A stretch of 64,000 nt of DNA, from contig NZ_JOMH01000001.1 of assembly GCF_000711245.1 (NCBI RefSeq), forward strand, positions 676,830 through 740,829. Direction: 5' to 3'. The notes under the pieces were generated by a model. It was given only the letters and a program-made list of their open reading frames with translations, searched no databases and had not been told where the DNA came from. The position numbers were made by a program, and so were the translations under genes. This stretch comes from Polycyclovorans algicola TG408 (GTDB lineage: Bacteria; Pseudomonadota; Gammaproteobacteria; Nevskiales; Nevskiaceae). Of this stretch, positions 1 through 64,000 are shown one piece after another; within the stretch, counting starts at the first letter, position 1; each line of letters opens with the position of its first letter.

Positions 1-38
1 GCCTTTCTCTTGAGCGTGGTGACGAGTTCAGTGCGCAT
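1..38 (-). CDS. Phd/YefM-type antitoxin, N-terminal fragment
   Basis: Only the first 12 codons are inside the window. Read from an ATG at 38 towards 1 they give MRTELVTTLKRKA, which strongly resembles the conserved start of Phd/YefM antitoxins, the DNA-binding partners of RelE- or Doc-type toxins. An imperfect dyad immediately upstream, at 41-60, fits the autoregulation usual for this family. The rest of the gene and any toxin lie outside the window, so the call rests on a short stretch and could be coincidence. Confidence 0.5.
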   Translation of the reverse strand, partial: MRTELVTTLKRK

Positions 39-40
39 CC

Positions 41-60
41 AGTGATACTAAAGTGGCACT
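41..60. promoter_or_regulatory. Imperfect dyad upstream of the antitoxin fragment
   Basis: The 20 bases AGTGATACTAAAGTGGCACT form two inverted half-sites (AGTGATACT and AGTGGCACT, 7 of 9 complementary positions) two to three bases upstream of the presumed antitoxin ATG. Phd-family antitoxins normally repress their own promoter through such palindromes. Operator function is inferred from position and symmetry only. Confidence 0.35.
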
Positions 61-134
61 TTTTAGGGTGCAAGCGCCCCGAAAACGGTTGGAACGTCGA
101 CTAGCCCGATGTGGGCAATTTAATCAGTGCAATG

Positions 135-166
135 GGTAACGTGTCACCGTAATTCATCACGTTACC
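135..166. repeat. 9-bp inverted repeat at the 3' end of the nuclease-like gene
   Basis: GGTAACGTG at 135-143 and CACGTTACC at 158-166 are perfect reverse complements separated by 14 bases. The right arm contains the stop codon of the minus-strand gene that ends at 162. There is no strong T-tract, so it may be a weak terminator or simply an mRNA 3'-end hairpin. Bases 61-134 show nothing recognisable. Confidence 0.4.
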
Positions 167-935
167 GAAACCATCGAAGCAACGTTTCAAGGTGACCAGG
201 CTCAAATTGAGTAGCCAGAAAGTCGTTTAGTCGACGCGGATCGGGCTCTCGACGAAGAGGCTCAACCATTTCCTCCCACCCAGCGAAGTCACCAGGTTGA
301 TTAAAGGTGATCACGCCAATTCCGTGTTTTTTAGCTTCTGAGTAAATCTCACTTAGCGAGTCGTCGAGGTGCTCCTTATCGACATCAGGCACATGCAGAA
401 GTATGTATGCCTTCGTAGCGGCGCGAAGATGAGCCAATGCCTCGTACACAGCAGTTACATCAAGAGCGTCTGCTGGCTTGACTTCGAACGTAATGACGTC
501 GAAGTGCCTGCCCGGAATGTAGGGATAAATTGATTGAGTGACTACGACGAGGTCGGGACGTGACCAACGCCCGCCGGTTTCGCGGCGCCCTTGCCTTGCG
601 GTTGTGTGAACAATCCAGCGTTCAAGGCGCTTCTCCTTTGCCCACTCACCGTTCAGAACCGCCGCTGCTGGTTGATAGAGTTCTTCCTCCCTGATGGGCG
701 GAGGAACTACTTGGACCTGTTGTTGAGGCGCATGTGGCGCAGCGGGTTGTGTAACGCGACAGACAAGGCCACCACGACCACGCGCTACTGAAAGAAGGTT
801 CTGGTCAATAAGACTGTTTCGTACAGTCCAGTAACGATCTGACTCCCAACCTAGTTGCCTCCGAACCTCCGGATTTGTGCTGTAAGACCCATCCGCTGGC
901 ACAAGATCAAACAACTGCTGCTCATCTGGAGTCAT
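162..935 (-). CDS. Winged-helix plus PD-(D/E)XK nuclease-fold protein
   Basis: This 257-residue protein has an N-terminal helical region of about 60 residues that looks like a winged helix, a Pro/Gln-rich linker (about 63-82), and a C-terminal part with a PD-(D/E)XK signature: P127-D128 in RPDLVVV, then E151-V-K153 in ITFEVKP about 24 residues later. These acidic and Lys residues are the metal-binding and catalytic set of restriction-like nucleases. The start is placed at the ATG at 935, because GAAGGA lies about 7 bases upstream of it; an upstream start at 959 lacks such a site. The exact family was not recognised. The role may be DNA cleavage or only binding, and a link to mobile-element defence is a guess. 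It lies next to an antitoxin fragment. Confidence 0.6.
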   Translation of the reverse strand: MTPDEQQLFDLVPADGSYSTNPEVRRQLGWESDRYWTVRNSLIDQNLLSVARGRGGLVCRVTQPAAPHAPQQQVQVVPPPIREEELYQPAAAVLNGEWAKEKRLERWIVHTTARQGRRETGGRWSRPDLVVVTQSIYPYIPGRHFDVITFEVKPADALDVTAVYEALAHLRAATKAYILLHVPDVDKEHLDDSLSEIYSEAKKHGIGVITFNQPGDFAGWEEMVEPLRREPDPRRLNDFLATQFEPGHLETLLRWFR

Positions 936-1014
936 AGCGTGTCCTTCAGTGATGCCCAACGCAAACTAGATATCAATCTGACGCACAATCCGAGCGAAAG
1001 CCCCGCTCCGCGAC

Positions 1015-1641
1015 TCACGTCCACTGGGCCTCAAGCGCTGCTACCCGCGCTTCCAATGCGGCGAGCCGGGCTTCCATGGCCTCGGTCGCTGCGCTGCTGC
1101 CGCCCGCGCGACCCGCTGCTGGCGAAATAGCAGCCTCCACCTCTGGCTCGCCACAAAGCCGATGCGCCCACCGCGTCGCGGCCTGGCCGCTTTGCCGGGG
1201 TAGCTGACTGACCAGTGGCGTGCCGCGGTCAGCAAGGTCTTGCAGGGCGGCTTCGACGGCTGCGGCGTCGGCGGGCCCGCCGATGTAGGCGGCGTTGGAT
1301 TTGAGTTCTGCCACCGTTTGCGCGCCGCGCAGCATCAAGGTGACGAGCACCGCCTGGGTATCGCGCTTGAGCAGCATCTGGTGCTGAAACTGTTGGCGCC
1401 ATTTTTCGCTGCGGCCGAAGCGGTCATCGCGCGCAGCCCAGCCCAGGGTTTCCAGATCGCGCAGCGCCTGCCCCACGTCGGCTTCGGTGAGTTGCAGATG
1501 CGGATGCCGCTGACTTTTCTGGTTGCAGGCGGCGCGCAGGCCGTTGACGGTCATCGGGTAGTAGTCGGGCGTGCTGATGGATTTTTCGACCAGCGAGGCG
1601 ATGACCCGCGCGACCGATTCGCTGAGTTCCGGAATGCTCAT
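1015..1641 (-). CDS. yceH: YceH-family (UPF0502/DUF480) protein
   Basis: The 208-residue product matches the YceH family over its full length: an N-terminal tandem winged-helix region with ARVIASLVEK and the family block YPMTVNGLRAACNQKS, followed by RDTQAVLVTLMLRGAQT. The last ~25 residues (EARLAALEARVAALE) form a heptad coiled coil. The biochemical role of YceH is unknown. The gene overlaps the stop of tal by 4 bases, implying co-transcription and translational coupling with it. Confidence 0.9.
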   Translation of the reverse strand: MSIPELSESVARVIASLVEKSISTPDYYPMTVNGLRAACNQKSQRHPHLQLTEADVGQALRDLETLGWAARDDRFGRSEKWRQQFQHQMLLKRDTQAVLVTLMLRGAQTVAELKSNAAYIGGPADAAAVEAALQDLADRGTPLVSQLPRQSGQAATRWAHRLCGEPEVEAAISPAAGRAGGSSAATEAMEARLAALEARVAALEAQWT

Positions 1642-2795
1642 GCGGCAAGCATCCGGTCACGCTTGTCAGCCACGGCCGCCAGCAGGTCGGCGTAGGCGGT
1701 TTCGAACTGGGCGATGCCATCGATGCAGAGTTGGTCGGTGATGTCGTCGAGCTTGATGCCGGCCTCGGCGATTTTCGCCAACTGCTGTTCGGCGGCGGGC
1801 AGGTCGACGTCGAGGCTGCGCGTGACGGTGCCGCTGTCACGAAACGCATCCAGCGTGGCGGGCGGCACGGTGTTGACGGTGTGCGGGCCGATCAGCGCGT
1901 CGAGGTACATCGTCGGTGAGTAGTCCGGGTTCTTGGTACCGGTGCTGGCCCACAACATGCGCTGCGGGCGTACACCCTGTTCCAGCAAGGCTTTCGCGGC
2001 CGGGGTGTCGAGCAACGCCAGAAAATCGGCATAGGCGGCACGCGCGTTGGCGATGGCAGTGGTGCCCTGCAAGGCCTTGGGCAGCTTCGGGTCGGCGGCG
2101 GCGTCTATACGGCTGACGAAGAAACTAGCGACACTTTCGACGCCCTTTGGATCACCGCCGCTTTTGACCCACTGCGTCATGCCGTCCACCCAGGCATCGG
2201 CAATGGCGCGGTAGGCGGCACGGCCGAACAGCAGGGTGACGTTGACCGAGATGCCGGCTGCGAGCAGTTGCGGCAGGATCTTCACGCCCGCGCGGGTGCC
2301 CGGCACCTTGATCATCAGATTGGGGCGATTCACCGCCGCTGACAGGCGCTTGGCGGCGGCGACGCTGCCTTCGACATCGTGCGCCAGCGTTGGCGAGACC
2401 TCGAGGCTGACCCAGCCATCGAGCCCTTCGCTTTGCGCGTACAGCGGGGCAAATGCATCGGCCGCCTGCTGAATGTCGGCAATGGCCAAGGCTTCATAAA
2501 GTGCTTCGGGGTCGCGCTCCCCGGCATCGATCTGCGCTTGCAGCGCGTCGTCGTACAACGCCGTGCCGGCGATCGCCTGCTTGAATATGGCGGGGTTGGA
2601 AGTCAGCCCGCGTATCGCGGACTCATCAATCAGTCGCGCCAGACCGCCCTGGTCGAGCAGGTCACGGCGAATGAAATCGAACCACAGCGACTGGCCGTGG
2701 GGAAATACGTCATCAAGTCGGCTCACCGGCAACACCACATCAGGTTTGAGTAGGTGACCAGCATAAACCGATGGCCTGAATGACCGTCGCCACAC
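1638..2795 (-). CDS. tal: Transaldolase
   Basis: Transaldolase moves a dihydroxyacetone unit between sugar phosphates in the non-oxidative pentose phosphate pathway, in the cytoplasm. Visible motifs are GLTSNPAIF near residues 63-71, and LMIKVPGT around K163, the Schiff-base lysine. The length (385 as given) is slightly above the usual 360-370. The GTG at 2795 is the farthest possible start. Alignment with the typical beginning, about 10 residues before GQSLWFDFI, points instead to GTG at 2726, giving 362 residues; neither has a strong ribosome site. The gene is coupled to yceH. A palindromic repeat element lies directly upstream, so the promoter must sit in or very near that element. Confidence 0.93.
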   Translation of the reverse strand: MWRRSFRPSVYAGHLLKPDVVLPVSRLDDVFPHGQSLWFDFIRRDLLDQGGLARLIDESAIRGLTSNPAIFKQAIAGTALYDDALQAQIDAGERDPEALYEALAIADIQQAADAFAPLYAQSEGLDGWVSLEVSPTLAHDVEGSVAAAKRLSAAVNRPNLMIKVPGTRAGVKILPQLLAAGISVNVTLLFGRAAYRAIADAWVDGMTQWVKSGGDPKGVESVASFFVSRIDAAADPKLPKALQGTTAIANARAAYADFLALLDTPAAKALLEQGVRPQRMLWASTGTKNPDYSPTMYLDALIGPHTVNTVPPATLDAFRDSGTVTRSLDVDLPAAEQQLAKIAEAGIKLDDITDQLCIDGIAQFETAYADLLAAVADKRDRMLAA

Positions 2796-2800
2796 AAGCT

Positions 2801-2913
2801 TTCAACGCAAAGGCGCGAAGGGGTGAGACAAGGACGCAAAGGAAAGCCCAGGCAAAAGAAACAAGAAAAACTTTGCGTCCTTTCTTGTTTCCTTTGCGCC
2901 TTTGCGTTGAACG
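2801..2913. repeat. Dispersed palindromic GCAAAGG repeat element, copy 1
   Basis: Two long arms, about 2801-2842 and 2871-2913, are near-perfect inverted repeats. Each arm is itself made of short tandem GCAAAGG-type units (CGCAAAGGCGC, GGACGCAAAG). Transcribed, the element would fold into a stem of roughly 35-40 bp. It fills the gap between gltD (stop at 2936) and tal. A second copy lies at 46925-47058, between nrdA and nrdB, and shares the ends AGCTTT-AACGCAAAGG and the reverse complement of TTGCGTTGAACGCT. No transposase is present, so it would be a non-autonomous or REP-like element. Confidence 0.8.
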
Positions 2914-2935
2914 CTTCTACTGACCTCTGGGACGC

Positions 2936-8822
<5,887 letters not shown>

Positions 8823-8955
8823 TTACCATCACCTCATGAGTTAGAAGGCGGCGAGAACCCCCGGCCGACCGTGGTTGAGACGGTCGCCGCTTTTGGTGCG
8901 CTTTGGGAGAATGAGCGACGCGGGCGGGGATATGTCGCTGCAATGCAACATTCCC

Positions 8956-8983
8956 ATTATAAAAGCGCGCTAAGCGGCGTCAA
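8956..8983 (-). promoter_or_regulatory. Sigma-70-type promoter of gltBD
   Basis: On the minus strand TTGACG (8978-8983) and a perfect TATAAT (8956-8961) are separated by 16 bases, about 135 bases upstream of the gltB start. This is one of the best consensus matches in the window. It implies a 5' leader of about 125 bases. No riboswitch or recognisable operator is seen in that leader. Confidence 0.7.
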
Positions 8984-9018
8984 ACTGGGGACGCTCGCGA
9001 ACCATCGGTCAAACCGGC

Positions 9019-10170
9019 TTAGCGCAGTCGCCGCAGGTCGAACAAACGCTCGTGCTCGTCCAGCGCGTAACGGTCGGTCATGCCCGCAATGTAGTCGGCG
9101 ACGCAACGCGCGCGGCCACTTGGCCCTTCTGCCGCCTCGGCCGCCTCGACGGTCGCAAAGTCGCTGGCGGGCAGCAGCCTTGGGTCAGCAATGAACGCCT
9201 CGAACAACTCGCGCACCACTCGCTGGGCCTTGCTCATCACCCTATGCACCTGCGGATGCCGGTAAAGATTGGCGTGCAGGAATTGGCGCATGGCCTGCGT
9301 TTGCGCGCAAATTTCGGGTGAGAAGGCGATCAGGGGTTCACCGTGCTCGCGTACCGCATCGAGGCTCTCCGGCCCGGCGGCGTCGAGTCGCGCGCGGCTG
9401 TGGGCGTTGAGGTCGACCACCAGCGTATTGATGATGCGGCGGATGGTTTCGTGGCGCTCCTGACGCGGCGTGAGTTGCGAGTAACGCGCCATCACCTCGT
9501 CGTGATGATGCGCAAACAAGGGCACCGCGCGCAGTTGCGGCAAGGTCAGGAGGCCGGCGCGCACGCCGTCATCCATGTCGTGGTTGTGGTACGCGATTTC
9601 GTCGGCGAGGTTGGCCAACTGCGCTTCCAGCGACGGTTGCTGACGCTTCAGGAAGCGTTCGCCGATGTCGCCCAAGGTCCGGGCGCGCGCCGCCGAGCAG
9701 TGTTTGAGGATGCCCTCGCGGGTTTCGAACGTCAGGTTCAGACCGGCAAAGCCGGCATATTTGTCTTCGAGCACGTCGACCACGCGCAGGCTCTGGGCGT
9801 TGTGCTCGAAGCCGCCCCACGGCTTCATGCAGCCATTGAGTGCGTCCTGCCCGGCGTGGCCGAACGGCGTGTGCCCCAGATCGTGCGCAAGCGAAATGGC
9901 CTCGCACAGGTCCTCGTTGAGACCCAGCGCGCGCGCCAGGGTGCGGGCGATTTGCGCCACTTCGAGCGAGTGCGTCAGTCGGGTGCGGTACAGGTCGCCC
10001 TCGTGGTTGACGAACACCTGGGTCTTGTATTCCAGCCGCCGGAACGCCGAGGAATGGATGATGCGGTCGCGGTCACGCTGATACTCGGTGCGCGGATACG
10101 CGGCCGGTTCTTCATGCCGCCGGCCACGGCCGTTGTCGGGCCGCACGGCGTAGGCGGCGAGCTGCATCAT
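9019..10170 (-). CDS. dgt: Deoxyguanosinetriphosphate triphosphohydrolase-like protein
   Basis: The 383-residue HD-domain protein carries the metal-binding set H67 (THSLE), H96-D97 and H100 ([13 protein letters not shown]), preceded by [13 protein letters not shown], typical of dGTPases that split dNTPs into nucleoside and triphosphate. It is shorter than E. coli Dgt (about 505) and corresponds to the 'dGTPase-like' branch. It overlaps the end of aroB by 4 bases, so it is the last gene of aroK-aroB-dgt. Substrate preference cannot be read from sequence. Confidence 0.93.
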
Positions 10171-11255
10171 GCGATGGCGTCGGCGAGGGTGGCGTCGAGG
10201 GCGGCCGGATCGAAGTCGGCCGTCAGCTCGGCCTGCCCCAGCGCCCGCATCAGCACCAGCCGCAGCCGGCCTTTGGCGACTTTCTTGTCATGGCCCATGA
10301 GCGCCTTGAAGCCCTCGACGGTCATCCCCGGTGGCGGCTTGACCGGCAAGCCGGCGCGGGCGATGAGGTCGCGCGCGCGATCGGCGGTCTCTGCGGTGAT
10401 CCAGCCCATCCGCGCCGAGCAGTCGGCCGCCATGACCATGCCGGTGGCCACCGCCTCACCATGCAGCCACTCGGTGTAGCCGGTGTGGGTTTCGATGGCG
10501 TGGCCAAAGGTGTGGCCCAGGTTGAGCAAGGCCCGCACGCCGCTGCCGACCGTTTCGCGCTCGTCCTCGGCGACGATGCGCGCCTTCATCTGGCAGCAGT
10601 GGGCGATGGTCTGCGCGGTGATGTCGGGATCGAGCCGCAACAGGGCATCGAGATGTGTTTCCAGCCAGGCGAAGAATGCGGCGTCGCCGAGGAGGCCGTA
10701 CTTGATGACCTCGGCGATCCCGGCACGCAGCTCGCGCGGCGGCAGGGTGGCGAGGGTATCGAGGTCGGCAATCACCGCGATGGGCTGGTGAAACGCGCCG
10801 ATCATGTTCTTGCCGCGCGGATGGTTGACCGCTGTTTTACCGCCCACCGACGAATCGACCTGCGCCAGCAAGGTTGTCGGAATCTGCAGAAAGTCGATGC
10901 CGCGCTGATAGAGCGCGGCCACGAAGCCGCCCAGATCGCCGATCACGCCACCGCCCAGGGTCAGCAAAACGCCGTCGCGGGCGAAGTGCCGGGCCAGCAG
11001 CGCATCCAGTAGCCGCTCGGCCTGGTCCCAGCTTTTTTGCAGCTCGCCGGGCGGGATGATCAGGCAACGGTCGTCTGCGAGGCCCAGCGTGGCTTGCACG
11101 CGCGGCAGATGCAGGCGCGCGAGGTTCTCGTCGGTGAGCAACAGGCAAGGCCGGTCGCCGAGCACGTCGAAGGGCGCGCGCTGGCTCAGCAGGCCTGGCG
11201 CAATGTGGATGGGGTAAGACCGGTCGCCCAACTGGACGGTGCACTGCGTCATCAA
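10167..11255 (-). CDS. aroB: 3-Dehydroquinate synthase
   Basis: AroB cyclises DAHP to 3-dehydroquinate, the second step of the shikimate pathway, using NAD+ and a divalent metal. In this 362-residue protein the NAD-binding [10 protein letters not shown] is at 101-110, and the metal-ligand regions [19 protein letters not shown] and HGEAVATG are all present. Length is typical. It overlaps aroK upstream and dgt downstream by 4 bases each, so all three are translationally coupled. Confidence 0.97.
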
Positions 11256-11788
11256 TCGACTCGTTTTGGGACGTTTTGCGCGAGGTGGGATTGGATTTCG
11301 TCGATCAGCGCCCGCGCGCCACGACCCTGTGTTTCAACGACGAGATCGGCAATCTGTCGATACAGCGGGTCCCGCTGCTCGAACAGACGCGAGAGTATCG
11401 CGCTCGGTGCCTCACCGGTGTTGAGCAGCGGCCGGTGATGTGAGTGAGCGGTGCGCGCCGCCTGCTGCCGCACGCTGGCGTGCAGGTAAATCACCGTGCC
11501 GTTGGCCTGCAGCAGGTCGCGATTGGCCGGCCATAGCACTGCGCCGCCGCCGGTGGCCAGCACCACGCCGGCCTGCTGCACCACGTCGACCAGCAAGTCG
11601 TGCTCGCGCTGACGAAAGCCGGCCTCGCCTTCTTTCTCGAAAATAAACGGAATGTCCACCCCGAGGCGGCGCTCAAGCTCATGATCGGCGTCGATGAATC
11701 TTAGCCCACGCACCCGTGCCAGCCGTTTGCCAATGGTCGTTTTGCCGGCGCCCATGGGTCCGACCAGAAACAAGCGCTCAGTGGACAT
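11252..11788 (-). CDS. aroK: Shikimate kinase
   Basis: The 178-residue protein has the P-loop GPMGAGKTT (10-18), the shikimate-binding acidic segment FIDADHELE and the GGGAV motif, all diagnostic for shikimate kinase, which phosphorylates shikimate with ATP. It is the first of the coupled trio aroK-aroB-dgt. The classic neighbourhood pilMNOPQ-aroK-aroB is kept, except that a lipoprotein gene sits between pilQ and aroK here. Confidence 0.97.
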   Translation of the reverse strand: MSTERLFLVGPMGAGKTTIGKRLARVRGLRFIDADHELERRLGVDIPFIFEKEGEAGFRQREHDLLVDVVQQAGVVLATGGGAVLWPANRDLLQANGTVIYLHASVRQQAARTAHSHHRPLLNTGEAPSAILSRLFEQRDPLYRQIADLVVETQGRGARALIDEIQSHLAQNVPKRVD

Positions 11789-11802
11789 CCCTGTCCATCC
11801 TC

Positions 11803-13113
11803 TTACGGCGTGGGTGTAGGTGTGGGTGTGGGCGTCGGTGGGGGTCTCAAGGTCAGTTGGCGTCGACGGCAGAATTGTCCGGTTTCGTCCCCGGAGCCTG
11901 CGGCACGGACACAGGCCTCGATGTCGACCTGCGATTCGGTGCTGATATTGGGCGCGAAATAGCGGCTACGCGCCAGGCCATTGGCGTCGGTGGTGCCACC
12001 GCCAGGAAAGACGCGCTCATTGGGCCGCAGCACTGACGGGCTCAGAATGCGAAACAACACTTGCGCGCCGTTGATCGGCTGAAAGGCGCTGTTGCGCACG
12101 TCCATCACCAGTTCGACGCTGGACTGCTCGGCAGCGTCGGGGTTCACCGTGAGTGCCAGCGGCAGTCGAAGGTCAACACAATCGCGCCCGTCGGCCGACT
12201 GCTCGCAAAACTCATCGATGAACTGCACGCCGGTCGTGGCGATCAACTCGCCCGAGGGCGAGGCGCCGCAGCTTCGGTTCTCTCGGGCATCAATCTCGAC
12301 AAACCCGGACAAGTCGCTGAACACCTGAACCGTCTGGGCGAAGTCGCCCGCCGAGTTCAGTTGAACGGTGCGACGCTGCTGCGGAGGCGTCGGGTCACCA
12401 CTGATCACGATGCCACGCTGCGCTGAGGCGCCCGCACCGGTGAAGCGCGCCTCCAAATCCACACAGGGATTGCCGCCGTTCGGATTGGTGATGGGCTGAC
12501 CCCCAGCGTTGCGCCAATTGAACAGCAGGCGCTGCGCGTTGGGTCGTCCCACGGTGACCGATGTCCCGAAGACCGGTGACGTAAACCGGAAATCGTCGCG
12601 CTGGATGGCCACCGAGAGCGACCCTTCACACACCGCTTCGAGATCATCGAAGCAGACATCGAGGTAGCGCGGATCTGAAATCTCCGCCGTGACGACGCCC
12701 GTGGCATTCCCGATCACTGCCGCGTCGGGCGTGAAAGTGAAGTTCATGCGGCCAAATGCGTCAGTGAAGCCATTGCTGAGGCCGGGGCGCGTCACGCCGC
12801 GTTCGACGACACTCACGGTCCCGTTGGTGGCCGTGAGCGTCACGCCGACCCCTTCAGCTGCAGTGGTCCGGGTGCCGCTGCCCTGGTTCACACTGACGCG
12901 AAAACCGGGAAGTTCCACGCCGGGAGAGCCGGCGGTCGGCCCGGTCATGCTCAGGACGGGGGTGTCGATCGTGCTGCCGCTGCCCGTGCCGGGATCTTGT
13001 CCAATCAAGCCCCCTGCGCCGCGGCCGCTGTCGCCCGAGCTTCCACACGCCGCCAACGCCAGCACGACGACGAGGCCGACCAGCAGCCGAAAACGCGGCA
13101 CTTCTAAAACCAT
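11803..13113 (-). CDS. Putative lipoprotein with Ig-like segments and a Pro-Thr tail
   Basis: The 436-residue product starts with a lipoprotein signal: a hydrophobic stretch and lipobox LAAC with the modified Cys at 23, followed by a Gly/Ser-rich linker. The body has beta-rich repeats (GVGVTLTATNGTVSVV, DAFGRMNFTFTPDAAVIG, INGAQVLFRILSP) resembling Big/invasin-type Ig domains. The last ~12 residues are (Pro-Thr)n, encoded by a hexameric GTGGGY-type repeat at about 11808-11848. An AGG lies about 8 bases upstream of the ATG at 13113. It lies 14 bases upstream of aroK and about 110 downstream of pilQ, so it probably belongs to this transcript. A surface or pilus-related role is inference. Confidence 0.6.
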   Translation of the reverse strand: MVLEVPRFRLLVGLVVVLALAACGSSGDSGRGAGGLIGQDPGTGSGSTIDTPVLSMTGPTAGSPGVELPGFRVSVNQGSGTRTTAAEGVGVTLTATNGTVSVVERGVTRPGLSNGFTDAFGRMNFTFTPDAAVIGNATGVVTAEISDPRYLDVCFDDLEAVCEGSLSVAIQRDDFRFTSPVFGTSVTVGRPNAQRLLFNWRNAGGQPITNPNGGNPCVDLEARFTGAGASAQRGIVISGDPTPPQQRRTVQLNSAGDFAQTVQVFSDLSGFVEIDARENRSCGASPSGELIATTGVQFIDEFCEQSADGRDCVDLRLPLALTVNPDAAEQSSVELVMDVRNSAFQPINGAQVLFRILSPSVLRPNERVFPGGGTTDANGLARSRYFAPNISTESQVDIEACVRAAGSGDETGQFCRRRQLTLRPPPTPTPTPTPTP

Positions 13114-13221
13114 ATCGGCCTACCGAGCGAACAGGGAGCGAGTATAGCGACGCGGGACCCGCCTTCGACCTTGGTCAGTTTGACCCCCCCGGACCGGCGT
13201 GGACTGCGCGCCGCGGTCGGG

Positions 13222-15420
13222 TCACTCGCCCACCTGCAGGCCTTCCTGAATCATCTTTGGCGTGACAAAAATCAGCAGCTCGCGCTTGATCGCCTCGCGC
13301 GTGGTGCTGCGGAACAGCGCCCCGAGCAGGGGGATATCGCCCAACAGCGGCACCTTGCTGCGCGCTTCAGACGTGCTTTGCTCGAACACGCCGCCGAGCA
13401 CGATGGTGTCGCCGGTCCGCACCAGCACCTGGGTGGTGACGCGCCGCGTGTCGATGCTGGGCGCGGTGCCGCCGCCCGCCACCGGCACGTTTTCACCGAC
13501 CGTGTCGTTGGTCACGTCCAGGTCCATGAGGATGCGATTGTCGGGCGTGATCTGCGGCGTCACGCTCAGGCTCAGCACGGCTTTCTTGAACGACACACTG
13601 GCGTTCTGGTTACCGCCCTCGGTGGTCTGGAACGGGATTTCACGACCCTGTTCGATCAGCGCCTGCTTGCCGTTGGCGGTGATCACCCGCGGCGTTGAAA
13701 TCACTTCACCGCGACCTTCGGTCTGCAAGGCGGACAACTCGAGATCGATCAAAAAGTCCGAGCCGAGAATGGCCAGCCCGATGGCGCCGGCCTGGCCTGC
13801 CGCGGGGTTGGCGGGCAGGTTGACGTTGTAGCGATTCAGCGCCGACCCGGGCAGCGTCACCGGGAATCCCTGGTTGGCAACGAACGAGTTGACGATGGGG
13901 TCGGTGCCCAAAACATTGTTGCCGCTGGTGGTGACCAACCCGTTGCTGCCCGACGACGCTGCGCCGGTAACGCCGAAACGGGCGCCGATGTCGCGACGGA
14001 AATTGTCGCTGGCGACCACGATGCGCGACTCGATCAGCACCTGCCGCACGGGCACGTCGAGACGCTCGACCAGGCTGCGCACTTCCCCGAGCTTCTCGCG
14101 ACTGTCGAGCACGATCATGGTGTTGGTGCGCTCGTCAACGGTCACGCGGCCGCGCTCAGACAACAGCGAGGTTTCACCGGCCGAGACCAGCGCCGCAAGG
14201 TCAAGCGCGCGGGCGTAGTTGACCTGGATCAACTCGGTGCGCAGCGGCGCCAACTGCACTTTTTGCGCTTCGGATTCAAGCTCGGCCTGCTCGCGTGCCG
14301 ACACCTCTTCAAGCGGTGCGACCAGCATGACGTTGCCCTGCTGGCGCATGGCCAGGCCGCGGGTGCGCAGAATGATGTCGAGCGCCTGATCCCACGGCAC
14401 ATTCTGCAGACGCATGGCGACATCGCCACTCACCGAGTCGCTGATCACCATGTTGGCACCGGCCACGTCGGCAATGATCTGCAACAGCGACCGCACGTCG
14501 ATGCTCTGGAATGACAGCGAGATACGCTCGCCGGTGAACTGCGGTTCGGCCGCGCGCCGGGCTTCGATCTTCTCGGGCGTGAGCGGTTGCAGTTCAAGCG
14601 TGAAATGTTCGTCAGCCTGGTAGGCGGCCTGTTCAAAGTCGGCCGGCTCCACCGGTGTGACGCGCACTTCGACGTGCAGCCCCTGCTGTCGGGCATCGAC
14701 AAACTTGGCCGGCGTGCCGAAGTCGATGACGTCAAGCCGCCGGGTCAGCCGCTCGGGCAGCGTGGCGTTCTTGAATCGGGCGACGATCTGGCCGCCTTCG
14801 CTGTCGACCTCCACCGGGGTCGACGGGTCGGCCAACTTGACCAGCACCCGCGCTTCACCCTTCTCGCCGCGACGGAAGTCAATTTCTTCGACCACGTTGC
14901 CTTGTCGCCGCGCGGGCGTCCGCACGGCCGGTACGTCGGCGGGCTGGGGCATGGTCGCGGCCACCGGCGTCTGCACGGACGCGCCCTGCGGCGCCGTCGT
15001 GAGTTCGATCAGCACCCGATTGCCTTCGGTCTTGATGACGTGCGGCACCAGTTCGCTCATCTCGACCACGACGCGGGTGCGGCCCTGCGCCTCGGCGGCG
15101 GCAACCGATTGCACACGTCCCTGATCGATCCGCCGAAAGCGCTCGGCCAACGCCAGCCGGGTGTCGGGCAAGTCGATCGACAGCCGTGCCGGCTGTTCGA
15201 TGGTAAAGCTGCTGACATCCGGCGCCGGCCCGGTGAGGCTCAGGGTGATCAGCACGGTGTCGCGGGCGATGCTGGTGGCGTCCAGCGACACCAGCGCCGG
15301 CCGCGATTCGGCGGCGTCGGTGGGCGTCGGGCCCTGCGCCGCGGCCGTCCATGCCGCGACCATCAGGCCAACCGCGAGCAGACGCGTCGTCATAGGGCTC
15401 TCTCTCCAGCGTGCATCCAT
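13222..15420 (-). CDS. pilQ: Type IV pilus outer-membrane secretin PilQ
   Basis: PilQ forms the outer-membrane ring through which the pilus fibre passes. Order: signal peptide (LLAVGLMVAAWTAAAQ), AMIN peptidoglycan-binding region(s) in the first 300 residues, an STN/secretin N-domain (ISLSFQSIDVRSLLQIIADV), then the secretin domain ending in the signature VVLGGVFEQ...VPLLGDIPLLGALF. From the ATG at 15420 (GGAGG 6 bases upstream) it has 732 residues. A second ATG at 15393, also with a purine-rich site, gives 723 and a shorter signal peptide. It is the last gene of pilMNOPQ; pilP ends 13 bases upstream. Confidence 0.96.
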   Translation of the reverse strand: MDARWRESPMTTRLLAVGLMVAAWTAAAQGPTPTDAAESRPALVSLDATSIARDTVLITLSLTGPAPDVSSFTIEQPARLSIDLPDTRLALAERFRRIDQGRVQSVAAAEAQGRTRVVVEMSELVPHVIKTEGNRVLIELTTAPQGASVQTPVAATMPQPADVPAVRTPARRQGNVVEEIDFRRGEKGEARVLVKLADPSTPVEVDSEGGQIVARFKNATLPERLTRRLDVIDFGTPAKFVDARQQGLHVEVRVTPVEPADFEQAAYQADEHFTLELQPLTPEKIEARRAAEPQFTGERISLSFQSIDVRSLLQIIADVAGANMVISDSVSGDVAMRLQNVPWDQALDIILRTRGLAMRQQGNVMLVAPLEEVSAREQAELESEAQKVQLAPLRTELIQVNYARALDLAALVSAGETSLLSERGRVTVDERTNTMIVLDSREKLGEVRSLVERLDVPVRQVLIESRIVVASDNFRRDIGARFGVTGAASSGSNGLVTTSGNNVLGTDPIVNSFVANQGFPVTLPGSALNRYNVNLPANPAAGQAGAIGLAILGSDFLIDLELSALQTEGRGEVISTPRVITANGKQALIEQGREIPFQTTEGGNQNASVSFKKAVLSLSVTPQITPDNRILMDLDVTNDTVGENVPVAGGGTAPSIDTRRVTTQVLVRTGDTIVLGGVFEQSTSEARSKVPLLGDIPLLGALFRSTTREAIKRELLIFVTPKMIQEGLQVGE

Positions 15421-15433
15421 GTCGCCCTCCAAT

Positions 15434-15952
15434 CTAAGGCGTGAGCGCCAGGGTGGCGGGGCGGCGAATCCAGCCGCCGAAGCCATCCGGGATCAATTCG
15501 TTTAAAGCGATCTGGCCTTCTTCTATGACGCCAATCTCGCCATAGTTCTGCCCCATGTGGTTACCGCGACCGACCCGGTGGATGACGCCGTCAGGCGCGC
15601 GCACCATGGCAAGCCGTCTGCCGGAAAAGTCGATCACGCCGACCATCCGCAATGCGTCCAGCGGAAATTCTTCCAACGGCTCGCGCGGCCGATTAATGTC
15701 GGGCCGCGGGCCGCCACCCTGGGCCGCCGCCTGCACCGGCTCGGGGCGGATGAACGGGTCGGGTCGCGAGCCGGCCATGTAAACGTAGGATTCGTACTGC
15801 CGGACCTGGGGAATCGGCTCGATCTGGCGCGATTGCCGCGACTTGACCTCGGCGACGTAGGTCTCAAGGCCCTGCATGTCGCGCGAGCAGCCGGACAGGC
15901 CGATGGCCGCCAGCAGCGACAAGGCCATCATCATCGTTGGGCGGCGGATCAT
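15434..15952 (-). CDS. pilP: Type IV pilus inner-membrane lipoprotein PilP
   Basis: The 172-residue protein starts with a lipoprotein signal and lipobox LSGC (Cys22). PilP-type features follow: a flexible Pro-rich region (YMAGSRPDPFIRPEP), then a small beta domain with LRMVGVIDFSGRRLAMVRAPDG. It links PilNO in the inner membrane to the PilQ secretin in the periplasm. It overlaps pilO by 4 bases and lies in the canonical position between pilO and pilQ. Confidence 0.95.
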   Translation of the reverse strand: MIRRPTMMMALSLLAAIGLSGCSRDMQGLETYVAEVKSRQSRQIEPIPQVRQYESYVYMAGSRPDPFIRPEPVQAAAQGGGPRPDINRPREPLEEFPLDALRMVGVIDFSGRRLAMVRAPDGVIHRVGRGNHMGQNYGEIGVIEEGQIALNELIPDGFGGWIRRPATLALTP

Positions 15953-16632
15953 CGGCGCCCCCGACGTTGCGGCTGGTTGGCGGCTTCCTGCGCGGCGATC
16001 TCTTCATCATCGAGATAGCGGTAGGTGGTGGCGACCGCGGTCATCCGCAGCGGGCCCTGATTGAGTGTGGGTGCGGCATTGCGGGCGCGGCCGCTGGCCG
16101 TGACCGGGCGAATCTCGACGTTTTCGATGGTGACGATGCGCGGCAGCGCGGCGATACCGCTGACAAATTCGCCCATCTGGTGATACGTCCCCAGCACGAT
16201 GATCTGGTTGGGCAGTTCGGCGTAGAACTCTTTGGGCACCTCGCCCGTAGGCCGGAAAAGTTCTTCTTCCAGACTGCTGGCGACGCGCGTCTGAGAGATG
16301 TCGTTGAGCAGGTTGGCAACCTCGGTGCGGCTCGGCAGTTGCCGCAGCATGGCGCCGAAGGAGCGCTCCATCTCAGCCAGTTGCTCACGATAGGCGTCGA
16401 GGTTTGCGACCTTGCGCTGCTTGGTCTCGAACTCGGCACGGAGCCGCTTTTCGGTGGCCTGCTCACGAACCAATTGTTCGTTCTGCGGCTTGACCAGAAA
16501 GTAAAAGCTGGCGCCGATCAGCACGGCCGCAAGCAGAACGGCCGCACCGATGCGGGCGTACAGCGGCCAAAGGCCGGGATTCTGCGGGTCGAGTGACTGC
16601 AGCTCCTCAAAAATTTCCTGGGCGCGGCTCAC
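15949..16632 (-). CDS. pilO: Type IV pilus assembly protein PilO
   Basis: The 227-residue bitopic inner-membrane protein has one transmembrane segment at about residues 25-46 (AAVLLAAVLIGASFYFLV). A coiled coil follows (about 55-110), then a periplasmic ferredoxin-like domain. PilO heterodimerises with PilN to align the pilus assembly platform. It overlaps pilN and pilP by 4 bases each, indicating tight coupling. Confidence 0.95.
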   Translation of the reverse strand: MSRAQEIFEELQSLDPQNPGLWPLYARIGAAVLLAAVLIGASFYFLVKPQNEQLVREQATEKRLRAEFETKQRKVANLDAYREQLAEMERSFGAMLRQLPSRTEVANLLNDISQTRVASSLEEELFRPTGEVPKEFYAELPNQIIVLGTYHQMGEFVSGIAALPRIVTIENVEIRPVTASGRARNAAPTLNQGPLRMTAVATTYRYLDDEEIAAQEAANQPQRRGRR

Positions 16633-17210
16633 TGTTCGGCCTCCTCGTCATCGGCTGACGCGGTGGCCCGCGTCAGGCTCTTGACCTGCAAGGTGAACTC
16701 ACTGGCACGACCGCGACCGGCCTCGGTGGCGCGAATCACCACCAGGCGGGGGTCCTCGAACCATTCCGAGGCATCAAGATTTTTCATGTAGGCCGAGACC
16801 CGACCGTTGGAGTCGGCGACGCCTTCGATAGTGACCTGCTCGCCCTGCTGGCGAAGCAGGGTGAGTGACACCCCCTCGGGCAGGGTCTCGACCACTTCGT
16901 CAAAAAAATGCACCGAGGCCGAGCGGCTGGATTGCAGCGTCTCGATGACCCGCATGCGGGCCAGCAGGTTGTCGCGGGTGCGCTCCAGACTCTCGATCTC
17001 TTTAATCTTCTGATCGATTTCGGCCACCTGCTGGGTCAGGTACTGATTGCGCTCACGTTGATGCTCAACCGCGCCCGAGGCGTGAAGGTACATCCCGCCG
17101 CCGATCATCACGCCTGCCAGCCCGCCCAGGGCGAGCATTTGGAAAAACTGCCGTTTGCGCCGTTCGCGACGTTCGGCCCGCCAGTCAAGGAGGTTGATTC
17201 GCAAGGCCAT
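16629..17210 (-). CDS. pilN: Type IV pilus assembly protein PilN
   Basis: The 193-residue protein starts with the PilN hallmark INLLDWR, the cytoplasmic peptide that binds PilM. One transmembrane segment (about 24-44), a periplasmic coiled coil and a small alpha/beta domain follow. Position two bases after pilM and overlapping pilO supports the call. Confidence 0.96.
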   Translation of the reverse strand: MALRINLLDWRAERRERRKRQFFQMLALGGLAGVMIGGGMYLHASGAVEHQRERNQYLTQQVAEIDQKIKEIESLERTRDNLLARMRVIETLQSSRSASVHFFDEVVETLPEGVSLTLLRQQGEQVTIEGVADSNGRVSAYMKNLDASEWFEDPRLVVIRATEAGRGRASEFTLQVKSLTRATASADDEEAEQ

Positions 17211-17212
17211 GG

Positions 17213-18304
17213 TCAGTGATCCGCGTCGTCGTCGAACGACCGCAACGCCAGGCCGGCGGCCAGCAGCAGCGCGGTGTCATCACGGACGATAAGGTTGGGT
17301 TTGGCGCGGGGCGAGATCGACAGGTTGGCAAAAGGCTTGGCGATGACGGTGGCGATCCCCATCCGTTCGGAAATGCGCGGCGCCAGTCCATCGATCTGTG
17401 CACAGCCGCCGGCAAGGATGATCTGATCGACCTGGGCAATGTCGGTGCCCGCCGAGAAGAAGAACTGCAGGCCTCGATCAATCTGCTGGCCAATGTCGTC
17501 GATGAACGGGGTCAACACCTCGTCGCGATAGCTCTCGGGCAGGGTGTTGGCGCGCTGCGCGCGGTGCGCTTCTTCCGCCGACATGCCATAAGCCCGCATG
17601 ATGTCTTCGGTGAGCTGTTTACCGCCGAACGCCGATTCACGGGCGTACACCAGCTTGCGGTCATGAATGAACAGCAAGGTGGTCGTGGTGGCGCCAACGT
17701 CGACCAGCGCCACGGTCTTGCCCACGCCCTCGGCGGGCATCTGGTGGCGCAGCAGGCTGGCGGCCGACTCGAGCGCGTGGTTCTGCAAGTCGACCACGCG
17801 CGGCCGAAGGCCCGCGCGCTCCAGGGCGTCGGTGCGCGCTTCAACCTGATCGCGGCGACACGCGGCAAGGAGCACGTCGACCTCTTCGGTGCGACCACCC
17901 GCAAGTCCGAGCACCTGAAAATCGAGGCTGACTTCCTCGATCGGAAAGGGGATGTACTGGTCCGCTTCGGCGCGAATCTGCTGCTCCATGTCGTCTTCGC
18001 TGAGAAAGGCCGAAAGCTGCACGACTTTGGTGATCACCGTTGGTCCAGACACGGCCACGGCCGCGGCACGCTGCTTGGTGCCGGACTTGGCCACCGCTTT
18101 GCGAATGGCCTCGGCCACGGCGTCAGGCTCGACCACCTGCTGGTCGACCACGGCGCTGGGGGGCAACGGTTCGATGGCAAAGGCCGCGACTTCGAGTCGG
18201 CCGCCTTTTCTGACGAGCTCCAGCAGCTTGACCGAACTGGAGCTGATGTCCAGACCGATCAGGGCGGGATCTTGCCCCCCGAACCACTTCTGCATGATGG
18301 ACAT
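17213..18304 (-). CDS. pilM: Type IV pilus actin-like ATPase PilM
   Basis: PilM is a cytoplasmic FtsA/actin-fold protein that binds PilN and couples the pilus platform to the motor. The 363-residue product has the phosphate-1 motif LIGLDISSSSVKLLEL near the start, phosphate-2 VALVDVGATTTTLLF, and a late IILAGGCAQIDGL. The start chosen is the ATG at 18304 with AAGGGG just upstream. A longer reading to 18427 would add about 41 residues unlike the family and is rejected. It is the first gene of the pil operon and divergent from the PBP1A gene. Confidence 0.96.
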   Translation of the reverse strand: MSIMQKWFGGQDPALIGLDISSSSVKLLELVRKGGRLEVAAFAIEPLPPSAVVDQQVVEPDAVAEAIRKAVAKSGTKQRAAAVAVSGPTVITKVVQLSAFLSEDDMEQQIRAEADQYIPFPIEEVSLDFQVLGLAGGRTEEVDVLLAACRRDQVEARTDALERAGLRPRVVDLQNHALESAASLLRHQMPAEGVGKTVALVDVGATTTTLLFIHDRKLVYARESAFGGKQLTEDIMRAYGMSAEEAHRAQRANTLPESYRDEVLTPFIDDIGQQIDRGLQFFFSAGTDIAQVDQIILAGGCAQIDGLAPRISERMGIATVIAKPFANLSISPRAKPNLIVRDDTALLLAAGLALRSFDDDADH

Positions 18305-18434
18305 CGTGCCCCTTGCATACCGCAACCCTTGGTGAACCCCGAACGCCACACCCCAGCGGGCGAAACGGGCACAGTGGCTTAATATAGCCGACCGCTTACT
18401 CAATGCAACTCGAAGTTTGCCCCGCAAATACCTG

Positions 18435-20882
18435 ATGCCAAACCATAAGATGCCATCCGCCGGCGCCCAAAGGGGTCGTTTCCTCTGGGTGCTGGGGATC
18501 AGCGTGCTGACTTTGCTGATCAGCGGTGTGCTCGCGGTGTGGCTAACCGTTCGCCACTTTCAGCAAGACCTTCCGTCAGTCGCCGCGATTCGCGCGGTTG
18601 AACTTGGCGAGCCGATGCGAATTTTGACCGCCGACGGGCAGTTGATGGCCGAATTCGGGACCGAGCGCCGCTCCGCAGTCCGCTACGACGAAATTCCGCG
18701 CCGTGTGGTCGAAGCGTTCATCGCCGCGGAGGACGAGCGCTTCATGAGTCATCACGGCGTCGACCCCATTGGCCTGCTGCGCGCGAGCGTGCGGCTGCTG
18801 CAGACCGGCGAGCGGGCCCAGGGTGGCAGCACCATCACCATGCAGTTGGCGCGCAACGTTTTTCTGACCAATGAGCGCACCTACACCCGCAAGATTCGCG
18901 AAATTCTGTTGGCGATCCAGATCGAAGAAGAGCTCAGCAAAGAGGAGATCCTCGAGCTCTACCTCAACAAGATCTTTCTCGGTGAGCGGGCCTACGGCGT
19001 CGCGGCGGCGGCGCAGGTTTATTTCAGCCGGCCACTGGATGCGCTCACCCTGGACCAGGCGGCGCTGATCGCCGGTCTGCCCAAGGCGCCCTCCCGAGAC
19101 AACCCCATCGCCAATCCGGCGCGCGCGCTTGAGCGTCGTGGCTACGTCTTGCGGCGCATGCACGCGTCCGGATTCATCGACCGCAATGCGCTGGCAACCG
19201 CCCTGGCAGCCCCGGTGGGGGTGTCGCCGTACCGCACACAGGTTGATGTCGAGGCGCCCTATGCCGCCGAAGATGCCCGCCAGGCGGTGATCGCCGCGCT
19301 CGGTGAGATCGCTTACGCCCAAGGACTGCGGGTCTACACCACCCTTCAGGGCGCCGAACAGACTGCGGCGGCTGCGGCGGTCCGAAACGGGCTGCTGGAT
19401 GTTGAGCAGCGACAAGGCTGGCGCGGCGTTGAAAAGCAGCTCTCAGTCGACACGCTCGATGACCGCGAGGCCCTGTTGCTGGCGCTCGGCGAGGTGCAGG
19501 AATGGCCGGCATTGACCACGGCGGTCATCACCCGCGCCACTTCCGAGGGGGGCTTCGAAGCCCTCAATGCCAATGCAGAAACCCTGGCGTTGGATGCCGA
19601 TGCCGTCGCCTGGGCGGGCCCGCAGCGCGACCTGCTCAAACCCGGTGCGGTGATTCGGCTGCGCCGCAATCCGGCCGGCGAGCCGCGCCTGTCGCAGACA
19701 CCCGCGCCGCAAGCCGCCTACATCGGCCTCGACCCGCAAACCGGGGCGATCACCTCAATGGTCGGTGGCTACGACTTTTATTTGAGCTCGTTCAACCGGG
19801 CCGCGCAGGCGCAGCGGCAGATCGGATCGGCGTTCAAGCCCTTCCTGTATGCCGCCAGCTTTGATGTTGGCTTCACCCCCGCCTCGGTGGTGCTGGATGC
19901 GCCGGTGGTATTCGACGATGCGCGCCTGGAAGAAGCTTGGCGACCGACCAATTACAGCGGCAAGTTCTACGGGCCGACCCGCTTGCGCGACGCGCTGGTG
20001 CACTCGCGCAATCTGGTCACGGTGCGACTGCTGCAGTCCATCGGCTTCGAGCAGGCGCGCAGCTTTGCGCAACGCTTCGGGCTGGACCGGCAGCGGCTGC
20101 CGCGTGACCTGACCATGGCGTTGGGGAGCGCGGTATACACGCCGCTGGAGCTGGCCAGCGCATATGCCGTGTTGGCCAATGGCGGGCTGTCGATCAAACC
20201 CACTTTGATCGACCGGGTTGAAGACGCCAACGGCACGGTGATCTGGCGGCCCGATGATCAACAGGACAACGACGCGGCGTCTTTCACGCCACCCTTGCCG
20301 GTCGTCGAGCCGCCACCGGATGCCAAGGTGCCGGACGACACGGTTCGGCTGCCCGAGCTTGACGACCCGCGCCGCGTGGTGCCCGAGGCCATCACCTGGT
20401 TGATCACTGACATCCTGCGCGATGCGGCGCGCCGGGGCACCGCGGCACGGGTTGGCACCACCCTCCGGCGCAGTGATCTGGCCGGCAAGACCGGCACCAC
20501 CAACGACGAAACCGACGCCTGGTTTGCCGGCTACAACAGCCATCGCGTGGGTGTTGCCTGGGTCGGCCACGATCAACCCCAGCGCATTGGCCGTGGCGAG
20601 GTGGGGGGCCGCGCGGCGTTGCCCATCTGGCTCGACGTGATGAAGGTTGCGCTCAAGGACATCCCTGACGAGCCGCCGCCACCGCCCGACAGCGTCATGA
20701 GTGTGCGCATTGATCGCGGCGGCGGTGACCGGGCCGGCGGCACCGGGTCTGCCAGTATTTTTGAGTTCGTGCCGGTCAACAGCGCGCAACGTCCGGGAGA
20801 CGCCTCCGGTGACGACGACCGCCAGCAGCAGCCGACGCAAGACCGGCCGCGACAGGGCCCGGCGCTGGACGATCTTTTCTAG
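18435..20882 (+). CDS. mrcA: Penicillin-binding protein 1A (bifunctional)
   Basis: This peptidoglycan synthase of about 815 residues has a transmembrane anchor at about 16-39. The GT51 glycosyltransferase motifs are E99-D-E-R-F and GGSTITMQLARN (130-141). The transpeptidase has nucleophile S465 in SAFK, SRN downstream, and K685-T-G. The Pro-rich C-terminal tail (PPPPPDS) is disordered. Start choice is uncertain: ATG at 18435, ATG at 18450 or TTG at 18417 are all possible and none has a strong ribosome site. The 130-base gap to divergent pilM holds an AT-rich core (TTAATATAG near 18380) likely to contain promoters for both genes. mrcA next to pilMNOPQ is a conserved gammaproteobacterial arrangement. 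Confidence 0.95.
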   Translation: MPNHKMPSAGAQRGRFLWVLGISVLTLLISGVLAVWLTVRHFQQDLPSVAAIRAVELGEPMRILTADGQLMAEFGTERRSAVRYDEIPRRVVEAFIAAEDERFMSHHGVDPIGLLRASVRLLQTGERAQGGSTITMQLARNVFLTNERTYTRKIREILLAIQIEEELSKEEILELYLNKIFLGERAYGVAAAAQVYFSRPLDALTLDQAALIAGLPKAPSRDNPIANPARALERRGYVLRRMHASGFIDRNALATALAAPVGVSPYRTQVDVEAPYAAEDARQAVIAALGEIAYAQGLRVYTTLQGAEQTAAAAAVRNGLLDVEQRQGWRGVEKQLSVDTLDDREALLLALGEVQEWPALTTAVITRATSEGGFEALNANAETLALDADAVAWAGPQRDLLKPGAVIRLRRNPAGEPRLSQTPAPQAAYIGLDPQTGAITSMVGGYDFYLSSFNRAAQAQRQIGSAFKPFLYAASFDVGFTPASVVLDAPVVFDDARLEEAWRPTNYSGKFYGPTRLRDALVHSRNLVTVRLLQSIGFEQARSFAQRFGLDRQRLPRDLTMALGSAVYTPLELASAYAVLANGGLSIKPTLIDRVEDANGTVIWRPDDQQDNDAASFTPPLPVVEPPPDAKVPDDTVRLPELDDPRRVVPEAITWLITDILRDAARRGTAARVGTTLRRSDLAGKTGTTNDETDAWFAGYNSHRVGVAWVGHDQPQRIGRGEVGGRAALPIWLDVMKVALKDIPDEPPPPPDSVMSVRIDRGGGDRAGGTGSASIFEFVPVNSAQRPGDASGDDDRQQQPTQDRPRQGPALDDLF

Positions 20883-20916
20883 TGTGCTGTCTCGCCGTTT
20901 CGCTTACCGCGCCGTC

Positions 20917-21513
20917 ATGACCCGGCTTTCCTCTTCTTTGCACGACGAGTGGGTCAACGCCGCAGCACAGTTGATCTGCACCCTGCATCTCACCGACTAC
21001 CAGCTTGCCAAACTGAAAGCGCGCGACCAGCTTGGTCTGGGCGCTGACGCTGCACTGCCCGACAACCTGTCGGTCGAAGCTGCAGTGCTCGATTATTTGC
21101 GCCTGTTCGGCGGCGATGCCCATGTGCAGCGTCTTAAGCGGCTGCGCCAGACCGCCGTGCAGGCAATGCGCTGGTTGTCTCCGTTGGACGTGCGGCTGGT
21201 GGGGGCGGTGGCCAGCGGCGCGGTGACGGACGCACACCGCGTACAACTGCACGCGATCACCGACGATGTCGAGGCGGTGGACTTCCAGTTTTTAGACCGC
21301 GGCGTGCCCTTTGACCAGGGCGAGCGGCGCTATCGCATGACCGACGGTCGCCAAGAGGCGATCCCGCTGCTGCAGTTCAGCGCCGACGGCGTGGGTCTCG
21401 ACCTGGCGGTCTTCACCCAGAATCACCGCGCGCGTCCGCTGTCACCGATCACCGGTCGCGCCGCCAAGCGCTTTCGTCTTGCGGACGTCGAGGCGCTGCT
21501 TAGCGGAGGATGA
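20917..21513 (+). CDS. Conserved hypothetical protein
   Basis: This 198-residue protein resembles a family seen in other gammaproteobacteria but of no established function. The N-terminal half is helical (LHLTDYQLAKLKARDQLGL), followed by RLKRLRQTAVQAMRWLSPLD and the block VRLVGAVASGAVTDAHRVQLH. Nucleotidyltransferase proteins often carry a phrase like this last one, but the paired catalytic Asp residues are not obvious. Start at ATG 20917; GTG at 20884 is an alternative right after mrcA. It reads with mrcA and ends in a bidirectional terminator. Confidence 0.7.
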   Translation: MTRLSSSLHDEWVNAAAQLICTLHLTDYQLAKLKARDQLGLGADAALPDNLSVEAAVLDYLRLFGGDAHVQRLKRLRQTAVQAMRWLSPLDVRLVGAVASGAVTDAHRVQLHAITDDVEAVDFQFLDRGVPFDQGERRYRMTDGRQEAIPLLQFSADGVGLDLAVFTQNHRARPLSPITGRAAKRFRLADVEALLSGG

Positions 21514-21518
21514 CGCCC

Positions 21519-21555
21519 AACAAAAAACCCACCGTTGCGGGTGGGTTGTTTGTTG
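21519..21555. terminator. Bidirectional Rho-independent terminator
   Basis: Stem AACCCACC (21526-21533), loop GTTGCG, and GGTGGGTT (21540-21547) are flanked by an A-rich left side and a T-rich right side (TTGTTTGTT). It lies between the convergent hypothetical gene (ends 21513) and gltA (ends 21571), and should stop transcription from both directions. Confidence 0.8.
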
Positions 21556-21570
21556 GCACTGACGCCGTGT

Positions 21571-22863
21571 TTACGCGCCGCGCGACGCCAGCGGCTGCAC
21601 GTCGCGTGCATCGGCACCCACGTAAACCTGGCGCGGACGGGCGATGCGCATGCCCGGCTCGGCGATCATTTCCGACCAGTGGGCCACCCAACCGACGGTG
21701 CGCGCCACGGCAAACATCGGCGTGAACATGTTCACCGGGAAGCCCAGTGCGCTGTAGATAATGCCCGAGTAAAAATCGACGTTCGGATAGAGCTTGCGCT
21801 CTTTGAAGTAGTCGTCTGACAGGGCGATTTCTTCAAGCTTCATGGCCAGCTCGAGCTTGGGGTCGTCGACGTTCAGCGCCTTGAGCACTTTGTGGCACTC
21901 GTCGCGGATGATGGTGGCGCGCGGATCGAAGTTCTTGTACACGCGGTGACCGAAGCCCATCAGACGGACGCCGCTGTTTTTGTCCTTGACCTTGTCCATG
22001 AAGCCCTGGACGTTCTTGACGTCACCAATCTCGCCGAGCATTTTCAGCACAGCTTCGTTGGCGCCGCCGTGTGCCGGACCCCACAGCGCCGCGATGCCCG
22101 AAGCCATGGCGGCGTAGGGGTTGGTGCCGGTGGAGCCCGCCATGCGCACGGTCGAGGTCGAGGCATTCTGCTCATGATCGGCGTGCAGGATGAACAGCAC
22201 GTCCAGCGCCTTGGCGGCCACCGGGTTGACGTGATACGGCTCAGCCGGCACCGAGAACATCATGTTCAGGAAGTTGGAGCTGTAATCCAGATGGTTCTGC
22301 GGATACATGAACGGCTGGCCGGCATAGCGCTTATACGCCGCTGCCGCGATCGTCGGAATCTTGGCGATCATGCGATGCGCGAAGATCTCGCGATGCTTGG
22401 GGTCCTTGTTGTTGGTGGTGTCGTGGTAGAACGCCGACAGCGAGCCCACAACGCCGGTCAACATCGCCATAGGGTGGGCGTCGTAACGGAACCCGCCGAA
22501 GAAACTCTTCAGGTTCTCGTTGATCATCGTGTGCCGGCGAATGCTTTGGTCGAAGGCCTCAAGCTGATCGGCCGTTGGCAGTTCGCCGTTGAGGATCAGG
22601 TAGGCGACTTCGATGAACGAGCAATGCTTGGCCAACTGGTCTACCGGGTAGCCCCGATAGAGCAGAACGCCAGCATCGCCGTCGATGTAGGTGATCGCCG
22701 ACTGGGTCGAACAGGTCGATGAAAACCCGGGGTCGTAGGTGAAGACGCCAGAATTGCCATAGACCTTGCCGACGTCGAGTCCGACAGGGCCTAAAGTACC
22801 CGAAACGCTCGGAAGTTCTACCTTCTCGCCAGTATCTTCGTTCAACAGGCTGTAACGAGCCAT
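21571..22863 (-). CDS. gltA: Citrate synthase (type II)
   Basis: The 430-residue enzyme condenses oxaloacetate and acetyl-CoA to citrate. Catalytic and binding motifs are the His in [20 protein letters not shown], and [12 protein letters not shown] with its catalytic Asp. The length and the N-terminal domain before residue 50 are typical of the NADH-regulated hexameric type of Gram-negatives. The start is ATG 22863, with AAAGGA upstream; a longer reading to 22974 has no family similarity. The 280-base gap to rpmE2 holds the gltA leader and the rpmE2 terminator; no clear operator was seen. Confidence 0.97.
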
Positions 22864-23093
22864 CCAATCATCCTTTCGTCTTGAAGTTATACACCGGGCC
22901 CTGATGGCCCCTGCGTCACACCCCTCCCCGTCAAGTCGACGACCCGTGACCGCACGACGTGCTCGCACGGTCAAAAGTCCAGCGATTCCGGGAGGCTGCT
23001 ATTCAGCTTCAAGGATAGCGACTTTTGGCAACGAACGGACAGGGTGTCGGCGTATTGATCGCGACCATCGGGTCGGGGTGGCGAATGGCGGAC

Positions 23094-23124
23094 ACAAAAA
23101 AACCGCCCATTGGCGGTTTTTTGT
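23094..23124. terminator. Bidirectional terminator after rpmE2
   Basis: AAAAAACCGCC, loop CATT, GGCGGTTTTTT makes a strong GC stem with A and T tracts on either side. It lies 20 bases after the stop of rpmE2 (minus strand). It could also block read-through towards rpmE2 from the plus strand. Confidence 0.85.
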
Positions 23125-23143
23125 GACGCGCGGTTGGCCAATA

Positions 23144-23383
23144 TCAACCGTAGCGGCGGCGAAACTTGTCGATACGACCGCCGGTGTCAGACACGGTGCG
23201 CTTGCCGGTGTAAAACGGATGCGACTTTGACGAGGTGTCCAGCGTCACCAGCGGGTATTCCTTACCGTCTTCCCAGGTGATCTTGTCCTTGCTGGTCATG
23301 GTTGACCGCACGCGGAACGTAAAGTCCGCTGACGCGTCCTTGAACACGACGTAATCGTACTTCGGGTGGATGCCTTCTTTCAT
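23144..23383 (-). CDS. rpmE2: 50S ribosomal protein L31 type B
   Basis: The 79-residue protein matches the zinc-independent (C-) L31 paralogue: MKEGIHPKY at the start, then [25 protein letters not shown] and the basic end IDKFRRRYG. The CxxC zinc ligands of type A L31 are absent. In many bacteria this form is repressed by Zur under zinc sufficiency, but no Zur box is visible in the 141 bases upstream. It is divergent from dnaA, where many gammaproteobacteria have rpmH-rnpA. Confidence 0.95.
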
Positions 23384-23524
23384 GATCGGGTGACTGCCGG
23401 GGGGTCGAAAAGCGCGCGACTATAGCGACCCGTCGTGCCAAACGCAAGGCCGGCTCGCTCCGCGTAGACTGCGGTCGACCCGGCGGCGGCTCGCGCCCAC
23501 ACTACGATTTAGACCCCCCGCAAA

Positions 23525-24889
23525 ATGCTTGACAAGGATTTATGGACGCGTTGCCTGCACTGGCTTGAAGCCGAGCTCAGCGAGCGCGAGCTGAGCACCT
23601 GGCTACGACCGCTGCAACCCGTCTTCCAGCCGGACCGCCTGATCCTGTTCGCGCCGAACCGGATCGTGCAGGACCGCGTGCGTCAGGATCATCTCGAGCA
23701 GATTCGCGGGGCGCTGACGCATCTGGCGCCCGGCGTTCCACTGAGCATTGACCTGATGGTCGGCGTCGCCGAGGTCAGTGCGCCAAACGTGGCGGTGCTC
23801 CCGGCCGCCAGCGACTCCGGCGGCGATGCCCCGGCCAACGCCGAACGAGATGCGGCGCTGGGCGCTTACACCGGCAAGCTCGATCCTCGCTACACCTTCA
23901 AAAGCTTCATCGAAGGCAAATCCAACCAGCAGGCGCGGGCTGCAGCCGAGCATGTGGTCGAGGCCCCCGGGATCGCCTACAACCCGCTGCTCATCTATGG
24001 CGAGTCGGGTCTCGGCAAAACCCACTTGATGCACGCGGTGGGCAATCGCATCCTGCAGCTCAACCCGAAAGCCACGATCGCTTACCTCGGCGCCGAGCAG
24101 TGGTTGAATCACATGGTGTCGGCCATACGTCACGGGCGCCAGGAGGGCTTCAAACACTACTACCGGTCGGTCGATGCCCTGCTGATTGACGACATCCACT
24201 TCTTTGCCCACAAGGAGCGGACGCAGGAGGAGTTCTTCCACACCTTCAACGCGCTGATCGACGGACGCAAGCAGATCGTGCTGACCTGCGATCGCTATCC
24301 GAAAGATATCGATGGAATTGATGAGCGCCTCAAATCGCGATTCACCTGGGGCTTGTCGGTCGCCGTCGAACCGCCGGAACTGGAAACCCGCGTGGCGATC
24401 CTGATCGCCAAGGCCGAGCAGGCTCACGTTCGCCTCGGCGAGGACGTGGCGTTTTTCGTTGCGCAGCGCATTCGCTCCAACGTTCGCGAGCTGGAAGGCG
24501 CGCTCCATCGGCTGTCAGCCAGTGCCCGGTTACGCGGCGAACCGATCACCGTCGACTTTGCGCAGGCCACGTTGCGTGACATGCTCGCGGCCTATGATCG
24601 ATTGGTCACCATCGACAACATCAAACGGACCGTAGCCGGTTACTACAACATTCGCATCAGTGACTTGACCTCGGCCAAGCGGACCCGGTCACTGGCGCGG
24701 CCGCGGCAGATTGCGATGGCCTTGTGCAAGGAACTCACCCAGCACAGCCTTCCGGAAATCGGCGGGGCCTTCGACAAGGACCACACAACGGTGCTACACG
24801 CTTGCCGCAAAGTTTCACAGCTGCGCGAAGAAGATCACAAGATTCGCGAAGATTACGACCTGCTACAACGACGTCTGGGTTTCGGTTGA
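23525..24889 (+). CDS. dnaA: Chromosomal replication initiator DnaA
   Basis: The 454-residue AAA+ protein binds DnaA boxes and melts oriC. Domain I is at the N-terminus (LWTRCLHWLEAELSERELSTWL). A short linker to about 115 leads to the ATPase with Walker A GESGLGKTH (near 160) and Walker B LLIDDIHFF. Domain IV has the signature DKDHTTVLHACRKV; the residues before it (GGAF) are a slight variant of the usual FGGRDHTT. It begins the plus-strand dnaA-dnaN-recF-gyrB block. Confidence 0.98.
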   Translation: MLDKDLWTRCLHWLEAELSERELSTWLRPLQPVFQPDRLILFAPNRIVQDRVRQDHLEQIRGALTHLAPGVPLSIDLMVGVAEVSAPNVAVLPAASDSGGDAPANAERDAALGAYTGKLDPRYTFKSFIEGKSNQQARAAAEHVVEAPGIAYNPLLIYGESGLGKTHLMHAVGNRILQLNPKATIAYLGAEQWLNHMVSAIRHGRQEGFKHYYRSVDALLIDDIHFFAHKERTQEEFFHTFNALIDGRKQIVLTCDRYPKDIDGIDERLKSRFTWGLSVAVEPPELETRVAILIAKAEQAHVRLGEDVAFFVAQRIRSNVRELEGALHRLSASARLRGEPITVDFAQATLRDMLAAYDRLVTIDNIKRTVAGYYNIRISDLTSAKRTRSLARPRQIAMALCKELTQHSLPEIGGAFDKDHTTVLHACRKVSQLREEDHKIREDYDLLQRRLGFG

Positions 24890-25157
24890 GGCACAGGTGT
24901 CAGCGACACCCGCGACGTTCCCTTGGACTGGCTGCACAACCTTGGGGTAGCCCCCCGCAAAACTGCTGAAACCGTTGTGGATAATTGATGGACAAACAAG
25001 TAATCACACGTTATGCACAGGGCGTCCCGTCTTAGACCAGCAGGATCGCACGGCAGAATTAAAATGCAACACGTTGATAATTAAAGTAATTATCGACATA
25101 CACACAAAACAAGACGTCCCCTACTATTAGTTAAATCTTAAAGATTTCTCGACCAAT
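24890..25157. other. oriC: Probable chromosomal replication origin (oriC)
   Basis: This non-coding gap between dnaA and dnaN is much more AT-rich than its surroundings. It holds a consensus DnaA box (TTATCCACA on the minus strand, 24976-24984) and one-mismatch boxes TTATGCACA (25011-25019) and TTATCGACA (25090-25098). There are two AT palindromes: GATAATTA-AAG-TAATTATC (25076-25094) and AAATCTT-A-AAGATTT (25133-25147). These are plausible unwinding elements, and the second may belong to the dnaN promoter. Gene orientation flips around this point. The rpmE2-dnaA gap has no visible boxes. Confidence 0.75.
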
Positions 25158-26264
25158 ATGAAGATCACGACGAACCGCAACGATTTGCTCGCCGCGCTGA
25201 ACAAGGTCATCGGTGTCGTCGAGCGGCGGCAAACATTACCGATTCTTTCCAACCTTCTCGCCGAAGTTCAGGACGCCGAGCTGAAGCTCACGGGAACTGA
25301 CCTCGAAATCGAGATGGAAACAACCGTCTCGGTGCAGAACATCGAACCGGGGCGAATCACGCTGCCCGCCCGCAAATTATTTGACCTGTGCCGCGGTTTG
25401 CCGGAAAGCGCTGCGATAGAGCTTTCGGTAACAGGTGATCGTGCAACCTTGAAAAGTGGACGTAGTCGATACACGCTCGCCTGTCTGAGCGCAGATGACT
25501 TTTCGTCTCTGGACAGCGGCGAGTTAAGCCAGCAGATCGAGTTGCCTGCAGCGGAGCTGTTGAAGCTGATTCAGCGAACACAGTTCGCCATGGCCCAGCA
25601 GGACGTTCGCTTTTATCTCAACGGCATGCTGTTACAACTGCGTCCCGGGACGCTTAACGTTGTCACCACCGACGGCCATCGACTGGCGCTGGCACGTTTT
25701 GAAACGACAGACGATCAAGCCAAACAGCCCACCGCTGACTTGATCGTGCCGCGCAAAGCCATTCTCGAGCTCTCGCGCTTGCTGGCCCAGGTCGATGGCA
25801 ATGTGGTCTTGCACTTCAACCAGGGGCAAATCAGGGTTCAGGTGGACAGCCTGCGGCTCACCAGTAAGTTGATCGATGGTCGTTTCCCGGAGTACGAGCG
25901 TGTCATTCCGCAGCACAGCGACAAGCATCTGGTGCTCGACCGCGAGCGCTTTCGCCAGGCTTTGGCGCGTTGCTCCATCTTTTCCAATGACAAATTCAAA
26001 GGGGTGCGACTGACCCTCGGCAACGGCACCCTGACGCTGCAAAGCAACAACCCTGAACATGAAGAAGCCGAAGAGGTGCTGGACGTTGATTACCAGGGAG
26101 AAGCCCTGGAGATCGGTTTCAACGTGGTTTACCTGCTGGATGCGCTCACCACCCTGCCCGGACAGAACATCACGCTGTCGCTGCGGAATGCCGATTCCAG
26201 CGGGCTGATGACCACCACAGAAGAACCGACCCTTCGCTACGTCGTGATGCCGATGCGGTTGTAA
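25158..26264 (+). CDS. dnaN: DNA polymerase III sliding clamp (beta subunit)
   Basis: The 368-residue protein has the three-domain clamp organisation, starting MKITTNRNDLLAALNKVIGVVERR and ending YVVMPMRL, with the usual C-terminal Met-Pro-Met-Arg-Leu. It encircles DNA and tethers polymerase III and other partners. It lies 4 bases before recF. Confidence 0.98.
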   Translation: MKITTNRNDLLAALNKVIGVVERRQTLPILSNLLAEVQDAELKLTGTDLEIEMETTVSVQNIEPGRITLPARKLFDLCRGLPESAAIELSVTGDRATLKSGRSRYTLACLSADDFSSLDSGELSQQIELPAAELLKLIQRTQFAMAQQDVRFYLNGMLLQLRPGTLNVVTTDGHRLALARFETTDDQAKQPTADLIVPRKAILELSRLLAQVDGNVVLHFNQGQIRVQVDSLRLTSKLIDGRFPEYERVIPQHSDKHLVLDRERFRQALARCSIFSNDKFKGVRLTLGNGTLTLQSNNPEHEEAEEVLDVDYQGEALEIGFNVVYLLDALTTLPGQNITLSLRNADSSGLMTTTEEPTLRYVVMPMRL

Positions 26265-26268
26265 GCGA

Positions 26269-27333
26269 TTGGCCGTTCGTCAGCTCCGGCTGGTCGGTTA
26301 CAGGGCACTTAAAGATCAAACGATCCATTTCGGCCCGTCGCTGAACTTTATCATTGGCGAAAACGCCAGCGGCAAGACCAGTCTGCTCGAAGCCTTGGAC
26401 ATTTCCAGCCGGGGGCGTTCTTTCAGAACACAACAGCTGGCTGAGATCGCTTGTTGGCAAGGGGATGGCCGATGGGCACTGGATCTTTACCAGGATGGGT
26501 CAGTCGATCAGTCGCCGCTCAAACTTCGATTTGTCGATGGCCGTCTCGGGGCCAAGCGGCTTGACGAAGCCTCGAGCCGCGAACAAATGGCCCGAAGCCT
26601 GCCCGCGTTGATCCTCGGTCCAGACCTTCACAGGCTGACCGAAGACGGCCCGAAGATTCGACGCGCTTTTCTGGATTGGGCCTTGTTCCACGTGGAACAT
26701 CCCTTTGCCCAGCACTGGCGCCGTTATCAGCAGGCGTTGCGTCAAAGAAACGCCGCGATTCGACGGTATGCTCGCAAAGCCGAAATCGTCGCGTGGAATG
26801 ACACGCTGTTGTCAGCAGGGGCTGTGATCAATCGGTGCCGACACCAGCTCGTTGACGGCTTGAAGATCCACTTCGCCAAGGCTGTCGGCGAGTTGGCACT
26901 GCTGCCCGATGTTGAATTGGCCTACCGTCAGGGTTGGGCAAAAGACGTCACATTCGAAGCGGCCTTGGCCAAGGCAGATGGACGTCACGAAATCTTGACG
27001 ACCACGCCGGTGGGTCCACACCGGTCCGATCTTGAACTCCTTGCCGGTCCGGGCCGCGCGCAAGCCGTACTAAGTCGCGGCCAGCAAAAGGTATTTTTGA
27101 TCAGCTTGGCCTTGGCGCTGGCGCGCACGATTCATGAAAAGCGGGGTATCTGGCCCCTGCTGGCAATCGACGACTGGCACGCCGAGTTGTCCGATCAAAC
27201 CGCTGGGATGATCTTGAATCAACTGGCTGAGTACCCGGGACAGCGGGTCCTGAGCGGTTTTGCACCGCCGGCTCAACCGCAGCAAGGCGCGGCGATGTTC
27301 CACGTGGAACAGGGGCGATTTCGTGAATGTTAG
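26269..27333 (+). CDS. recF: DNA replication and repair protein RecF
   Basis: The 354-residue SMC-like ATPase loads RecA at gaps with RecO and RecR. Visible are Walker A GENASGKTSLLEAL (about 31-44), the signature region LLSRGQQKVFLISLALALA, and Walker B LLAIDDWHAELS, where the usual E/D-D is present. The start is TTG at 26269, four bases after the dnaN stop; no ATG gives the conserved first strand. Two perfect parS palindromes are embedded in the gene; they encode FHVEH (about 139-144) and FHVEQ (about 343-348). Confidence 0.97.
   Translation: MAVRQLRLVGYRALKDQTIHFGPSLNFIIGENASGKTSLLEALDISSRGRSFRTQQLAEIACWQGDGRWALDLYQDGSVDQSPLKLRFVDGRLGAKRLDEASSREQMARSLPALILGPDLHRLTEDGPKIRRAFLDWALFHVEHPFAQHWRRYQQALRQRNAAIRRYARKAEIVAWNDTLLSAGAVINRCRHQLVDGLKIHFAKAVGELALLPDVELAYRQGWAKDVTFEAALAKADGRHEILTTTPVGPHRSDLELLAGPGRAQAVLSRGQQKVFLISLALALARTIHEKRGIWPLLAIDDWHAELSDQTAGMILNQLAEYPGQRVLSGFAPPAQPQQGAAMFHVEQGRFREC
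26684..26699. promoter_or_regulatory. parS: parS centromere site 1 (inside recF)
   Basis: TGTTCCACGTGGAACA is a perfect 16-bp palindrome identical to the ParB-binding parS consensus of Pseudomonas-like bacteria (B. subtilis uses TGTTTCACGTGAAACA). It lies about 1.6 kb from the presumed oriC, where parS sites cluster. It is placed so that recF still encodes FHVEH. Confidence 0.92.
27296..27311. promoter_or_regulatory. parS: parS centromere site 2 (3' end of recF)
   Basis: This is a second exact copy of TGTTCCACGTGGAACA, 612 bases from the first, near the last codons of recF and about 50 bases before gyrB. ParB nucleation here would spread over gyrB and the adjacent ParA-like gene. Confidence 0.92.
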
Positions 27334-27350
27334 ACTTCAGACCTTATTAG

Positions 27351-29768
<2,418 letters not shown>

Positions 29769-29795
29769 CCGGCACGATGCGCGAGGGCTGACCCG

Positions 29796-30560
29796 ATGAT
29801 GGATGTCCTCGCGCTCTACCAACTGAAAGGCGGTGTTGGCAAAACCAGCACCGCCGTCAACCTGGCGCACCGAGCGGCTGCCGACGGCTTGCAGGTTTTG
29901 CTTTGGGACCTTGACCCGCAAGGCGCGGCGACGTGGCTGTCGGGCGTCGACGCCACGCTGGATGCCAAGTCCAAGCACTGGCTCAAGGGCAAATCGGCGC
30001 TTGGTCGCTATGTCGAGCGCAGCGCCGTCGGAGGGTTCGACGTCTTGCCCGCCGCCAGCGCACACCGCTTGCTCGATGTGTTGCTCAACAAGGTCGACCG
30101 ACCGGAACGGGCGCTGTCCAAACTGCTGAAGCCGTTTTCAGAGCACTACCAACTGGTCATCCTGGACGCACCGCCCAGCCTGTCTCACCTGGCGGATAAC
30201 GTCATGATTGCGTCGGATTGCCTTCTTTTGCCGGTTATTCCCGGATTTTTAGCGCAGCGCACCCTTGAGTTGGTGGCCGAGCGCATGGCCGCGCTGGACC
30301 AACCCCGGCGCAAGATGGCGGCGTTTTACACCCTGGTGGACCGGCGGCGCACCGTGCACCGCGAACAGCTTGAAGCCGCGCCGGTCGCTGGGATCACTTG
30401 GCTGCAGAGCGAAATCCCGTACGCCAGCAGCGTGGAACGCATGGGCTTGCATCGTCAGCCGCTGGGGTGTTTCAGCGGGCCTTCAGAGCCCGCCAACGCG
30501 GCCTATGCGGCGCTTTGGCAAGACGTAAGACGGCAGCTCAGCCGTCTTCGAACGGGCTGA
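29796..30560 (+). CDS. ParA/Soj-family ATPase (orphan)
   Basis: The 254-residue protein has the deviant Walker A KGGVGKTST (11-19), LLWDLDPQGAATWL, and a Walker B-like VILDAPPSL, as in ParA/MinD ATPases that position DNA or protein cargo. It has no N-terminal helix-turn-helix, so it is Soj-like rather than plasmid ParA. No parB follows. It lies 27 bases after gyrB and overlaps the end of convergent purK by 23 bases. Two parS sites lie 2.5-3.1 kb upstream. Whether it is the chromosomal ParA or a paralogue with another job is open. Confidence 0.85.
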   Translation: MMDVLALYQLKGGVGKTSTAVNLAHRAAADGLQVLLWDLDPQGAATWLSGVDATLDAKSKHWLKGKSALGRYVERSAVGGFDVLPAASAHRLLDVLLNKVDRPERALSKLLKPFSEHYQLVILDAPPSLSHLADNVMIASDCLLLPVIPGFLAQRTLELVAERMAALDQPRRKMAAFYTLVDRRRTVHREQLEAAPVAGITWLQSEIPYASSVERMGLHRQPLGCFSGPSEPANAAYAALWQDVRRQLSRLRTG

Positions 30561-31638
30561 TCAACCGGGCCACCGTGGCCGCCCGTTGGGCCAATGCCCG
30601 GTTGTCGTCTGCCCACACGTTGAGGTGGCCGACCTTGCGACCGCGGCGCGCCGACTTGCCGTAATCGTGCAGCGTCAGGTGCCCCGCGTGCGTTGCCCAA
30701 ACGGCAGCGTCCGGCACTTGCCCCACCAAATTGATCATCGCCACCGGGCGCAACAAGGTGGTGTCGCCCAGCGGCAGATCGCAGACGGCGCGCACATGGT
30801 TCTCAAACTGGCTGGTCTTGGCACCGTCTTGCGTCCAATGGCCGGAGTTGTGCACGCGAGGCGCAATTTCGTTTGCAAGCAATTGATTTTCAACAATAAA
30901 AAATTCGAAGGCCATGACGCCAACGTAATCCAGCGTGTCCATCACTTTGCGGGTGTGCTGCTCGGCCAGCGACTGCAGCGGGTCATTTGCCGTCGGCACC
31001 GACAACCGCAAAATGCCGTTGCGGTGGGTGTTGGTGGTCAACGGATAGAAGCGGGTCAGGCCATCGCGTGCACGAACGCCCAGGCACGACACTTCACGTT
31101 CAAACGGCACCCAGGCTTCGATGATGGCCGGCTGCTGGCCGATGGCCTTCCACGCCGCAGGGACCTCGTTGGCGTGGCGAATCACGACCTGTCCTTTGCC
31201 GTCATAGCCAAAGCGGCGGGTCTTGATCACCGCCGGCAGCCCCAACGTCGCGACCGCAGCCTGCGCGGCCGCCAGGTCATCGACGCAGCGATACGGCGCC
31301 ACCGGAATGCCCAGGCGGTCGAACAATGCCTTCTCGATGCCGCGATCCTGCGCGTGCTGCAGCGCATCGGCATTTGGTGCCACGCGCAAACCCCGGGCGC
31401 TGAGAAACCGCAGGGCGTCCGGCGGCACGTTCTCAAATTCGAAGCTGACCACATCGACGCGCTGGGACAGCTTAAGCAGCGCAGCGGCATCGGCATAGTC
31501 GGCGCGAATCACCGGCCCGGCGCGCTCGGCGCAAGGCGCCTCTGCCGGGTCGAAGAAGCAGGTGTCGATGCCCAATTGGGTGGCCGCGAAGCCGAGCATC
31601 TGGCCCAACTGGCCAGCGCCCAAAACCCCCAGGGTCAC
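30538..31638 (-). CDS. purK: N5-carboxyaminoimidazole ribonucleotide synthase
   Basis: The 366-residue ATP-grasp enzyme makes N5-CAIR from AIR, ATP and bicarbonate in purine synthesis. The start [18 protein letters not shown], the ATP-grasp block [14 protein letters not shown] and the late [12 protein letters not shown] are PurK hallmarks. It overlaps purE by 4 bases and the convergent ParA-like gene by 23 bases at the 3' ends. Confidence 0.97.
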
Positions 31639-32138
31639 GACATGTCGCTCAGGTCAGCCGTCTCAAGTACCCGGTCTGTTTGCCGGGCGCGGTAATCGGC
31701 GAGGCGCGTGGCCAGCGCGGAATCACTGAGGGCAAGAATCGCCGCAGCCAACAAGCCGGCATTGATGGCGCCGGCCGTGCCGATGGCCAAGGTACCCACC
31801 GGGATGCCGGCTGGCATCTGCACGATCGACAGCAGCGAATCAACGCCATTGAGCACGCGGCTTTGCACCGGCACGCCGAGCACCGGCAGCGCGGTCTTGG
31901 CGGCGCACATGCCCGGCAGATGAGCGGCGCCGCCCGCGCCGGCGATGATCACCTTGATGCCACGGTCGGCAGCCGTCTCGGCGTAACGGAACAGCGCATC
32001 GGGCGTGCGATGGGCGGACACCACGCGCGCCTCAACGCCGACGCCCAAGTCCTTGAGCACCTCGCAGGCGCCTTTCAGGGTGTCCCAGTCTGAGCGTGAT
32101 CCCATGATCACGCCTACTTCAATCGGCGCGGCGCTCAT
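31635..32138 (-). CDS. purE: N5-CAIR mutase (class I PurE)
   Basis: The 167-residue enzyme converts N5-CAIR to CAIR. Motifs are [17 protein letters not shown] (catalytic His), and [12 protein letters not shown]. The ATG at 32138 fits the family; a longer reading to 32183 adds 15 unrelated residues. AGGGAG lies about 11 bases upstream. It is translated just before purK with a 4-base overlap. Confidence 0.96.
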
Positions 32139-32232
32139 CAGCCCGGCGCTCCCTTCTGGTTGAACGGAATCGCCGATTATCACACGGCAGTGAAGGCCCT
32201 CGCGAACCGGCCCCGGCCGCCGTGTCGGTGCG

Positions 32233-32952
32233 TCACGGCAGCAGCGCGAACCTTACGGTCGCCTGCTGGGTCACGGTCAACTCGCCGGTGAGAATGCCCT
32301 GCTGGCTGTTCGAGCTTTCGGCATCGGCCGCCGCCATGCGCATCATCGGCATCGGCGGGGGTTGCTGGGTGCTGCCGGCGCCCTGCACCGACAGCACCTT
32401 GCCCAGGGTCAGGCCCAGGGCCTCGGCCAGCGCCTGAGCCTGCAAGCGCGCATCCTTGGCGGCCAGCGCCAGCGCCTTGCGGTCCACCGCGCCAGGGTCC
32501 TGCAAGCCCAGTTGTGGCGGCGACACTTCGGTGATGTCAGACGCCGTCACCGCCTTGAGGACCGGGCCAAGCAGGCTCAAGTCGGTGATCTCGATGCGGA
32601 TGTCGCGGCGTACCCGGTAGCCGTCAGGGTCATTGCGCCGCGCCTCCTCGTTCCATTGGTACTCGGGCCGGACGCTGACCTGGGCGCTGTTGATCTGGTC
32701 ATCTGCGATTTTCAGCGCCTTCAGACGTTGCAGCAGGGCCTTGACCTGCCGCTGCACCTGCGCCTCCCCCTCGGCGACGGTGGGACTTTTGACGTCGGCG
32801 GCGACGTTGAGCGTCGCTTTGTCAGGCGCTGCGCGTTCCTCGGCACTGCCGGTGACCGTGACCGATGGAATGGGGTTGTCGTCGGCCGCAGCCTGACCGA
32901 CCGACACGATCCACAGCAGCGCAGCAGCCCACACGCCGAAAACTTTCATCAT
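32233..32952 (-). CDS. SIMPL-domain (YggE-like, DUF541) periplasmic protein
   Basis: The 239-residue protein has a signal peptide ([20 protein letters not shown], cleaved near 22), then the SIMPL domain: [20 protein letters not shown]-type start (here [17 protein letters not shown]), [20 protein letters not shown], and [20 protein letters not shown]. The family is periplasmic and linked to oxidative stress, without an enzymatic role. It is divergent from sufT across about 58 bases. Confidence 0.88.
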
Positions 32953-33010
32953 GAAATCCTTGGTTCTGAGTGAATTGCCCTTACGCTATGCGTATCGGAC
33001 CGAATTGCCA

Positions 33011-33559
33011 ATGAATACTTCAACTGACGTTCTCACCCTCACCCGCGACGTGATCGGCGTGCTCATTCCCCAGGGCACCCGTGTCGAACTGCCGGAAGGC
33101 GCCAGCGCTCAACTGACGCAGGCGCTGGGCGGCAGCTTCACCATCCAGGTCGAGGGTCACCTGTTCCGCATCGACGGCAAGGATGCCGACAGCATCGGCA
33201 AAGAAGTGCCCGACGGCCCCGAAGTGCCGGACAACGCCACCGACAAGGAAATCGAAGCCGCAGCGTGGAAGCAGCTCAAGACCTGCTACGACCCCGAGAT
33301 TCCGGTCAACATCGTTGATCTGGGGTTGATCTACTCCTGCGTGATCGAGCCATCCGATGCCGGCAAACGTCGCGCCACCGTGCGCATGACCCTGACCGCA
33401 CCGGGCTGCGGCATGGGCGATATTCTGGTCGCCGACGTCAAGTCCAAGGTTGAGGCGCTGCCCACCGTCGACGAGGTCGATGTCGAACTCACCTTCGACC
33501 CACCGTGGACGCAGGACATGATGAGCGAAGAAGCCCGGCTCATGACCGGCATGTTTTAG
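33011..33559 (+). CDS. sufT: Putative Fe-S cluster assembly protein SufT
   Basis: This 182-residue protein has an N-terminal beta domain (ITRDVIGVLIPQG-type; here LTRDVIGVLIPQGTRVELPEG) joined to a C-terminal MIP18/DUF59 domain (about 80-182). That domain contains KTCYDPEIPVNIVDLGLIY and TAPGCGMGDIL, with the conserved Cys. SufT helps mature Fe-S proteins under high demand. The start is ATG 33011; a reading from 32951 overlaps the divergent gene. The usual sufBCDSE operon is not here. Downstream, GGAACCTCTG and CAGAGGTTTCC can pair across a 24-base loop before apaG. Confidence 0.92.
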   Translation: MNTSTDVLTLTRDVIGVLIPQGTRVELPEGASAQLTQALGGSFTIQVEGHLFRIDGKDADSIGKEVPDGPEVPDNATDKEIEAAAWKQLKTCYDPEIPVNIVDLGLIYSCVIEPSDAGKRRATVRMTLTAPGCGMGDILVADVKSKVEALPTVDEVDVELTFDPPWTQDMMSEEARLMTGMF

Positions 33560-33632
33560 CCCCAGGAACCTCTGCAACATTACAGCGCTCTAGGTTTGTC
33601 AGAGGTTTCCCAGCGCGCTTTTCAGGACCGTC

Positions 33633-33995
33633 ATGTCGATCAATATCCGCGTCAGCACCCGTTATCTGCCGCAGCAGTCCCGGGACGGTCTGTGGGTGTT
33701 CGCCTACGACATCATGGTCATCAACGGCACGACCGAAACCATCCAGTTGCTCGACCGCCACTGGCAGATCACCGACGCTGAAGGTCGTAGTGAAGACGTC
33801 AAGGGTCCCGGCGTCGTCGGCCAGCAGCCGGTCATCGCGCCGGGCGAGCAGTTCACCTACCAAAGCGGCTGCCCGCTGCGGACGCCGGTCGGCGTCATGC
33901 AGGGCAGTTACGGCTTCATTGAACCGCAGACCGGGCGGCGCTTTCGCGTCACCATTGCGCCGTTCCGGCTGGCGATGCCAGGCATCCTCAACTGA
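33633..33995 (+). CDS. apaG: ApaG protein
   Basis: The 120-residue protein matches ApaG over its length: a fibronectin-III-like fold with VFAYDIMVING, TIQLLDRHWQITDAEGR, VKGPGVVGQQPVIAPGE and the late MQGSYGFI. Its exact role is uncertain (linked to cobalt and magnesium efflux in Salmonella). It stands alone here, without apaH or ksgA. It is convergent with the crotonase gene, with 7 bases between. Confidence 0.96.
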   Translation: MSINIRVSTRYLPQQSRDGLWVFAYDIMVINGTTETIQLLDRHWQITDAEGRSEDVKGPGVVGQQPVIAPGEQFTYQSGCPLRTPVGVMQGSYGFIEPQTGRRFRVTIAPFRLAMPGILN

Positions 33996-34002
33996 TCTGC
34001 GG

Positions 34003-34884
34003 TCACTTGGCCCAGTCGTCATAGAACGGCGGCAGGTCGGTCGCGGCGCTGGCGGTGAAGGCCGGGTCGCGCTTCTCCAGAAACGCGCGCACCCCTTCTT
34101 TGCCGTCGCCAATGCTGGTGTAGAACATCGCCAGTGAATCGACCTTGTGCGCTTCCAGCGGGTGTGTTGCGGCCGCGTTGCGATAGAGCATCTGCCGGGC
34201 GAGCGCCACGGCCACCGGCGAGCGGTTGTCGCTGAATTTGCGCGCCAGCTTCATCGCCTCATCCAGTAGCTGGTCGGCCGGCACCACGGCCTTGACCAGC
34301 CCGCCGGCAAGCGCCACGTCGGGCTTGAGGATCTCGGCGCTGTAGACCCACTCCAGCGCGGTGCTGATGCCGACAATGCGCGGCAAAAACCAGCTCGAGC
34401 AGGCCTCCGGCACGATGCCCAGCCGGCCAAAAACAAAGCCGATGCGCGCGTTCTCACTGGCCAGACGCACGTCCATCGCCAAGGTCATGGTGGCGCCAAT
34501 GCCGACGGCCGCGCCATTTATCGCGCCAATCACCGGCTTGCGGCAGTTGAAGATCGCCAGGGTGACGCGGCCGCCGGTGTCGCGCACGCCGGCTTGAATG
34601 GCGGGGTCATGGAGGCGCGTTTCCATGTCGGCACGGGTGGGCGCTTGCGTCTCGTCGAGGCCAAAGACGTTGCCGGGAATGCTCAGATCCATGCCGGCGC
34701 AGAACGCCTTGCCCTCGCCGGTGACGATGATGGCGCGCACGGCATCGTCGTCATTGACGGTGGTGAAGAAGTGCTCCAGCTCGTCGGCCATCTCGACGGT
34801 GAAGGCATTGAGCTGTGCGGGCCGCGACAGCGTTAGGGTCAGTACGCCGCCGTCTTGCGCGGTCTTGAGGGTGGTGTAGGTCAT
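34003..34884 (-). CDS. Enoyl-CoA hydratase/isomerase family protein
   Basis: The 293-residue crotonase starts TLSRPAQLNAFTVEM and has the oxyanion-hole segments AFCAGMDLS and GAAVGIGATMTLAMD, with FGRLGIVPEACSSWFLPRIVG downstream. The segment around Glu in VPEACSSW resembles crotonases annotated as acting on branched or hydroxylated acyl-CoAs, but the substrate cannot be set from sequence. It is monocistronic and divergent from an alpha/beta hydrolase across 112 bases. Confidence 0.88.
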   Translation of the reverse strand: MTYTTLKTAQDGGVLTLTLSRPAQLNAFTVEMADELEHFFTTVNDDDAVRAIIVTGEGKAFCAGMDLSIPGNVFGLDETQAPTRADMETRLHDPAIQAGVRDTGGRVTLAIFNCRKPVIGAINGAAVGIGATMTLAMDVRLASENARIGFVFGRLGIVPEACSSWFLPRIVGISTALEWVYSAEILKPDVALAGGLVKAVVPADQLLDEAMKLARKFSDNRSPVAVALARQMLYRNAAATHPLEAHKVDSLAMFYTSIGDGKEGVRAFLEKRDPAFTASAATDLPPFYDDWAK

Positions 34885-34996
34885 TGCTGCCTCGGGTAAA
34901 AGTCAAGACGCGAGCGTAGCGCCTGCGTGGCGCCGAAGACATGCCGCGCGGCAACACGTTGCGCATAATGCGATTAGGTTCATTCCAGATCGACCC

Positions 34997-35902
34997 ATGA
35001 CCGACGTCGAAGCGCCACTGCCCATCCACCGCCGGGTCGAATGCGGAAACGTGACCCTGGCGGTCTATGCCTGGCCCAGTCCACAAGCCGACGCCGACCC
35101 GGTCATCCTCATCCATGGTTACCCTGACAGTGCGCAGGTGTGGCGCGAAACCGCCGAGCGTCTGGCTCAGCACCGCCCGGTGTTTGCCTACGACGTGCGC
35201 GGCACCGGCGCCTCCAGTGCGCCCAAGGCGCTGCGCGATTACCGGCTTGAAGTGTTGTCCGAAGACCTGTTGACCATCATCCAGGCGGTGAGCCCCCGGC
35301 GCCCGGTGCACCTGGTCGGCCACGACTGGGGGTCGATCCAAACCTGGGAATCGGTTTGCAGTCCGCGCTTTGAAGGGCGCATCAAAAGCTTCACCTCGAT
35401 CTCGGGGCCGTGCCTCGACCACGTCGGTCACTGGATGCGCGCCGGACTGCTCAGCGCCGACCCGCGCCGCTGGGGCAAGGTGCTCGGGCAGCTCGCGCAC
35501 TCCTGGTACATCGGCGTGTTCCAGTTGCCGGTCATCGCCCCTGCCGCTTGGCGCCTCGCGGTGGGTCGCCACTGGCCGCGCGTGCTCGAGCGCCTCGAAG
35601 GCATGGCCGAAGCGCCGCGCACCGCCACCCAGACCCGCGACGGCGTCAACGGCATCCAGCTGTACCGCGCCAACATGCGCCGCCGCCTGCTGGCGCCGCA
35701 ACGGCGCACCACCGAGGTCCCGGTGCAACTGATCACCCCGCGCTATGACCCGTTTGTCACCGAAGCCCTGCTCGACAGCCTGTCGGACTGGGTGCCCAAC
35801 GTGCGCCGCGTGCCGGTGTATGCCGGGCACTGGCTACCCCTGACCCGGCCCGATTTCATCGTCAACGCCGTCGAAACCTTTATTGCCGGGGACGCGGTTT
35901 AA
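34997..35902 (+). CDS. Alpha/beta hydrolase, epoxide hydrolase/dehalogenase type
   Basis: The 301-residue protein has the oxyanion motif LIHGYPDS and a nucleophile elbow GHDWGS in which the nucleophile is Asp110. The catalytic His is probably H278 (YAGHWLPL). Asp at this place is the mark of epoxide hydrolases and haloalkane dehalogenases rather than esterases. Many homologues are fused to a short-chain dehydrogenase; this one is not. Two other hydrolase-like genes follow on the same strand, so they may form an operon. Confidence 0.82.
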   Translation: MTDVEAPLPIHRRVECGNVTLAVYAWPSPQADADPVILIHGYPDSAQVWRETAERLAQHRPVFAYDVRGTGASSAPKALRDYRLEVLSEDLLTIIQAVSPRRPVHLVGHDWGSIQTWESVCSPRFEGRIKSFTSISGPCLDHVGHWMRAGLLSADPRRWGKVLGQLAHSWYIGVFQLPVIAPAAWRLAVGRHWPRVLERLEGMAEAPRTATQTRDGVNGIQLYRANMRRRLLAPQRRTTEVPVQLITPRYDPFVTEALLDSLSDWVPNVRRVPVYAGHWLPLTRPDFIVNAVETFIAGDAV

Positions 35903-35933
35903 ACCCGGCACACGACCTTCTCGAGTCTGCTCC

Positions 35934-37181
35934 ATGCAATTGATGCCCGGCGCGTACGTGCGCGCCCCGAAAAACCTGCAGCCGCTGGTCGGCATCGACC
36001 ATGCGGCCGAGACCGCGCCGGCCGAGCTGGGCCTGCACCCGCAAAAGGTCGATGCGGTGTGGCGCGCGGTGGAGCAGATGTTTGCCAGCGGCTTGCAGCC
36101 CGCCATCACCCTGGTGGTCAAGCGCCACGGGCGCACGGTGCTTAAACGGTCCATCGGCGCGGTGCGCGGCCTCGACCCGGGCGTCGACGAGCCGCAAGTG
36201 GCGCTGCAGCCCGATTCGCCGATGTGTCTGTTTTCCGCATCCAAGTCGATCTCGGCGCTGTTGGTCCACAAGCTCATCGAAGACGGCAAGCTCAGCCTTG
36301 ACGACCGGGTCGCCGCCTACATTCCCGAGTTTGCGGCGCGCGGCAAACACCGCGTCACGCTGCGCGAGCTGATGGCGCATCGCGCGGCGATCCCCTCGCT
36401 CACGGTCGAGACCCAGGGTGCCGAGCTGCTGAAGAACTGGGACGTGCTCATCGCCACGCTGTGTGCCGCGCGACCGGTGGACCGCGAGTTTCGCCAGCAG
36501 GCTTATCACGCGCTGACGGCAGGGTTCATTCTCGGCGAGGTCGTGCAGCGCGTGGGCCAGATCAGCCTGCCGGATGCGCTGGACAAGTGGATCGCCAAGC
36601 CGCTGGGCTGCCAGTTTCTGCAATACGGCGCGTCACCGGCGCTGCGCGCGCAGATGCCGCGCAACGTCGTCACCGGGCTGCAGCCGGTGTGGCCGCTGTC
36701 GGCTTACATTCGCAGCATCATCGGGGTCGACATGGCCGAGGGCGTTGCGGCGTCCAACGAAGATCCGTTCCTGAGTGCGGTGGTCCCGGCCGGCAACCTC
36801 ACCGCCAGCGCCGAAGATGCCAACCGGGTCTTCCAGATGCTGCTCGACGGCGGACGTTTCGAGGGTCGTCAGGTGTTCAAGCCGGAGACCGTGGCGCGCG
36901 CCATCGAGCCGGTCGGTCCGATCCAGTTCGACCGCACGCTCAAGCTGCCGCTGCGCTTCTCGGCCGGGTTCATGCTTGGCGAAAAACCCTTTGGCCTGTT
37001 CGGGCCACGCAGCCAGCGGGCGTTCGGGCACCTGGGCTTCGTCAACGTGCTGTGCTGGGCCGACCCCCATCGGGCGCTGAGCGTGGCGCTGCTGACCTCG
37101 GGCAAATCGGTGTCGCCCAGCGGCGTGTTGCACACCGCACGCTGGTTGCGCGCCATGGCCCAGGCGTTTCCCCGGCTGTGA
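35934..37181 (+). CDS. Serine beta-lactamase-like hydrolase (family VIII esterase type)
   Basis: The 415-residue protein has the class C/PBP fold nucleophile motif S101-A-S-K104 (LFSASKSISALLVH) followed by LIEDGKLSLDDRVAAYIPEF and TLRELMAHRAAIP, typical of LACTB/esterase VIII proteins. A Tyr-containing YHALTAGFILGEVV supplies the likely second motif. No signal peptide is seen, so it is cytoplasmic and more likely an esterase or peptidase than an antibiotic-resistance enzyme. The start is ATG 35934, 31 bases after the preceding hydrolase gene. Confidence 0.83.
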   Translation: MQLMPGAYVRAPKNLQPLVGIDHAAETAPAELGLHPQKVDAVWRAVEQMFASGLQPAITLVVKRHGRTVLKRSIGAVRGLDPGVDEPQVALQPDSPMCLFSASKSISALLVHKLIEDGKLSLDDRVAAYIPEFAARGKHRVTLRELMAHRAAIPSLTVETQGAELLKNWDVLIATLCAARPVDREFRQQAYHALTAGFILGEVVQRVGQISLPDALDKWIAKPLGCQFLQYGASPALRAQMPRNVVTGLQPVWPLSAYIRSIIGVDMAEGVAASNEDPFLSAVVPAGNLTASAEDANRVFQMLLDGGRFEGRQVFKPETVARAIEPVGPIQFDRTLKLPLRFSAGFMLGEKPFGLFGPRSQRAFGHLGFVNVLCWADPHRALSVALLTSGKSVSPSGVLHTARWLRAMAQAFPRL

Positions 37182-37189
37182 GGACGCCA

Positions 37190-38071
37190 ATGACGTTTCG
37201 CGACCTGCAGCCGTGGCAGTTGACCCTGGCCGACGGTGTGACCGTACGCGGCCGCCGCATCGACCCGGTCGGGGATGCACCGACCCTGTTCTTCTCGCAC
37301 GGCAACGGCTTCGCCGGCGGGGTGTACGCGACGCTGCTGGCGCGACTGATCGGTCCGTTTGGGCTGATCACCCATGACTTCGAGAACCACGGCGAAAGCG
37401 AGGTCACCGGCCATTACCGCGGCAAAGCCACTTTGCTGGCGCAGACCTGCGAGGTGTTCGACACCCTCGCCCCGGCCGGCAACACCGTACTGATGGGCCA
37501 CAGCCTGGGCGGCGGCATCAGCACCTTGCTCGCAGCCCAGAGGCCTGAGGCCGTCGCCGCGACCGTGTTGCTCGACCCGATTCTGCTGCCGCCGCAATAC
37601 TGGGTGTTGTCAAACCTCGCGGGCCGGCTGGGCCGCAACCCGATGGCCAACGCCGCGCTGCGACGGCGCACCCAGTGGGTCGACCGCGATGCCCTCGCCA
37701 CACGCCTGAAAGGCCGCGGCATCTACGCCGGCTGGACCGACGCGGCGTTTGAAGATTTCATCGATCACGCCACGCGGCCGGTGGCCGACGGTCTGGCGCT
37801 GATCTGCCCCAGCGCGATAGAGGCTGCCATTTACCGCCAGCCGGTCTATCCGTGGTCGGCGCTGCGGCGCCTTCGGCAGCCCATGCTGATGCTCTACGGC
37901 GCCGACAGCTACGGCTTCTTTCCGACCACGGCGCGCCGCGTCGCTGCGGGCGATCGCAAGCGCCAGGTCGAACGCGTGCCCGGCGGGCACTGTTTCATGT
38001 TGGAGCAGCCGCAGGACATCGCCGAGCGGATTCGCCGGTTTCTCGACGCCCTGCCGTCAGGGCAGTGCTGA
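37190..38071 (+). CDS. Alpha/beta hydrolase with Ser nucleophile
   Basis: The 293-residue protein has FSHGNGFAGGVY (oxyanion), the elbow GHSLGG with S105, and a C-terminal H267 (GGHCFMLEQP), so the triad is plausible. The start is ATG 37190, eight bases after the beta-lactamase-like gene. The reading frame stays open far upstream (to 36461), but that part overlaps the preceding gene and is not coding. It overlaps the 3' end of the convergent kinase gene by 15 bases. Confidence 0.85.
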   Translation: MTFRDLQPWQLTLADGVTVRGRRIDPVGDAPTLFFSHGNGFAGGVYATLLARLIGPFGLITHDFENHGESEVTGHYRGKATLLAQTCEVFDTLAPAGNTVLMGHSLGGGISTLLAAQRPEAVAATVLLDPILLPPQYWVLSNLAGRLGRNPMANAALRRRTQWVDRDALATRLKGRGIYAGWTDAAFEDFIDHATRPVADGLALICPSAIEAAIYRQPVYPWSALRRLRQPMLMLYGADSYGFFPTTARRVAAGDRKRQVERVPGGHCFMLEQPQDIAERIRRFLDALPSGQC

Positions 38072-39388
38072 GGCGCTTTGTGACGTGGCCGCAGCGAGCC
38101 CAAGCGTGTTGACGGGCCCCAGGCTGCCGGTGGCCGGGGTGAAGGCCTCGGGCGGGCGCAAGAACATCAGCCACACAAAGAAGGCAATGATCAGTCCGCC
38201 ACCCAAGGTCAGCAGTGCCAGTTCGGCGGTGCGGCGCCAGCCGGGCAGCGTGGTCGTGCTCGGGCGTGACGGCGGCATCACCACCGGGGGCAAGGGCGCC
38301 TGTGCCGCGCGGCTGGCGTTGCCCGGCGCGGGCGCTGCGGGCAGCAAAGGGTCGTCAGACGCCGGTTGCGGCCGGCTGCGGGTTGGCGGCGGCTCGTCGG
38401 CCGGTGCGCGCTCGGCGGGGTTGACGCCGGTGTACTGCTCCAGTGCCAGCATGAACGCCTCGGCGCTGGGGTATCGGTCTTCGGCTTTGACTGCCAGGGC
38501 CTTCAGCAGCACGGCGCGCAAGTTGGCGGGAACGCCAGGCCATGGACCGACCGCCAGCGGGTCGTCACCCATGCGGTCGAGCGCGGTGGGCGGCGCCTGG
38601 CCGGTGATCATCCGGTAGAGCGTCGCGGCGGCACCGTAGACGTCGGTCCACGGGCCTTGTGACGAGCGCTTCTGGTACTGCTCCAGCGGCGCATAACCGC
38701 CGGACAGCGCCACCGACATGGTTTTCGGGTCGTGTTCGCCAGTGGCTTGGCGGGCGGCGCCGAAGTCGAGCAGGATCGGCCGACCGATGGTCGCCAGATA
38801 AATGTTGTTGGGCTTGATGTCGCGGTGAATCAGACCCCGCGCGTGCAGATAACGTAGTCCGTCAAGTATCGGCAGCATCACCGGAATCGCCAGCTCCGGC
38901 CCCAGGGTCGGCTGCTTCTGGGTGAGGTAGTCCTCCATGTTCATCCCGTCGTAGTAATCCATGACGAGATACGCCGTGTCGTTGGCGTTGAAGAAGGTGC
39001 GCACCCTCACCACGTTGGGGTGATCGAGCTGCGCGACGATGCGCGCCTCACGGACGAACGCCGCTTTGCCGCTTTCGAAACTCTTGCGCTCACCGGACTC
39101 CATGACGGTGACATCGGCGCTCTGGGGCACGCGTTCGGCAATCTCTGGCGGCATGAACTCTTTGATCGCCACCCGCTGCTGCAGGTTGATGTCCCAGCCC
39201 AGGTAGGTGATGCCAAAACCACCGGGTTTGCCGAGCACGCGCCCAACCCGGTATTGCCCGCCCAGCGTGGTGCCGTAGGGCAGAAACAATTGCGAGCGCG
39301 CGGCCGACTCGTCGAAGCGGCAATGCGGGCAGACCGCCGCAGCCTCCTTGAGGCGAAAGCAGGAAGGGCAGTGCTTCTGATAGCTCAT
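38057..39388 (-). CDS. Membrane-anchored Ser/Thr protein kinase with zinc ribbon
   Basis: Of its 443 residues, the N-terminus is a four-Cys ribbon (C7, C10, C20, C23). A Hanks-type kinase follows (about 45-310): glycine loop GKPGGFGIT, K76 in VAIKEF, H188-R-D190, and D208-F-G. A Pro/Ala-rich linker and one transmembrane segment (about 388-409) precede a short extracytoplasmic tail without a recognisable sensor domain. The kinase core is intact and should be active. The next gene upstream is a close paralogue with an extra C-terminal domain, suggesting local duplication; about 100 bases separate them. Confidence 0.9.
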   Translation of the reverse strand: MSYQKHCPSCFRLKEAAAVCPHCRFDESAARSQLFLPYGTTLGGQYRVGRVLGKPGGFGITYLGWDINLQQRVAIKEFMPPEIAERVPQSADVTVMESGERKSFESGKAAFVREARIVAQLDHPNVVRVRTFFNANDTAYLVMDYYDGMNMEDYLTQKQPTLGPELAIPVMLPILDGLRYLHARGLIHRDIKPNNIYLATIGRPILLDFGAARQATGEHDPKTMSVALSGGYAPLEQYQKRSSQGPWTDVYGAAATLYRMITGQAPPTALDRMGDDPLAVGPWPGVPANLRAVLLKALAVKAEDRYPSAEAFMLALEQYTGVNPAERAPADEPPPTRSRPQPASDDPLLPAAPAPGNASRAAQAPLPPVVMPPSRPSTTTLPGWRRTAELALLTLGGGLIIAFFVWLMFLRPPEAFTPATGSLGPVNTLGLAAATSQSASALP

Positions 39389-39491
39389 GCGAAGGTCAGC
39401 CAGGGCGGGTCAATTCAGTGCGCGGACCGGCGCAGCGCAACCGGCGATCAACAGCATGCCCGTAACGCCGCAGCGCTGTCAGGGGGCAGGG

Positions 39492-41501
39492 TCAATTTGA
39501 CCTTGGCTGACGCACCAGCCTGAAGCCGGTGTGATGGTCACGGCGCAGCGACGGCAGCAGGTCGCGGGCGCTGCTGCGCAGGGCGTCAGGTCCCTGGTGC
39601 CAGGAGCCGCCGCGCACCACGAACGATTGCGCGGCTGCAGCGCCCTCGACGCTTGCACAGAGCGGGCTGACCGCTGCGGTCATCTCGACCGATGAGCAGG
39701 TCCATTCGCGCACGTTGCCGGCGGTGTCATGCAGGCCCAGTCTGTTGGCCGGATAGCGGCCCACATTGGCGGCGCGGGTGGTGAACGGCCGACAACCCGC
39801 GCAGTTGGCGCGATCGCTCTCCAGGTCGTCCCCCCACCAGTAGGCGCTGCGGGTACCGGCGCGGGCGGCGGCTTCCCACTCGGCCTCGGTGGGCAGGCGG
39901 TAGTCATCGCCGCTGACCCGGCTGCGCCACGCGGCGTAAGCCTGCGCGTCGTGCAGGCTTACGCAGACCACCGGCACCCGCTCGGTGCGCGCCACATGGG
40001 GCGACGACCAGTCGCCACGGGTGACGCCATCGCAGGGGAAGTTGGCCCATGCCTCGGGGCGGTAGCGTTGATCGGCGACAAATTGGGCAAACGCCTCAAC
40101 CGTGACCTCAAAGCGTGAAATCTCGAACGTCGCAAGCGGCAGCACCGAGACCGGCACGCCGTCCGTCCCGCCCACGGTTACGGACTGTGCGGGCATTGAG
40201 GCCATGGGCAGCGCCACCAGCGCATCGCGGCCGATCGTTGGCACCGGTGCCTGCGGCGTGGTGCGCGGCGTTCCAGTGGCGATGCTGGCCGGAGCCTGCG
40301 ATGCAGGCGACCCGCCCAGCGCCGGGTCGCCGGGTGTCGGTGGGGTCTCCAGCGTCACCGCAGTCCAGCCGATGGCCACCGCGGCCAGTGCCACCGCCGC
40401 CAGCCATGGCAGCAGATTGCCGCCGCCGCCGTTGAACGAAGGGCGGTCAACGGGCTCGGCGCCTGGCGGGCCAGCGTCCGAATCGGGGGCACGGCGCCAC
40501 AGGGCGGGCGGGACCTCGCCCACCTCACCGGGTGCGGGTGTGGCGTGCCGCCAGGCACGCAGCGCCTCAAGAAAGGCCTCAGCGCTGGCATATCGGTCTT
40601 CAGGCTGCACCGCCAGCGCGCGGGTCAGCACGTCGCGCAGTGCGGCCGGCACGTTGCCCCAGTCGGCGCTGTCCAGCGGGTCGCTGTCGAGGCGGTCCAG
40701 CGCCAGCGGCGGGGCGTGGCCGGTGGTCATACGGAACAGCGTGGCGGCCAGGCCGTAGACGTCGGTCCACGGGCCTTGCGCGGTGCGCCGTTGGTACTGC
40801 TCCAGCGGCGCATAGCCTTCGGTGAGCACCACCGAGATACTGCGCGCGCCTTCGCCGCTGGACCGTCGCGCGGCGCCGAAGTCGAGCAGAATCGGCTTGC
40901 CGATTGCCGCCAGATAAAGGTTGTGCGGCTTGATGTCGCGATGCACCACGCCGTGCTGGTGGACGAACGCCAGGCCTTCGAGCACCGGCTCGATGATGCC
41001 CACCGCCACCACCGGGTCGAGCACGCTGCTCACGGTGGCGAGGTAGTCGCCCATGCTCAGGCCTTCGTAGTAATCCATCACCAGATACGCCGTGCCGTGG
41101 GCGTTGAAGTAACTCAGCACGCGGACGATGTTGGGGTGATCGAGCCCGGCGACGATGCGCGCCTCGCGCAGAAACTGCTCGCGCCCGGCTTCGAAAGTGC
41201 CGCGCTCGTCGGTGGTGTGGACGCTGACGGTCAGCCTGTCGGTGTCGCGGTTGGCCAGCTCGCGCGGCAGGTATTCCTTGATGGCCACCCGCTGCTGCAG
41301 GTGGACATCCCAGGCCAGGTAGGTGATGCCAAAGCCGCCCGGCCGGCCCAGCACGCGGCCAATGCGATAACGATCTGCCAGCAGCGTGCCGTGGCGCAGA
41401 AACATGGCCGAGCGCGGCCGCGACTCGTCGTAGCCGCAGATTGCACACACGGCCTTGCCCGCCTTGTCGGCGAAGCAGCCCGGGCAATGTTTCTGGAAGA
41501 T
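39492..41501 (-). CDS. Ser/Thr protein kinase fused to a formylglycine-generating-enzyme-like domain
   Basis: The protein has a kinase (VAIKEY lysine, HRDIKPHN, DFGAAR), a membrane segment (WLAAVALAAVAIGWTAV) and a C-terminal FGE-sulfatase/SUMF1-like domain (about the last 240 residues: YRLPTEAEWEAAARAGTRSA, GLHDTAGNVREW, VVRGGSWHQGPDALRSSARD). The RGGSW segment lacks the paired catalytic Cys of true FGE, so the domain is probably a sensor or binding module. The first standard start is GTG at 41450, which removes half of the N-terminal zinc ribbon. In-frame codons further upstream encode QKHCPGCF, matching the paralogue's QKHCPSCF, and an ATC at 41501 preceded by AGGGG is the likely true start. 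Confidence 0.85.
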   Translation of the reverse strand: MFQKHCPGCFADKAGKAVCAICGYDESRPRSAMFLRHGTLLADRYRIGRVLGRPGGFGITYLAWDVHLQQRVAIKEYLPRELANRDTDRLTVSVHTTDERGTFEAGREQFLREARIVAGLDHPNIVRVLSYFNAHGTAYLVMDYYEGLSMGDYLATVSSVLDPVVAVGIIEPVLEGLAFVHQHGVVHRDIKPHNLYLAAIGKPILLDFGAARRSSGEGARSISVVLTEGYAPLEQYQRRTAQGPWTDVYGLAATLFRMTTGHAPPLALDRLDSDPLDSADWGNVPAALRDVLTRALAVQPEDRYASAEAFLEALRAWRHATPAPGEVGEVPPALWRRAPDSDAGPPGAEPVDRPSFNGGGGNLLPWLAAVALAAVAIGWTAVTLETPPTPGDPALGGSPASQAPASIATGTPRTTPQAPVPTIGRDALVALPMASMPAQSVTVGGTDGVPVSVLPLATFEISRFEVTVEAFAQFVADQRYRPEAWANFPCDGVTRGDWSSPHVARTERVPVVCVSLHDAQAYAAWRSRVSGDDYRLPTEAEWEAAARAGTRSAYWWGDDLESDRANCAGCRPFTTRAANVGRYPANRLGLHDTAGNVREWTCSSVEMTAAVSPLCASVEGAAAAQSFVVRGGSWHQGPDALRSSARDLLPSLRRDHHTGFRLVRQPRSN

Positions 41502-41551
41502 GGCGCCGCCCCTGAACGTCGTGGATCGATTGTAGGCGCGCAGCTGGCCGC

Positions 41552-43657
41552 TCAGGCGCCGCCGGGGCCCGGCGGCGGACCCATCACCCGCTGGGCGACG
41601 GTGTCGATGACTTCACTGATGTCGGCATCTTTGGTGCGCGGCGGCCAGATGAAGCGCTGCGGCGCGCGCACGAAGTGGCCCATCACCAGCCACGCCAGGC
41701 GCCGGCCCTCGGTGAACTCCACCCGCTGCGAACGCATCGCCACGAACAGCGCCAGCCCAAAGCTCACCGCCAGATTGGTCATGCCGATGATCAGCACGCC
41801 CAGCCCCGACCACAGCGCCACCGGCGCGAGCACTGCCCAGTCGAGGCTGACCAGCGCATAGGCGTAGTTGGCGGCGGCAAAGGCGATGTGACGAATGTCC
41901 AGCGGCAAGCCGAGGATGAAGCCCAGCGTACCCATCGACCCCAGCATGCAGCCGAAGAAAAAGTTGCCGGCAATGCCGCCCAGGTTGTGGCCGATGTAAT
42001 CGCCAAGCGCCCGCGCCCGCGCCTTGCCCAGCCAGCGTTGCAGCTTGGGGCGCTGGGCAATGCGCTCGGGAATGCGCGTGTAGGCGGCGCGGTTGTCGAA
42101 ATAGCCCGAGATCAGCCCCGAGAAGAACAGGCAGATGCCGGCGATGGCGGCGTGGGCGATGGCCGGGCTGCGAAACGGGTCAAGGTCCTCGAGCAGGTGA
42201 TGGGCCTTGTCGGCCGGTAGAAAGTGGGCGCCGCCGTAGGTCCAGATCAGATAGCCCATCAACGCGGCAGTGACAAAGGCCAGCACCAGGTTGCCGATGA
42301 TGGCGATGAACTGGCTGCGCAGCGTCGCCACCACCAGATTGGCCAAGCCTTCGAGCCGGTCGGGGTGCGCCTCGGTGCTGCGAATGCTGGCGGCAATCGT
42401 GGCCGCAGTCATCGCCGGCTGCTTGGTGGCGACGGTGAAGCCGACCAGGTAAATCACCACGAAGCCGAGGCCATAAATCATGCTGTTGACGAAGGCGGTG
42501 ACGATGGGCGCGTGCTCGCCAAAGCCGAACAGCAGCTTGGTTCCGGCCATCAGCGCGATGAAAAACCCGGCCCCCAGCGCGGCGCGCAACAGGGCCCAGA
42601 ACTCGGTACGCGAGTTGGCGATGTACTTCTCGCCCATGCGCCCGGCGCTGCCGGTGACGCGCTGCGCCAGCAACTCGATGTTCTGCGAAAACAGGTCGCC
42701 GATGCTGTAGCGGCGGTTCTCGGCAATCACCAGTTCGAAGAACAGCGACACCGCCAGATCGTTGCGCTCGGCCGGCGGGGCTTCGAGCAGCTTCATCAAC
42801 TGGCTGAAGCGCGCGATGCTCTGTTCCAGCCGCACCAGTTGATAGGTCAGGCTGACGCTGGCGCCAGTCCTGCGCGCCTGCTTGCGAATCTTGCCGATGA
42901 TTTCGGTGCACTGTTCCAGCAGCACGTCGATCTGGCGGCTGTCGAGCTGCGGGTCGCGTTTGTCGGTGGCGGCCTTGCGCCACTCGTCAACGAAGTGCCG
43001 CACCTCGGCGTTCTGGGTCAGAAACGGCGACTCGTGGCGCTCGATGGCCGGGTAGTTGCGCACCAGTTCGGGCTCGAGGCCGATCGAGGTGATGCGATAA
43101 CTCAGCACCTCGATGGCCGAGACGATCTGCAGGGCCAGCTTGCCCTTGTCGTGGCTGGCGCCGTGGTCGATGTCGATGGCGCGCACCAGGTCCAGCCACG
43201 CCTCGGCGCCCGCAGCTTCCATCCACTCGTGATCGTCGCGACGGTCGAACAGCAGGCCCAGCACGTCTTTCAGATAGTCGGTGTTGACCACGTCGGGCAG
43301 CACGCGGTGCCAGATGCGCCGCGACAGCGACGACGAGAACCCTTCGCTCGACAGCACGCCCGCGTCGGAAAACAGATGCACGCTGTGCTTTTCGGCCAAC
43401 AAGGCCAGCAAAGCATTGCGCAGCGCGCGGCGCGCGGTGGTTTCGGTGCGCAGCACCAGCGCCAACTGCGCAAGGCGCAGGCCCGGCAGTTCGGCCTCGC
43501 GGCGGGTTGGGCGTATCAGCCGCACCAGCTTGCGCAACTGGCTCAGCCGTTGTTCGCTATCGCCATCGGTGTCGGCCAGCACCATCACGGCGGCCAGCAG
43601 CGTGGCGCGCAACTTGACCAATCGGGCGTCGGCGTCGGGTTTGGGGAGCAGCGGCAT
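41552..43657 (-). CDS. Large membrane protein of the 'site-specific recombinase' (Gcr-like) family
   Basis: The 701-residue product has a helical cytoplasmic N-terminal half (about 1-330) and several transmembrane segments in the second half (for example AALGAGFFIALMAGTKLLFGF, MIYGLGFVVIYLVGF, FIAIIGNLVLAFVTAALMGYL, AGICLFFSGLISGYF). This matches the family named after the gonococcal gcr gene. Nothing in it resembles a tyrosine or serine recombinase active site, so the database name is probably wrong. It lies just upstream of the kinase-FGE gene on the same strand, with overlapping frame context, and may be co-transcribed with it. Confidence 0.8.
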   Translation of the reverse strand: MPLLPKPDADARLVKLRATLLAAVMVLADTDGDSEQRLSQLRKLVRLIRPTRREAELPGLRLAQLALVLRTETTARRALRNALLALLAEKHSVHLFSDAGVLSSEGFSSSLSRRIWHRVLPDVVNTDYLKDVLGLLFDRRDDHEWMEAAGAEAWLDLVRAIDIDHGASHDKGKLALQIVSAIEVLSYRITSIGLEPELVRNYPAIERHESPFLTQNAEVRHFVDEWRKAATDKRDPQLDSRQIDVLLEQCTEIIGKIRKQARRTGASVSLTYQLVRLEQSIARFSQLMKLLEAPPAERNDLAVSLFFELVIAENRRYSIGDLFSQNIELLAQRVTGSAGRMGEKYIANSRTEFWALLRAALGAGFFIALMAGTKLLFGFGEHAPIVTAFVNSMIYGLGFVVIYLVGFTVATKQPAMTAATIAASIRSTEAHPDRLEGLANLVVATLRSQFIAIIGNLVLAFVTAALMGYLIWTYGGAHFLPADKAHHLLEDLDPFRSPAIAHAAIAGICLFFSGLISGYFDNRAAYTRIPERIAQRPKLQRWLGKARARALGDYIGHNLGGIAGNFFFGCMLGSMGTLGFILGLPLDIRHIAFAAANYAYALVSLDWAVLAPVALWSGLGVLIIGMTNLAVSFGLALFVAMRSQRVEFTEGRRLAWLVMGHFVRAPQRFIWPPRTKDADISEVIDTVAQRVMGPPPGPGGA

Positions 43658-43761
43658 CAGGGTGACAGGAACAGGCGCAAGGCTTCAGCGGGACGGCATT
43701 GTGAGCCAAAGCCCCGCCGCAAGTGCTTGAAAACGTGGGGCGCTCGGTGGATACGCACGAC

Positions 43762-43770
43762 TTGTCCACA
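43762..43770 (+). promoter_or_regulatory. DnaA box-like site upstream of nrdA
   Basis: TTGTCCACA differs by one base from the DnaA box TTATCCACA. DnaA regulates nrdAB in E. coli, so a site here is plausible. A single match is weak evidence. Confidence 0.35.
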
Positions 43771-43799
43771 GAGTTTGCAATGCTTTAGTCCCAGCTTGA

Positions 43800-43847
43800 A
43801 CACAGCATGTAGGGGCCGAGCCGTGAAATAAACACCAGATATTGTGG
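43800..43847 (+). promoter_or_regulatory. Probable NrdR-box pair upstream of nrdAB
   Basis: Two 16-base sites, ACACAGCATGTAGGGG (43800-43815) and ACACCAGATATTGTGG (43832-43847), resemble the NrdR box acaCwAtATaTwGtgt. Their starts are 32 bases apart, the three-turn spacing at which NrdR binds cooperatively. The second is the better match; the first is degenerate on its right side. NrdR, an ATP-cone repressor, would silence nrdAB when dATP is high. The rest of 43658-43955 is promoter and leader. Confidence 0.55.
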
Positions 43848-43892
43848 TTTTGGGCTAGGCAAGTCTTTTTGTCTGTGGTTATATCGGGGATC

Positions 43893-43915
43893 GGGGCTGG
43901 CCTTGCGCCAGCCCC
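43893..43915 (+). other. Hairpin in the nrdA 5' leader
   Basis: GGGGCTGGC and GCCAGCCCC pair perfectly over 9 bp with the loop CTTGC, 40 bases before the nrdA ATG. No T-tract follows, so it is not a simple terminator. It may affect mRNA stability or initiation. Confidence 0.5.
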
Positions 43916-43955
43916 TCGTCGTCGACCTGCACCACACCAATTCGAGGGGACCGGC

Positions 43956-46901
43956 ATGGACACTGCCAACATTCAAACCCGCAACACCGAGCGCGCTGCC
44001 CAGCCGCCCCAGAACACCCACAACACGCTTGATGTCGCGGCCACCGCGCCCGGCGCGATTCGCGTGATCCGCCGCAACGGCAAGGTCACCGGCTTTGACG
44101 CCGCCAAGATCAACATTGCGCTGACCAAGGCCTTCCTCGCCGTCGAAGGCGGCCCGGCCGCCGCCAGCGCCCGCGTGCGGGATCTGGTCAAGGACATCAC
44201 CGAGCAGGTGGTGCAGGCCCTGACCCGTCACCTGAGCGGCGGCGGCACCCTGCACATTGAAGACATTCAAGACAAGGTCGAACTCGGCCTGATGCGCGCC
44301 GGCGAGCACAAGGTCGCCCGCGCCTACGTCATCTACCGTGACGAGCAGGCCAAGAAGCGCGCTGCCGAAGTTGCCGCCGTGCCCGCCGCCGCTGGTCCGC
44401 AAATTCACGTCAAGCGCGACGATGGTGCCGTGGTGCCACTGGACGTGGCGCGCATCCGCACCGTGGTCACCGAAGCCTGTGCCGGCCTGTCGGGCACGGC
44501 GGTTGAAGAGGTGGTCACTGCCGCGTTGCGCGATCTGTACGACGGCATCAGCGAAGCCGAACTCAGCCAGGCGCTGACCCTGGCCGCCCGCGCCCGCATC
44601 GAGAAAGAGCCCAACTACACCTACGCCTCGGCGCGGCTGCTGCTGGACGCCATGCGCCACGAAGCGCTGAAGTTTCTCGACCTGCCGGACAGCCGCCCCA
44701 CCTTCGAAGAAATGAAGCCGGCCTACCCCGAGTACTTCCGCGCCTTCATCCACAAGGCGGTGGATCTGGAACTGCTGGACCCCAAACTGGCGCTCTACGA
44801 CCTGGACGCGCTGGGCAAGGCGCTGCTGGCCGACCGTGACGCGCAGTTCGACTACCTGGGCCTGCAAACCCTGTACGACCGTTACTTCATCCACAGCAAC
44901 AAGACCCGCTTCGAGCTGCCGCAGGCGTTCTTCATGCGCGTGGCCATGGGTCTGGCGATGAACGAAGTGGAACGCGAAGCCCGCGCCATCGAGTTCTACC
45001 AGCTGCTGTCGAGCTTCGACTTCATGAGCAGCACGCCCACCCTGTTCAACAGCGGCACGCTGCGCCCGCAGTTGTCGAGCTGCTACCTGACGCAGGTGCC
45101 GGATGACCTTGACGGCATCTTCGGCGCCATCAAGGACAACGCCCTGCTCTCCAAATTTGCCGGCGGTCTGGGCAATGACTGGACCTCGGTGCGCGGCATG
45201 GGCGGCTACATCAAGGGCACCAATGGCAAGTCCAATGGCGTCGTGCCGTTCCTGAAAGTGGCCAACGACACCGCCGTGGCGGTGAACCAGGGCGGCAAGC
45301 GCAAGGGCGCGGTCTGCGGGTACCTGGAAACCTGGCACCGCGACATCGAAGAATTCCTGGAACTGCGCAAGAACACCGGCGATGACCGTCGCCGCACGCA
45401 CGACATGAACACCGCCAACTGGGTGCCGGATCTGTTCATGAAGCGCGTCATGGAAGACGCGCCCTGGACCCTGTTCAGCCCGGAAGAAACGCCCGACCTG
45501 CACGATCTGATCGGCAGCGCCTTCGAGGCCCGTTACGCCCAGTACGAAAAGCTCGCCGACGAAGGCCGCATCAAGAACTTCAAGCGTCTGCCCGCCCTGC
45601 AGCTGTGGCGCAAGATGCTGTCGATGCTGTTCGAAACCGGCCACCCTTGGGTGACCTTCAAAGACCCCTGCAACCTGCGCAGCCCGCAGCAGCACGTGGG
45701 CGTGGTGCACAGCTCCAATCTCTGCACCGAGATCACCCTGAACACCAAGGCCGGTCAGGAAATTGCCGTGTGCAACCTGGGCTCGGTGAACCTGCCGCGC
45801 CACATCGAAAACGGCGTGCTGAATCTCGAAAAGCTCGAGAAGACCGTCACCACCGCCATGCGCATGCTGGATAACGTCATCGAGTACAACTACTACTCGG
45901 TGGCCACGGCGCGTAACTCCAACCTGCGCCACCGTCCGGTGGGCATGGGCCTGATGGGCTTCAACGGAGCGCTCTACAAACTGCGCCTCGCCTATGAATC
46001 GGACGACGCCATCCAGTTTGCCGACGATTCCATGGAAGCCATCAGCTACTTCGCCATCAAGGCGTCGAGTGGTTTGGCGGCCGAGCGCGGCAAGTACCCG
46101 AGCTTTGAGGGTTCGCTGTGGAGCCAGGGCATTCTGCCCATCGACTCCATCCGACTGCTGCGCGAAAGCCGCGGCCAGTACCTGACGCAGGACGAATCAC
46201 AGTCCGGCCGGTTTGACTGGAATGCCCTGCGCGAACAGGTCAAAACCGTGGGCATGCGCAACTCCAACACGATGGCCATTGCCCCCACCGCCACCATCGC
46301 CAACATCACCGGCGTGAGCCAGTCCATCGAACCCACGTACCAGAACCTGTACGTCAAATCGAACCTGTCGGGTGAGTTCACCGTGGTCAACGAATACCTG
46401 GTGAACGAGCTGAAGGCGCTGGACCTGTGGGACGAAGTCATGGCCCACGACCTGAAGTACTACGACGGCTCGGTGCAAACCATCGACCGCGTGCCGAGTG
46501 AGATCAAGGCGCTTTACAAGTGCGCCTTCGAAATCGACGCCAAGCGCCTGGTGGATGCCGGCAGCCGCCGCCAGAAATGGATCGACCAGGCCCAGAGCCT
46601 CAACCTGTACATGAGCCAGCCCAACGGCAAGAAGCTGGATGAGCTGTACAAGCACGCCTGGGTGTCGGGGCTGAAAACCACCTACTACCTCCGCACCATG
46701 GGCGCCACGCACAGCGAGAAGTCCACCATCAGCGATGGCCGCCTCAACAGCGTGGGCCAGGGTGCCAGCGGCGGAGTCGGTGCGGTAAGCGCCAAGCCCG
46801 CGAGCACCCCGCCCCCCGCCGTCGTCATGGCCCCCGCCAGCGACATTGGCAGCGCCAAGGTCTGCTCGATTCTCGATCCCGACTGCGAAGCCTGCCAGTA
46901 A
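43956..46901 (+). CDS. nrdA: Ribonucleoside-diphosphate reductase alpha subunit (class Ia)
   Basis: The 981-residue catalytic subunit reduces NDPs to dNDPs. It has two N-terminal ATP-cones in tandem: VIRRNGKVTGFDAAKINIAL and VKRDDGAVVPLDVARIRTVV. The 10-stranded barrel has LSSCYLTQVPDD, the radical-site region NLCTEITLNT and CNLGSVNLP, and the C-terminal redox pair is in DCEACQ. The start is ATG 43956 with GAGGGG upstream; a reading from 43842 is rejected. The length exceeds E. coli NrdA (761) because of the extra cone and insertions. It is followed by nrdB after 182 bases that contain a palindromic repeat. Confidence 0.97.
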   Translation: MDTANIQTRNTERAAQPPQNTHNTLDVAATAPGAIRVIRRNGKVTGFDAAKINIALTKAFLAVEGGPAAASARVRDLVKDITEQVVQALTRHLSGGGTLHIEDIQDKVELGLMRAGEHKVARAYVIYRDEQAKKRAAEVAAVPAAAGPQIHVKRDDGAVVPLDVARIRTVVTEACAGLSGTAVEEVVTAALRDLYDGISEAELSQALTLAARARIEKEPNYTYASARLLLDAMRHEALKFLDLPDSRPTFEEMKPAYPEYFRAFIHKAVDLELLDPKLALYDLDALGKALLADRDAQFDYLGLQTLYDRYFIHSNKTRFELPQAFFMRVAMGLAMNEVEREARAIEFYQLLSSFDFMSSTPTLFNSGTLRPQLSSCYLTQVPDDLDGIFGAIKDNALLSKFAGGLGNDWTSVRGMGGYIKGTNGKSNGVVPFLKVANDTAVAVNQGGKRKGAVCGYLETWHRDIEEFLELRKNTGDDRRRTHDMNTANWVPDLFMKRVMEDAPWTLFSPEETPDLHDLIGSAFEARYAQYEKLADEGRIKNFKRLPALQLWRKMLSMLFETGHPWVTFKDPCNLRSPQQHVGVVHSSNLCTEITLNTKAGQEIAVCNLGSVNLPRHIENGVLNLEKLEKTVTTAMRMLDNVIEYNYYSVATARNSNLRHRPVGMGLMGFNGALYKLRLAYESDDAIQFADDSMEAISYFAIKASSGLAAERGKYPSFEGSLWSQGILPIDSIRLLRESRGQYLTQDESQSGRFDWNALREQVKTVGMRNSNTMAIAPTATIANITGVSQSIEPTYQNLYVKSNLSGEFTVVNEYLVNELKALDLWDEVMAHDLKYYDGSVQTIDRVPSEIKALYKCAFEIDAKRLVDAGSRRQKWIDQAQSLNLYMSQPNGKKLDELYKHAWVSGLKTTYYLRTMGATHSEKSTISDGRLNSVGQGASGGVGAVSAKPASTPPPAVVMAPASDIGSAKVCSILDPDCEACQ

Positions 46902-46924
46902 GGCGCGCGGATAAACCTACAGAA

Positions 46925-47058
46925 AAGCTTTAACGCAAAGGCGCAAAGGACAAAAGAAAGGACGCAAAGTCAAAACACAAGGTGAAGCACATCGTTCTTC
47001 TTTTCTGCTTTTCCTTTGCGTCCTTGTTGTACCCCTTCGCGCCTTTGCGTTGAACGCT
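46925..47058. repeat. Dispersed palindromic GCAAAGG repeat element, copy 2
   Basis: The left arm (about 46931-46969) and right arm (about 47023-47056) are inverted repeats built from tandem CGCAAAGG units, closely similar to the element at 2801-2913, including the outer ends. It lies between nrdA and nrdB, so the shared transcript would carry a long stem-loop between the two cistrons. The central ~50 bases are not conserved between the copies. Confidence 0.8.
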
Positions 47059-47083
47059 GTAAACACCAGATTTGGAGATTCAC

Positions 47084-48226
47084 ATGCTTGATTGGGACGA
47101 CACCCCCGCCACCCGCACCCAGCCCGCTTCGGCGACTGCCAAGCCGCCGCATGCGCCCGTTGCCGACGTGGCCGGCGCCAGCGGCCTTGAAGACGTGCAA
47201 ATGGGCGCCCGCCGCATCCAGGTCGATGACAAGAAAATCATCAACTGCCGCGCCGACCTCAACCAGCTCGTGCCCTTCAAATACAAGTGGGCATGGGACA
47301 AGTACCTGAGCGCGTGCAACAACCACTGGATGCCGCAAGAAGTGAACATGAGCGCCGACATCGCGCTCTGGCAAGACCCCAACGGCCTGACCGACGACGA
47401 GCGCATGATCATCAAGCGCAGCCTCGGCTTCTTCAGCACCGCGGACTCACTGGTCGCCAACAACCTGGTGCTGGCTGTGTACCGCCACCTCACCAACCCC
47501 GAGTGCCGCCAGTACCTGCTGCGCCAGGCGTTTGAAGAGGCCATCCACACCCACGCCTACCAGTACTGCATCGAAAGCCTGGGCCTGGACGAAGCCGAAG
47601 TCTTCAACATGTACCGCGAAGTGCCGTCGATTCACGACAAGGCCGCGTGGGCGCTGCCATACACCCAGAGCCTGGCCGACCAGGAATTCCACACCGGCAC
47701 GCCCGAAAACGACCAGCGCTTCCTGCGCGACATGATCGCCTTCTATGTCGTGTTCGAAGGCATCTTCTTCTACGTCGGCTTCGTGCAACTGCTCAGCTTC
47801 GGCCGCCGCAACAAAATGGTCGGCACCAGCGAACAGATCCAATACATCATGCGCGACGAGTCCATGCACATGAACTTCGGCATCGACGTGATCAACCAGA
47901 TCAAGGTCGAAAACCCGCACCTGTGGACACCCGAGTTCCAGAGAGAAATCGCCGGCATGTTGCGCGAAGCCACCGAGCTGGAAATCAAGTACGCCCACGA
48001 CACCATGCCCCGCGGCGTGCTGGGCCTGAACGCCAGCATGTTCAATGAGTACATGAAATTCATCGCCAACCGCCGCTGCGCCCAGATCGGCATCGCGCCG
48101 CTCTACCCGGCCGCTGAAAACCCCTTCCCCTGGATGAGCGAGGTGATGGACCTCAAGAAGGAGAAGAATTTCTTCGAGACGCGGGTGACCGAGTATCAGA
48201 CGGGTGGGGCTTTGAGTTGGGATTGA
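47084..48226 (+). CDS. nrdB: Ribonucleoside-diphosphate reductase beta subunit (class Ia)
   Basis: The 380-residue di-iron protein houses the tyrosyl radical. Iron-ligand regions [19 protein letters not shown] and [18 protein letters not shown] are present, and the C-terminal peptide ends in [16 protein letters not shown], the part that binds NrdA. The start is ATG 47084 with GGAG about 7 bases upstream. It is in an operon with nrdA across a repeat element. Confidence 0.97.
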
Positions 48227-48265
48227 GTTAATCCAAGCTCACCCTTCGCATTTCGGAGGCATGAT

Positions 48266-49168
48266 ATGAAATACAATCGAGACCGTAATCAGCAGATAAT
48301 TGCCGATAGGCAACGATTGCGGAATCCATATGCACACCTTGATGCGAATGGCAAGCTTGATGCCGTAATGGCCTTGGACGTATGGGCGTCGCAAAATCCT
48401 TATGCCAGCCTCGCAATAAATGGAGTACCGCAACCATTAGCATCATTAAATAGTCGGACGAATTTAATCGATGCGCAGGCGCTGTTTATAAGCACTCAGC
48501 GAAGGGATATCGAAGAAAGCGCCAATCGGCTATTGCGATATCGTTGGGAGCAGCACGGAGGCAAAGGTGTAGACCCGATTCTCATGATCAATGTGAAAGC
48601 AGCGGCGGAAGCCCTGGGAATATCCTTAATAGAGGTAGACCCAATGGGCCTGATAACTACCGAGGCTGGGGAGGCTGAAATAGCCGCGACTCTTGACAGG
48701 CATCAGAAAACGATTCGCATTTCAACAAGGCCAGACAAACGAACTCAGAACTTCACGGCGGCTCATGAGCTTGGTCACTGGATTCTCCATCGCGATCAGA
48801 TTCAGTATCACCGTGACCTCCCGGTTATCGATAGCAGAACGAGAAGCCATAGCCCAATCGAACGGCAAGCCAATTGGTTCGCTGTGGCCTTTTTAATGCC
48901 CAGCAGACTGGTGAAGCGAAAGTTTAGGGAGCGCTTCGGCGAGAATATTCCATTCAAACTATCAACTGACAATGCTGTCGGCTTGACTCGAAGCAGCTAT
49001 GTCCAGCTCCTTCGTAAAACGCCCTCAATTGAGGAGTTGGCCTTTATTATGGCCAAGGCTGAATTTTTCCACGGAGATCGGTTTATCTCTTTGGCCGATG
49101 AATTTAATGTCAATGTTAGTGCAATGGCATATCGATTGATCGAGTTAAAATTAATGAAGGCTTCCTAA
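48266..49168 (+). CDS. ImmA/IrrE-family metallopeptidase
   Basis: The 300-residue protein has the zincin motif H167-E-L-G-H171 in AAHELGHWILHRDQ, followed by the typical ERQANWFAVAFLMPSR and a helical C-terminal part (VNVSAMAYRLIELKL), the order seen in ImmA/IrrE (DUF955) proteins. Such peptidases cleave repressors in mobile elements or stress systems. The N-terminal ~95 residues are not recognised. CGGAGG precedes the ATG by 7 bases. The DNA is visibly more AT-rich than the flanking nrd genes, suggesting acquisition. No XRE-type repressor partner lies next to it. It starts 40 bases after nrdB. Confidence 0.85.
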   Translation: MKYNRDRNQQIIADRQRLRNPYAHLDANGKLDAVMALDVWASQNPYASLAINGVPQPLASLNSRTNLIDAQALFISTQRRDIEESANRLLRYRWEQHGGKGVDPILMINVKAAAEALGISLIEVDPMGLITTEAGEAEIAATLDRHQKTIRISTRPDKRTQNFTAAHELGHWILHRDQIQYHRDLPVIDSRTRSHSPIERQANWFAVAFLMPSRLVKRKFRERFGENIPFKLSTDNAVGLTRSSYVQLLRKTPSIEELAFIMAKAEFFHGDRFISLADEFNVNVSAMAYRLIELKLMKAS

Positions 49169-49294
49169 TGGAGGCTGTACAAAAGTTTCATTTAAAATCT
49201 CAAGTCAGATTATTGGAGTCGACTGCGGCCTCGTTATCAAGCTAACGTATAGCCCGAACATTTAATTGGTTCTTGGGAAGTTCAGATAAATTCT

Positions 49295-50068
49295 ATGCGC
49301 ACGGGTAACTGGACCAAAGATCAGCTGAAGCTCGCGTTCCATTTGTACTGTCAGCTTCCGTTCGGACGCCTCCACAATAGAAACCCAGAGGTGATTGAGT
49401 TGGCCAAACTCATCGGCCGCACTCCCTCCGCAGTGGCAATGAAGCTGGTCAACTTAGCTTCGCTTGATCCTTCAATTGTGAGCACCGGGCGCTCAGGTCT
49501 GGGAAATGCATCTTCTCTGGATAGGGAAGTTTGGGCTGAGTTCGATGCTGACTGGGAAGGGCTTGCGGTGGAATGCCAACGTTTGCGTTTAGAACGTGGT
49601 GCTTCTGCGCCAGTTGTTTTGGCTGACCCGGATGATGATCCCATCGGCGCCTTCACAGGCGAGACCAAGGCGGTGCTCACCGAGAGGCGAGTCAAGCAGT
49701 CGTTCTTTAGGCGAGCAGTGCTCAGCGGATACCGGGGGCGTTGCTGCATTAGCGGAGTCTCGGTTCCCCAACTGCTGGTCGCCAGTCACATCGTGCCGTG
49801 GAGCCAAGACAAAGCGAACCGGCTAAACCCTCGCAACGGCCTTTGTCTGTCAGCGATTCACGACCGAGCCTTTGATCAGGGGTTGATCGGGTTGACCGAT
49901 GACTTCCGCTTGATTGTCTCGACCGTAATCAAGAAGAAGGGTGATCCGTTCTTGAGCACCGTGCTGGTCGCCGAGGAAGGTAAGAAGATTGAGCTGCCCG
50001 AGCGCTTTTTACCGAGCGTTGAGTTCATTCAGAAACATCGAAAAGACGTCATGCAGACCTATGACTGA
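49295..50068 (+). CDS. HNH endonuclease
   Basis: The 257-residue protein's C-terminal half has the HNH fold: RCCISGVSVPQLLVASHIVPW, then NRLNPRNGLCLSAIHDRAFDQ, with the H, N and H residues in place (this variant has CCISG instead of two CxxC pairs). The N-terminal ~100 residues look like a DNA-binding helical region (LAKLIGRTPSAVAMKLVNL). This architecture is common in putative restriction endonucleases. The small gene that follows begins inside its last codons (ATGACTGA), implying coupled translation. The 126-base AT-rich gap upstream holds the likely promoter; no operator is obvious. Confidence 0.83.
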   Translation: MRTGNWTKDQLKLAFHLYCQLPFGRLHNRNPEVIELAKLIGRTPSAVAMKLVNLASLDPSIVSTGRSGLGNASSLDREVWAEFDADWEGLAVECQRLRLERGASAPVVLADPDDDPIGAFTGETKAVLTERRVKQSFFRRAVLSGYRGRCCISGVSVPQLLVASHIVPWSQDKANRLNPRNGLCLSAIHDRAFDQGLIGLTDDFRLIVSTVIKKKGDPFLSTVLVAEEGKKIELPERFLPSVEFIQKHRKDVMQTYD

Positions 50069-50477
50069 CGCTCCATCTCTGCAAGGAATACCAGCGGGTT
50101 GCGTAGATATGCTGTTGATCTGTGAGGACATATTCGACCGCCGCTTCAAGCCCATGAAGCACCCGGAAGCGTGCCATGAGGTATGGGGTGGATTGGGCAT
50201 CGAAACATATGGCGATGATTGGGCGTTGGTTAAGCGGCTGGACCCCGAGCGGATCTGGACTGTTGTCGACAGCGATGAGGACTATCGTCAGTGGATTCTT
50301 CCGGGCATTCATCACGTGAACCGGGTGGTCTACCTCTACACGCGACATCGACACTATTTCGCGCCGATCGAAGTTGAAGTTGAGGACTTATCCTCGAGCA
50401 GCGACACACCCGATCTTCTGCTGCAAGCCAAGGATGTGGACCGCCTACTTCGACGAACAAGACGTGCTTGCCGCTGA
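50061..50477 (+). CDS. Small acidic protein coupled to the HNH endonuclease
   Basis: This 138-residue protein was not recognised. It starts at ATG 50061, overlapping the HNH stop by 8 bases. It is acidic with many Asp, Glu and Trp (WALVKRLDPERIWTVVDSDED, GIHHVNRVVYLYTRH). The last residues (RLLRRTRRACR) differ in character. Reading one base further along from about 50441 gives AYFDEQDVLAAEVEINIL, which looks more protein-like, so a 1-base indel may have changed the true C-terminus. Translational coupling suggests a partner role (immunity, modifier or specificity), but that is inference. Confidence 0.55.
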   Translation: MTDAPSLQGIPAGCVDMLLICEDIFDRRFKPMKHPEACHEVWGGLGIETYGDDWALVKRLDPERIWTVVDSDEDYRQWILPGIHHVNRVVYLYTRHRHYFAPIEVEVEDLSSSSDTPDLLLQAKDVDRLLRRTRRACR

Positions 50478-50634
50478 AGTAGAAATAAACATTCTGCAAA
50501 GACGTCGTGTGGAGGTATTCCGCCCCAATCCGCCCCAATCCGTGCCACTCGCTAGTCCCAGGTCCCAACGAGACGGACGTGCCGTACGCGTGCCGAAATG
50601 GGGGGCTACGGCAGCGCCGCCGTCGAGTGCGTTC

Positions 50635-51348
50635 CTACCCGCCCGATTCCCAAGAACAGGGACGCAACAAGTCCGCCGAATAGTATTGAGTCTGCTTCAG
50701 ATAACCCTGCAGCCTGACGCCGGTGTGGTCGGTCACCGTTGTGCACGCACCGTAGATCTCGGGCGCGCCTTGTCGCCCCAATGCGCTGGGCGTGAAGACG
50801 GCCAGGTTGCAGTTCTGGCTGCGCGTGGCATCAGGCACCAGAGCACTGGGAAACCGTATGGCGTCAGCGCCGGCAGCGCGTACTTGCGTGCCGAAGGGTT
50901 GGCTGTGCCCCCACGACTGCGGGTCAACAAATAGATCGACGTCGGGGTGGGCTGAAATATCGACGAGGCGATCCGTCGAGAGCTTCGCGCGGATCACCGT
51001 GAACTCGCGCCGTATGGGAGACGGTGGCGGCACCGCCATGTCCTGAAAGAACTTGAAGCTGTAAAACGCCGCTTCGGCCTCAAGTGCCGTCAGGGTTTCG
51101 CTGGCGTAGAAGATGCCGCGTTCATGCCGCCTTCCGAACCGGCTGCCGTAGGGCAGCGGTGGGTAGCGAAACGGCGAGCGCATTAACCAATGGAGCCCCT
51201 GCGCATCGCCGATTGGCGGCTTGCTGTCCTCCAACAGTTCTTCGAGCCGGACCTGGTCGGCCTGACTGTCGACGAGTTCGCTGGTGGTGATCTGGCTTTG
51301 CCGTTCCACATACCGCAGAACAGGCCCCTTGTAGCGTTGCCAATCCAT
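50635..51348 (-). CDS. RES-domain toxin
   Basis: The 237-residue protein has RES-family features: LRYVERQ near the start, the Arg-Tyr-Gly block RFGRRHERGIFYASETLTALEAEAAF with the conserved Arg, Tyr and Glu, and DAIRFPSA later. RES toxins are ADP-ribosyltransferase-fold enzymes that deplete NAD+. The start ATG at 51348 overlaps the stop of the antitoxin gene by one base (TGATG), the usual coupling in RES-Xre modules. A longer reading to 51534 runs into the antitoxin and is rejected. The 157-base gap downstream (50478-50634) holds only a 10-bp tandem repeat. Confidence 0.88.
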   Translation of the reverse strand: MDWQRYKGPVLRYVERQSQITTSELVDSQADQVRLEELLEDSKPPIGDAQGLHWLMRSPFRYPPLPYGSRFGRRHERGIFYASETLTALEAEAAFYSFKFFQDMAVPPPSPIRREFTVIRAKLSTDRLVDISAHPDVDLFVDPQSWGHSQPFGTQVRAAGADAIRFPSALVPDATRSQNCNLAVFTPSALGRQGAPEIYGACTTVTDHTGVRLQGYLKQTQYYSADLLRPCSWESGG

Positions 51349-51713
51349 CAGACCTTCGCGCGTGAGGCGTCGAGGTACTGCACGGTCTGGACCAGGCCGG
51401 GCACGGTTTTCATCAGGTCTTTGGGAACGCCTTGCAGTCCGCGGTTTTCGGTTCTGACCCAGTGCGCCATGTTGGCGGTGTCCTGCCCCATGATTGCCGC
51501 GAGAGAACGCGTCGCGCGCAGCAACAGCATGCATATTTCCAGTTGTTTCCCCGTCAAAGCAGCGTTTTTGCGGGAGAACATCTCGCGACGTACGCCGATG
51601 ATCTCGCCGAGATCCTGATGGGTCAGCCCCAGATTCACCGCAGCACGCCGGGTCGCTTCCTGAAGGATGCGCTGGTCATCCGCTGTGGGGGCCTTTGTTG
51701 CGACTTGGGTCAT
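51348..51713 (-). CDS. Xre/MbcA/ParS-type antitoxin (DUF2384)
   Basis: The 121-residue protein has a central helix-turn-helix (LGLTHQDLGEIIGVRREMFSR) and a C-terminal toxin-binding domain (AAIMGQDTANMAHWVRTEN, GVPKDLMKTVPGLVQTVQYL) typical of RES partners. It is the first gene of the module and probably represses it: an inverted repeat overlaps the promoter just upstream. Confidence 0.9.
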   Translation of the reverse strand: MTQVATKAPTADDQRILQEATRRAAVNLGLTHQDLGEIIGVRREMFSRKNAALTGKQLEICMLLLRATRSLAAIMGQDTANMAHWVRTENRGLQGVPKDLMKTVPGLVQTVQYLDASRAKV

Positions 51714-51737
51714 GGCCGTCTCCGCGCTATGTCTAGA

Positions 51738-51776
51738 CGCACATAGTTATCATAAATGTGCGATCAGGCACAGCAA
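51738..51776 (-). promoter_or_regulatory. Promoter and operator of the Xre-RES module
   Basis: On the minus strand TTGCTG (51771-51776) and TATGAT (51749-51754) are 16 bases apart, about 36 bases before the antitoxin ATG. The inverted repeat CGCACAT...ATGTGCG (51738-51744 and 51756-51762) straddles the -10 element, so a bound Xre dimer would block RNA polymerase. Confidence 0.65.
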
Positions 51777-51795
51777 GGACACCTTCGCTCCAGCG

Positions 51796-53097
51796 TCATT
51801 CGCCCGATGCGGCAGCACGCGCCAGCGCACGAAGGGTTGACCACACGCGGTTGTCAGCCTCCACCCGCTGCCAGAACTGCGTCGCCGCCGAACGTGCCGA
51901 CGACCATTGCGACACGGCGAACGGCGGCGGCGCGGGTGTTCGCCACTCCGGTGCGTTGACGGCCCCGTCTGCGGCGGGGGCGTAGCGCATGGGCAGCATG
52001 TCGTAGGCCGGTGCGAGGCCAAAGCTGCGTCCGCCGTCGTGAAACAGCGACAGGTTGCCGAAGTGCATGTCGGTATTGGCAATGCAGGTACCGAAGGCCT
52101 GCAGCCATGCGATGTGGTCGGCGTCTTGCCGTGACAGGCGGCGAAGGCCGACCAGTGCACGCGCGGTGTGGGACCAGTCCTTGCGCTGGCCGACGAACTG
52201 GTCGTCCACTGAGCCGAGCGAGATCAGGCCCTGGCGGCCTCGGGCGCCCATGCGGTCGAAGCGCGTCACCTCCAGAAACAGTCGACCCCCCACCTCCAGC
52301 AGGCTGCTTTCGGCGGCGGGGACGCCAGCTTCGGCAACGGTTTGCAACGCCAGGTGTTCGCAGATGAGCAGGTCAGCCCAGCGTCGGCCTACCGCTGTCG
52401 TCAGCGCGCCGGAGAACTTCACCAATACGTGGCGAGTGCCGTTTCGGTCATTGATTTGTGTGGTGAACTTGGGTTGCTCGCCACCCGCCGAGCTGCCGGG
52501 CAGCTCACCGGCCAGTGCCTGCTCGGCCAGTCGTGGGTACCGCGTCTTGCGGTCGGCAGAATCAATGACGTCATCATGTTGCGTCTGCGCCCACCGGGCG
52601 AAGGCGTCCTCTCCCACGATCAGGTTGCCGGCTAAATCGTCGCCCCGGCGGGCGATGGCGATCAGTGCGTGGTCGTCGTTCCAATCGGTCAGTCGTGCAG
52701 GCAGGCCCAGCGCGTCATGACGACGAACGAAGCTGCAGCCAATGAAGCCCTGCGGTCGCATGTCATTGAGAAACCAGGGCAGGCCGGGATAAATCTCAGT
52801 GTGCCGCTGCTCGCGATCCTCGAAGACCATGCCGCCATAAATGGGCGACAACAGGCCGATTTCTTGCGCGTCACCGTTGGCATTCACGCGATACACCGGC
52901 AGGTCGGGTGCCAGACCTGGTATCGGCCGCCGACGCGCGTATTGAGTGGCACGGGCGCGCCCCACAATCAGCACCTCGGCCGCATTTCCGGCCACCAGCC
53001 GAGAGATGGCCGGCTGGCTCAGGCCAAGCCGCGCCTGCAGCGCATCGCTGCGAGCGGGGCCAGCGGTCAGCAGTTGGATCAAGTTGGGATCGGACAT
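51796..53097 (-). CDS. yjjJ: HipA-family toxin kinase of the YjjJ type
   Basis: The 433-residue protein has an N-terminal winged helix (about 1-50: LTAGPARSDALQARLGLSQPAISRLVAG), a HipA N-domain and a HipA kinase core. The core has the P-loop-like SSAGGEQPKF, catalytic N-T-D-M-H-F-G-N (NTDMHFGNLSLF) and the metal-binding Asp in LAPAYDML. E. coli YjjJ has this same layout, with the antitoxin-like DNA-binding part fused to the toxin. No separate HipB gene is present, in agreement. Imperfect direct repeats lie upstream at 53125-53222. Confidence 0.85.
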   Translation of the reverse strand: MSDPNLIQLLTAGPARSDALQARLGLSQPAISRLVAGNAAEVLIVGRARATQYARRRPIPGLAPDLPVYRVNANGDAQEIGLLSPIYGGMVFEDREQRHTEIYPGLPWFLNDMRPQGFIGCSFVRRHDALGLPARLTDWNDDHALIAIARRGDDLAGNLIVGEDAFARWAQTQHDDVIDSADRKTRYPRLAEQALAGELPGSSAGGEQPKFTTQINDRNGTRHVLVKFSGALTTAVGRRWADLLICEHLALQTVAEAGVPAAESSLLEVGGRLFLEVTRFDRMGARGRQGLISLGSVDDQFVGQRKDWSHTARALVGLRRLSRQDADHIAWLQAFGTCIANTDMHFGNLSLFHDGGRSFGLAPAYDMLPMRYAPAADGAVNAPEWRTPAPPPFAVSQWSSARSAATQFWQRVEADNRVWSTLRALARAAASGE

Positions 53098-53124
53098 CTG
53101 ATGACGTGTTCGAATCGATATGTG

Positions 53125-53222
53125 AATAGATAAGTGGATAGATACTACGGCATAAGTAATTGTTTATGCATGGAGTGATCGCGCAGAGACGTCTAGAACG
53201 AAATAGATAAAAGCATAGATAC
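53125..53222. repeat. Pair of 21-bp direct repeats upstream of the HipA/YjjJ gene
   Basis: AATAGATAAGTGGATAGATAC (53125-53145) and a copy identical at 18 of 21 positions (53202-53222) lie 77 bases apart in the same orientation. Each contains two TAGATA units. They fall in an AT-rich gap between the kinase gene (start 53097) and the broken MAPEG gene (start 53292). They may be operators for the winged helix of the YjjJ-like protein. The remainder of 53098-53291 shows no gene. Confidence 0.5.
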
Positions 53223-53291
53223 ACTTCTACTGCTGTCGCCGTATCTCGCGACCAACTGACATCATCGCTGCACCACTTCAAGGACCTCACC

Positions 53292-53570
53292 ATGAACGCC
53301 TCCCCGCTGGTTCCTCCGCTGCTGGCCTTGGTGGCGCTCACGGCAGTGGCGTGGGTGGCGATGGTGGTGCAGCGTCTGAGCGCGCAAAAGCGCTTGCGCT
53401 TGCCGATAGATGCGTTTGCAACGCGTGCCTCAACCAGCGCCGCGTTTGGCCCTACCGAGAAGGCGGCCGACCATTGCTTGAATCTGTTTGAAGCGCCGGT
53501 GCTGTTTACGCACTGGTGGCCGTGTCGTTGGCGACCGAGGTGGTGACGCCGTTGCTGGTCACACCGGCCC
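53292..53570 (+). pseudogene. Broken MAPEG-family membrane protein gene
   Basis: The first 72 residues match the MAPEG family start: a transmembrane helix (PPLLALVALTAVAWVAMVV), RLPIDAFATRASTSAAFGP and NLFEAPVLF. At 53504-53506 (TTT) one base appears missing. Restoring it continues as YALVAVSLATEVVTPLLV, the next MAPEG helix, after which the C-terminal third is absent. So the gene has both a frameshift and a truncation. AAGGACC precedes the ATG. Confidence 0.7.
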
Positions 53571-53581
53571 AACGCCACAAA

Positions 53582-53609
53582 CCAAAACGGCCCCATTGAT
53601 GGGGCCGTT
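53582..53609 (-). terminator. Rho-independent terminator of the catabolic operon
   Basis: AACGGCCCC, loop ATCAAT, GGGGCCGTT followed by TTGGTTTG on the minus strand, 20 bases after the SDR stop at 53630. The GC stem of 9 bp is strong; the T-tract is interrupted. It ends the operon reading from 58 kb downwards. Confidence 0.75.
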
Positions 53610-53629
53610 GGGTGCGGCGCGGGGACGGT

Positions 53630-54559
53630 TTACACCGGGTCCCAGGTGAACACGTCGCCCGAGCGTTGCAGCGCGTAGAAGTCGTTCTCAAACTGCGGAA
53701 ACACGCGGTCAACGACGGACTGCGGCGTCCAGCCTTCGGCGGTGTGCGCGGTGCGGATGGGGCGCGGCTGGCTGAACAGGTAGATCTCGTTGTTGCGCAC
53801 GCCGAAGATCTGCCCGCTCACATGTTTGGCGCCATCGCTGGCCAGCGCGGCGACGAAGGGCGCGATCTTTTCCGGGATCAGTTTTTTCAGTCCTTCGACG
53901 CGCTTTTTCTGCTCGGGCGTTTCGTCGGGAATCGAGCTGACCATGCGCGTCCAGGCAAACGGTGCCACCGCGTTGGAGCGCACGCCGAACTTCTGCATGT
54001 CGAGGGCAATGGCCTTGCTCATGCCGACGATGCCCAGCTTGGCGGCGCAGTAATTCACCTGGCCAAAGTTGCCGATCAGCCCCGAGGTGCTGGTCATGTG
54101 AATCAGGCTGCCCGAGCCCTGCGCCTTGAGGTGCGGCGCGGCGGCGCGGCTGGTGTTGAAGCTGCCCTTGAGGTGCACGGCAATCACCGCGTCGAACTCT
54201 TCCTCGCTCATGCGGTGGAAGATCACGTCGCGCAGGTTGCCAGCGTTGTTGACCACCGAGTCGATGCGGCCAAAGGTGCTGATGGCGGTCTCGACCATCG
54301 CCTGCGCGGCGTCAAAGTCGGCCACGGAATGCGTGTCGGCCACGGCGTCGCCGCCCATGGCCTTGATTTCGGCGACCACGCTTTCGGCCGGCGTTTCGCC
54401 GCTGCTGTCGCCGGTCAGGCTCACGCCCAGGTCGTTGACGACAATTTTGGCGCCTTCGGCCGCCATGGCCAGCGCGATGCCACGACCGATGCCGCGACCG
54501 GCGCCGGTGACGATGACGACCTTGCCGTTCAGCAGGCCATTGGGGGTTGAATCGCTCAT
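53630..54559 (-). CDS. SDR-family dehydrogenase (3-hydroxyacyl-CoA dehydrogenase-like)
   Basis: The 309-residue short-chain dehydrogenase has the cofactor motif T18-G-A-G-R-G-I-G25, NNAG at 104-107, and catalytic Y170-x3-K174 with Ser at 157-159. The insertion after the second strand (NDLGVSLTGDSSGETPAESV) is shared with the MFE-2/HSD17B4-type SDRs that oxidise 3-hydroxyacyl-CoA or hydroxysteroids. The start is ATG 54559 with AAGGA upstream; the reading to 54673 is rejected. It is the last gene of the operon and may supply the dehydrogenase step missing from the FadJ-like protein two genes upstream. Confidence 0.88.
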   Translation of the reverse strand: MSDSTPNGLLNGKVVIVTGAGRGIGRGIALAMAAEGAKIVVNDLGVSLTGDSSGETPAESVVAEIKAMGGDAVADTHSVADFDAAQAMVETAISTFGRIDSVVNNAGNLRDVIFHRMSEEEFDAVIAVHLKGSFNTSRAAAPHLKAQGSGSLIHMTSTSGLIGNFGQVNYCAAKLGIVGMSKAIALDMQKFGVRSNAVAPFAWTRMVSSIPDETPEQKKRVEGLKKLIPEKIAPFVAALASDGAKHVSGQIFGVRNNEIYLFSQPRPIRTAHTAEGWTPQSVVDRVFPQFENDFYALQRSGDVFTWDPV

Positions 54560-54602
54560 ATTGAAGTCCTTGTTGATCGAATGAAGGGGCGGCGCGGCGG
54601 GC

Positions 54603-55865
54603 TCAAAGGCCTTTGGCGATCTCGTCCCACTGCTGCGAAAGGCTGTCACGGAAGGCCGGTGCGGCAACGTCAATCAGCGCATTGGCGCGGGCGTGCAGCG
54701 ACAGACCGCGCAGCGACGCGACGCCGTGCTCGGTGACGATGAAATCGGCGGAGTGGCGCGGCAGCGCGGTGAAACCGGCGCCGAGCTTGGCGACCACGCG
54801 CGTGTGCTTGCCGTCGTCGGTCGCGGCCGGCAGGGCGATGATGGAGCGCCCGCCCGGCGACAGCAGCGCGCCGGCGGCATACGCCGGCAGGCCGCCGACT
54901 CCGGCGACCAGCTTGCCGCGAATTGAGTCGGCATTGACCTGGCCGAACAGGTCGACCTCGACCGCCGAATTGATGGCGCAGAAATTGTCGATGGCCGCGA
55001 TGCGGCGCACGTCGTGCGTTTCGCTGGCCGGACGGAAGTAGAAGGCGGTATCGCGGCCAACGCGGTCATAAAACGCGGCGTCGCCGAGCGCGACCCCGGC
55101 CTGCACGTGGCCCTCGCCCGCAGCCAAGCAGCCGGCGTCGAGCAGGCTCAGCACCGGGGTCGACACCATGCCGGACCAGACTTTCAGGTCACGGTGGCCG
55201 GTCAGCGACGCGAGAATGCCGGCTTGCAGCTTGCCGACGCCAAACTCCAGCGTATCGCCGTCGCGCACCAGCTCGGCGACGCGGCGGGCATGTTGCAGCA
55301 TGGCCTCGTCGGGGGTGCCGCCATCGAACAGCAAGGGCGTTTCCGCGTGTTCAAAGGTCGCGTCGAAATCGCTGATGTGCACCTCGAAACTGCCCCGCGT
55401 GCGCGGCAGACTCGGGTTGACGTGCGCCACGCGGCGACGGGCCTTGGCCCATACCGCCGGGTGAAAATCCCAGCTCGGGCCGAGACTGCAACGGCCGTTT
55501 TCATCTGGCGGGGTCACCTGCGCGACCAGCAGGTCGATTGCCGGCAACTGACGCAGGTCATGAAAGATGCCGGGGTAGTCCAGCGGCAGCAGTTCGGCAC
55601 GACCATCGGCCAGACCGGGGCGCAGTTTTGGCCCCATGAAATAGGCGCGCTGCCGGGCCTGCGGGTGCAGCCCAAGGTAGTCGGTGTGGTTGATGCCGGG
55701 GAAATGCACGCCGACAAACTGCACACCGGCGCAGGCCTCGGGGTTGGCCTTCAGCGCCGCCGCAAAGGCCAGGCTTTCGCCCGACATGCCAGGCACAAAC
55801 ACGCGCATGCCCGGCCGCAGCGAGGCGACGGTGGCGGCAGCGGTGGTCGGCGTAGGTGCAGTCAT
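54603..55865 (-). CDS. Acetyl-CoA hydrolase/CoA-transferase family protein
   Basis: The 420-residue protein belongs to the acetyl-CoA hydrolase/4-hydroxybutyrate CoA-transferase family: AAALKANPEACAGVQFVGVH early, VNPSLPRTRGS in the middle, and the block INSAVEVDLFGQVNADSIRG containing the probable catalytic Glu, then GVGGLPAYAAGALLSPGGRS. It could transfer CoA to the free acid substrate or release a product. It starts 8 bases after the preceding gene's stop, so it is co-transcribed. Confidence 0.88.
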   Translation of the reverse strand: MTAPTPTTAAATVASLRPGMRVFVPGMSGESLAFAAALKANPEACAGVQFVGVHFPGINHTDYLGLHPQARQRAYFMGPKLRPGLADGRAELLPLDYPGIFHDLRQLPAIDLLVAQVTPPDENGRCSLGPSWDFHPAVWAKARRRVAHVNPSLPRTRGSFEVHISDFDATFEHAETPLLFDGGTPDEAMLQHARRVAELVRDGDTLEFGVGKLQAGILASLTGHRDLKVWSGMVSTPVLSLLDAGCLAAGEGHVQAGVALGDAAFYDRVGRDTAFYFRPASETHDVRRIAAIDNFCAINSAVEVDLFGQVNADSIRGKLVAGVGGLPAYAAGALLSPGGRSIIALPAATDDGKHTRVVAKLGAGFTALPRHSADFIVTEHGVASLRGLSLHARANALIDVAAPAFRDSLSQQWDEIAKGL

Positions 55866-55873
55866 GCCAACGC

Positions 55874-57163
55874 TCAGGCGCGCAGAAACGCGTCAACCTG
55901 CGACAGCGGTGTCAGGGCAGCTTTCAATGCCGGATCGGCCTTGGCGGCGAGCGTGGCAATGTGCGCAGCGCCGGTCTGCCGCAACCAACTGAACGGGCCG
56001 CCGGTGTAAGACGGATACAGCCCGGCATTGACGGCGGCCACGTCGGCCAATTCCACTGGCTCGGCCTTGCCGGCTTTGCCCGACTGCCAGCAGGCGAGCG
56101 CAGCCGCGGCGCCGAGCAGCAGTTTGGTGTCTTCGTTGCCATTGGCCGCCTTGGCAGCGGCCTTGGCCTCGCGCAGTTTCGGCAAGAAGGCGTCGTCGCC
56201 CTCGGCCAATGGGCTCTTGTCACCGAGCAGCCCGAGCTTGGCGGCCTTCTGCCGATTCAGGAACAGGCTACGCACCATGTTGCCGGCAACCGGGTCACGC
56301 ATCAGCTCGACGAAGATGCGCATCTCGTGCTCGCCGGCCTCGGTCATCGGCAGCGACCAGCCGCCGACCACGCAGTCGATGATGGCGATGTACGCCGGGT
56401 AGTGGCGCAACTGGTAATCGCTGATGCCCACGGCTTTGGCGATGGCGGCGCGGGCGGACTCGTTGTTGCTGAAGTCAAAAGGTGCGGTGTCAAACGTGGC
56501 GCCTGGGGCATCCCAGGGTGCCTGCGCGCGGCTGATGTTGCGGGCGCGCTTTTTCGCGGCTTCAACGAGTTGATCGGCGGGGACGACTTCATCAACCAGG
56601 CCCAGCTTGAGCGCTTCCGCCGGGGCGACGGGGTTGCCGTTGAGCAGCATCTCCAGACCCTTGGCGGTGCCGATCAAATGCGGCAGGCGCTGCGTGCCAC
56701 CGGCGCCGGGCAACAGGCCCAGCTTGATTTCGGGCAGGCCCAGTTGAATGGACGGGTCGTCGGCGACCACGCGCTCACGGCAGGCCAGACAAACTTCCAG
56801 CCCGCCGCCCAGTGCCAGCCCGTTGATGGCGGCGACGAAGGGTTTGGGGTTGGTTTCCAGCCGCCGGAACAGTCGACCCAGATGGCCAAACAGGTCATGC
56901 AGTTCTTCGGTGCTGCCGGTGCTGGCGGCGCGCTCGGTGAACATTTGGATCATCGCCAGATCGGCGCCCGCCAGAAACGCGGACTTGGCCGAGGTCAGCA
57001 CCACGGCCTTGATTTGGTCGTCCGACTGGGCGCGGGTGATCAGTGCCTCAAGCGAATCCATCATGTCGCGCGAAAACACGTTCATTGCGCGATTCGGCAT
57101 GTCGATGCGCGCCAGCAGAATGCCGTCGGCGTCGAGTTCGGTCTGGATGTTGGGATCGGTCAT
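55874..57163 (-). CDS. FadJ-like enoyl-CoA hydratase lacking the dehydrogenase domain
   Basis: The 429-residue protein has an intact crotonase domain (about 1-210: AFLAGADLAMI, GLALGGGLEVCLAC, LPEIKLGLLPGAGGTQRLP). The helical linker typical of FadB/FadJ follows (AIIDCVVGGWSLPMTEAGEH, VRSLFLNRQKAAKLGLL). Instead of the NAD-binding dehydrogenase there is only a short segment of about 60 residues. The end, NAGLYPSYTGGPFSWLRQTG, resembles the extreme C-terminus of FadJ. It therefore looks like a multifunctional enzyme from which the Rossmann part was deleted. The start ATG 57163 has a weak ribosome site; coupling to the preceding gene (13 bases) is likely. Confidence 0.85.
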   Translation of the reverse strand: MTDPNIQTELDADGILLARIDMPNRAMNVFSRDMMDSLEALITRAQSDDQIKAVVLTSAKSAFLAGADLAMIQMFTERAASTGSTEELHDLFGHLGRLFRRLETNPKPFVAAINGLALGGGLEVCLACRERVVADDPSIQLGLPEIKLGLLPGAGGTQRLPHLIGTAKGLEMLLNGNPVAPAEALKLGLVDEVVPADQLVEAAKKRARNISRAQAPWDAPGATFDTAPFDFSNNESARAAIAKAVGISDYQLRHYPAYIAIIDCVVGGWSLPMTEAGEHEMRIFVELMRDPVAGNMVRSLFLNRQKAAKLGLLGDKSPLAEGDDAFLPKLREAKAAAKAANGNEDTKLLLGAAAALACWQSGKAGKAEPVELADVAAVNAGLYPSYTGGPFSWLRQTGAAHIATLAAKADPALKAALTPLSQVDAFLRA

Positions 57164-57176
57164 GGTGGGGTCAGGC

Positions 57177-57962
57177 TCAGGAGAATTTGGGGGAACGCTT
57201 GTTGATGAAGGCGTCAATGCCTTCACGACCGTCGATGGAATCGGCGCAGGCCGACACCAGCCGGGCTTCCATTTCCATCTGCGTCTCCAGGTCGTTTCCG
57301 GGACTGGCGAGCAGCAGTTGCTTGATGTTGCGGTTGGCCCCTTTGGCGCCGCGCGCGAACTGCGCGGCAAGGGCTTCGACCTCGGTGTGCAGTTGGTCGT
57401 CGTCGACCACAGCGGTGATCAGACCCCAGTCCAGCGCTTCGGCGGCCGACAGCGTGCGGTTGGTGAGCATCAACTCCTGCGCGCGGCGCAGGCCAACCAG
57501 TCGCGGCAACTGGTGAGAGGCGCTGCCGTCGGGGCTCAGCCCGGCGCGGGTGTAGGCCATGTTGAAGGCGGCTGATTTGCCGGCAATCACCAGGTCACCG
57601 GCAATGGCCAGACTGAAACCGCCGCCGGCGGCCATGCCGTTGACGGCCACGATCAGCGGCGCGTCCATGCGGGCGAAGGTCGAGACCGCGCGGTGCAGAT
57701 GATTGGCGAGGCGCCTGACATAAACGCCGCGGGCGTCGCCAGCATCGGCCATGCCCTTCAGATCGCCACCGGCCGAGAAGAACTTGCCGGCGCCGGTCAG
57801 CGTGACGGCCTTGACCGTGGGGTCGGCTTCGCAACGGGCGGCCACGTCGGCCAGCTCGCGCATCATCGGTTCGTTGAAGCCGTTGGCCGCACCGGGCCGG
57901 TTCAGCGTGATGCGTGCCACCGCATCCGATTGTTCAAAGGCAAGGGTGTCGTAGTCGCTCAT
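57177..57962 (-). CDS. Enoyl-CoA hydratase/isomerase family protein
   Basis: The 261-residue crotonase has RITLNRPGAANGFNEPM, oxyanion segments FFSAGGDLKG and GMAAGGGFSLAIAGD, and YTRAGLSPDGSASHQLPRLVG. At the second catalytic position it has Asp (SPDGS) rather than Glu, so it may be an isomerase or a ring hydratase rather than a standard hydratase. It begins just past a terminator that follows badI, so it depends on read-through or has its own promoter. Confidence 0.88.
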   Translation of the reverse strand: MSDYDTLAFEQSDAVARITLNRPGAANGFNEPMMRELADVAARCEADPTVKAVTLTGAGKFFSAGGDLKGMADAGDARGVYVRRLANHLHRAVSTFARMDAPLIVAVNGMAAGGGFSLAIAGDLVIAGKSAAFNMAYTRAGLSPDGSASHQLPRLVGLRRAQELMLTNRTLSAAEALDWGLITAVVDDDQLHTEVEALAAQFARGAKGANRNIKQLLLASPGNDLETQMEMEARLVSACADSIDGREGIDAFINKRSPKFS

Positions 57963-57982
57963 CGCTGCTCCGTGGTCGCGTC

Positions 57983-58012
57983 AAAAAGCCCGCGCCCGAA
58001 GCGGGCGCGGGC
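57983..58012 (-). terminator. Rho-independent terminator after the BadI-like gene
   Basis: On the minus strand GCCCGCGCCC pairs with GGGCGCGGGC across a TTCG-type loop and is followed by TTTTTGACG, a textbook terminator, 8 bases past the BadI-like stop (58021). It would reduce transcription into the crotonase genes downstream. Confidence 0.85.
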
Positions 58013-58020
58013 ATCAATCA

Positions 58021-58812
58021 TCACGCGAACTTTTTGAAGTCCGGCTTGCGCTTCTCGTTGAAGGCCTTCACGCCTTCTTTCGATTCTTCAGACTGGTAGT
58101 AGCCCTTTACCGCGGCCACGCCCATGAAACTGATGCCGCGAATGTTTTCGCTGTCAGCGTTGAACGAACGCTTGGCGATGGCGATGGCGGTGGGGCTGAG
58201 CTGGTTGATCTCGGCCGCCCAGGCTTCGCACTCGGCATCGAGGTCATCGTGCGGCACGACCTTGTTGACCAGGCCCATTTCCAGCGCTTCCTGCGCCTTG
58301 TAGCGGCGGCACAGAAACCAGATTTCGCGGGCTTTCTTCTCGCCGACCATGCGCGCCAGATACGCGGTGCCGAAGCCGGGGTCCACCGAGCCGACCTTGG
58401 GGCCGACCTGGCCGAACTGCGCCTTCTCGGAGGCGATGGTCAGGTCGCAGATGGTGGCAAACACGTTGCCGCCGCCAATGGCAAAACCCTGCACGCGGGC
58501 GATGACGACCTTGCGGCAGTCGCGGATGGCGGTCTGCAGCTCTTCGATGGGAAAGCCCACCATGCCGCGCGGGCCGTAAAGGCCATCGTCGGAGTAATGC
58601 ACTTTCTGGTCGCCGCCGGTGCAGAACGCCTTGTCGCCAGCGCCACCGAAGATGACGGTGTTGACCGACTTTTCTTCGTCGGCGGCGCGGAAGGCGAGGA
58701 TCAGCTCTTCGACCGTCTGGTTGCGGAAGGCATTGAACACTTCCGGGCGGTTGATGGTGATGCGGACGGCGTTCGCGCCAACTTCGTAGGTGATGTCTTT
58801 GTAGTCGCTCAT
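58021..58812 (-). CDS. badI: BadI-like 2-ketocyclohexanecarboxyl-CoA hydrolase (ring-opening crotonase)
   Basis: The 263-residue protein is very similar to BadI, the MenB-like crotonase that hydrolytically opens the ring of 2-ketocyclohexanecarboxyl-CoA to pimelyl-CoA in Rhodopseudomonas. Diagnostic blocks are CTGGDQKVHYSDDGLYGPRG, RVQGFAIGGGNVFATICDLT, FGQVGPKVGSVDPGFGTAYL and AIAKRSFNADSENIRG. The start is ATG 58812 with AGAG upstream; a reading to 58914 is rejected. A promoter with TATAAT lies 85-90 bases upstream and a strong terminator just downstream. A related substrate such as a bicyclic or steroid-ring ketone cannot be excluded. Confidence 0.88.
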   Translation of the reverse strand: MSDYKDITYEVGANAVRITINRPEVFNAFRNQTVEELILAFRAADEEKSVNTVIFGGAGDKAFCTGGDQKVHYSDDGLYGPRGMVGFPIEELQTAIRDCRKVVIARVQGFAIGGGNVFATICDLTIASEKAQFGQVGPKVGSVDPGFGTAYLARMVGEKKAREIWFLCRRYKAQEALEMGLVNKVVPHDDLDAECEAWAAEINQLSPTAIAIAKRSFNADSENIRGISFMGVAAVKGYYQSEESKEGVKAFNEKRKPDFKKFA

Positions 58813-58896
58813 GGAATTCTCTTTGTGGGTCGCCAGTGTGGAAAGAAGCCTGCAAAACCCGTGTGAATTGATCGGGATGCGCGTCTCCGGGGCGAA

Positions 58897-58916
58897 ATTA
58901 TAGTATGCAACCATAC
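58897..58916 (-). promoter_or_regulatory. Promoter with operator-like dyad upstream of the BadI-like gene
   Basis: Minus-strand TATAAT (58897-58902) is directly preceded by the dyad GTATG-GTTG-CATAC (58903-58916), which falls between the -35 and -10 positions, a usual place for TetR-type operators. The -35 itself is weak, as expected for a regulated promoter. No other structure was seen in the gap 58813-58995. Confidence 0.5.
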
Positions 58917-58995
58917 GGCAATGCTGATGATGGCCCGCGCACGGCGCAGGCGCGTCTTTACATTGGGTGATGCGCAGGCAGCCGCGGGTGGCACT

Positions 58996-60387
58996 TTATT
59001 GCCCTGCAGTCTCTGCCACGTTGAAGGGTGGCGCCGGCAAGCACGCCAACAGTTCGGCCAGCGTGGTGCGCTTGAGCCTCGGGCGCGACAGTTGCGCGCC
59101 GTCGTGCTGCTCCTGCCGGTCAATGTGCTGCCAATCGGTGTAGCGGGTCAGCGACGGCGCATGCTTGGTCAGCTTCGACAGCACCGCGTCAGCGCTGAGT
59201 GTGCCGCCGGCAGGCAAAACGCCTGCGTCGGCATCGGCGATCAGGGACTGCACACAATCCCGAGCGCACTTTTTGTTGCTGCCGATGATCCCCTGCGGGC
59301 CGCGACCAATCCAACCGGTGACATACGCGCCGGGGACCGGTTGCCCCTCGTCGATCACCCGGCCATCGCGGTTGGGGATGACGCCGCGCCGCGCATCGAA
59401 AGGCAGCCCGTTCAGGGCCTTTCCGCGATAGCCGATGGCGGCCAGGACCAGGCCCGTTTGCAGCACCTCGGTTTCGGCACCGGCGTTGCCGGTTGATGCG
59501 ATGCGCAGGCCCCCGACCTGGTGATGGCCCAGCACTTCGACGGGCGCACTGTGGAAGCGCAGGATGATTTTTCGGTGACCGCTGCGGCGCTGCGTGCACA
59601 GGGCTTTCAGGGCCGCCATCTTCGGGCCGTGACCGGGGGTGGATGCGAGCACGACACGCTCGGCCTCGGCGCCTTCGACCCCGATTGCCGTGTCGGGCAG
59701 CTCGCCCAGCTCTTCGAGTTCGGGAAAGTTGAAGGCGGCGTCCTCAGGGCCGCGACGGCCGAGAATCACCACCTCACGAACCCGGCTCTGTGCCAGCGCG
59801 GCCAGCGCGTGAGCGGCGATGTCGGTCTGGCGCAGCGCATCGACCGGTTTGAGCAGGATGCGCGCAATGTCCATGGCGACATTGCCGTTGCCGATGATTA
59901 CTGCGCGTTCGCTGCTGAGGTCGAATGTGAGGTGGCTGAAATCGGGATGGCCGTTGTACCAACCGACGAACTGCCGCGCGGCATGGCTGCCGGGCAGGTC
60001 TTCGCCGGGAATGGCCAGCCGCCGTTCGTCTTCGGCGCCGACCGCGTAAATCACCGCGTCGTACCAGGCCGACAGATCGGCAGGGCTGACCGAGGCGCCC
60101 ACGCTGACGTTGCCGATGAAGCGAAATCCCGGACGGTGGGCGATGGCATCAAACACCCGGCTCATCCTCTTCTTATCTGGATGGTCGGGCGCGACGCCGC
60201 CGCGAATCAGTCCCCAGGGTGTGGGCAGGCGGTCGATGACGTCCACCTCGACCGGCATCGTGATCTGTTTGACGAGTCGGCCCTTGATGAACGTCCCCGC
60301 CGGGTTTTCCAGCAAGTGCCCGGCGGCATACAGGCCGGCCGGTCCGCTGCCGACGATGGCGACGCGCAAGGGACGGGGCTCAGCCAT
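58996..60387 (-). CDS. Ferredoxin-NADP+ reductase, FprA/adrenodoxin-reductase type
   Basis: The 463-residue flavoprotein has VAIVGSGPAGLYAAGHLL at the start (FAD motif 13-18), LPTPWGLIRGGVAPDHPDKK, the NADP motif AVIIGNGNVAMDIARILL and the late GAYVTGWIGRGPQGIIGSNK, all typical of mycobacterial FprA and adrenodoxin reductase. It moves electrons between NADPH and ferredoxin. It starts inside the last codons of the ferredoxin gene (8-base overlap), so the two are certainly partners. A reading to 60612 is rejected because it overlaps the ferredoxin. Confidence 0.93.
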   Translation of the reverse strand: MAEPRPLRVAIVGSGPAGLYAAGHLLENPAGTFIKGRLVKQITMPVEVDVIDRLPTPWGLIRGGVAPDHPDKKRMSRVFDAIAHRPGFRFIGNVSVGASVSPADLSAWYDAVIYAVGAEDERRLAIPGEDLPGSHAARQFVGWYNGHPDFSHLTFDLSSERAVIIGNGNVAMDIARILLKPVDALRQTDIAAHALAALAQSRVREVVILGRRGPEDAAFNFPELEELGELPDTAIGVEGAEAERVVLASTPGHGPKMAALKALCTQRRSGHRKIILRFHSAPVEVLGHHQVGGLRIASTGNAGAETEVLQTGLVLAAIGYRGKALNGLPFDARRGVIPNRDGRVIDEGQPVPGAYVTGWIGRGPQGIIGSNKKCARDCVQSLIADADAGVLPAGGTLSADAVLSKLTKHAPSLTRYTDWQHIDRQEQHDGAQLSRPRLKRTTLAELLACLPAPPFNVAETAGQ

Positions 60388-60658
60388 CAACCGGCTCCAC
60401 CACGCGCGATTGAAAATGCTCGGCATTGATGCGCGTGTAATGACGCCATTTGGCCGGCAGCTGGTCCTGCGAAAAAATGGCCGAGACCGGGCAGGCCTCT
60501 TCGCAGGCGCCGCAGTCCACGCATTGCAGCGGGTTGATGTAGAGCTGCGTGGCGTGGGTGAAGCCATCCTCATCGGGCATGGGGTGAATGCAGTCCACCG
60601 GGCATACCTCAACGCAGGCGTAGTCGGCGACGCAGGGCGCGGCGATGACGTAGGTCAC
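60380..60658 (-). CDS. FdxA-type two-cluster ferredoxin
   Basis: The 92-residue protein has cysteines at 9, 15, 19 and 23 (CVADYACVEVCPVDC) and 46, 49, 52 and 56 (CVDCGACEEACP), close to 7Fe/8Fe ferredoxins of the FdxA/FdxC family. The first motif lacks the CxxC pair, which favours a 3Fe-4S cluster at one site. It overlaps the molybdopterin oxidoreductase by 4 bases and the reductase by 8, giving a compact three-gene electron-transfer unit. Confidence 0.93.
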   Translation of the reverse strand: MTYVIAAPCVADYACVEVCPVDCIHPMPDEDGFTHATQLYINPLQCVDCGACEEACPVSAIFSQDQLPAKWRHYTRINAEHFQSRVVEPVDG

Positions 60659-62853
60659 GCGGCCACCGCGGCGTCAGCCGGTACCGCACGCACCCGCACG
60701 GCAACCCCATTGACCGTGGCGTTGCCGCTGGGCAGGTCGGTGGAGTCAGCGCGATTGGTGGTGAGGCGGTTGTAGCCCACGCCGCCAATCGCGACCGCGC
60801 GTTGCCAGCCACCCTGGTGGCCCCAGCCCTGTGGCAGGGCGACGCTGCCGGGCATCATCTCGTCACTGACGCGCGCCGCAGGCACCACGATCTGACCGTA
60901 GGCCGAGGTGATTTCCACCGGGTCGCCGTCGGCAATGCCGAAGCGCGCGGCATCGATGGGGTGAATGCGCAGGCGCTGCACGCGGTCACCCACGATGAGC
61001 TTGGGAATGTTGTGCAGCCAGGTGTTCTGGGTGCGCAGTTCGCGCAGGCTGATCAGGCTCAGCGGATAGTCGGCATTCACCGTGGTATCGAAGGCCAGCA
61101 TCCGCGTCATCTCGGCGCGAATCAGGGCGTGGTCGAGCTGCACCTTCTTGCCCTTGGTGAACAGGCGCTTCTTCAGAATGCCGGTGGGCAGGCCGTCGGC
61201 CAGTTTGATGGCGCCGTTGTGGTTCATCAGTTTCTTGCGGCTCAGGCCCTTGGGCCGTAAGCCGAACCAGTCGCCCTCGGGCCCGGTGCGCAGGCCCACG
61301 TCCATCAGAAACGCCGGGCTGGGCCGCAGCCCCAGCTTGCCCAGCAATTGGGCGCCGGGAAAGTCGGCCGGCACGATGCCGATACGCCGGGCAATGTCGT
61401 CCATGATCCAGGCATCGTCGCGGGCTTCCCCGCGCGGCGCCACGGTGGGCCCCACCCACTGCGCGTGCGGCACGCCGCTGTGTGACTGCGTGAAGATCGG
61501 GAAGCCCTCGCGCTCCAGCCACACCGTCGGCGGCAGGATGAAATGCGCGAGGCGGCTGGTTTCGGTCATGTACACGTCCAGCGAAATCAGCAGGTCAAGC
61601 TGCTCGAAGGCGCTGCGCAGTTCGTCGGCCGCCGGGCTGCTGTTGGCCGGGTTGGCGCCGATCACCATCATCGCCCGCAACTGACCCTTGCCCGGCGTGC
61701 GAATTTCACGCGGAATGCTCACCACTGGCGAGGTGCCCGCCACTTCGGGGAAGTTGTCGACGCGGGTGCGCCAGCGGTCGTAACCGGTGGCCTTGAGTTG
61801 GTGCATCAGTGATTCGAGGTCGATGAACGGCCGCGCGAAGCACCAGCCACCGGGGCGGTCGAGATTGCCGGTCGCGATGTTCAGCGCATCGAGGAAATAC
61901 TTGCCCAGCGAGGCGAACGGGCCAATCGACATGCCGCAACGCCCATAGGCGCAGGCCGAGGGCGCGGCCGCAAAATCGCGGGCCAGTTGCTGGATCTGTT
62001 GCACCGGGATGCCGCAGGCCGCTGCCGCCTGGTCCAGGGTCAGCGTTGCCAGCATCTGCGGCAGAATTTCATGACCGGCGGTTTGTTCGCGCAGCGCGTC
62101 CAGGTCGGCCAGGCCTTCGTCGAAAATCACTTTCAGCAGCGCCGCCAGCAACCAGACATCACCGTTGGGGCGAATCGGCACGTGCTCGAACAGGCTCGCG
62201 GTTTCACTGCGGCGCGGGTCGACCACCACCACCCGGCCGCCGCGCTCGGTGACCGCCACCATGGTGTCGCGGAAGCGCCCGATGTTGGCCATGCTGCCGT
62301 GTGACACCGCCGGATTCGCGCCCAGGCAGAGCATGAAATCGGTGCGGGCGATGTCCGGAATCGGGTTCAAAAAGTTGCTGCCATAAAGCAGTTGGCTGAC
62401 CAGCCAATAGCCATTGATGTCGATCGACGCCGCGCTGTACAGATGCTGGGTCTTGAGGGCACCGGCCATGCCAAACAGGTTGAGAAAGGCGCCGAAGTTC
62501 CAGGCCACCGAGTTGCCCTGGTAGAGGCCAATCGATTCGCCGCCGTGCTGGGCGATGATGCCGTTGAGGCGCTCGCCGATCTCGTCCAGCGCCTCATCCC
62601 AGGTGACCTGTTTGAAGCTGCCGTCAGGCTGGCGTTTCAGAGGATGCAGGATGCGGTCGGGGTCGTCGCGAACCGCCGAAAACGCCAGGCCTTTGGCGCA
62701 GGCAAACCCGCGCGTGTTGGGATGGTCCGGATCGGCGCGCAGGCTCAGCACGTCGGCGCCCTGCACGGTGGCTTCCAGCCCGCAGGAGCCTTCACAGACC
62801 CCGCAGAAAATCTTCTTGGTGGTGGGGGCTTCGGTCGACGGGCTGGTGTTCAT
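60655..62853 (-). CDS. Molybdopterin (bis-MGD) oxidoreductase
   Basis: The 732-residue protein of the DMSO reductase family carries a 4Fe-4S site (C17, C20, C24, C52 in CGVCEGSC and GFACAKG), the usual TWDEALDEIGERL, a middle domain with DFMLCLGANPAVSHGS, and a C-terminal MGD-binding domain (NTWLHNIPKLI). There is no twin-arginine signal, so it is cytoplasmic. Direct coupling to a ferredoxin and an NADP reductase suggests it exchanges electrons with NADPH. Its substrate is unknown; a hydroxylation, reduction or dehydrogenation in the CoA-ester pathway is inference. It is separated from the ligase gene upstream by 36 bases. Confidence 0.9.
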   Translation of the reverse strand: MNTSPSTEAPTTKKIFCGVCEGSCGLEATVQGADVLSLRADPDHPNTRGFACAKGLAFSAVRDDPDRILHPLKRQPDGSFKQVTWDEALDEIGERLNGIIAQHGGESIGLYQGNSVAWNFGAFLNLFGMAGALKTQHLYSAASIDINGYWLVSQLLYGSNFLNPIPDIARTDFMLCLGANPAVSHGSMANIGRFRDTMVAVTERGGRVVVVDPRRSETASLFEHVPIRPNGDVWLLAALLKVIFDEGLADLDALREQTAGHEILPQMLATLTLDQAAAACGIPVQQIQQLARDFAAAPSACAYGRCGMSIGPFASLGKYFLDALNIATGNLDRPGGWCFARPFIDLESLMHQLKATGYDRWRTRVDNFPEVAGTSPVVSIPREIRTPGKGQLRAMMVIGANPANSSPAADELRSAFEQLDLLISLDVYMTETSRLAHFILPPTVWLEREGFPIFTQSHSGVPHAQWVGPTVAPRGEARDDAWIMDDIARRIGIVPADFPGAQLLGKLGLRPSPAFLMDVGLRTGPEGDWFGLRPKGLSRKKLMNHNGAIKLADGLPTGILKKRLFTKGKKVQLDHALIRAEMTRMLAFDTTVNADYPLSLISLRELRTQNTWLHNIPKLIVGDRVQRLRIHPIDAARFGIADGDPVEITSAYGQIVVPAARVSDEMMPGSVALPQGWGHQGGWQRAVAIGGVGYNRLTTNRADSTDLPSGNATVNGVAVRVRAVPADAAVAA

Positions 62854-62889
62854 GATGCGGTCACTCCTGAGGGCACTGCCGGGCTCACG

Positions 62890-64000
62890 CTACGCCGATA
62901 ACTGCTCGCGCAGCGCCTGCTTCATCACCTTGCCGCTGGCGGTCATCGGCAATGCCGCCATGAACTCGACCTGCTTGGGCACCTTGTATCCGGCGATCAG
63001 TTCGCGGCAGTGGCTCACGACCCTGTCGGCGGTGAGCCCGGCGGCGGGGTCGGCCATGATGGCCACCACCACGCGTTCGCCCCACTTGTCGTCGGGCAGG
63101 CCGATGGCGGCGCACAGCTGCACACCCGCCAGCTTCTGCACCGCCTGTTCGACTTCGGTGGAGTACACGTTTTCGCCGCCGCTGACGATCATGTCTTTCA
63201 CGCGGTCAACGATGTACAGATAACCGTCAGCATCGCGATAGCCGCCGTCACCCGAGCGATACCAGCCGTCGCGGAAGGCGGCGGCGGTGGTTTCGGGCTG
63301 ATTGAAGTAGCCGGTGGTGAGTGAGGGCGAGCGAATCAGAAACTCCCCGACCGTGCCGTCGGGCACTTCATGGCCGTGCTCGTCCGCGACCTTGATCTCG
63401 ATCAGCGGCAGCGGGCTGCCGCAGGATTTGAGGCGCTGCTCGTTGTTCACATCGTGATCGGCCGGACGCAAGAAGGTCACGCCCGCACCGGTTTCGGTGG
63501 CGCCGTAAAACTGGATGAAGTCGCACTTGAGTTCGGTGATGGCACGCTTGAGCAGGTGCGCGCCAATCGGCGACCCGGCGTACACCACCACCCGCACCGG
63601 CGAAAAATCGGCGGTGGCGGCATCGGGGTGATCCAGCATCATCTGGATCACCGTGGGCACCAGCGGCAGGATGCTGGGTTTGTCGCGGGCAATGAGCTTC
63701 AGCAGCGCGCCGGGGTCGGGCATGGCGTACACCGCCACGGTCACGCCGTTGTACAGCGCCTGCAGCGACAGGCCGGTGCCCATGGCGTGGAACAGCGGCA
63801 TGACGGTGAGCATCACGTCGTCGTCCTGATAGCGGAACGAGGTTTCGAGATGCTCGCAAAGCCGCAGCAGCAGATAGCCCTGGTGCGACATCTGCACGCC
63901 TTTCGGCTTGCCGGTGGTGCCCGAGGTGTACATCAGCACCGAGGTCCACCAGGGGTTGACGTCAATCTCGGGATGACGGTTCGGGGCGGCCTGCATGCGC
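62890..64000 (-). CDS. Acyl-CoA ligase (AMP-binding), C-terminal part
   Basis: The visible ~370 residues include the ATP motif YTSGTTGKPKGV, FYGATETGAG, YRSGDGGYRDADGYLYIVDR and the final lysine motif ALPMTASGKVMKQALREQL, as in acyl-CoA synthetases that activate carboxylic acids with ATP and CoA. The N-terminal ~150-200 residues and the start lie beyond the right edge. It is the first visible gene of the minus-strand cluster and probably activates the pathway's acid substrate. Confidence 0.93.
   Translation of the reverse strand, partial: RMQAAPNRHPEIDVNPWWTSVLMYTSGTTGKPKGVQMSHQGYLLLRLCEHLETSFRYQDDDVMLTVMPLFHAMGTGLSLQALYNGVTVAVYAMPDPGALLKLIARDKPSILPLVPTVIQMMLDHPDAATADFSPVRVVVYAGSPIGAHLLKRAITELKCDFIQFYGATETGAGVTFLRPADHDVNNEQRLKSCGSPLPLIEIKVADEHGHEVPDGTVGEFLIRSPSLTTGYFNQPETTAAAFRDGWYRSGDGGYRDADGYLYIVDRVKDMIVSGGENVYSTEVEQAVQKLAGVQLCAAIGLPDDKWGERVVVAIMADPAAGLTADRVVSHCRELIAGYKVPKQVEFMAALPMTASGKVMKQALREQLSA

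Follow-up and report, generated by a model that had tools for sequence, protein, structure and literature searches.

What does a molybdenum enzyme do in a gene cluster that otherwise resembles a pathway for the hydrolytic opening of alicyclic rings? The question is raised by a locus of Polycyclovorans algicola TG408, a marine, oil-degrading gammaproteobacterium with a genome of 3,653,213 bp. We analysed a window of 64,000 nucleotides (the whole stretch from position 676,830 to 740,829 of contig NZ_JOMH01000001.1), whose right end carries the following genes:

62890..64000, minus strand, acyl-CoA ligase, running on to window-equivalent 64434 (genome 741263); 514 aa; AMP-binding Pfam, 196.7 bits
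60655..62853, minus strand, bis-MGD/[4Fe-4S] oxidoreductase (MoOR); 732 aa; Pfam Molybdopterin, Molydop_binding and Molybdop_Fe4S4
60380..60658, minus strand, FdxA-type ferredoxin; 92 aa, eight Cys, GTG start
58996..60387, minus strand, FprA-type NADPH:ferredoxin reductase; 463 aa; start at 60387
58021..58812, minus strand, BadI/MrcE-like ring hydrolase; 263 aa
57177..57962, minus strand, PaaG-like crotonase; 261 aa; TIGR02280, 208 bits (cut-off 345)
55874..57163, minus strand, crotonase in MrcF-like position; about 429 aa; ECH_1 Pfam, 143 bits
54603..55865, minus strand, acetyl-CoA hydrolase/CoA-transferase-like protein; 420 aa; PF13336, 144.8 bits
53630..54559, minus strand, 3-hydroxyacyl-CoA dehydrogenase-like SDR; NF005861, 283 bits (cut-off 373)

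Longer reading frames of 538 aa for FprA and 297 aa for the BadI-like protein were rejected as over-extensions. The BadI-like hydrolase, both crotonases, the CoA transferase/hydrolase and the SDR named in the initial annotation were all confirmed on the minus strand. The ligase, MoOR, ferredoxin and FprA genes had been described there as overlapping by 4-8 bases; this holds for MoOR and ferredoxin (4 bases) and for ferredoxin and FprA (8 bases), whereas 36 bases separate the ligase from MoOR. Homologues of the ligase occur in a Hydrocarboniphaga MAG cluster (L234, 71% identity) and in Zhongshania (L080, 69% over 61% of the length). The grouping of these genes is not due to chance, since the ferredoxin gene starts inside or a few bases past the MoOR gene in 11/24 named loci from Gammaproteobacteria and Actinobacteria, and the BadI, second crotonase and CoA-transferase-like genes occur together in all 15 Nevskiales BadI loci that were fetched.

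The BadI-like protein scores 402.8 bits against TIGR03210 (badI), under the equivalog cut-off of 467.6, and is 84-97% identical to proteins of 17 other Nevskiales genomes (over only 176 residues in one of them). Its gene is the first of its operon in P. algicola. In relatives, BadH, BadI, crotonase, MaoC, MaoC, CoA-transferase and SDR genes are contiguous on one strand at two loci (L155, L160); the operon order is the same at loci L147-L149 and L151, but BadH lies a few kb away. Across the 15 fetched loci, the second crotonase is 57-72% and the CoA-transferase-like protein 61-68% identical to the P. algicola copies, and 12 loci have the SDR (60-86%) inside the operon or next to it. The MaoC pair is present in nine and BadH in eight, some loci ending early, and a counterpart of the PaaG-like crotonase sits in the corresponding place in a single one (L163, 73%). 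P. algicola keeps the order BadI-crotonase, with the PaaG-like crotonase in between. A search of the 132 kb from genome position 676830 to 808999 gave no MaoC match at thresholds as loose as 1e-3, and the BadH gene (2618253-2619032) is unlinked, 1.9 Mb off. Its product is 94% identical to the relatives' BadH and fits TIGR03206 (BadH) best, at 323.3 bits under a cut-off of 431.2.

The initial annotation did not cover the right half of the cluster, nor did it note the resemblance to the mrc monoterpene genes. Its statement that no acyl-CoA dehydrogenase is in view is correct inside the window, but two such genes follow beyond the right end, at genome 748185-749345 and about 770343-771482; a role for the Mo enzyme as stand-in for an absent acyl-CoA dehydrogenase is therefore not supported. 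The same region encodes a dienoyl-CoA-reductase-like SDR (769261-770145; 295 codons, 888 bp with stop), whose best family is 2,4-dienoyl-CoA reductase NF005811 (231.7 bits, under the cut-off of 318), and a membrane hydroxylase. Among 40 listed of 45 records, the latter is 40.6-42.4% identical to six XylM proteins and, of 27 labelled 'alkane 1-monooxygenase', 24.7-30.7% identical to 21 and 38-51% to six; judged by these identities it sides with XylM rather than with AlkB proper. Of the six 'alkane 1-monooxygenase' records at 38-51%, five are from sphingomonads and one is from Rhodococcus. An APH-like kinase gene is present in the gene sets of both P. algicola and Hydrocarboniphaga; the MAG of the latter has the Mo trio on the contig that carries the MarR-to-ADH gene set. 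A Sphingopyxis plasmid carries the same core together with ALDH, ADH and 2Fe-2S reductase genes.

In MoOR, C17, C20, C24, C52 and D145 are invariant in 32/32 aligned homologues. Asp145 is the probable Mo ligand: a HMMER alignment sets D145 and I146 opposite U140 and H141 of FdhF (MAFFT instead placed U140 on L151), and in the predicted model (pLDDT 91.5) helix 147-157 begins directly after D145. Y319 falls in the column of an FdhF Arg; this Arg, U140 and H141 are presumably catalytic in FdhF. We also take an Asp ligand to be common to ethylbenzene and steroid C25 dehydrogenases. Assignment as a formate dehydrogenase was rejected, the alpha-subunit model TIGR01591 giving 234 bits against a cut-off of 666 and the Cys/Sec, His and Arg of FdhF not being kept, as was assignment as the assimilatory nitrate reductase NasC (NF047855, 179.5 bits against 1100). 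The tight grouping with formate dehydrogenase or nitrate reductase against which the initial annotation had set its proposal was thus not seen, both scores being far under cut-off. The nearest folds are PsrA (Z 34.5), acetylene hydratase (Z 32.6, 3.0 A, 654 residues, 21% identity) and formate dehydrogenase (about Z 32), ranks from the second onward being ties. The [4Fe-4S] motif opens with C17 where NarG has His, so that the His typical of type II DMSO reductases is missing. No leader peptide is visible by eye, and the enzyme is predicted to be cytoplasmic. It appears to belong to a branch of the DMSO reductase family common to oil-associated Gammaproteobacteria, Rhodococcus, Mycolicibacterium and Frankia, an uncharacterised branch that is open to testing.

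The ferredoxin scores 86.6 bits against FdxA_Actino (NF045480), below the cut-off of 125. Compared with solved structures (PDB), the reductase matches Mycobacterium tuberculosis FprA best (1lqt_A residues 2-452; 354 bits, E 1e-104), and by this comparison it is a true FprA relative, closest to FprA/adrenodoxin reductase over its full length. Such enzymes normally take their electrons from NADPH.

We then asked how MoOR is distributed relative to the ring-opening genes. Of 85 Nevskiales genomes, 13 were found to encode a member of its subfamily (>50% identity); each of these has the XylM-like and dienoyl-reductase-like genes, and 12 have BadI. Counted as both, MoOR alone, partner alone and neither, the genomes divide 13/0/6/66 for the XylM-like hydroxylase and likewise for the dienoyl-reductase-like SDR, and 12/1/6/66 for BadI (Fisher p 4e-11, 4e-11 and 2e-9, uncorrected for kinship). 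These figures uphold the earlier view of a ring-opening catabolic cluster with a Mo enzyme tied in. They do not uphold MoOR as an invariable component of the BadI route: it is absent from 6/18 BadI genomes, 6/19 XylM-like genomes and 6/19 dienoyl-reductase-like genomes, and because six genomes with each core gene do without it, it is best regarded as an accessory step. Ferredoxin and FprA accompany it in four of the 13 genomes. The form found in the other nine, which adjoins the dienoyl-reductase-like gene in eight, need not be a reductase.

The initial annotation had held that finding the Mo trio in relatives without BadI-like genes would speak against its proposal. Locally this is what was found: with flanks of up to 10 kb (less at contig ends), BadI is absent near MoOR in 23 of 24 named loci elsewhere, including 11/11 with an adjoining ferredoxin. 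Genome-wide it is not: of 22 tested genomes behind such loci, 18 encode a BadI relative (E<=1e-50), in some cases with just 44-57% identity. In five Nevskiales genomes BadI lies about 13-55 kb from the MoOR gene on one contig. Since MoOR is seen among its closest relatives solely together with the ring-breaking route, it probably performs a step not yet described.

Gene content, conservation, co-occurrence, the overlap of the trio genes and the cluster-binding residues are observed directly, and from the gene content it is quite likely that the pathway class is terpenoid or alicyclic ring opening of known kind. The substrate would be a methyl-substituted alicyclic or monocyclic terpenoid-like hydrocarbon. 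The XylM-like hydroxylase, with alcohol and aldehyde dehydrogenases, would convert it to a ring carboxylic acid, and the ligase would form the CoA ester. Acyl-CoA dehydrogenase, the MrcC-like dienoyl-CoA-reductase-like SDR and crotonases may then yield a 2-hydroxy ring acyl-CoA, to be oxidised by the BadH/MrcD-like SDR and cleaved hydrolytically by the BadI/MrcE-like enzyme; CoA-transferase, SDR and thiolase would complete beta-oxidation. We infer that MoOR probably acts within this route. Electrons would pass from NADPH through FprA and ferredoxin to the [4Fe-4S]/Mo enzyme, which would reduce an intermediate by dehydroxylating or saturating a ring or isoprenoid carbon that stands in the way of beta-oxidation. 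This direction is favoured because the ferredoxin and FprA genes overlap and FprA relatives normally use NADPH; taken alone, it falls a little short of an even chance. For the reading as a whole, a terpenoid-like/alicyclic degradation cluster with MoOR as an accessory, NADPH-driven reductive step, we put the chances at even.

MoOR might instead be a water-dependent hydroxylase of a tertiary or allylic isoprenoid carbon, like the steroid C25/C26 dehydrogenases, with the APH-like kinase phosphorylating the product and a lyase or acyl-CoA dehydrogenase-like enzyme eliminating phosphate. C-H hydroxylation would be too oxidising to supply a low-potential ferredoxin and NADP+, which tells against this, as do the Cys in place of the NarG His in the [4Fe-4S] motif and the Sphingopyxis plasmid, of which the 31 kb examined hold the core and an APH gene but no Mo enzyme. 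The Asp at the probable ligand place agrees with it, as do the kinase genes in the P. algicola and Hydrocarboniphaga sets and within 10 kb in 4/5 actinobacterial loci lacking an adjoining ferredoxin (L067 and L074-L076, 53-78% identical to the Frankia copy; not L073). Sterolibacterium is reported to have a cascade of Mo hydroxylase, 25-hydroxysteroid kinase and putative lyase (PMC11061730, PMC8449060), and LvaA/LvaC are reported to act comparably on 4-hydroxyacyl-CoA. On balance we regard this hydroxylation as unlikely. MoOR could also have an independent redox or detoxifying function, for example as a hydroxylamine reductase, a nitrate-like reductase or one acting on N- or S-oxides, and be in the cluster by chance. 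This would fit the Actinobacteria, where the trio is often beside a divergent TetR-like gene with no pathway genes recognised by eye (in Rhodococcus sp. KRD197 and at two loci of Mycolicibacterium, with the trio or MoOR plus ferredoxin). It would also fit five inspected loci of distant paralogues (about 40%), whose neighbours are unrelated. The strict association of the Nevskiales subfamily with the pathway and the adjacency of the second form to the dienoyl-reductase-like gene make this reading rather unlikely.

Oxidation of an aldehyde or another low-potential donor, with electrons passing through ferredoxin and FprA to NADP+, is energetically possible and could match the failure of a Castellaniella defragrans molybdenum-transport mutant on monoterpenes. 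We consider it improbable, ordinary aldehyde dehydrogenases being already present in the clusters and the formate dehydrogenase catalytic residues missing from MoOR. A redox-neutral hydratase, whose ferredoxin chain merely holds Mo reduced, would recall acetylene hydratase, second in the fold comparison; the tied ranks, the probable Asp rather than Cys ligand and the unusual use of a full NADPH chain solely for activation render it very improbable. Returning to the reductive step, the specific claim that an Asp-ligated cytoplasmic Mo-bis-MGD enzyme, working aerobically and fed by NADPH-FprA-ferredoxin or in its second form, takes an alicyclic or isoprenoid CoA intermediate as its direct substrate is tentative and somewhat doubtful; if true, terpenoid and cycloalkane catabolism would gain a new type of reaction.

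Set against known systems, BadH/BadI ring opening is already established and accounts for most of the cluster; the Mo enzyme is the new part, and the limited collection of literature searched yielded no O2-using hydrocarbon route that includes a Mo-bis-MGD enzyme. PsrA, acetylene hydratase and cytoplasmic formate dehydrogenases share the overall fold and type-I [4Fe-4S] motif of MoOR, but at 21-24% identity, and the probable ligand place of MoOR holds neither Cys nor Sec. The bad-ali cyclohexane carboxylate pathway of Aromatoleum sp. CIB has ligase, dehydrogenase, hydratase, BadH and BadI functions as here, its five genes sufficing and working also with oxygen; the main text mentions no Mo enzyme, with 'molybd' occurring nowhere in it (PMC9795900), and the P. 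algicola BadI and BadH differ in lying under the equivalog cut-offs. The steroid C25/C26 dehydrogenase system of Sterolibacterium is reported to pair a Mo-bis-MGD enzyme with a phosphotransferase-like kinase at an isoprenoid side chain (PMC11061730, PMC8449060), whereas MoOR has a Cys-type [4Fe-4S] motif, no leader by eye and ferredoxin/FprA coupling.

The closest parallel in gene order is C. defragrans 65Phen, whose mrcD-E-F-G-H genes are BadH-, BadI-, crotonase-, MaoC- and MaoC-like (PMC4109377), as in the relatives of P. algicola; in P. algicola the MaoC pair is missing from the surroundings and BadH is unlinked. The published length of mrcC equals that of the P. algicola dienoyl-reductase-like gene (888 bp), and the mrc island also holds CoA-transferase, thiolase and MarR genes. 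Orthology, judged from gene order, lengths and annotation, is putative. The first oxidation differs, being due to CtmAB with a 2Fe-2S ferredoxin in C. defragrans and to the XylM-like oxygenase here. An island protein labelled 'Molybdopterin-binding OR' (CDM25242) has an E-value of 3E-70 at 74% identity, which suggests a short protein outside the MoOR family. Insertions in mrcF and mrcC abolish growth on limonene, and a mutant with an insertion in a molybdenum transport gene could use acetate with nitrate, yet failed to grow on limonene, myrcene and perillyl aldehyde, a molybdenum link not discussed at the three 'molybd' places found in the paper (PMC4109377). Direct action of MoOR, if true, may account for this failure, for which MoOR offers a concrete gene target.

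All nine genes that the initial annotation had listed for the catabolic cluster at window positions 53630-64000 were found, on the minus strand, and its observation of the cluster was essentially right. Two open reading frames proved overlong, the true starts being 58812 for the BadI/MrcE-like ring hydrolase (BadI, 58021-58812) and 60387 for the FprA reductase. The overlaps described between the molybdenum oxidoreductase (MoOR, 60655-62853) and the ferredoxin (4 bases) and between ferredoxin and FprA (8 bases) are real, whereas the ligase lies 36 bases off. The window (genome 676830-740829) belongs to a single contig of 3,653,213 bases from Polycyclovorans algicola TG408, a marine, strictly aerobic bacterium that degrades both aromatic and aliphatic hydrocarbons (PMC4384147). 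By eye, the genes left of the cluster resemble an HNH endonuclease (49295-50068, plus strand), a RES/MbcA-type toxin-antitoxin pair (50635-51713, minus) and a HipA-like protein (51796-53097, minus).

Genes to the right of the window, in genome coordinates (cut-off, score threshold of the NCBIfam family)
741333-742463, minus strand, as the cluster: XylM-like hydroxylase
following it on the same strand: SDR, Rv3169-family protein (NF053593, 357 bits, cut-off 150), 159-aa protein, APH-like kinase, crotonase, second SDR, acyl-CoA dehydrogenase, MarR regulator
750317-751312: MDR reductase, 81% to the copy in a relative
farther right, past the MDR reductase: second acyl-CoA ligase
right of the window: CrtI-like flavoprotein (79.7 bits, cut-off 238)
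right of the window: aldehyde dehydrogenase (by eye)
769261-770145: 295-aa SDR, dienoyl-reductase-like
after the 295-aa SDR: second acyl-CoA dehydrogenase, second XylM-like hydroxylase, crotonase and third ligase (last two by eye)
beyond the third ligase: DUF1329, BNR, DUF1302 and RND-type genes
789-794 kb: third XylM-like gene and BenC-type [2Fe-2S]/FAD reductase

The DUF1329, BNR, DUF1302 and RND-type set is one that we take to be typical of hydrophobic compound uptake. Since acyl-CoA dehydrogenases are present to the right of the window, the proposal that MoOR stands in for such an enzyme was rejected. A XylA-like identity for the [2Fe-2S] reductase was dropped, its best score being BenC-type (204.5 of 430 bits), as was the 159-aa gene as an LvaB/DUF6285 partner of the kinase, no Pfam match being found at 0.001. 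A lipid set recognized by eye (alpha/beta hydrolase, GPAT, HAD-PlsC, wax ester synthase, lysophospholipase) occupies 754299-761786; in relatives, genes of this set neighbour BadI at as many as 7 of the 15 Nevskiales loci taken, and the Mo enzyme at several loci. Position 753010-753372 encodes a small glycine-rich, secreted-looking protein, and larger ones directly precede the Mo enzyme in two Zhongshania loci (L062:9171-9845 and L080:9191-9871; all by eye).

The cluster contains a ring-opening operon of known kind. BadI was recovered at 84-97% identity in 17 further Nevskiales genomes among 85 searched, and its surroundings were taken from 15 of the 17 (G430 and G437 left out; some loci stop early). 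BadI, crotonase and CoA-transferase occur together in all 15 loci. Of these, 12 have the SDR within or beside the operon, nine have a MaoC-like pair separating crotonase from CoA-transferase, and BadH and thiolase are present in eight each. Two loci (L155, L160) carry BadH, BadI, crotonase, MaoC, MaoC, CoA-transferase and SDR contiguously. The P. algicola BadH is located away from the cluster (2618253-2619032; 94% to a relative's copy), and MaoC gave no match in genome 676830-808999, even at 1e-3. BadI, BadH and the dienoyl-reductase-like SDR each score below their own equivalog cut-offs, the best score of the last being 2,4-dienoyl-CoA reductase; for BadH and the SDR this is offset by the contiguous order in L155 and L160, which resembles that of the monoterpene ring cleavage (mrc) genes of Castellaniella defragrans. 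BadI relatives at 50-70% were present in 16 non-Nevskiales genomes, the other mrc-like genes being mostly missing from the stretches taken.

MoOR is a 732-aa protein with a type-I [4Fe-4S] motif and no visible leader at its start. Its profile scores fall far under all NCBIfam cut-offs shown (best TIGR01591, 234 of 666 bits); on these scores and residue alignments, formate dehydrogenase and nitrate reductase were rejected. The predicted model (pLDDT 91.5) gave polysulfide reductase as top fold match (Z 34.5, 3.3 Å, 676 aligned), followed by acetylene hydratase (Z 32.6, 3.0 Å, 654 aligned) and formate dehydrogenases (about Z 32), rows within Z 1 counting as ties and the comparison covering the listed families. 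All 32 homologues in the alignment keep an Asp of the ligand loop, D145. In the HMMER alignment this residue falls on the Sec of FdhF; it lies 13 residues ahead of an invariant Gly, a spacing shared by a Cys in another, related enzyme of P. algicola (L004), and in the model a helix begins directly after it. The alignment column holds D in 58 of 64 rows, four of which (Ec_FdhF, Ec_NapA, L001, L002) are probably misaligned there. Because MAFFT put the Mo ligand elsewhere, we grade Asp145 as the probable ligand, as predicted from alignment and model; Cys or Sec is unavailable at the ligand place under either placement.

The contig scan for MoOR gave 25 loci, 24 at >50% identity (L083, 31% and partial, was left out of the 25); L041, L042, L044 and L152 were scanned besides and are excluded from counts out of 24. 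Homologues at 80-87% come from Nevskia, Hydrocarboniphaga, Sinobacteraceae and Zhongshania MAGs, and those at 51-59% from Panacagrimonas, Rhodococcus, Mycolicibacterium, Nocardia, Patulibacter, Frankia and others. A ferredoxin gene adjoins the Mo gene in 11 of 24 loci and FprA follows in nine, plus one where it is truncated at the contig end. The subfamily was found in 13 of the 85 Nevskiales genomes and in none of 368 other sampled Gammaproteobacteria genomes, three of the same order, at 1e-200; a 14th genome (G444), whose 629-bit match fell within the E limit, was excluded as a distant paralogue. Such paralogues (about 40%) had unrelated neighbours in the five loci inspected.

Two forms were told apart by contig matching and by how closely they resemble MoOR (at least 82% identity, or 56-58%). 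The first, with ferredoxin and FprA, occurs in four of the 13 genomes (P. algicola, G020, G436, G437), and the second, which has neither partner, in nine; no genome has both. The second form adjoins a dienoyl-reductase-like gene in eight of its nine genomes, the two being on separate contigs in G006. Panacagrimonas perspica is among the carriers of the second form. One second-form genome, G031, has in addition a third Mo enzyme copy (L044, contig C26; 52%), accompanied by a ferredoxin and FprA of its own. Tree nodes linking the two forms are weakly supported (0.47, 0.82, 0.23), six partial or duplicate rows having been removed beforehand. The parts searched of a superfamily survey (PMC10100899) name no clade for this family, and no description of the MoOR-ferredoxin-FprA unit was met in the literature searched, PMC11896075, where all three terms are present, being left aside.

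The Frankia locus groups BadI, dienoyl reductase, kinase, crotonase, acyl-CoA dehydrogenase, Mo enzyme and ligase inside 12 kb. On the contig of a Hydrocarboniphaga MAG that bears MoOR, ferredoxin and FprA we found MarR (71%), acyl-CoA dehydrogenase (88%), SDR (86%), crotonase (92%), kinase (71%), Rv3169-like (80%), XylM-like (70%), ligase (71%), ALDH (71%), dienoyl reductase (84%) and ADH (73%). Of the 24 loci, nine encode a 250-aa protein lacking a Pfam match no farther than 10 kb from the Mo enzyme, and ten encode a COX3-like protein in the same range; they occur near both forms and in Pseudonocardia (e.g. L061:8097-9542, L150:3481-4857, L074:4243-5811).

Across the 85 genomes (Mo enzyme >1000 bits, BadI 1e-85, SDR 1e-95, hydroxylase 1e-100), counts of both, first only, second only and neither were 12/1/6/66 for Mo-BadI and 13/0/6/66 for both Mo-dienoyl reductase and Mo-XylM-like, where absences may be missed matches, the searches having scored part of the first-look candidates (e.g. 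28 of up to 174 for the SDR). BadI-dienoyl reductase and BadI-XylM-like each gave 17/1/2/65; many of these genomes come from one genus, so the co-occurrence p-values make the association look stronger than it is. BadI and the Mo gene share one contig about 13-55 kb apart in five genomes (G031, G431, G004, G429, G017), and are about 330 kb apart in G436. From co-occurrence and shared loci, the Mo enzyme is probably part of the ring-opening route, yet is dispensable for it.

The tight coupling of the Mo enzyme to FprA and ferredoxin points to electrons passing from NADPH through FprA and ferredoxin to Mo, which would make the predicted reaction a reduction. As the second form adjoins a dienoyl-reductase-like gene and a kinase is present, the gene content suggests as candidate substrate an intermediate carrying a troublesome double bond or hydroxyl group. 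The main alternative is that MoOR would hydroxylate with water, a kinase-assisted dehydration following as in Sterolibacterium; the kinase genes lend this scheme support, but it is hard to reconcile with a low-potential ferredoxin.

In C. defragrans, the annotation gives mrcC as a 2,4-dienoyl-CoA reductase (888 bp), mrcD as a BadH-like dehydrogenase, mrcE as a BadI-like hydrolase, mrcF as a perillyl-CoA hydratase and both mrcG and mrcH as MaoC, and insertions in mrcC and mrcF abolish limonene growth (PMC4109377). The 295-aa SDR, with the start that we chose, matches mrcC in length. Steroid HIP degradation was rejected as best parallel, the mrc gene order fitting better; estrogen degradation also uses BadH/BadI-type steps and may supply the substrate. 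The same core is present on a plasmid of Sphingopyxis macrogoltabida 203N (dienoyl reductase 57%, BadH 56%, BadI 63%, XylM-like 54%, 2Fe-2S reductase 51%, ADH 72%, ALDH 65%), with the Mo enzyme absent from the 31 kb seen. From the mrc-like gene order, the dienoyl-CoA-reductase-like SDR and this plasmid core, we therefore read the cluster as a putative ring-opening route of the terpenoid or alicyclic type, begun by an oxygenase, these being candidate substrate classes only. A C. defragrans molybdenum-transport insertion mutant (CDM23676) grows on acetate with nitrate but fails to use limonene, myrcene or perillyl aldehyde for growth (PMC4109377, Table 2); discussion of this phenotype was not found at the places located in that paper. 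By analogy, this one mutant would fit a Mo-dependent step in such pathways. The P. algicola pathway is a variation on a known kind of ring opening, and the Mo enzyme is its part of greatest interest.
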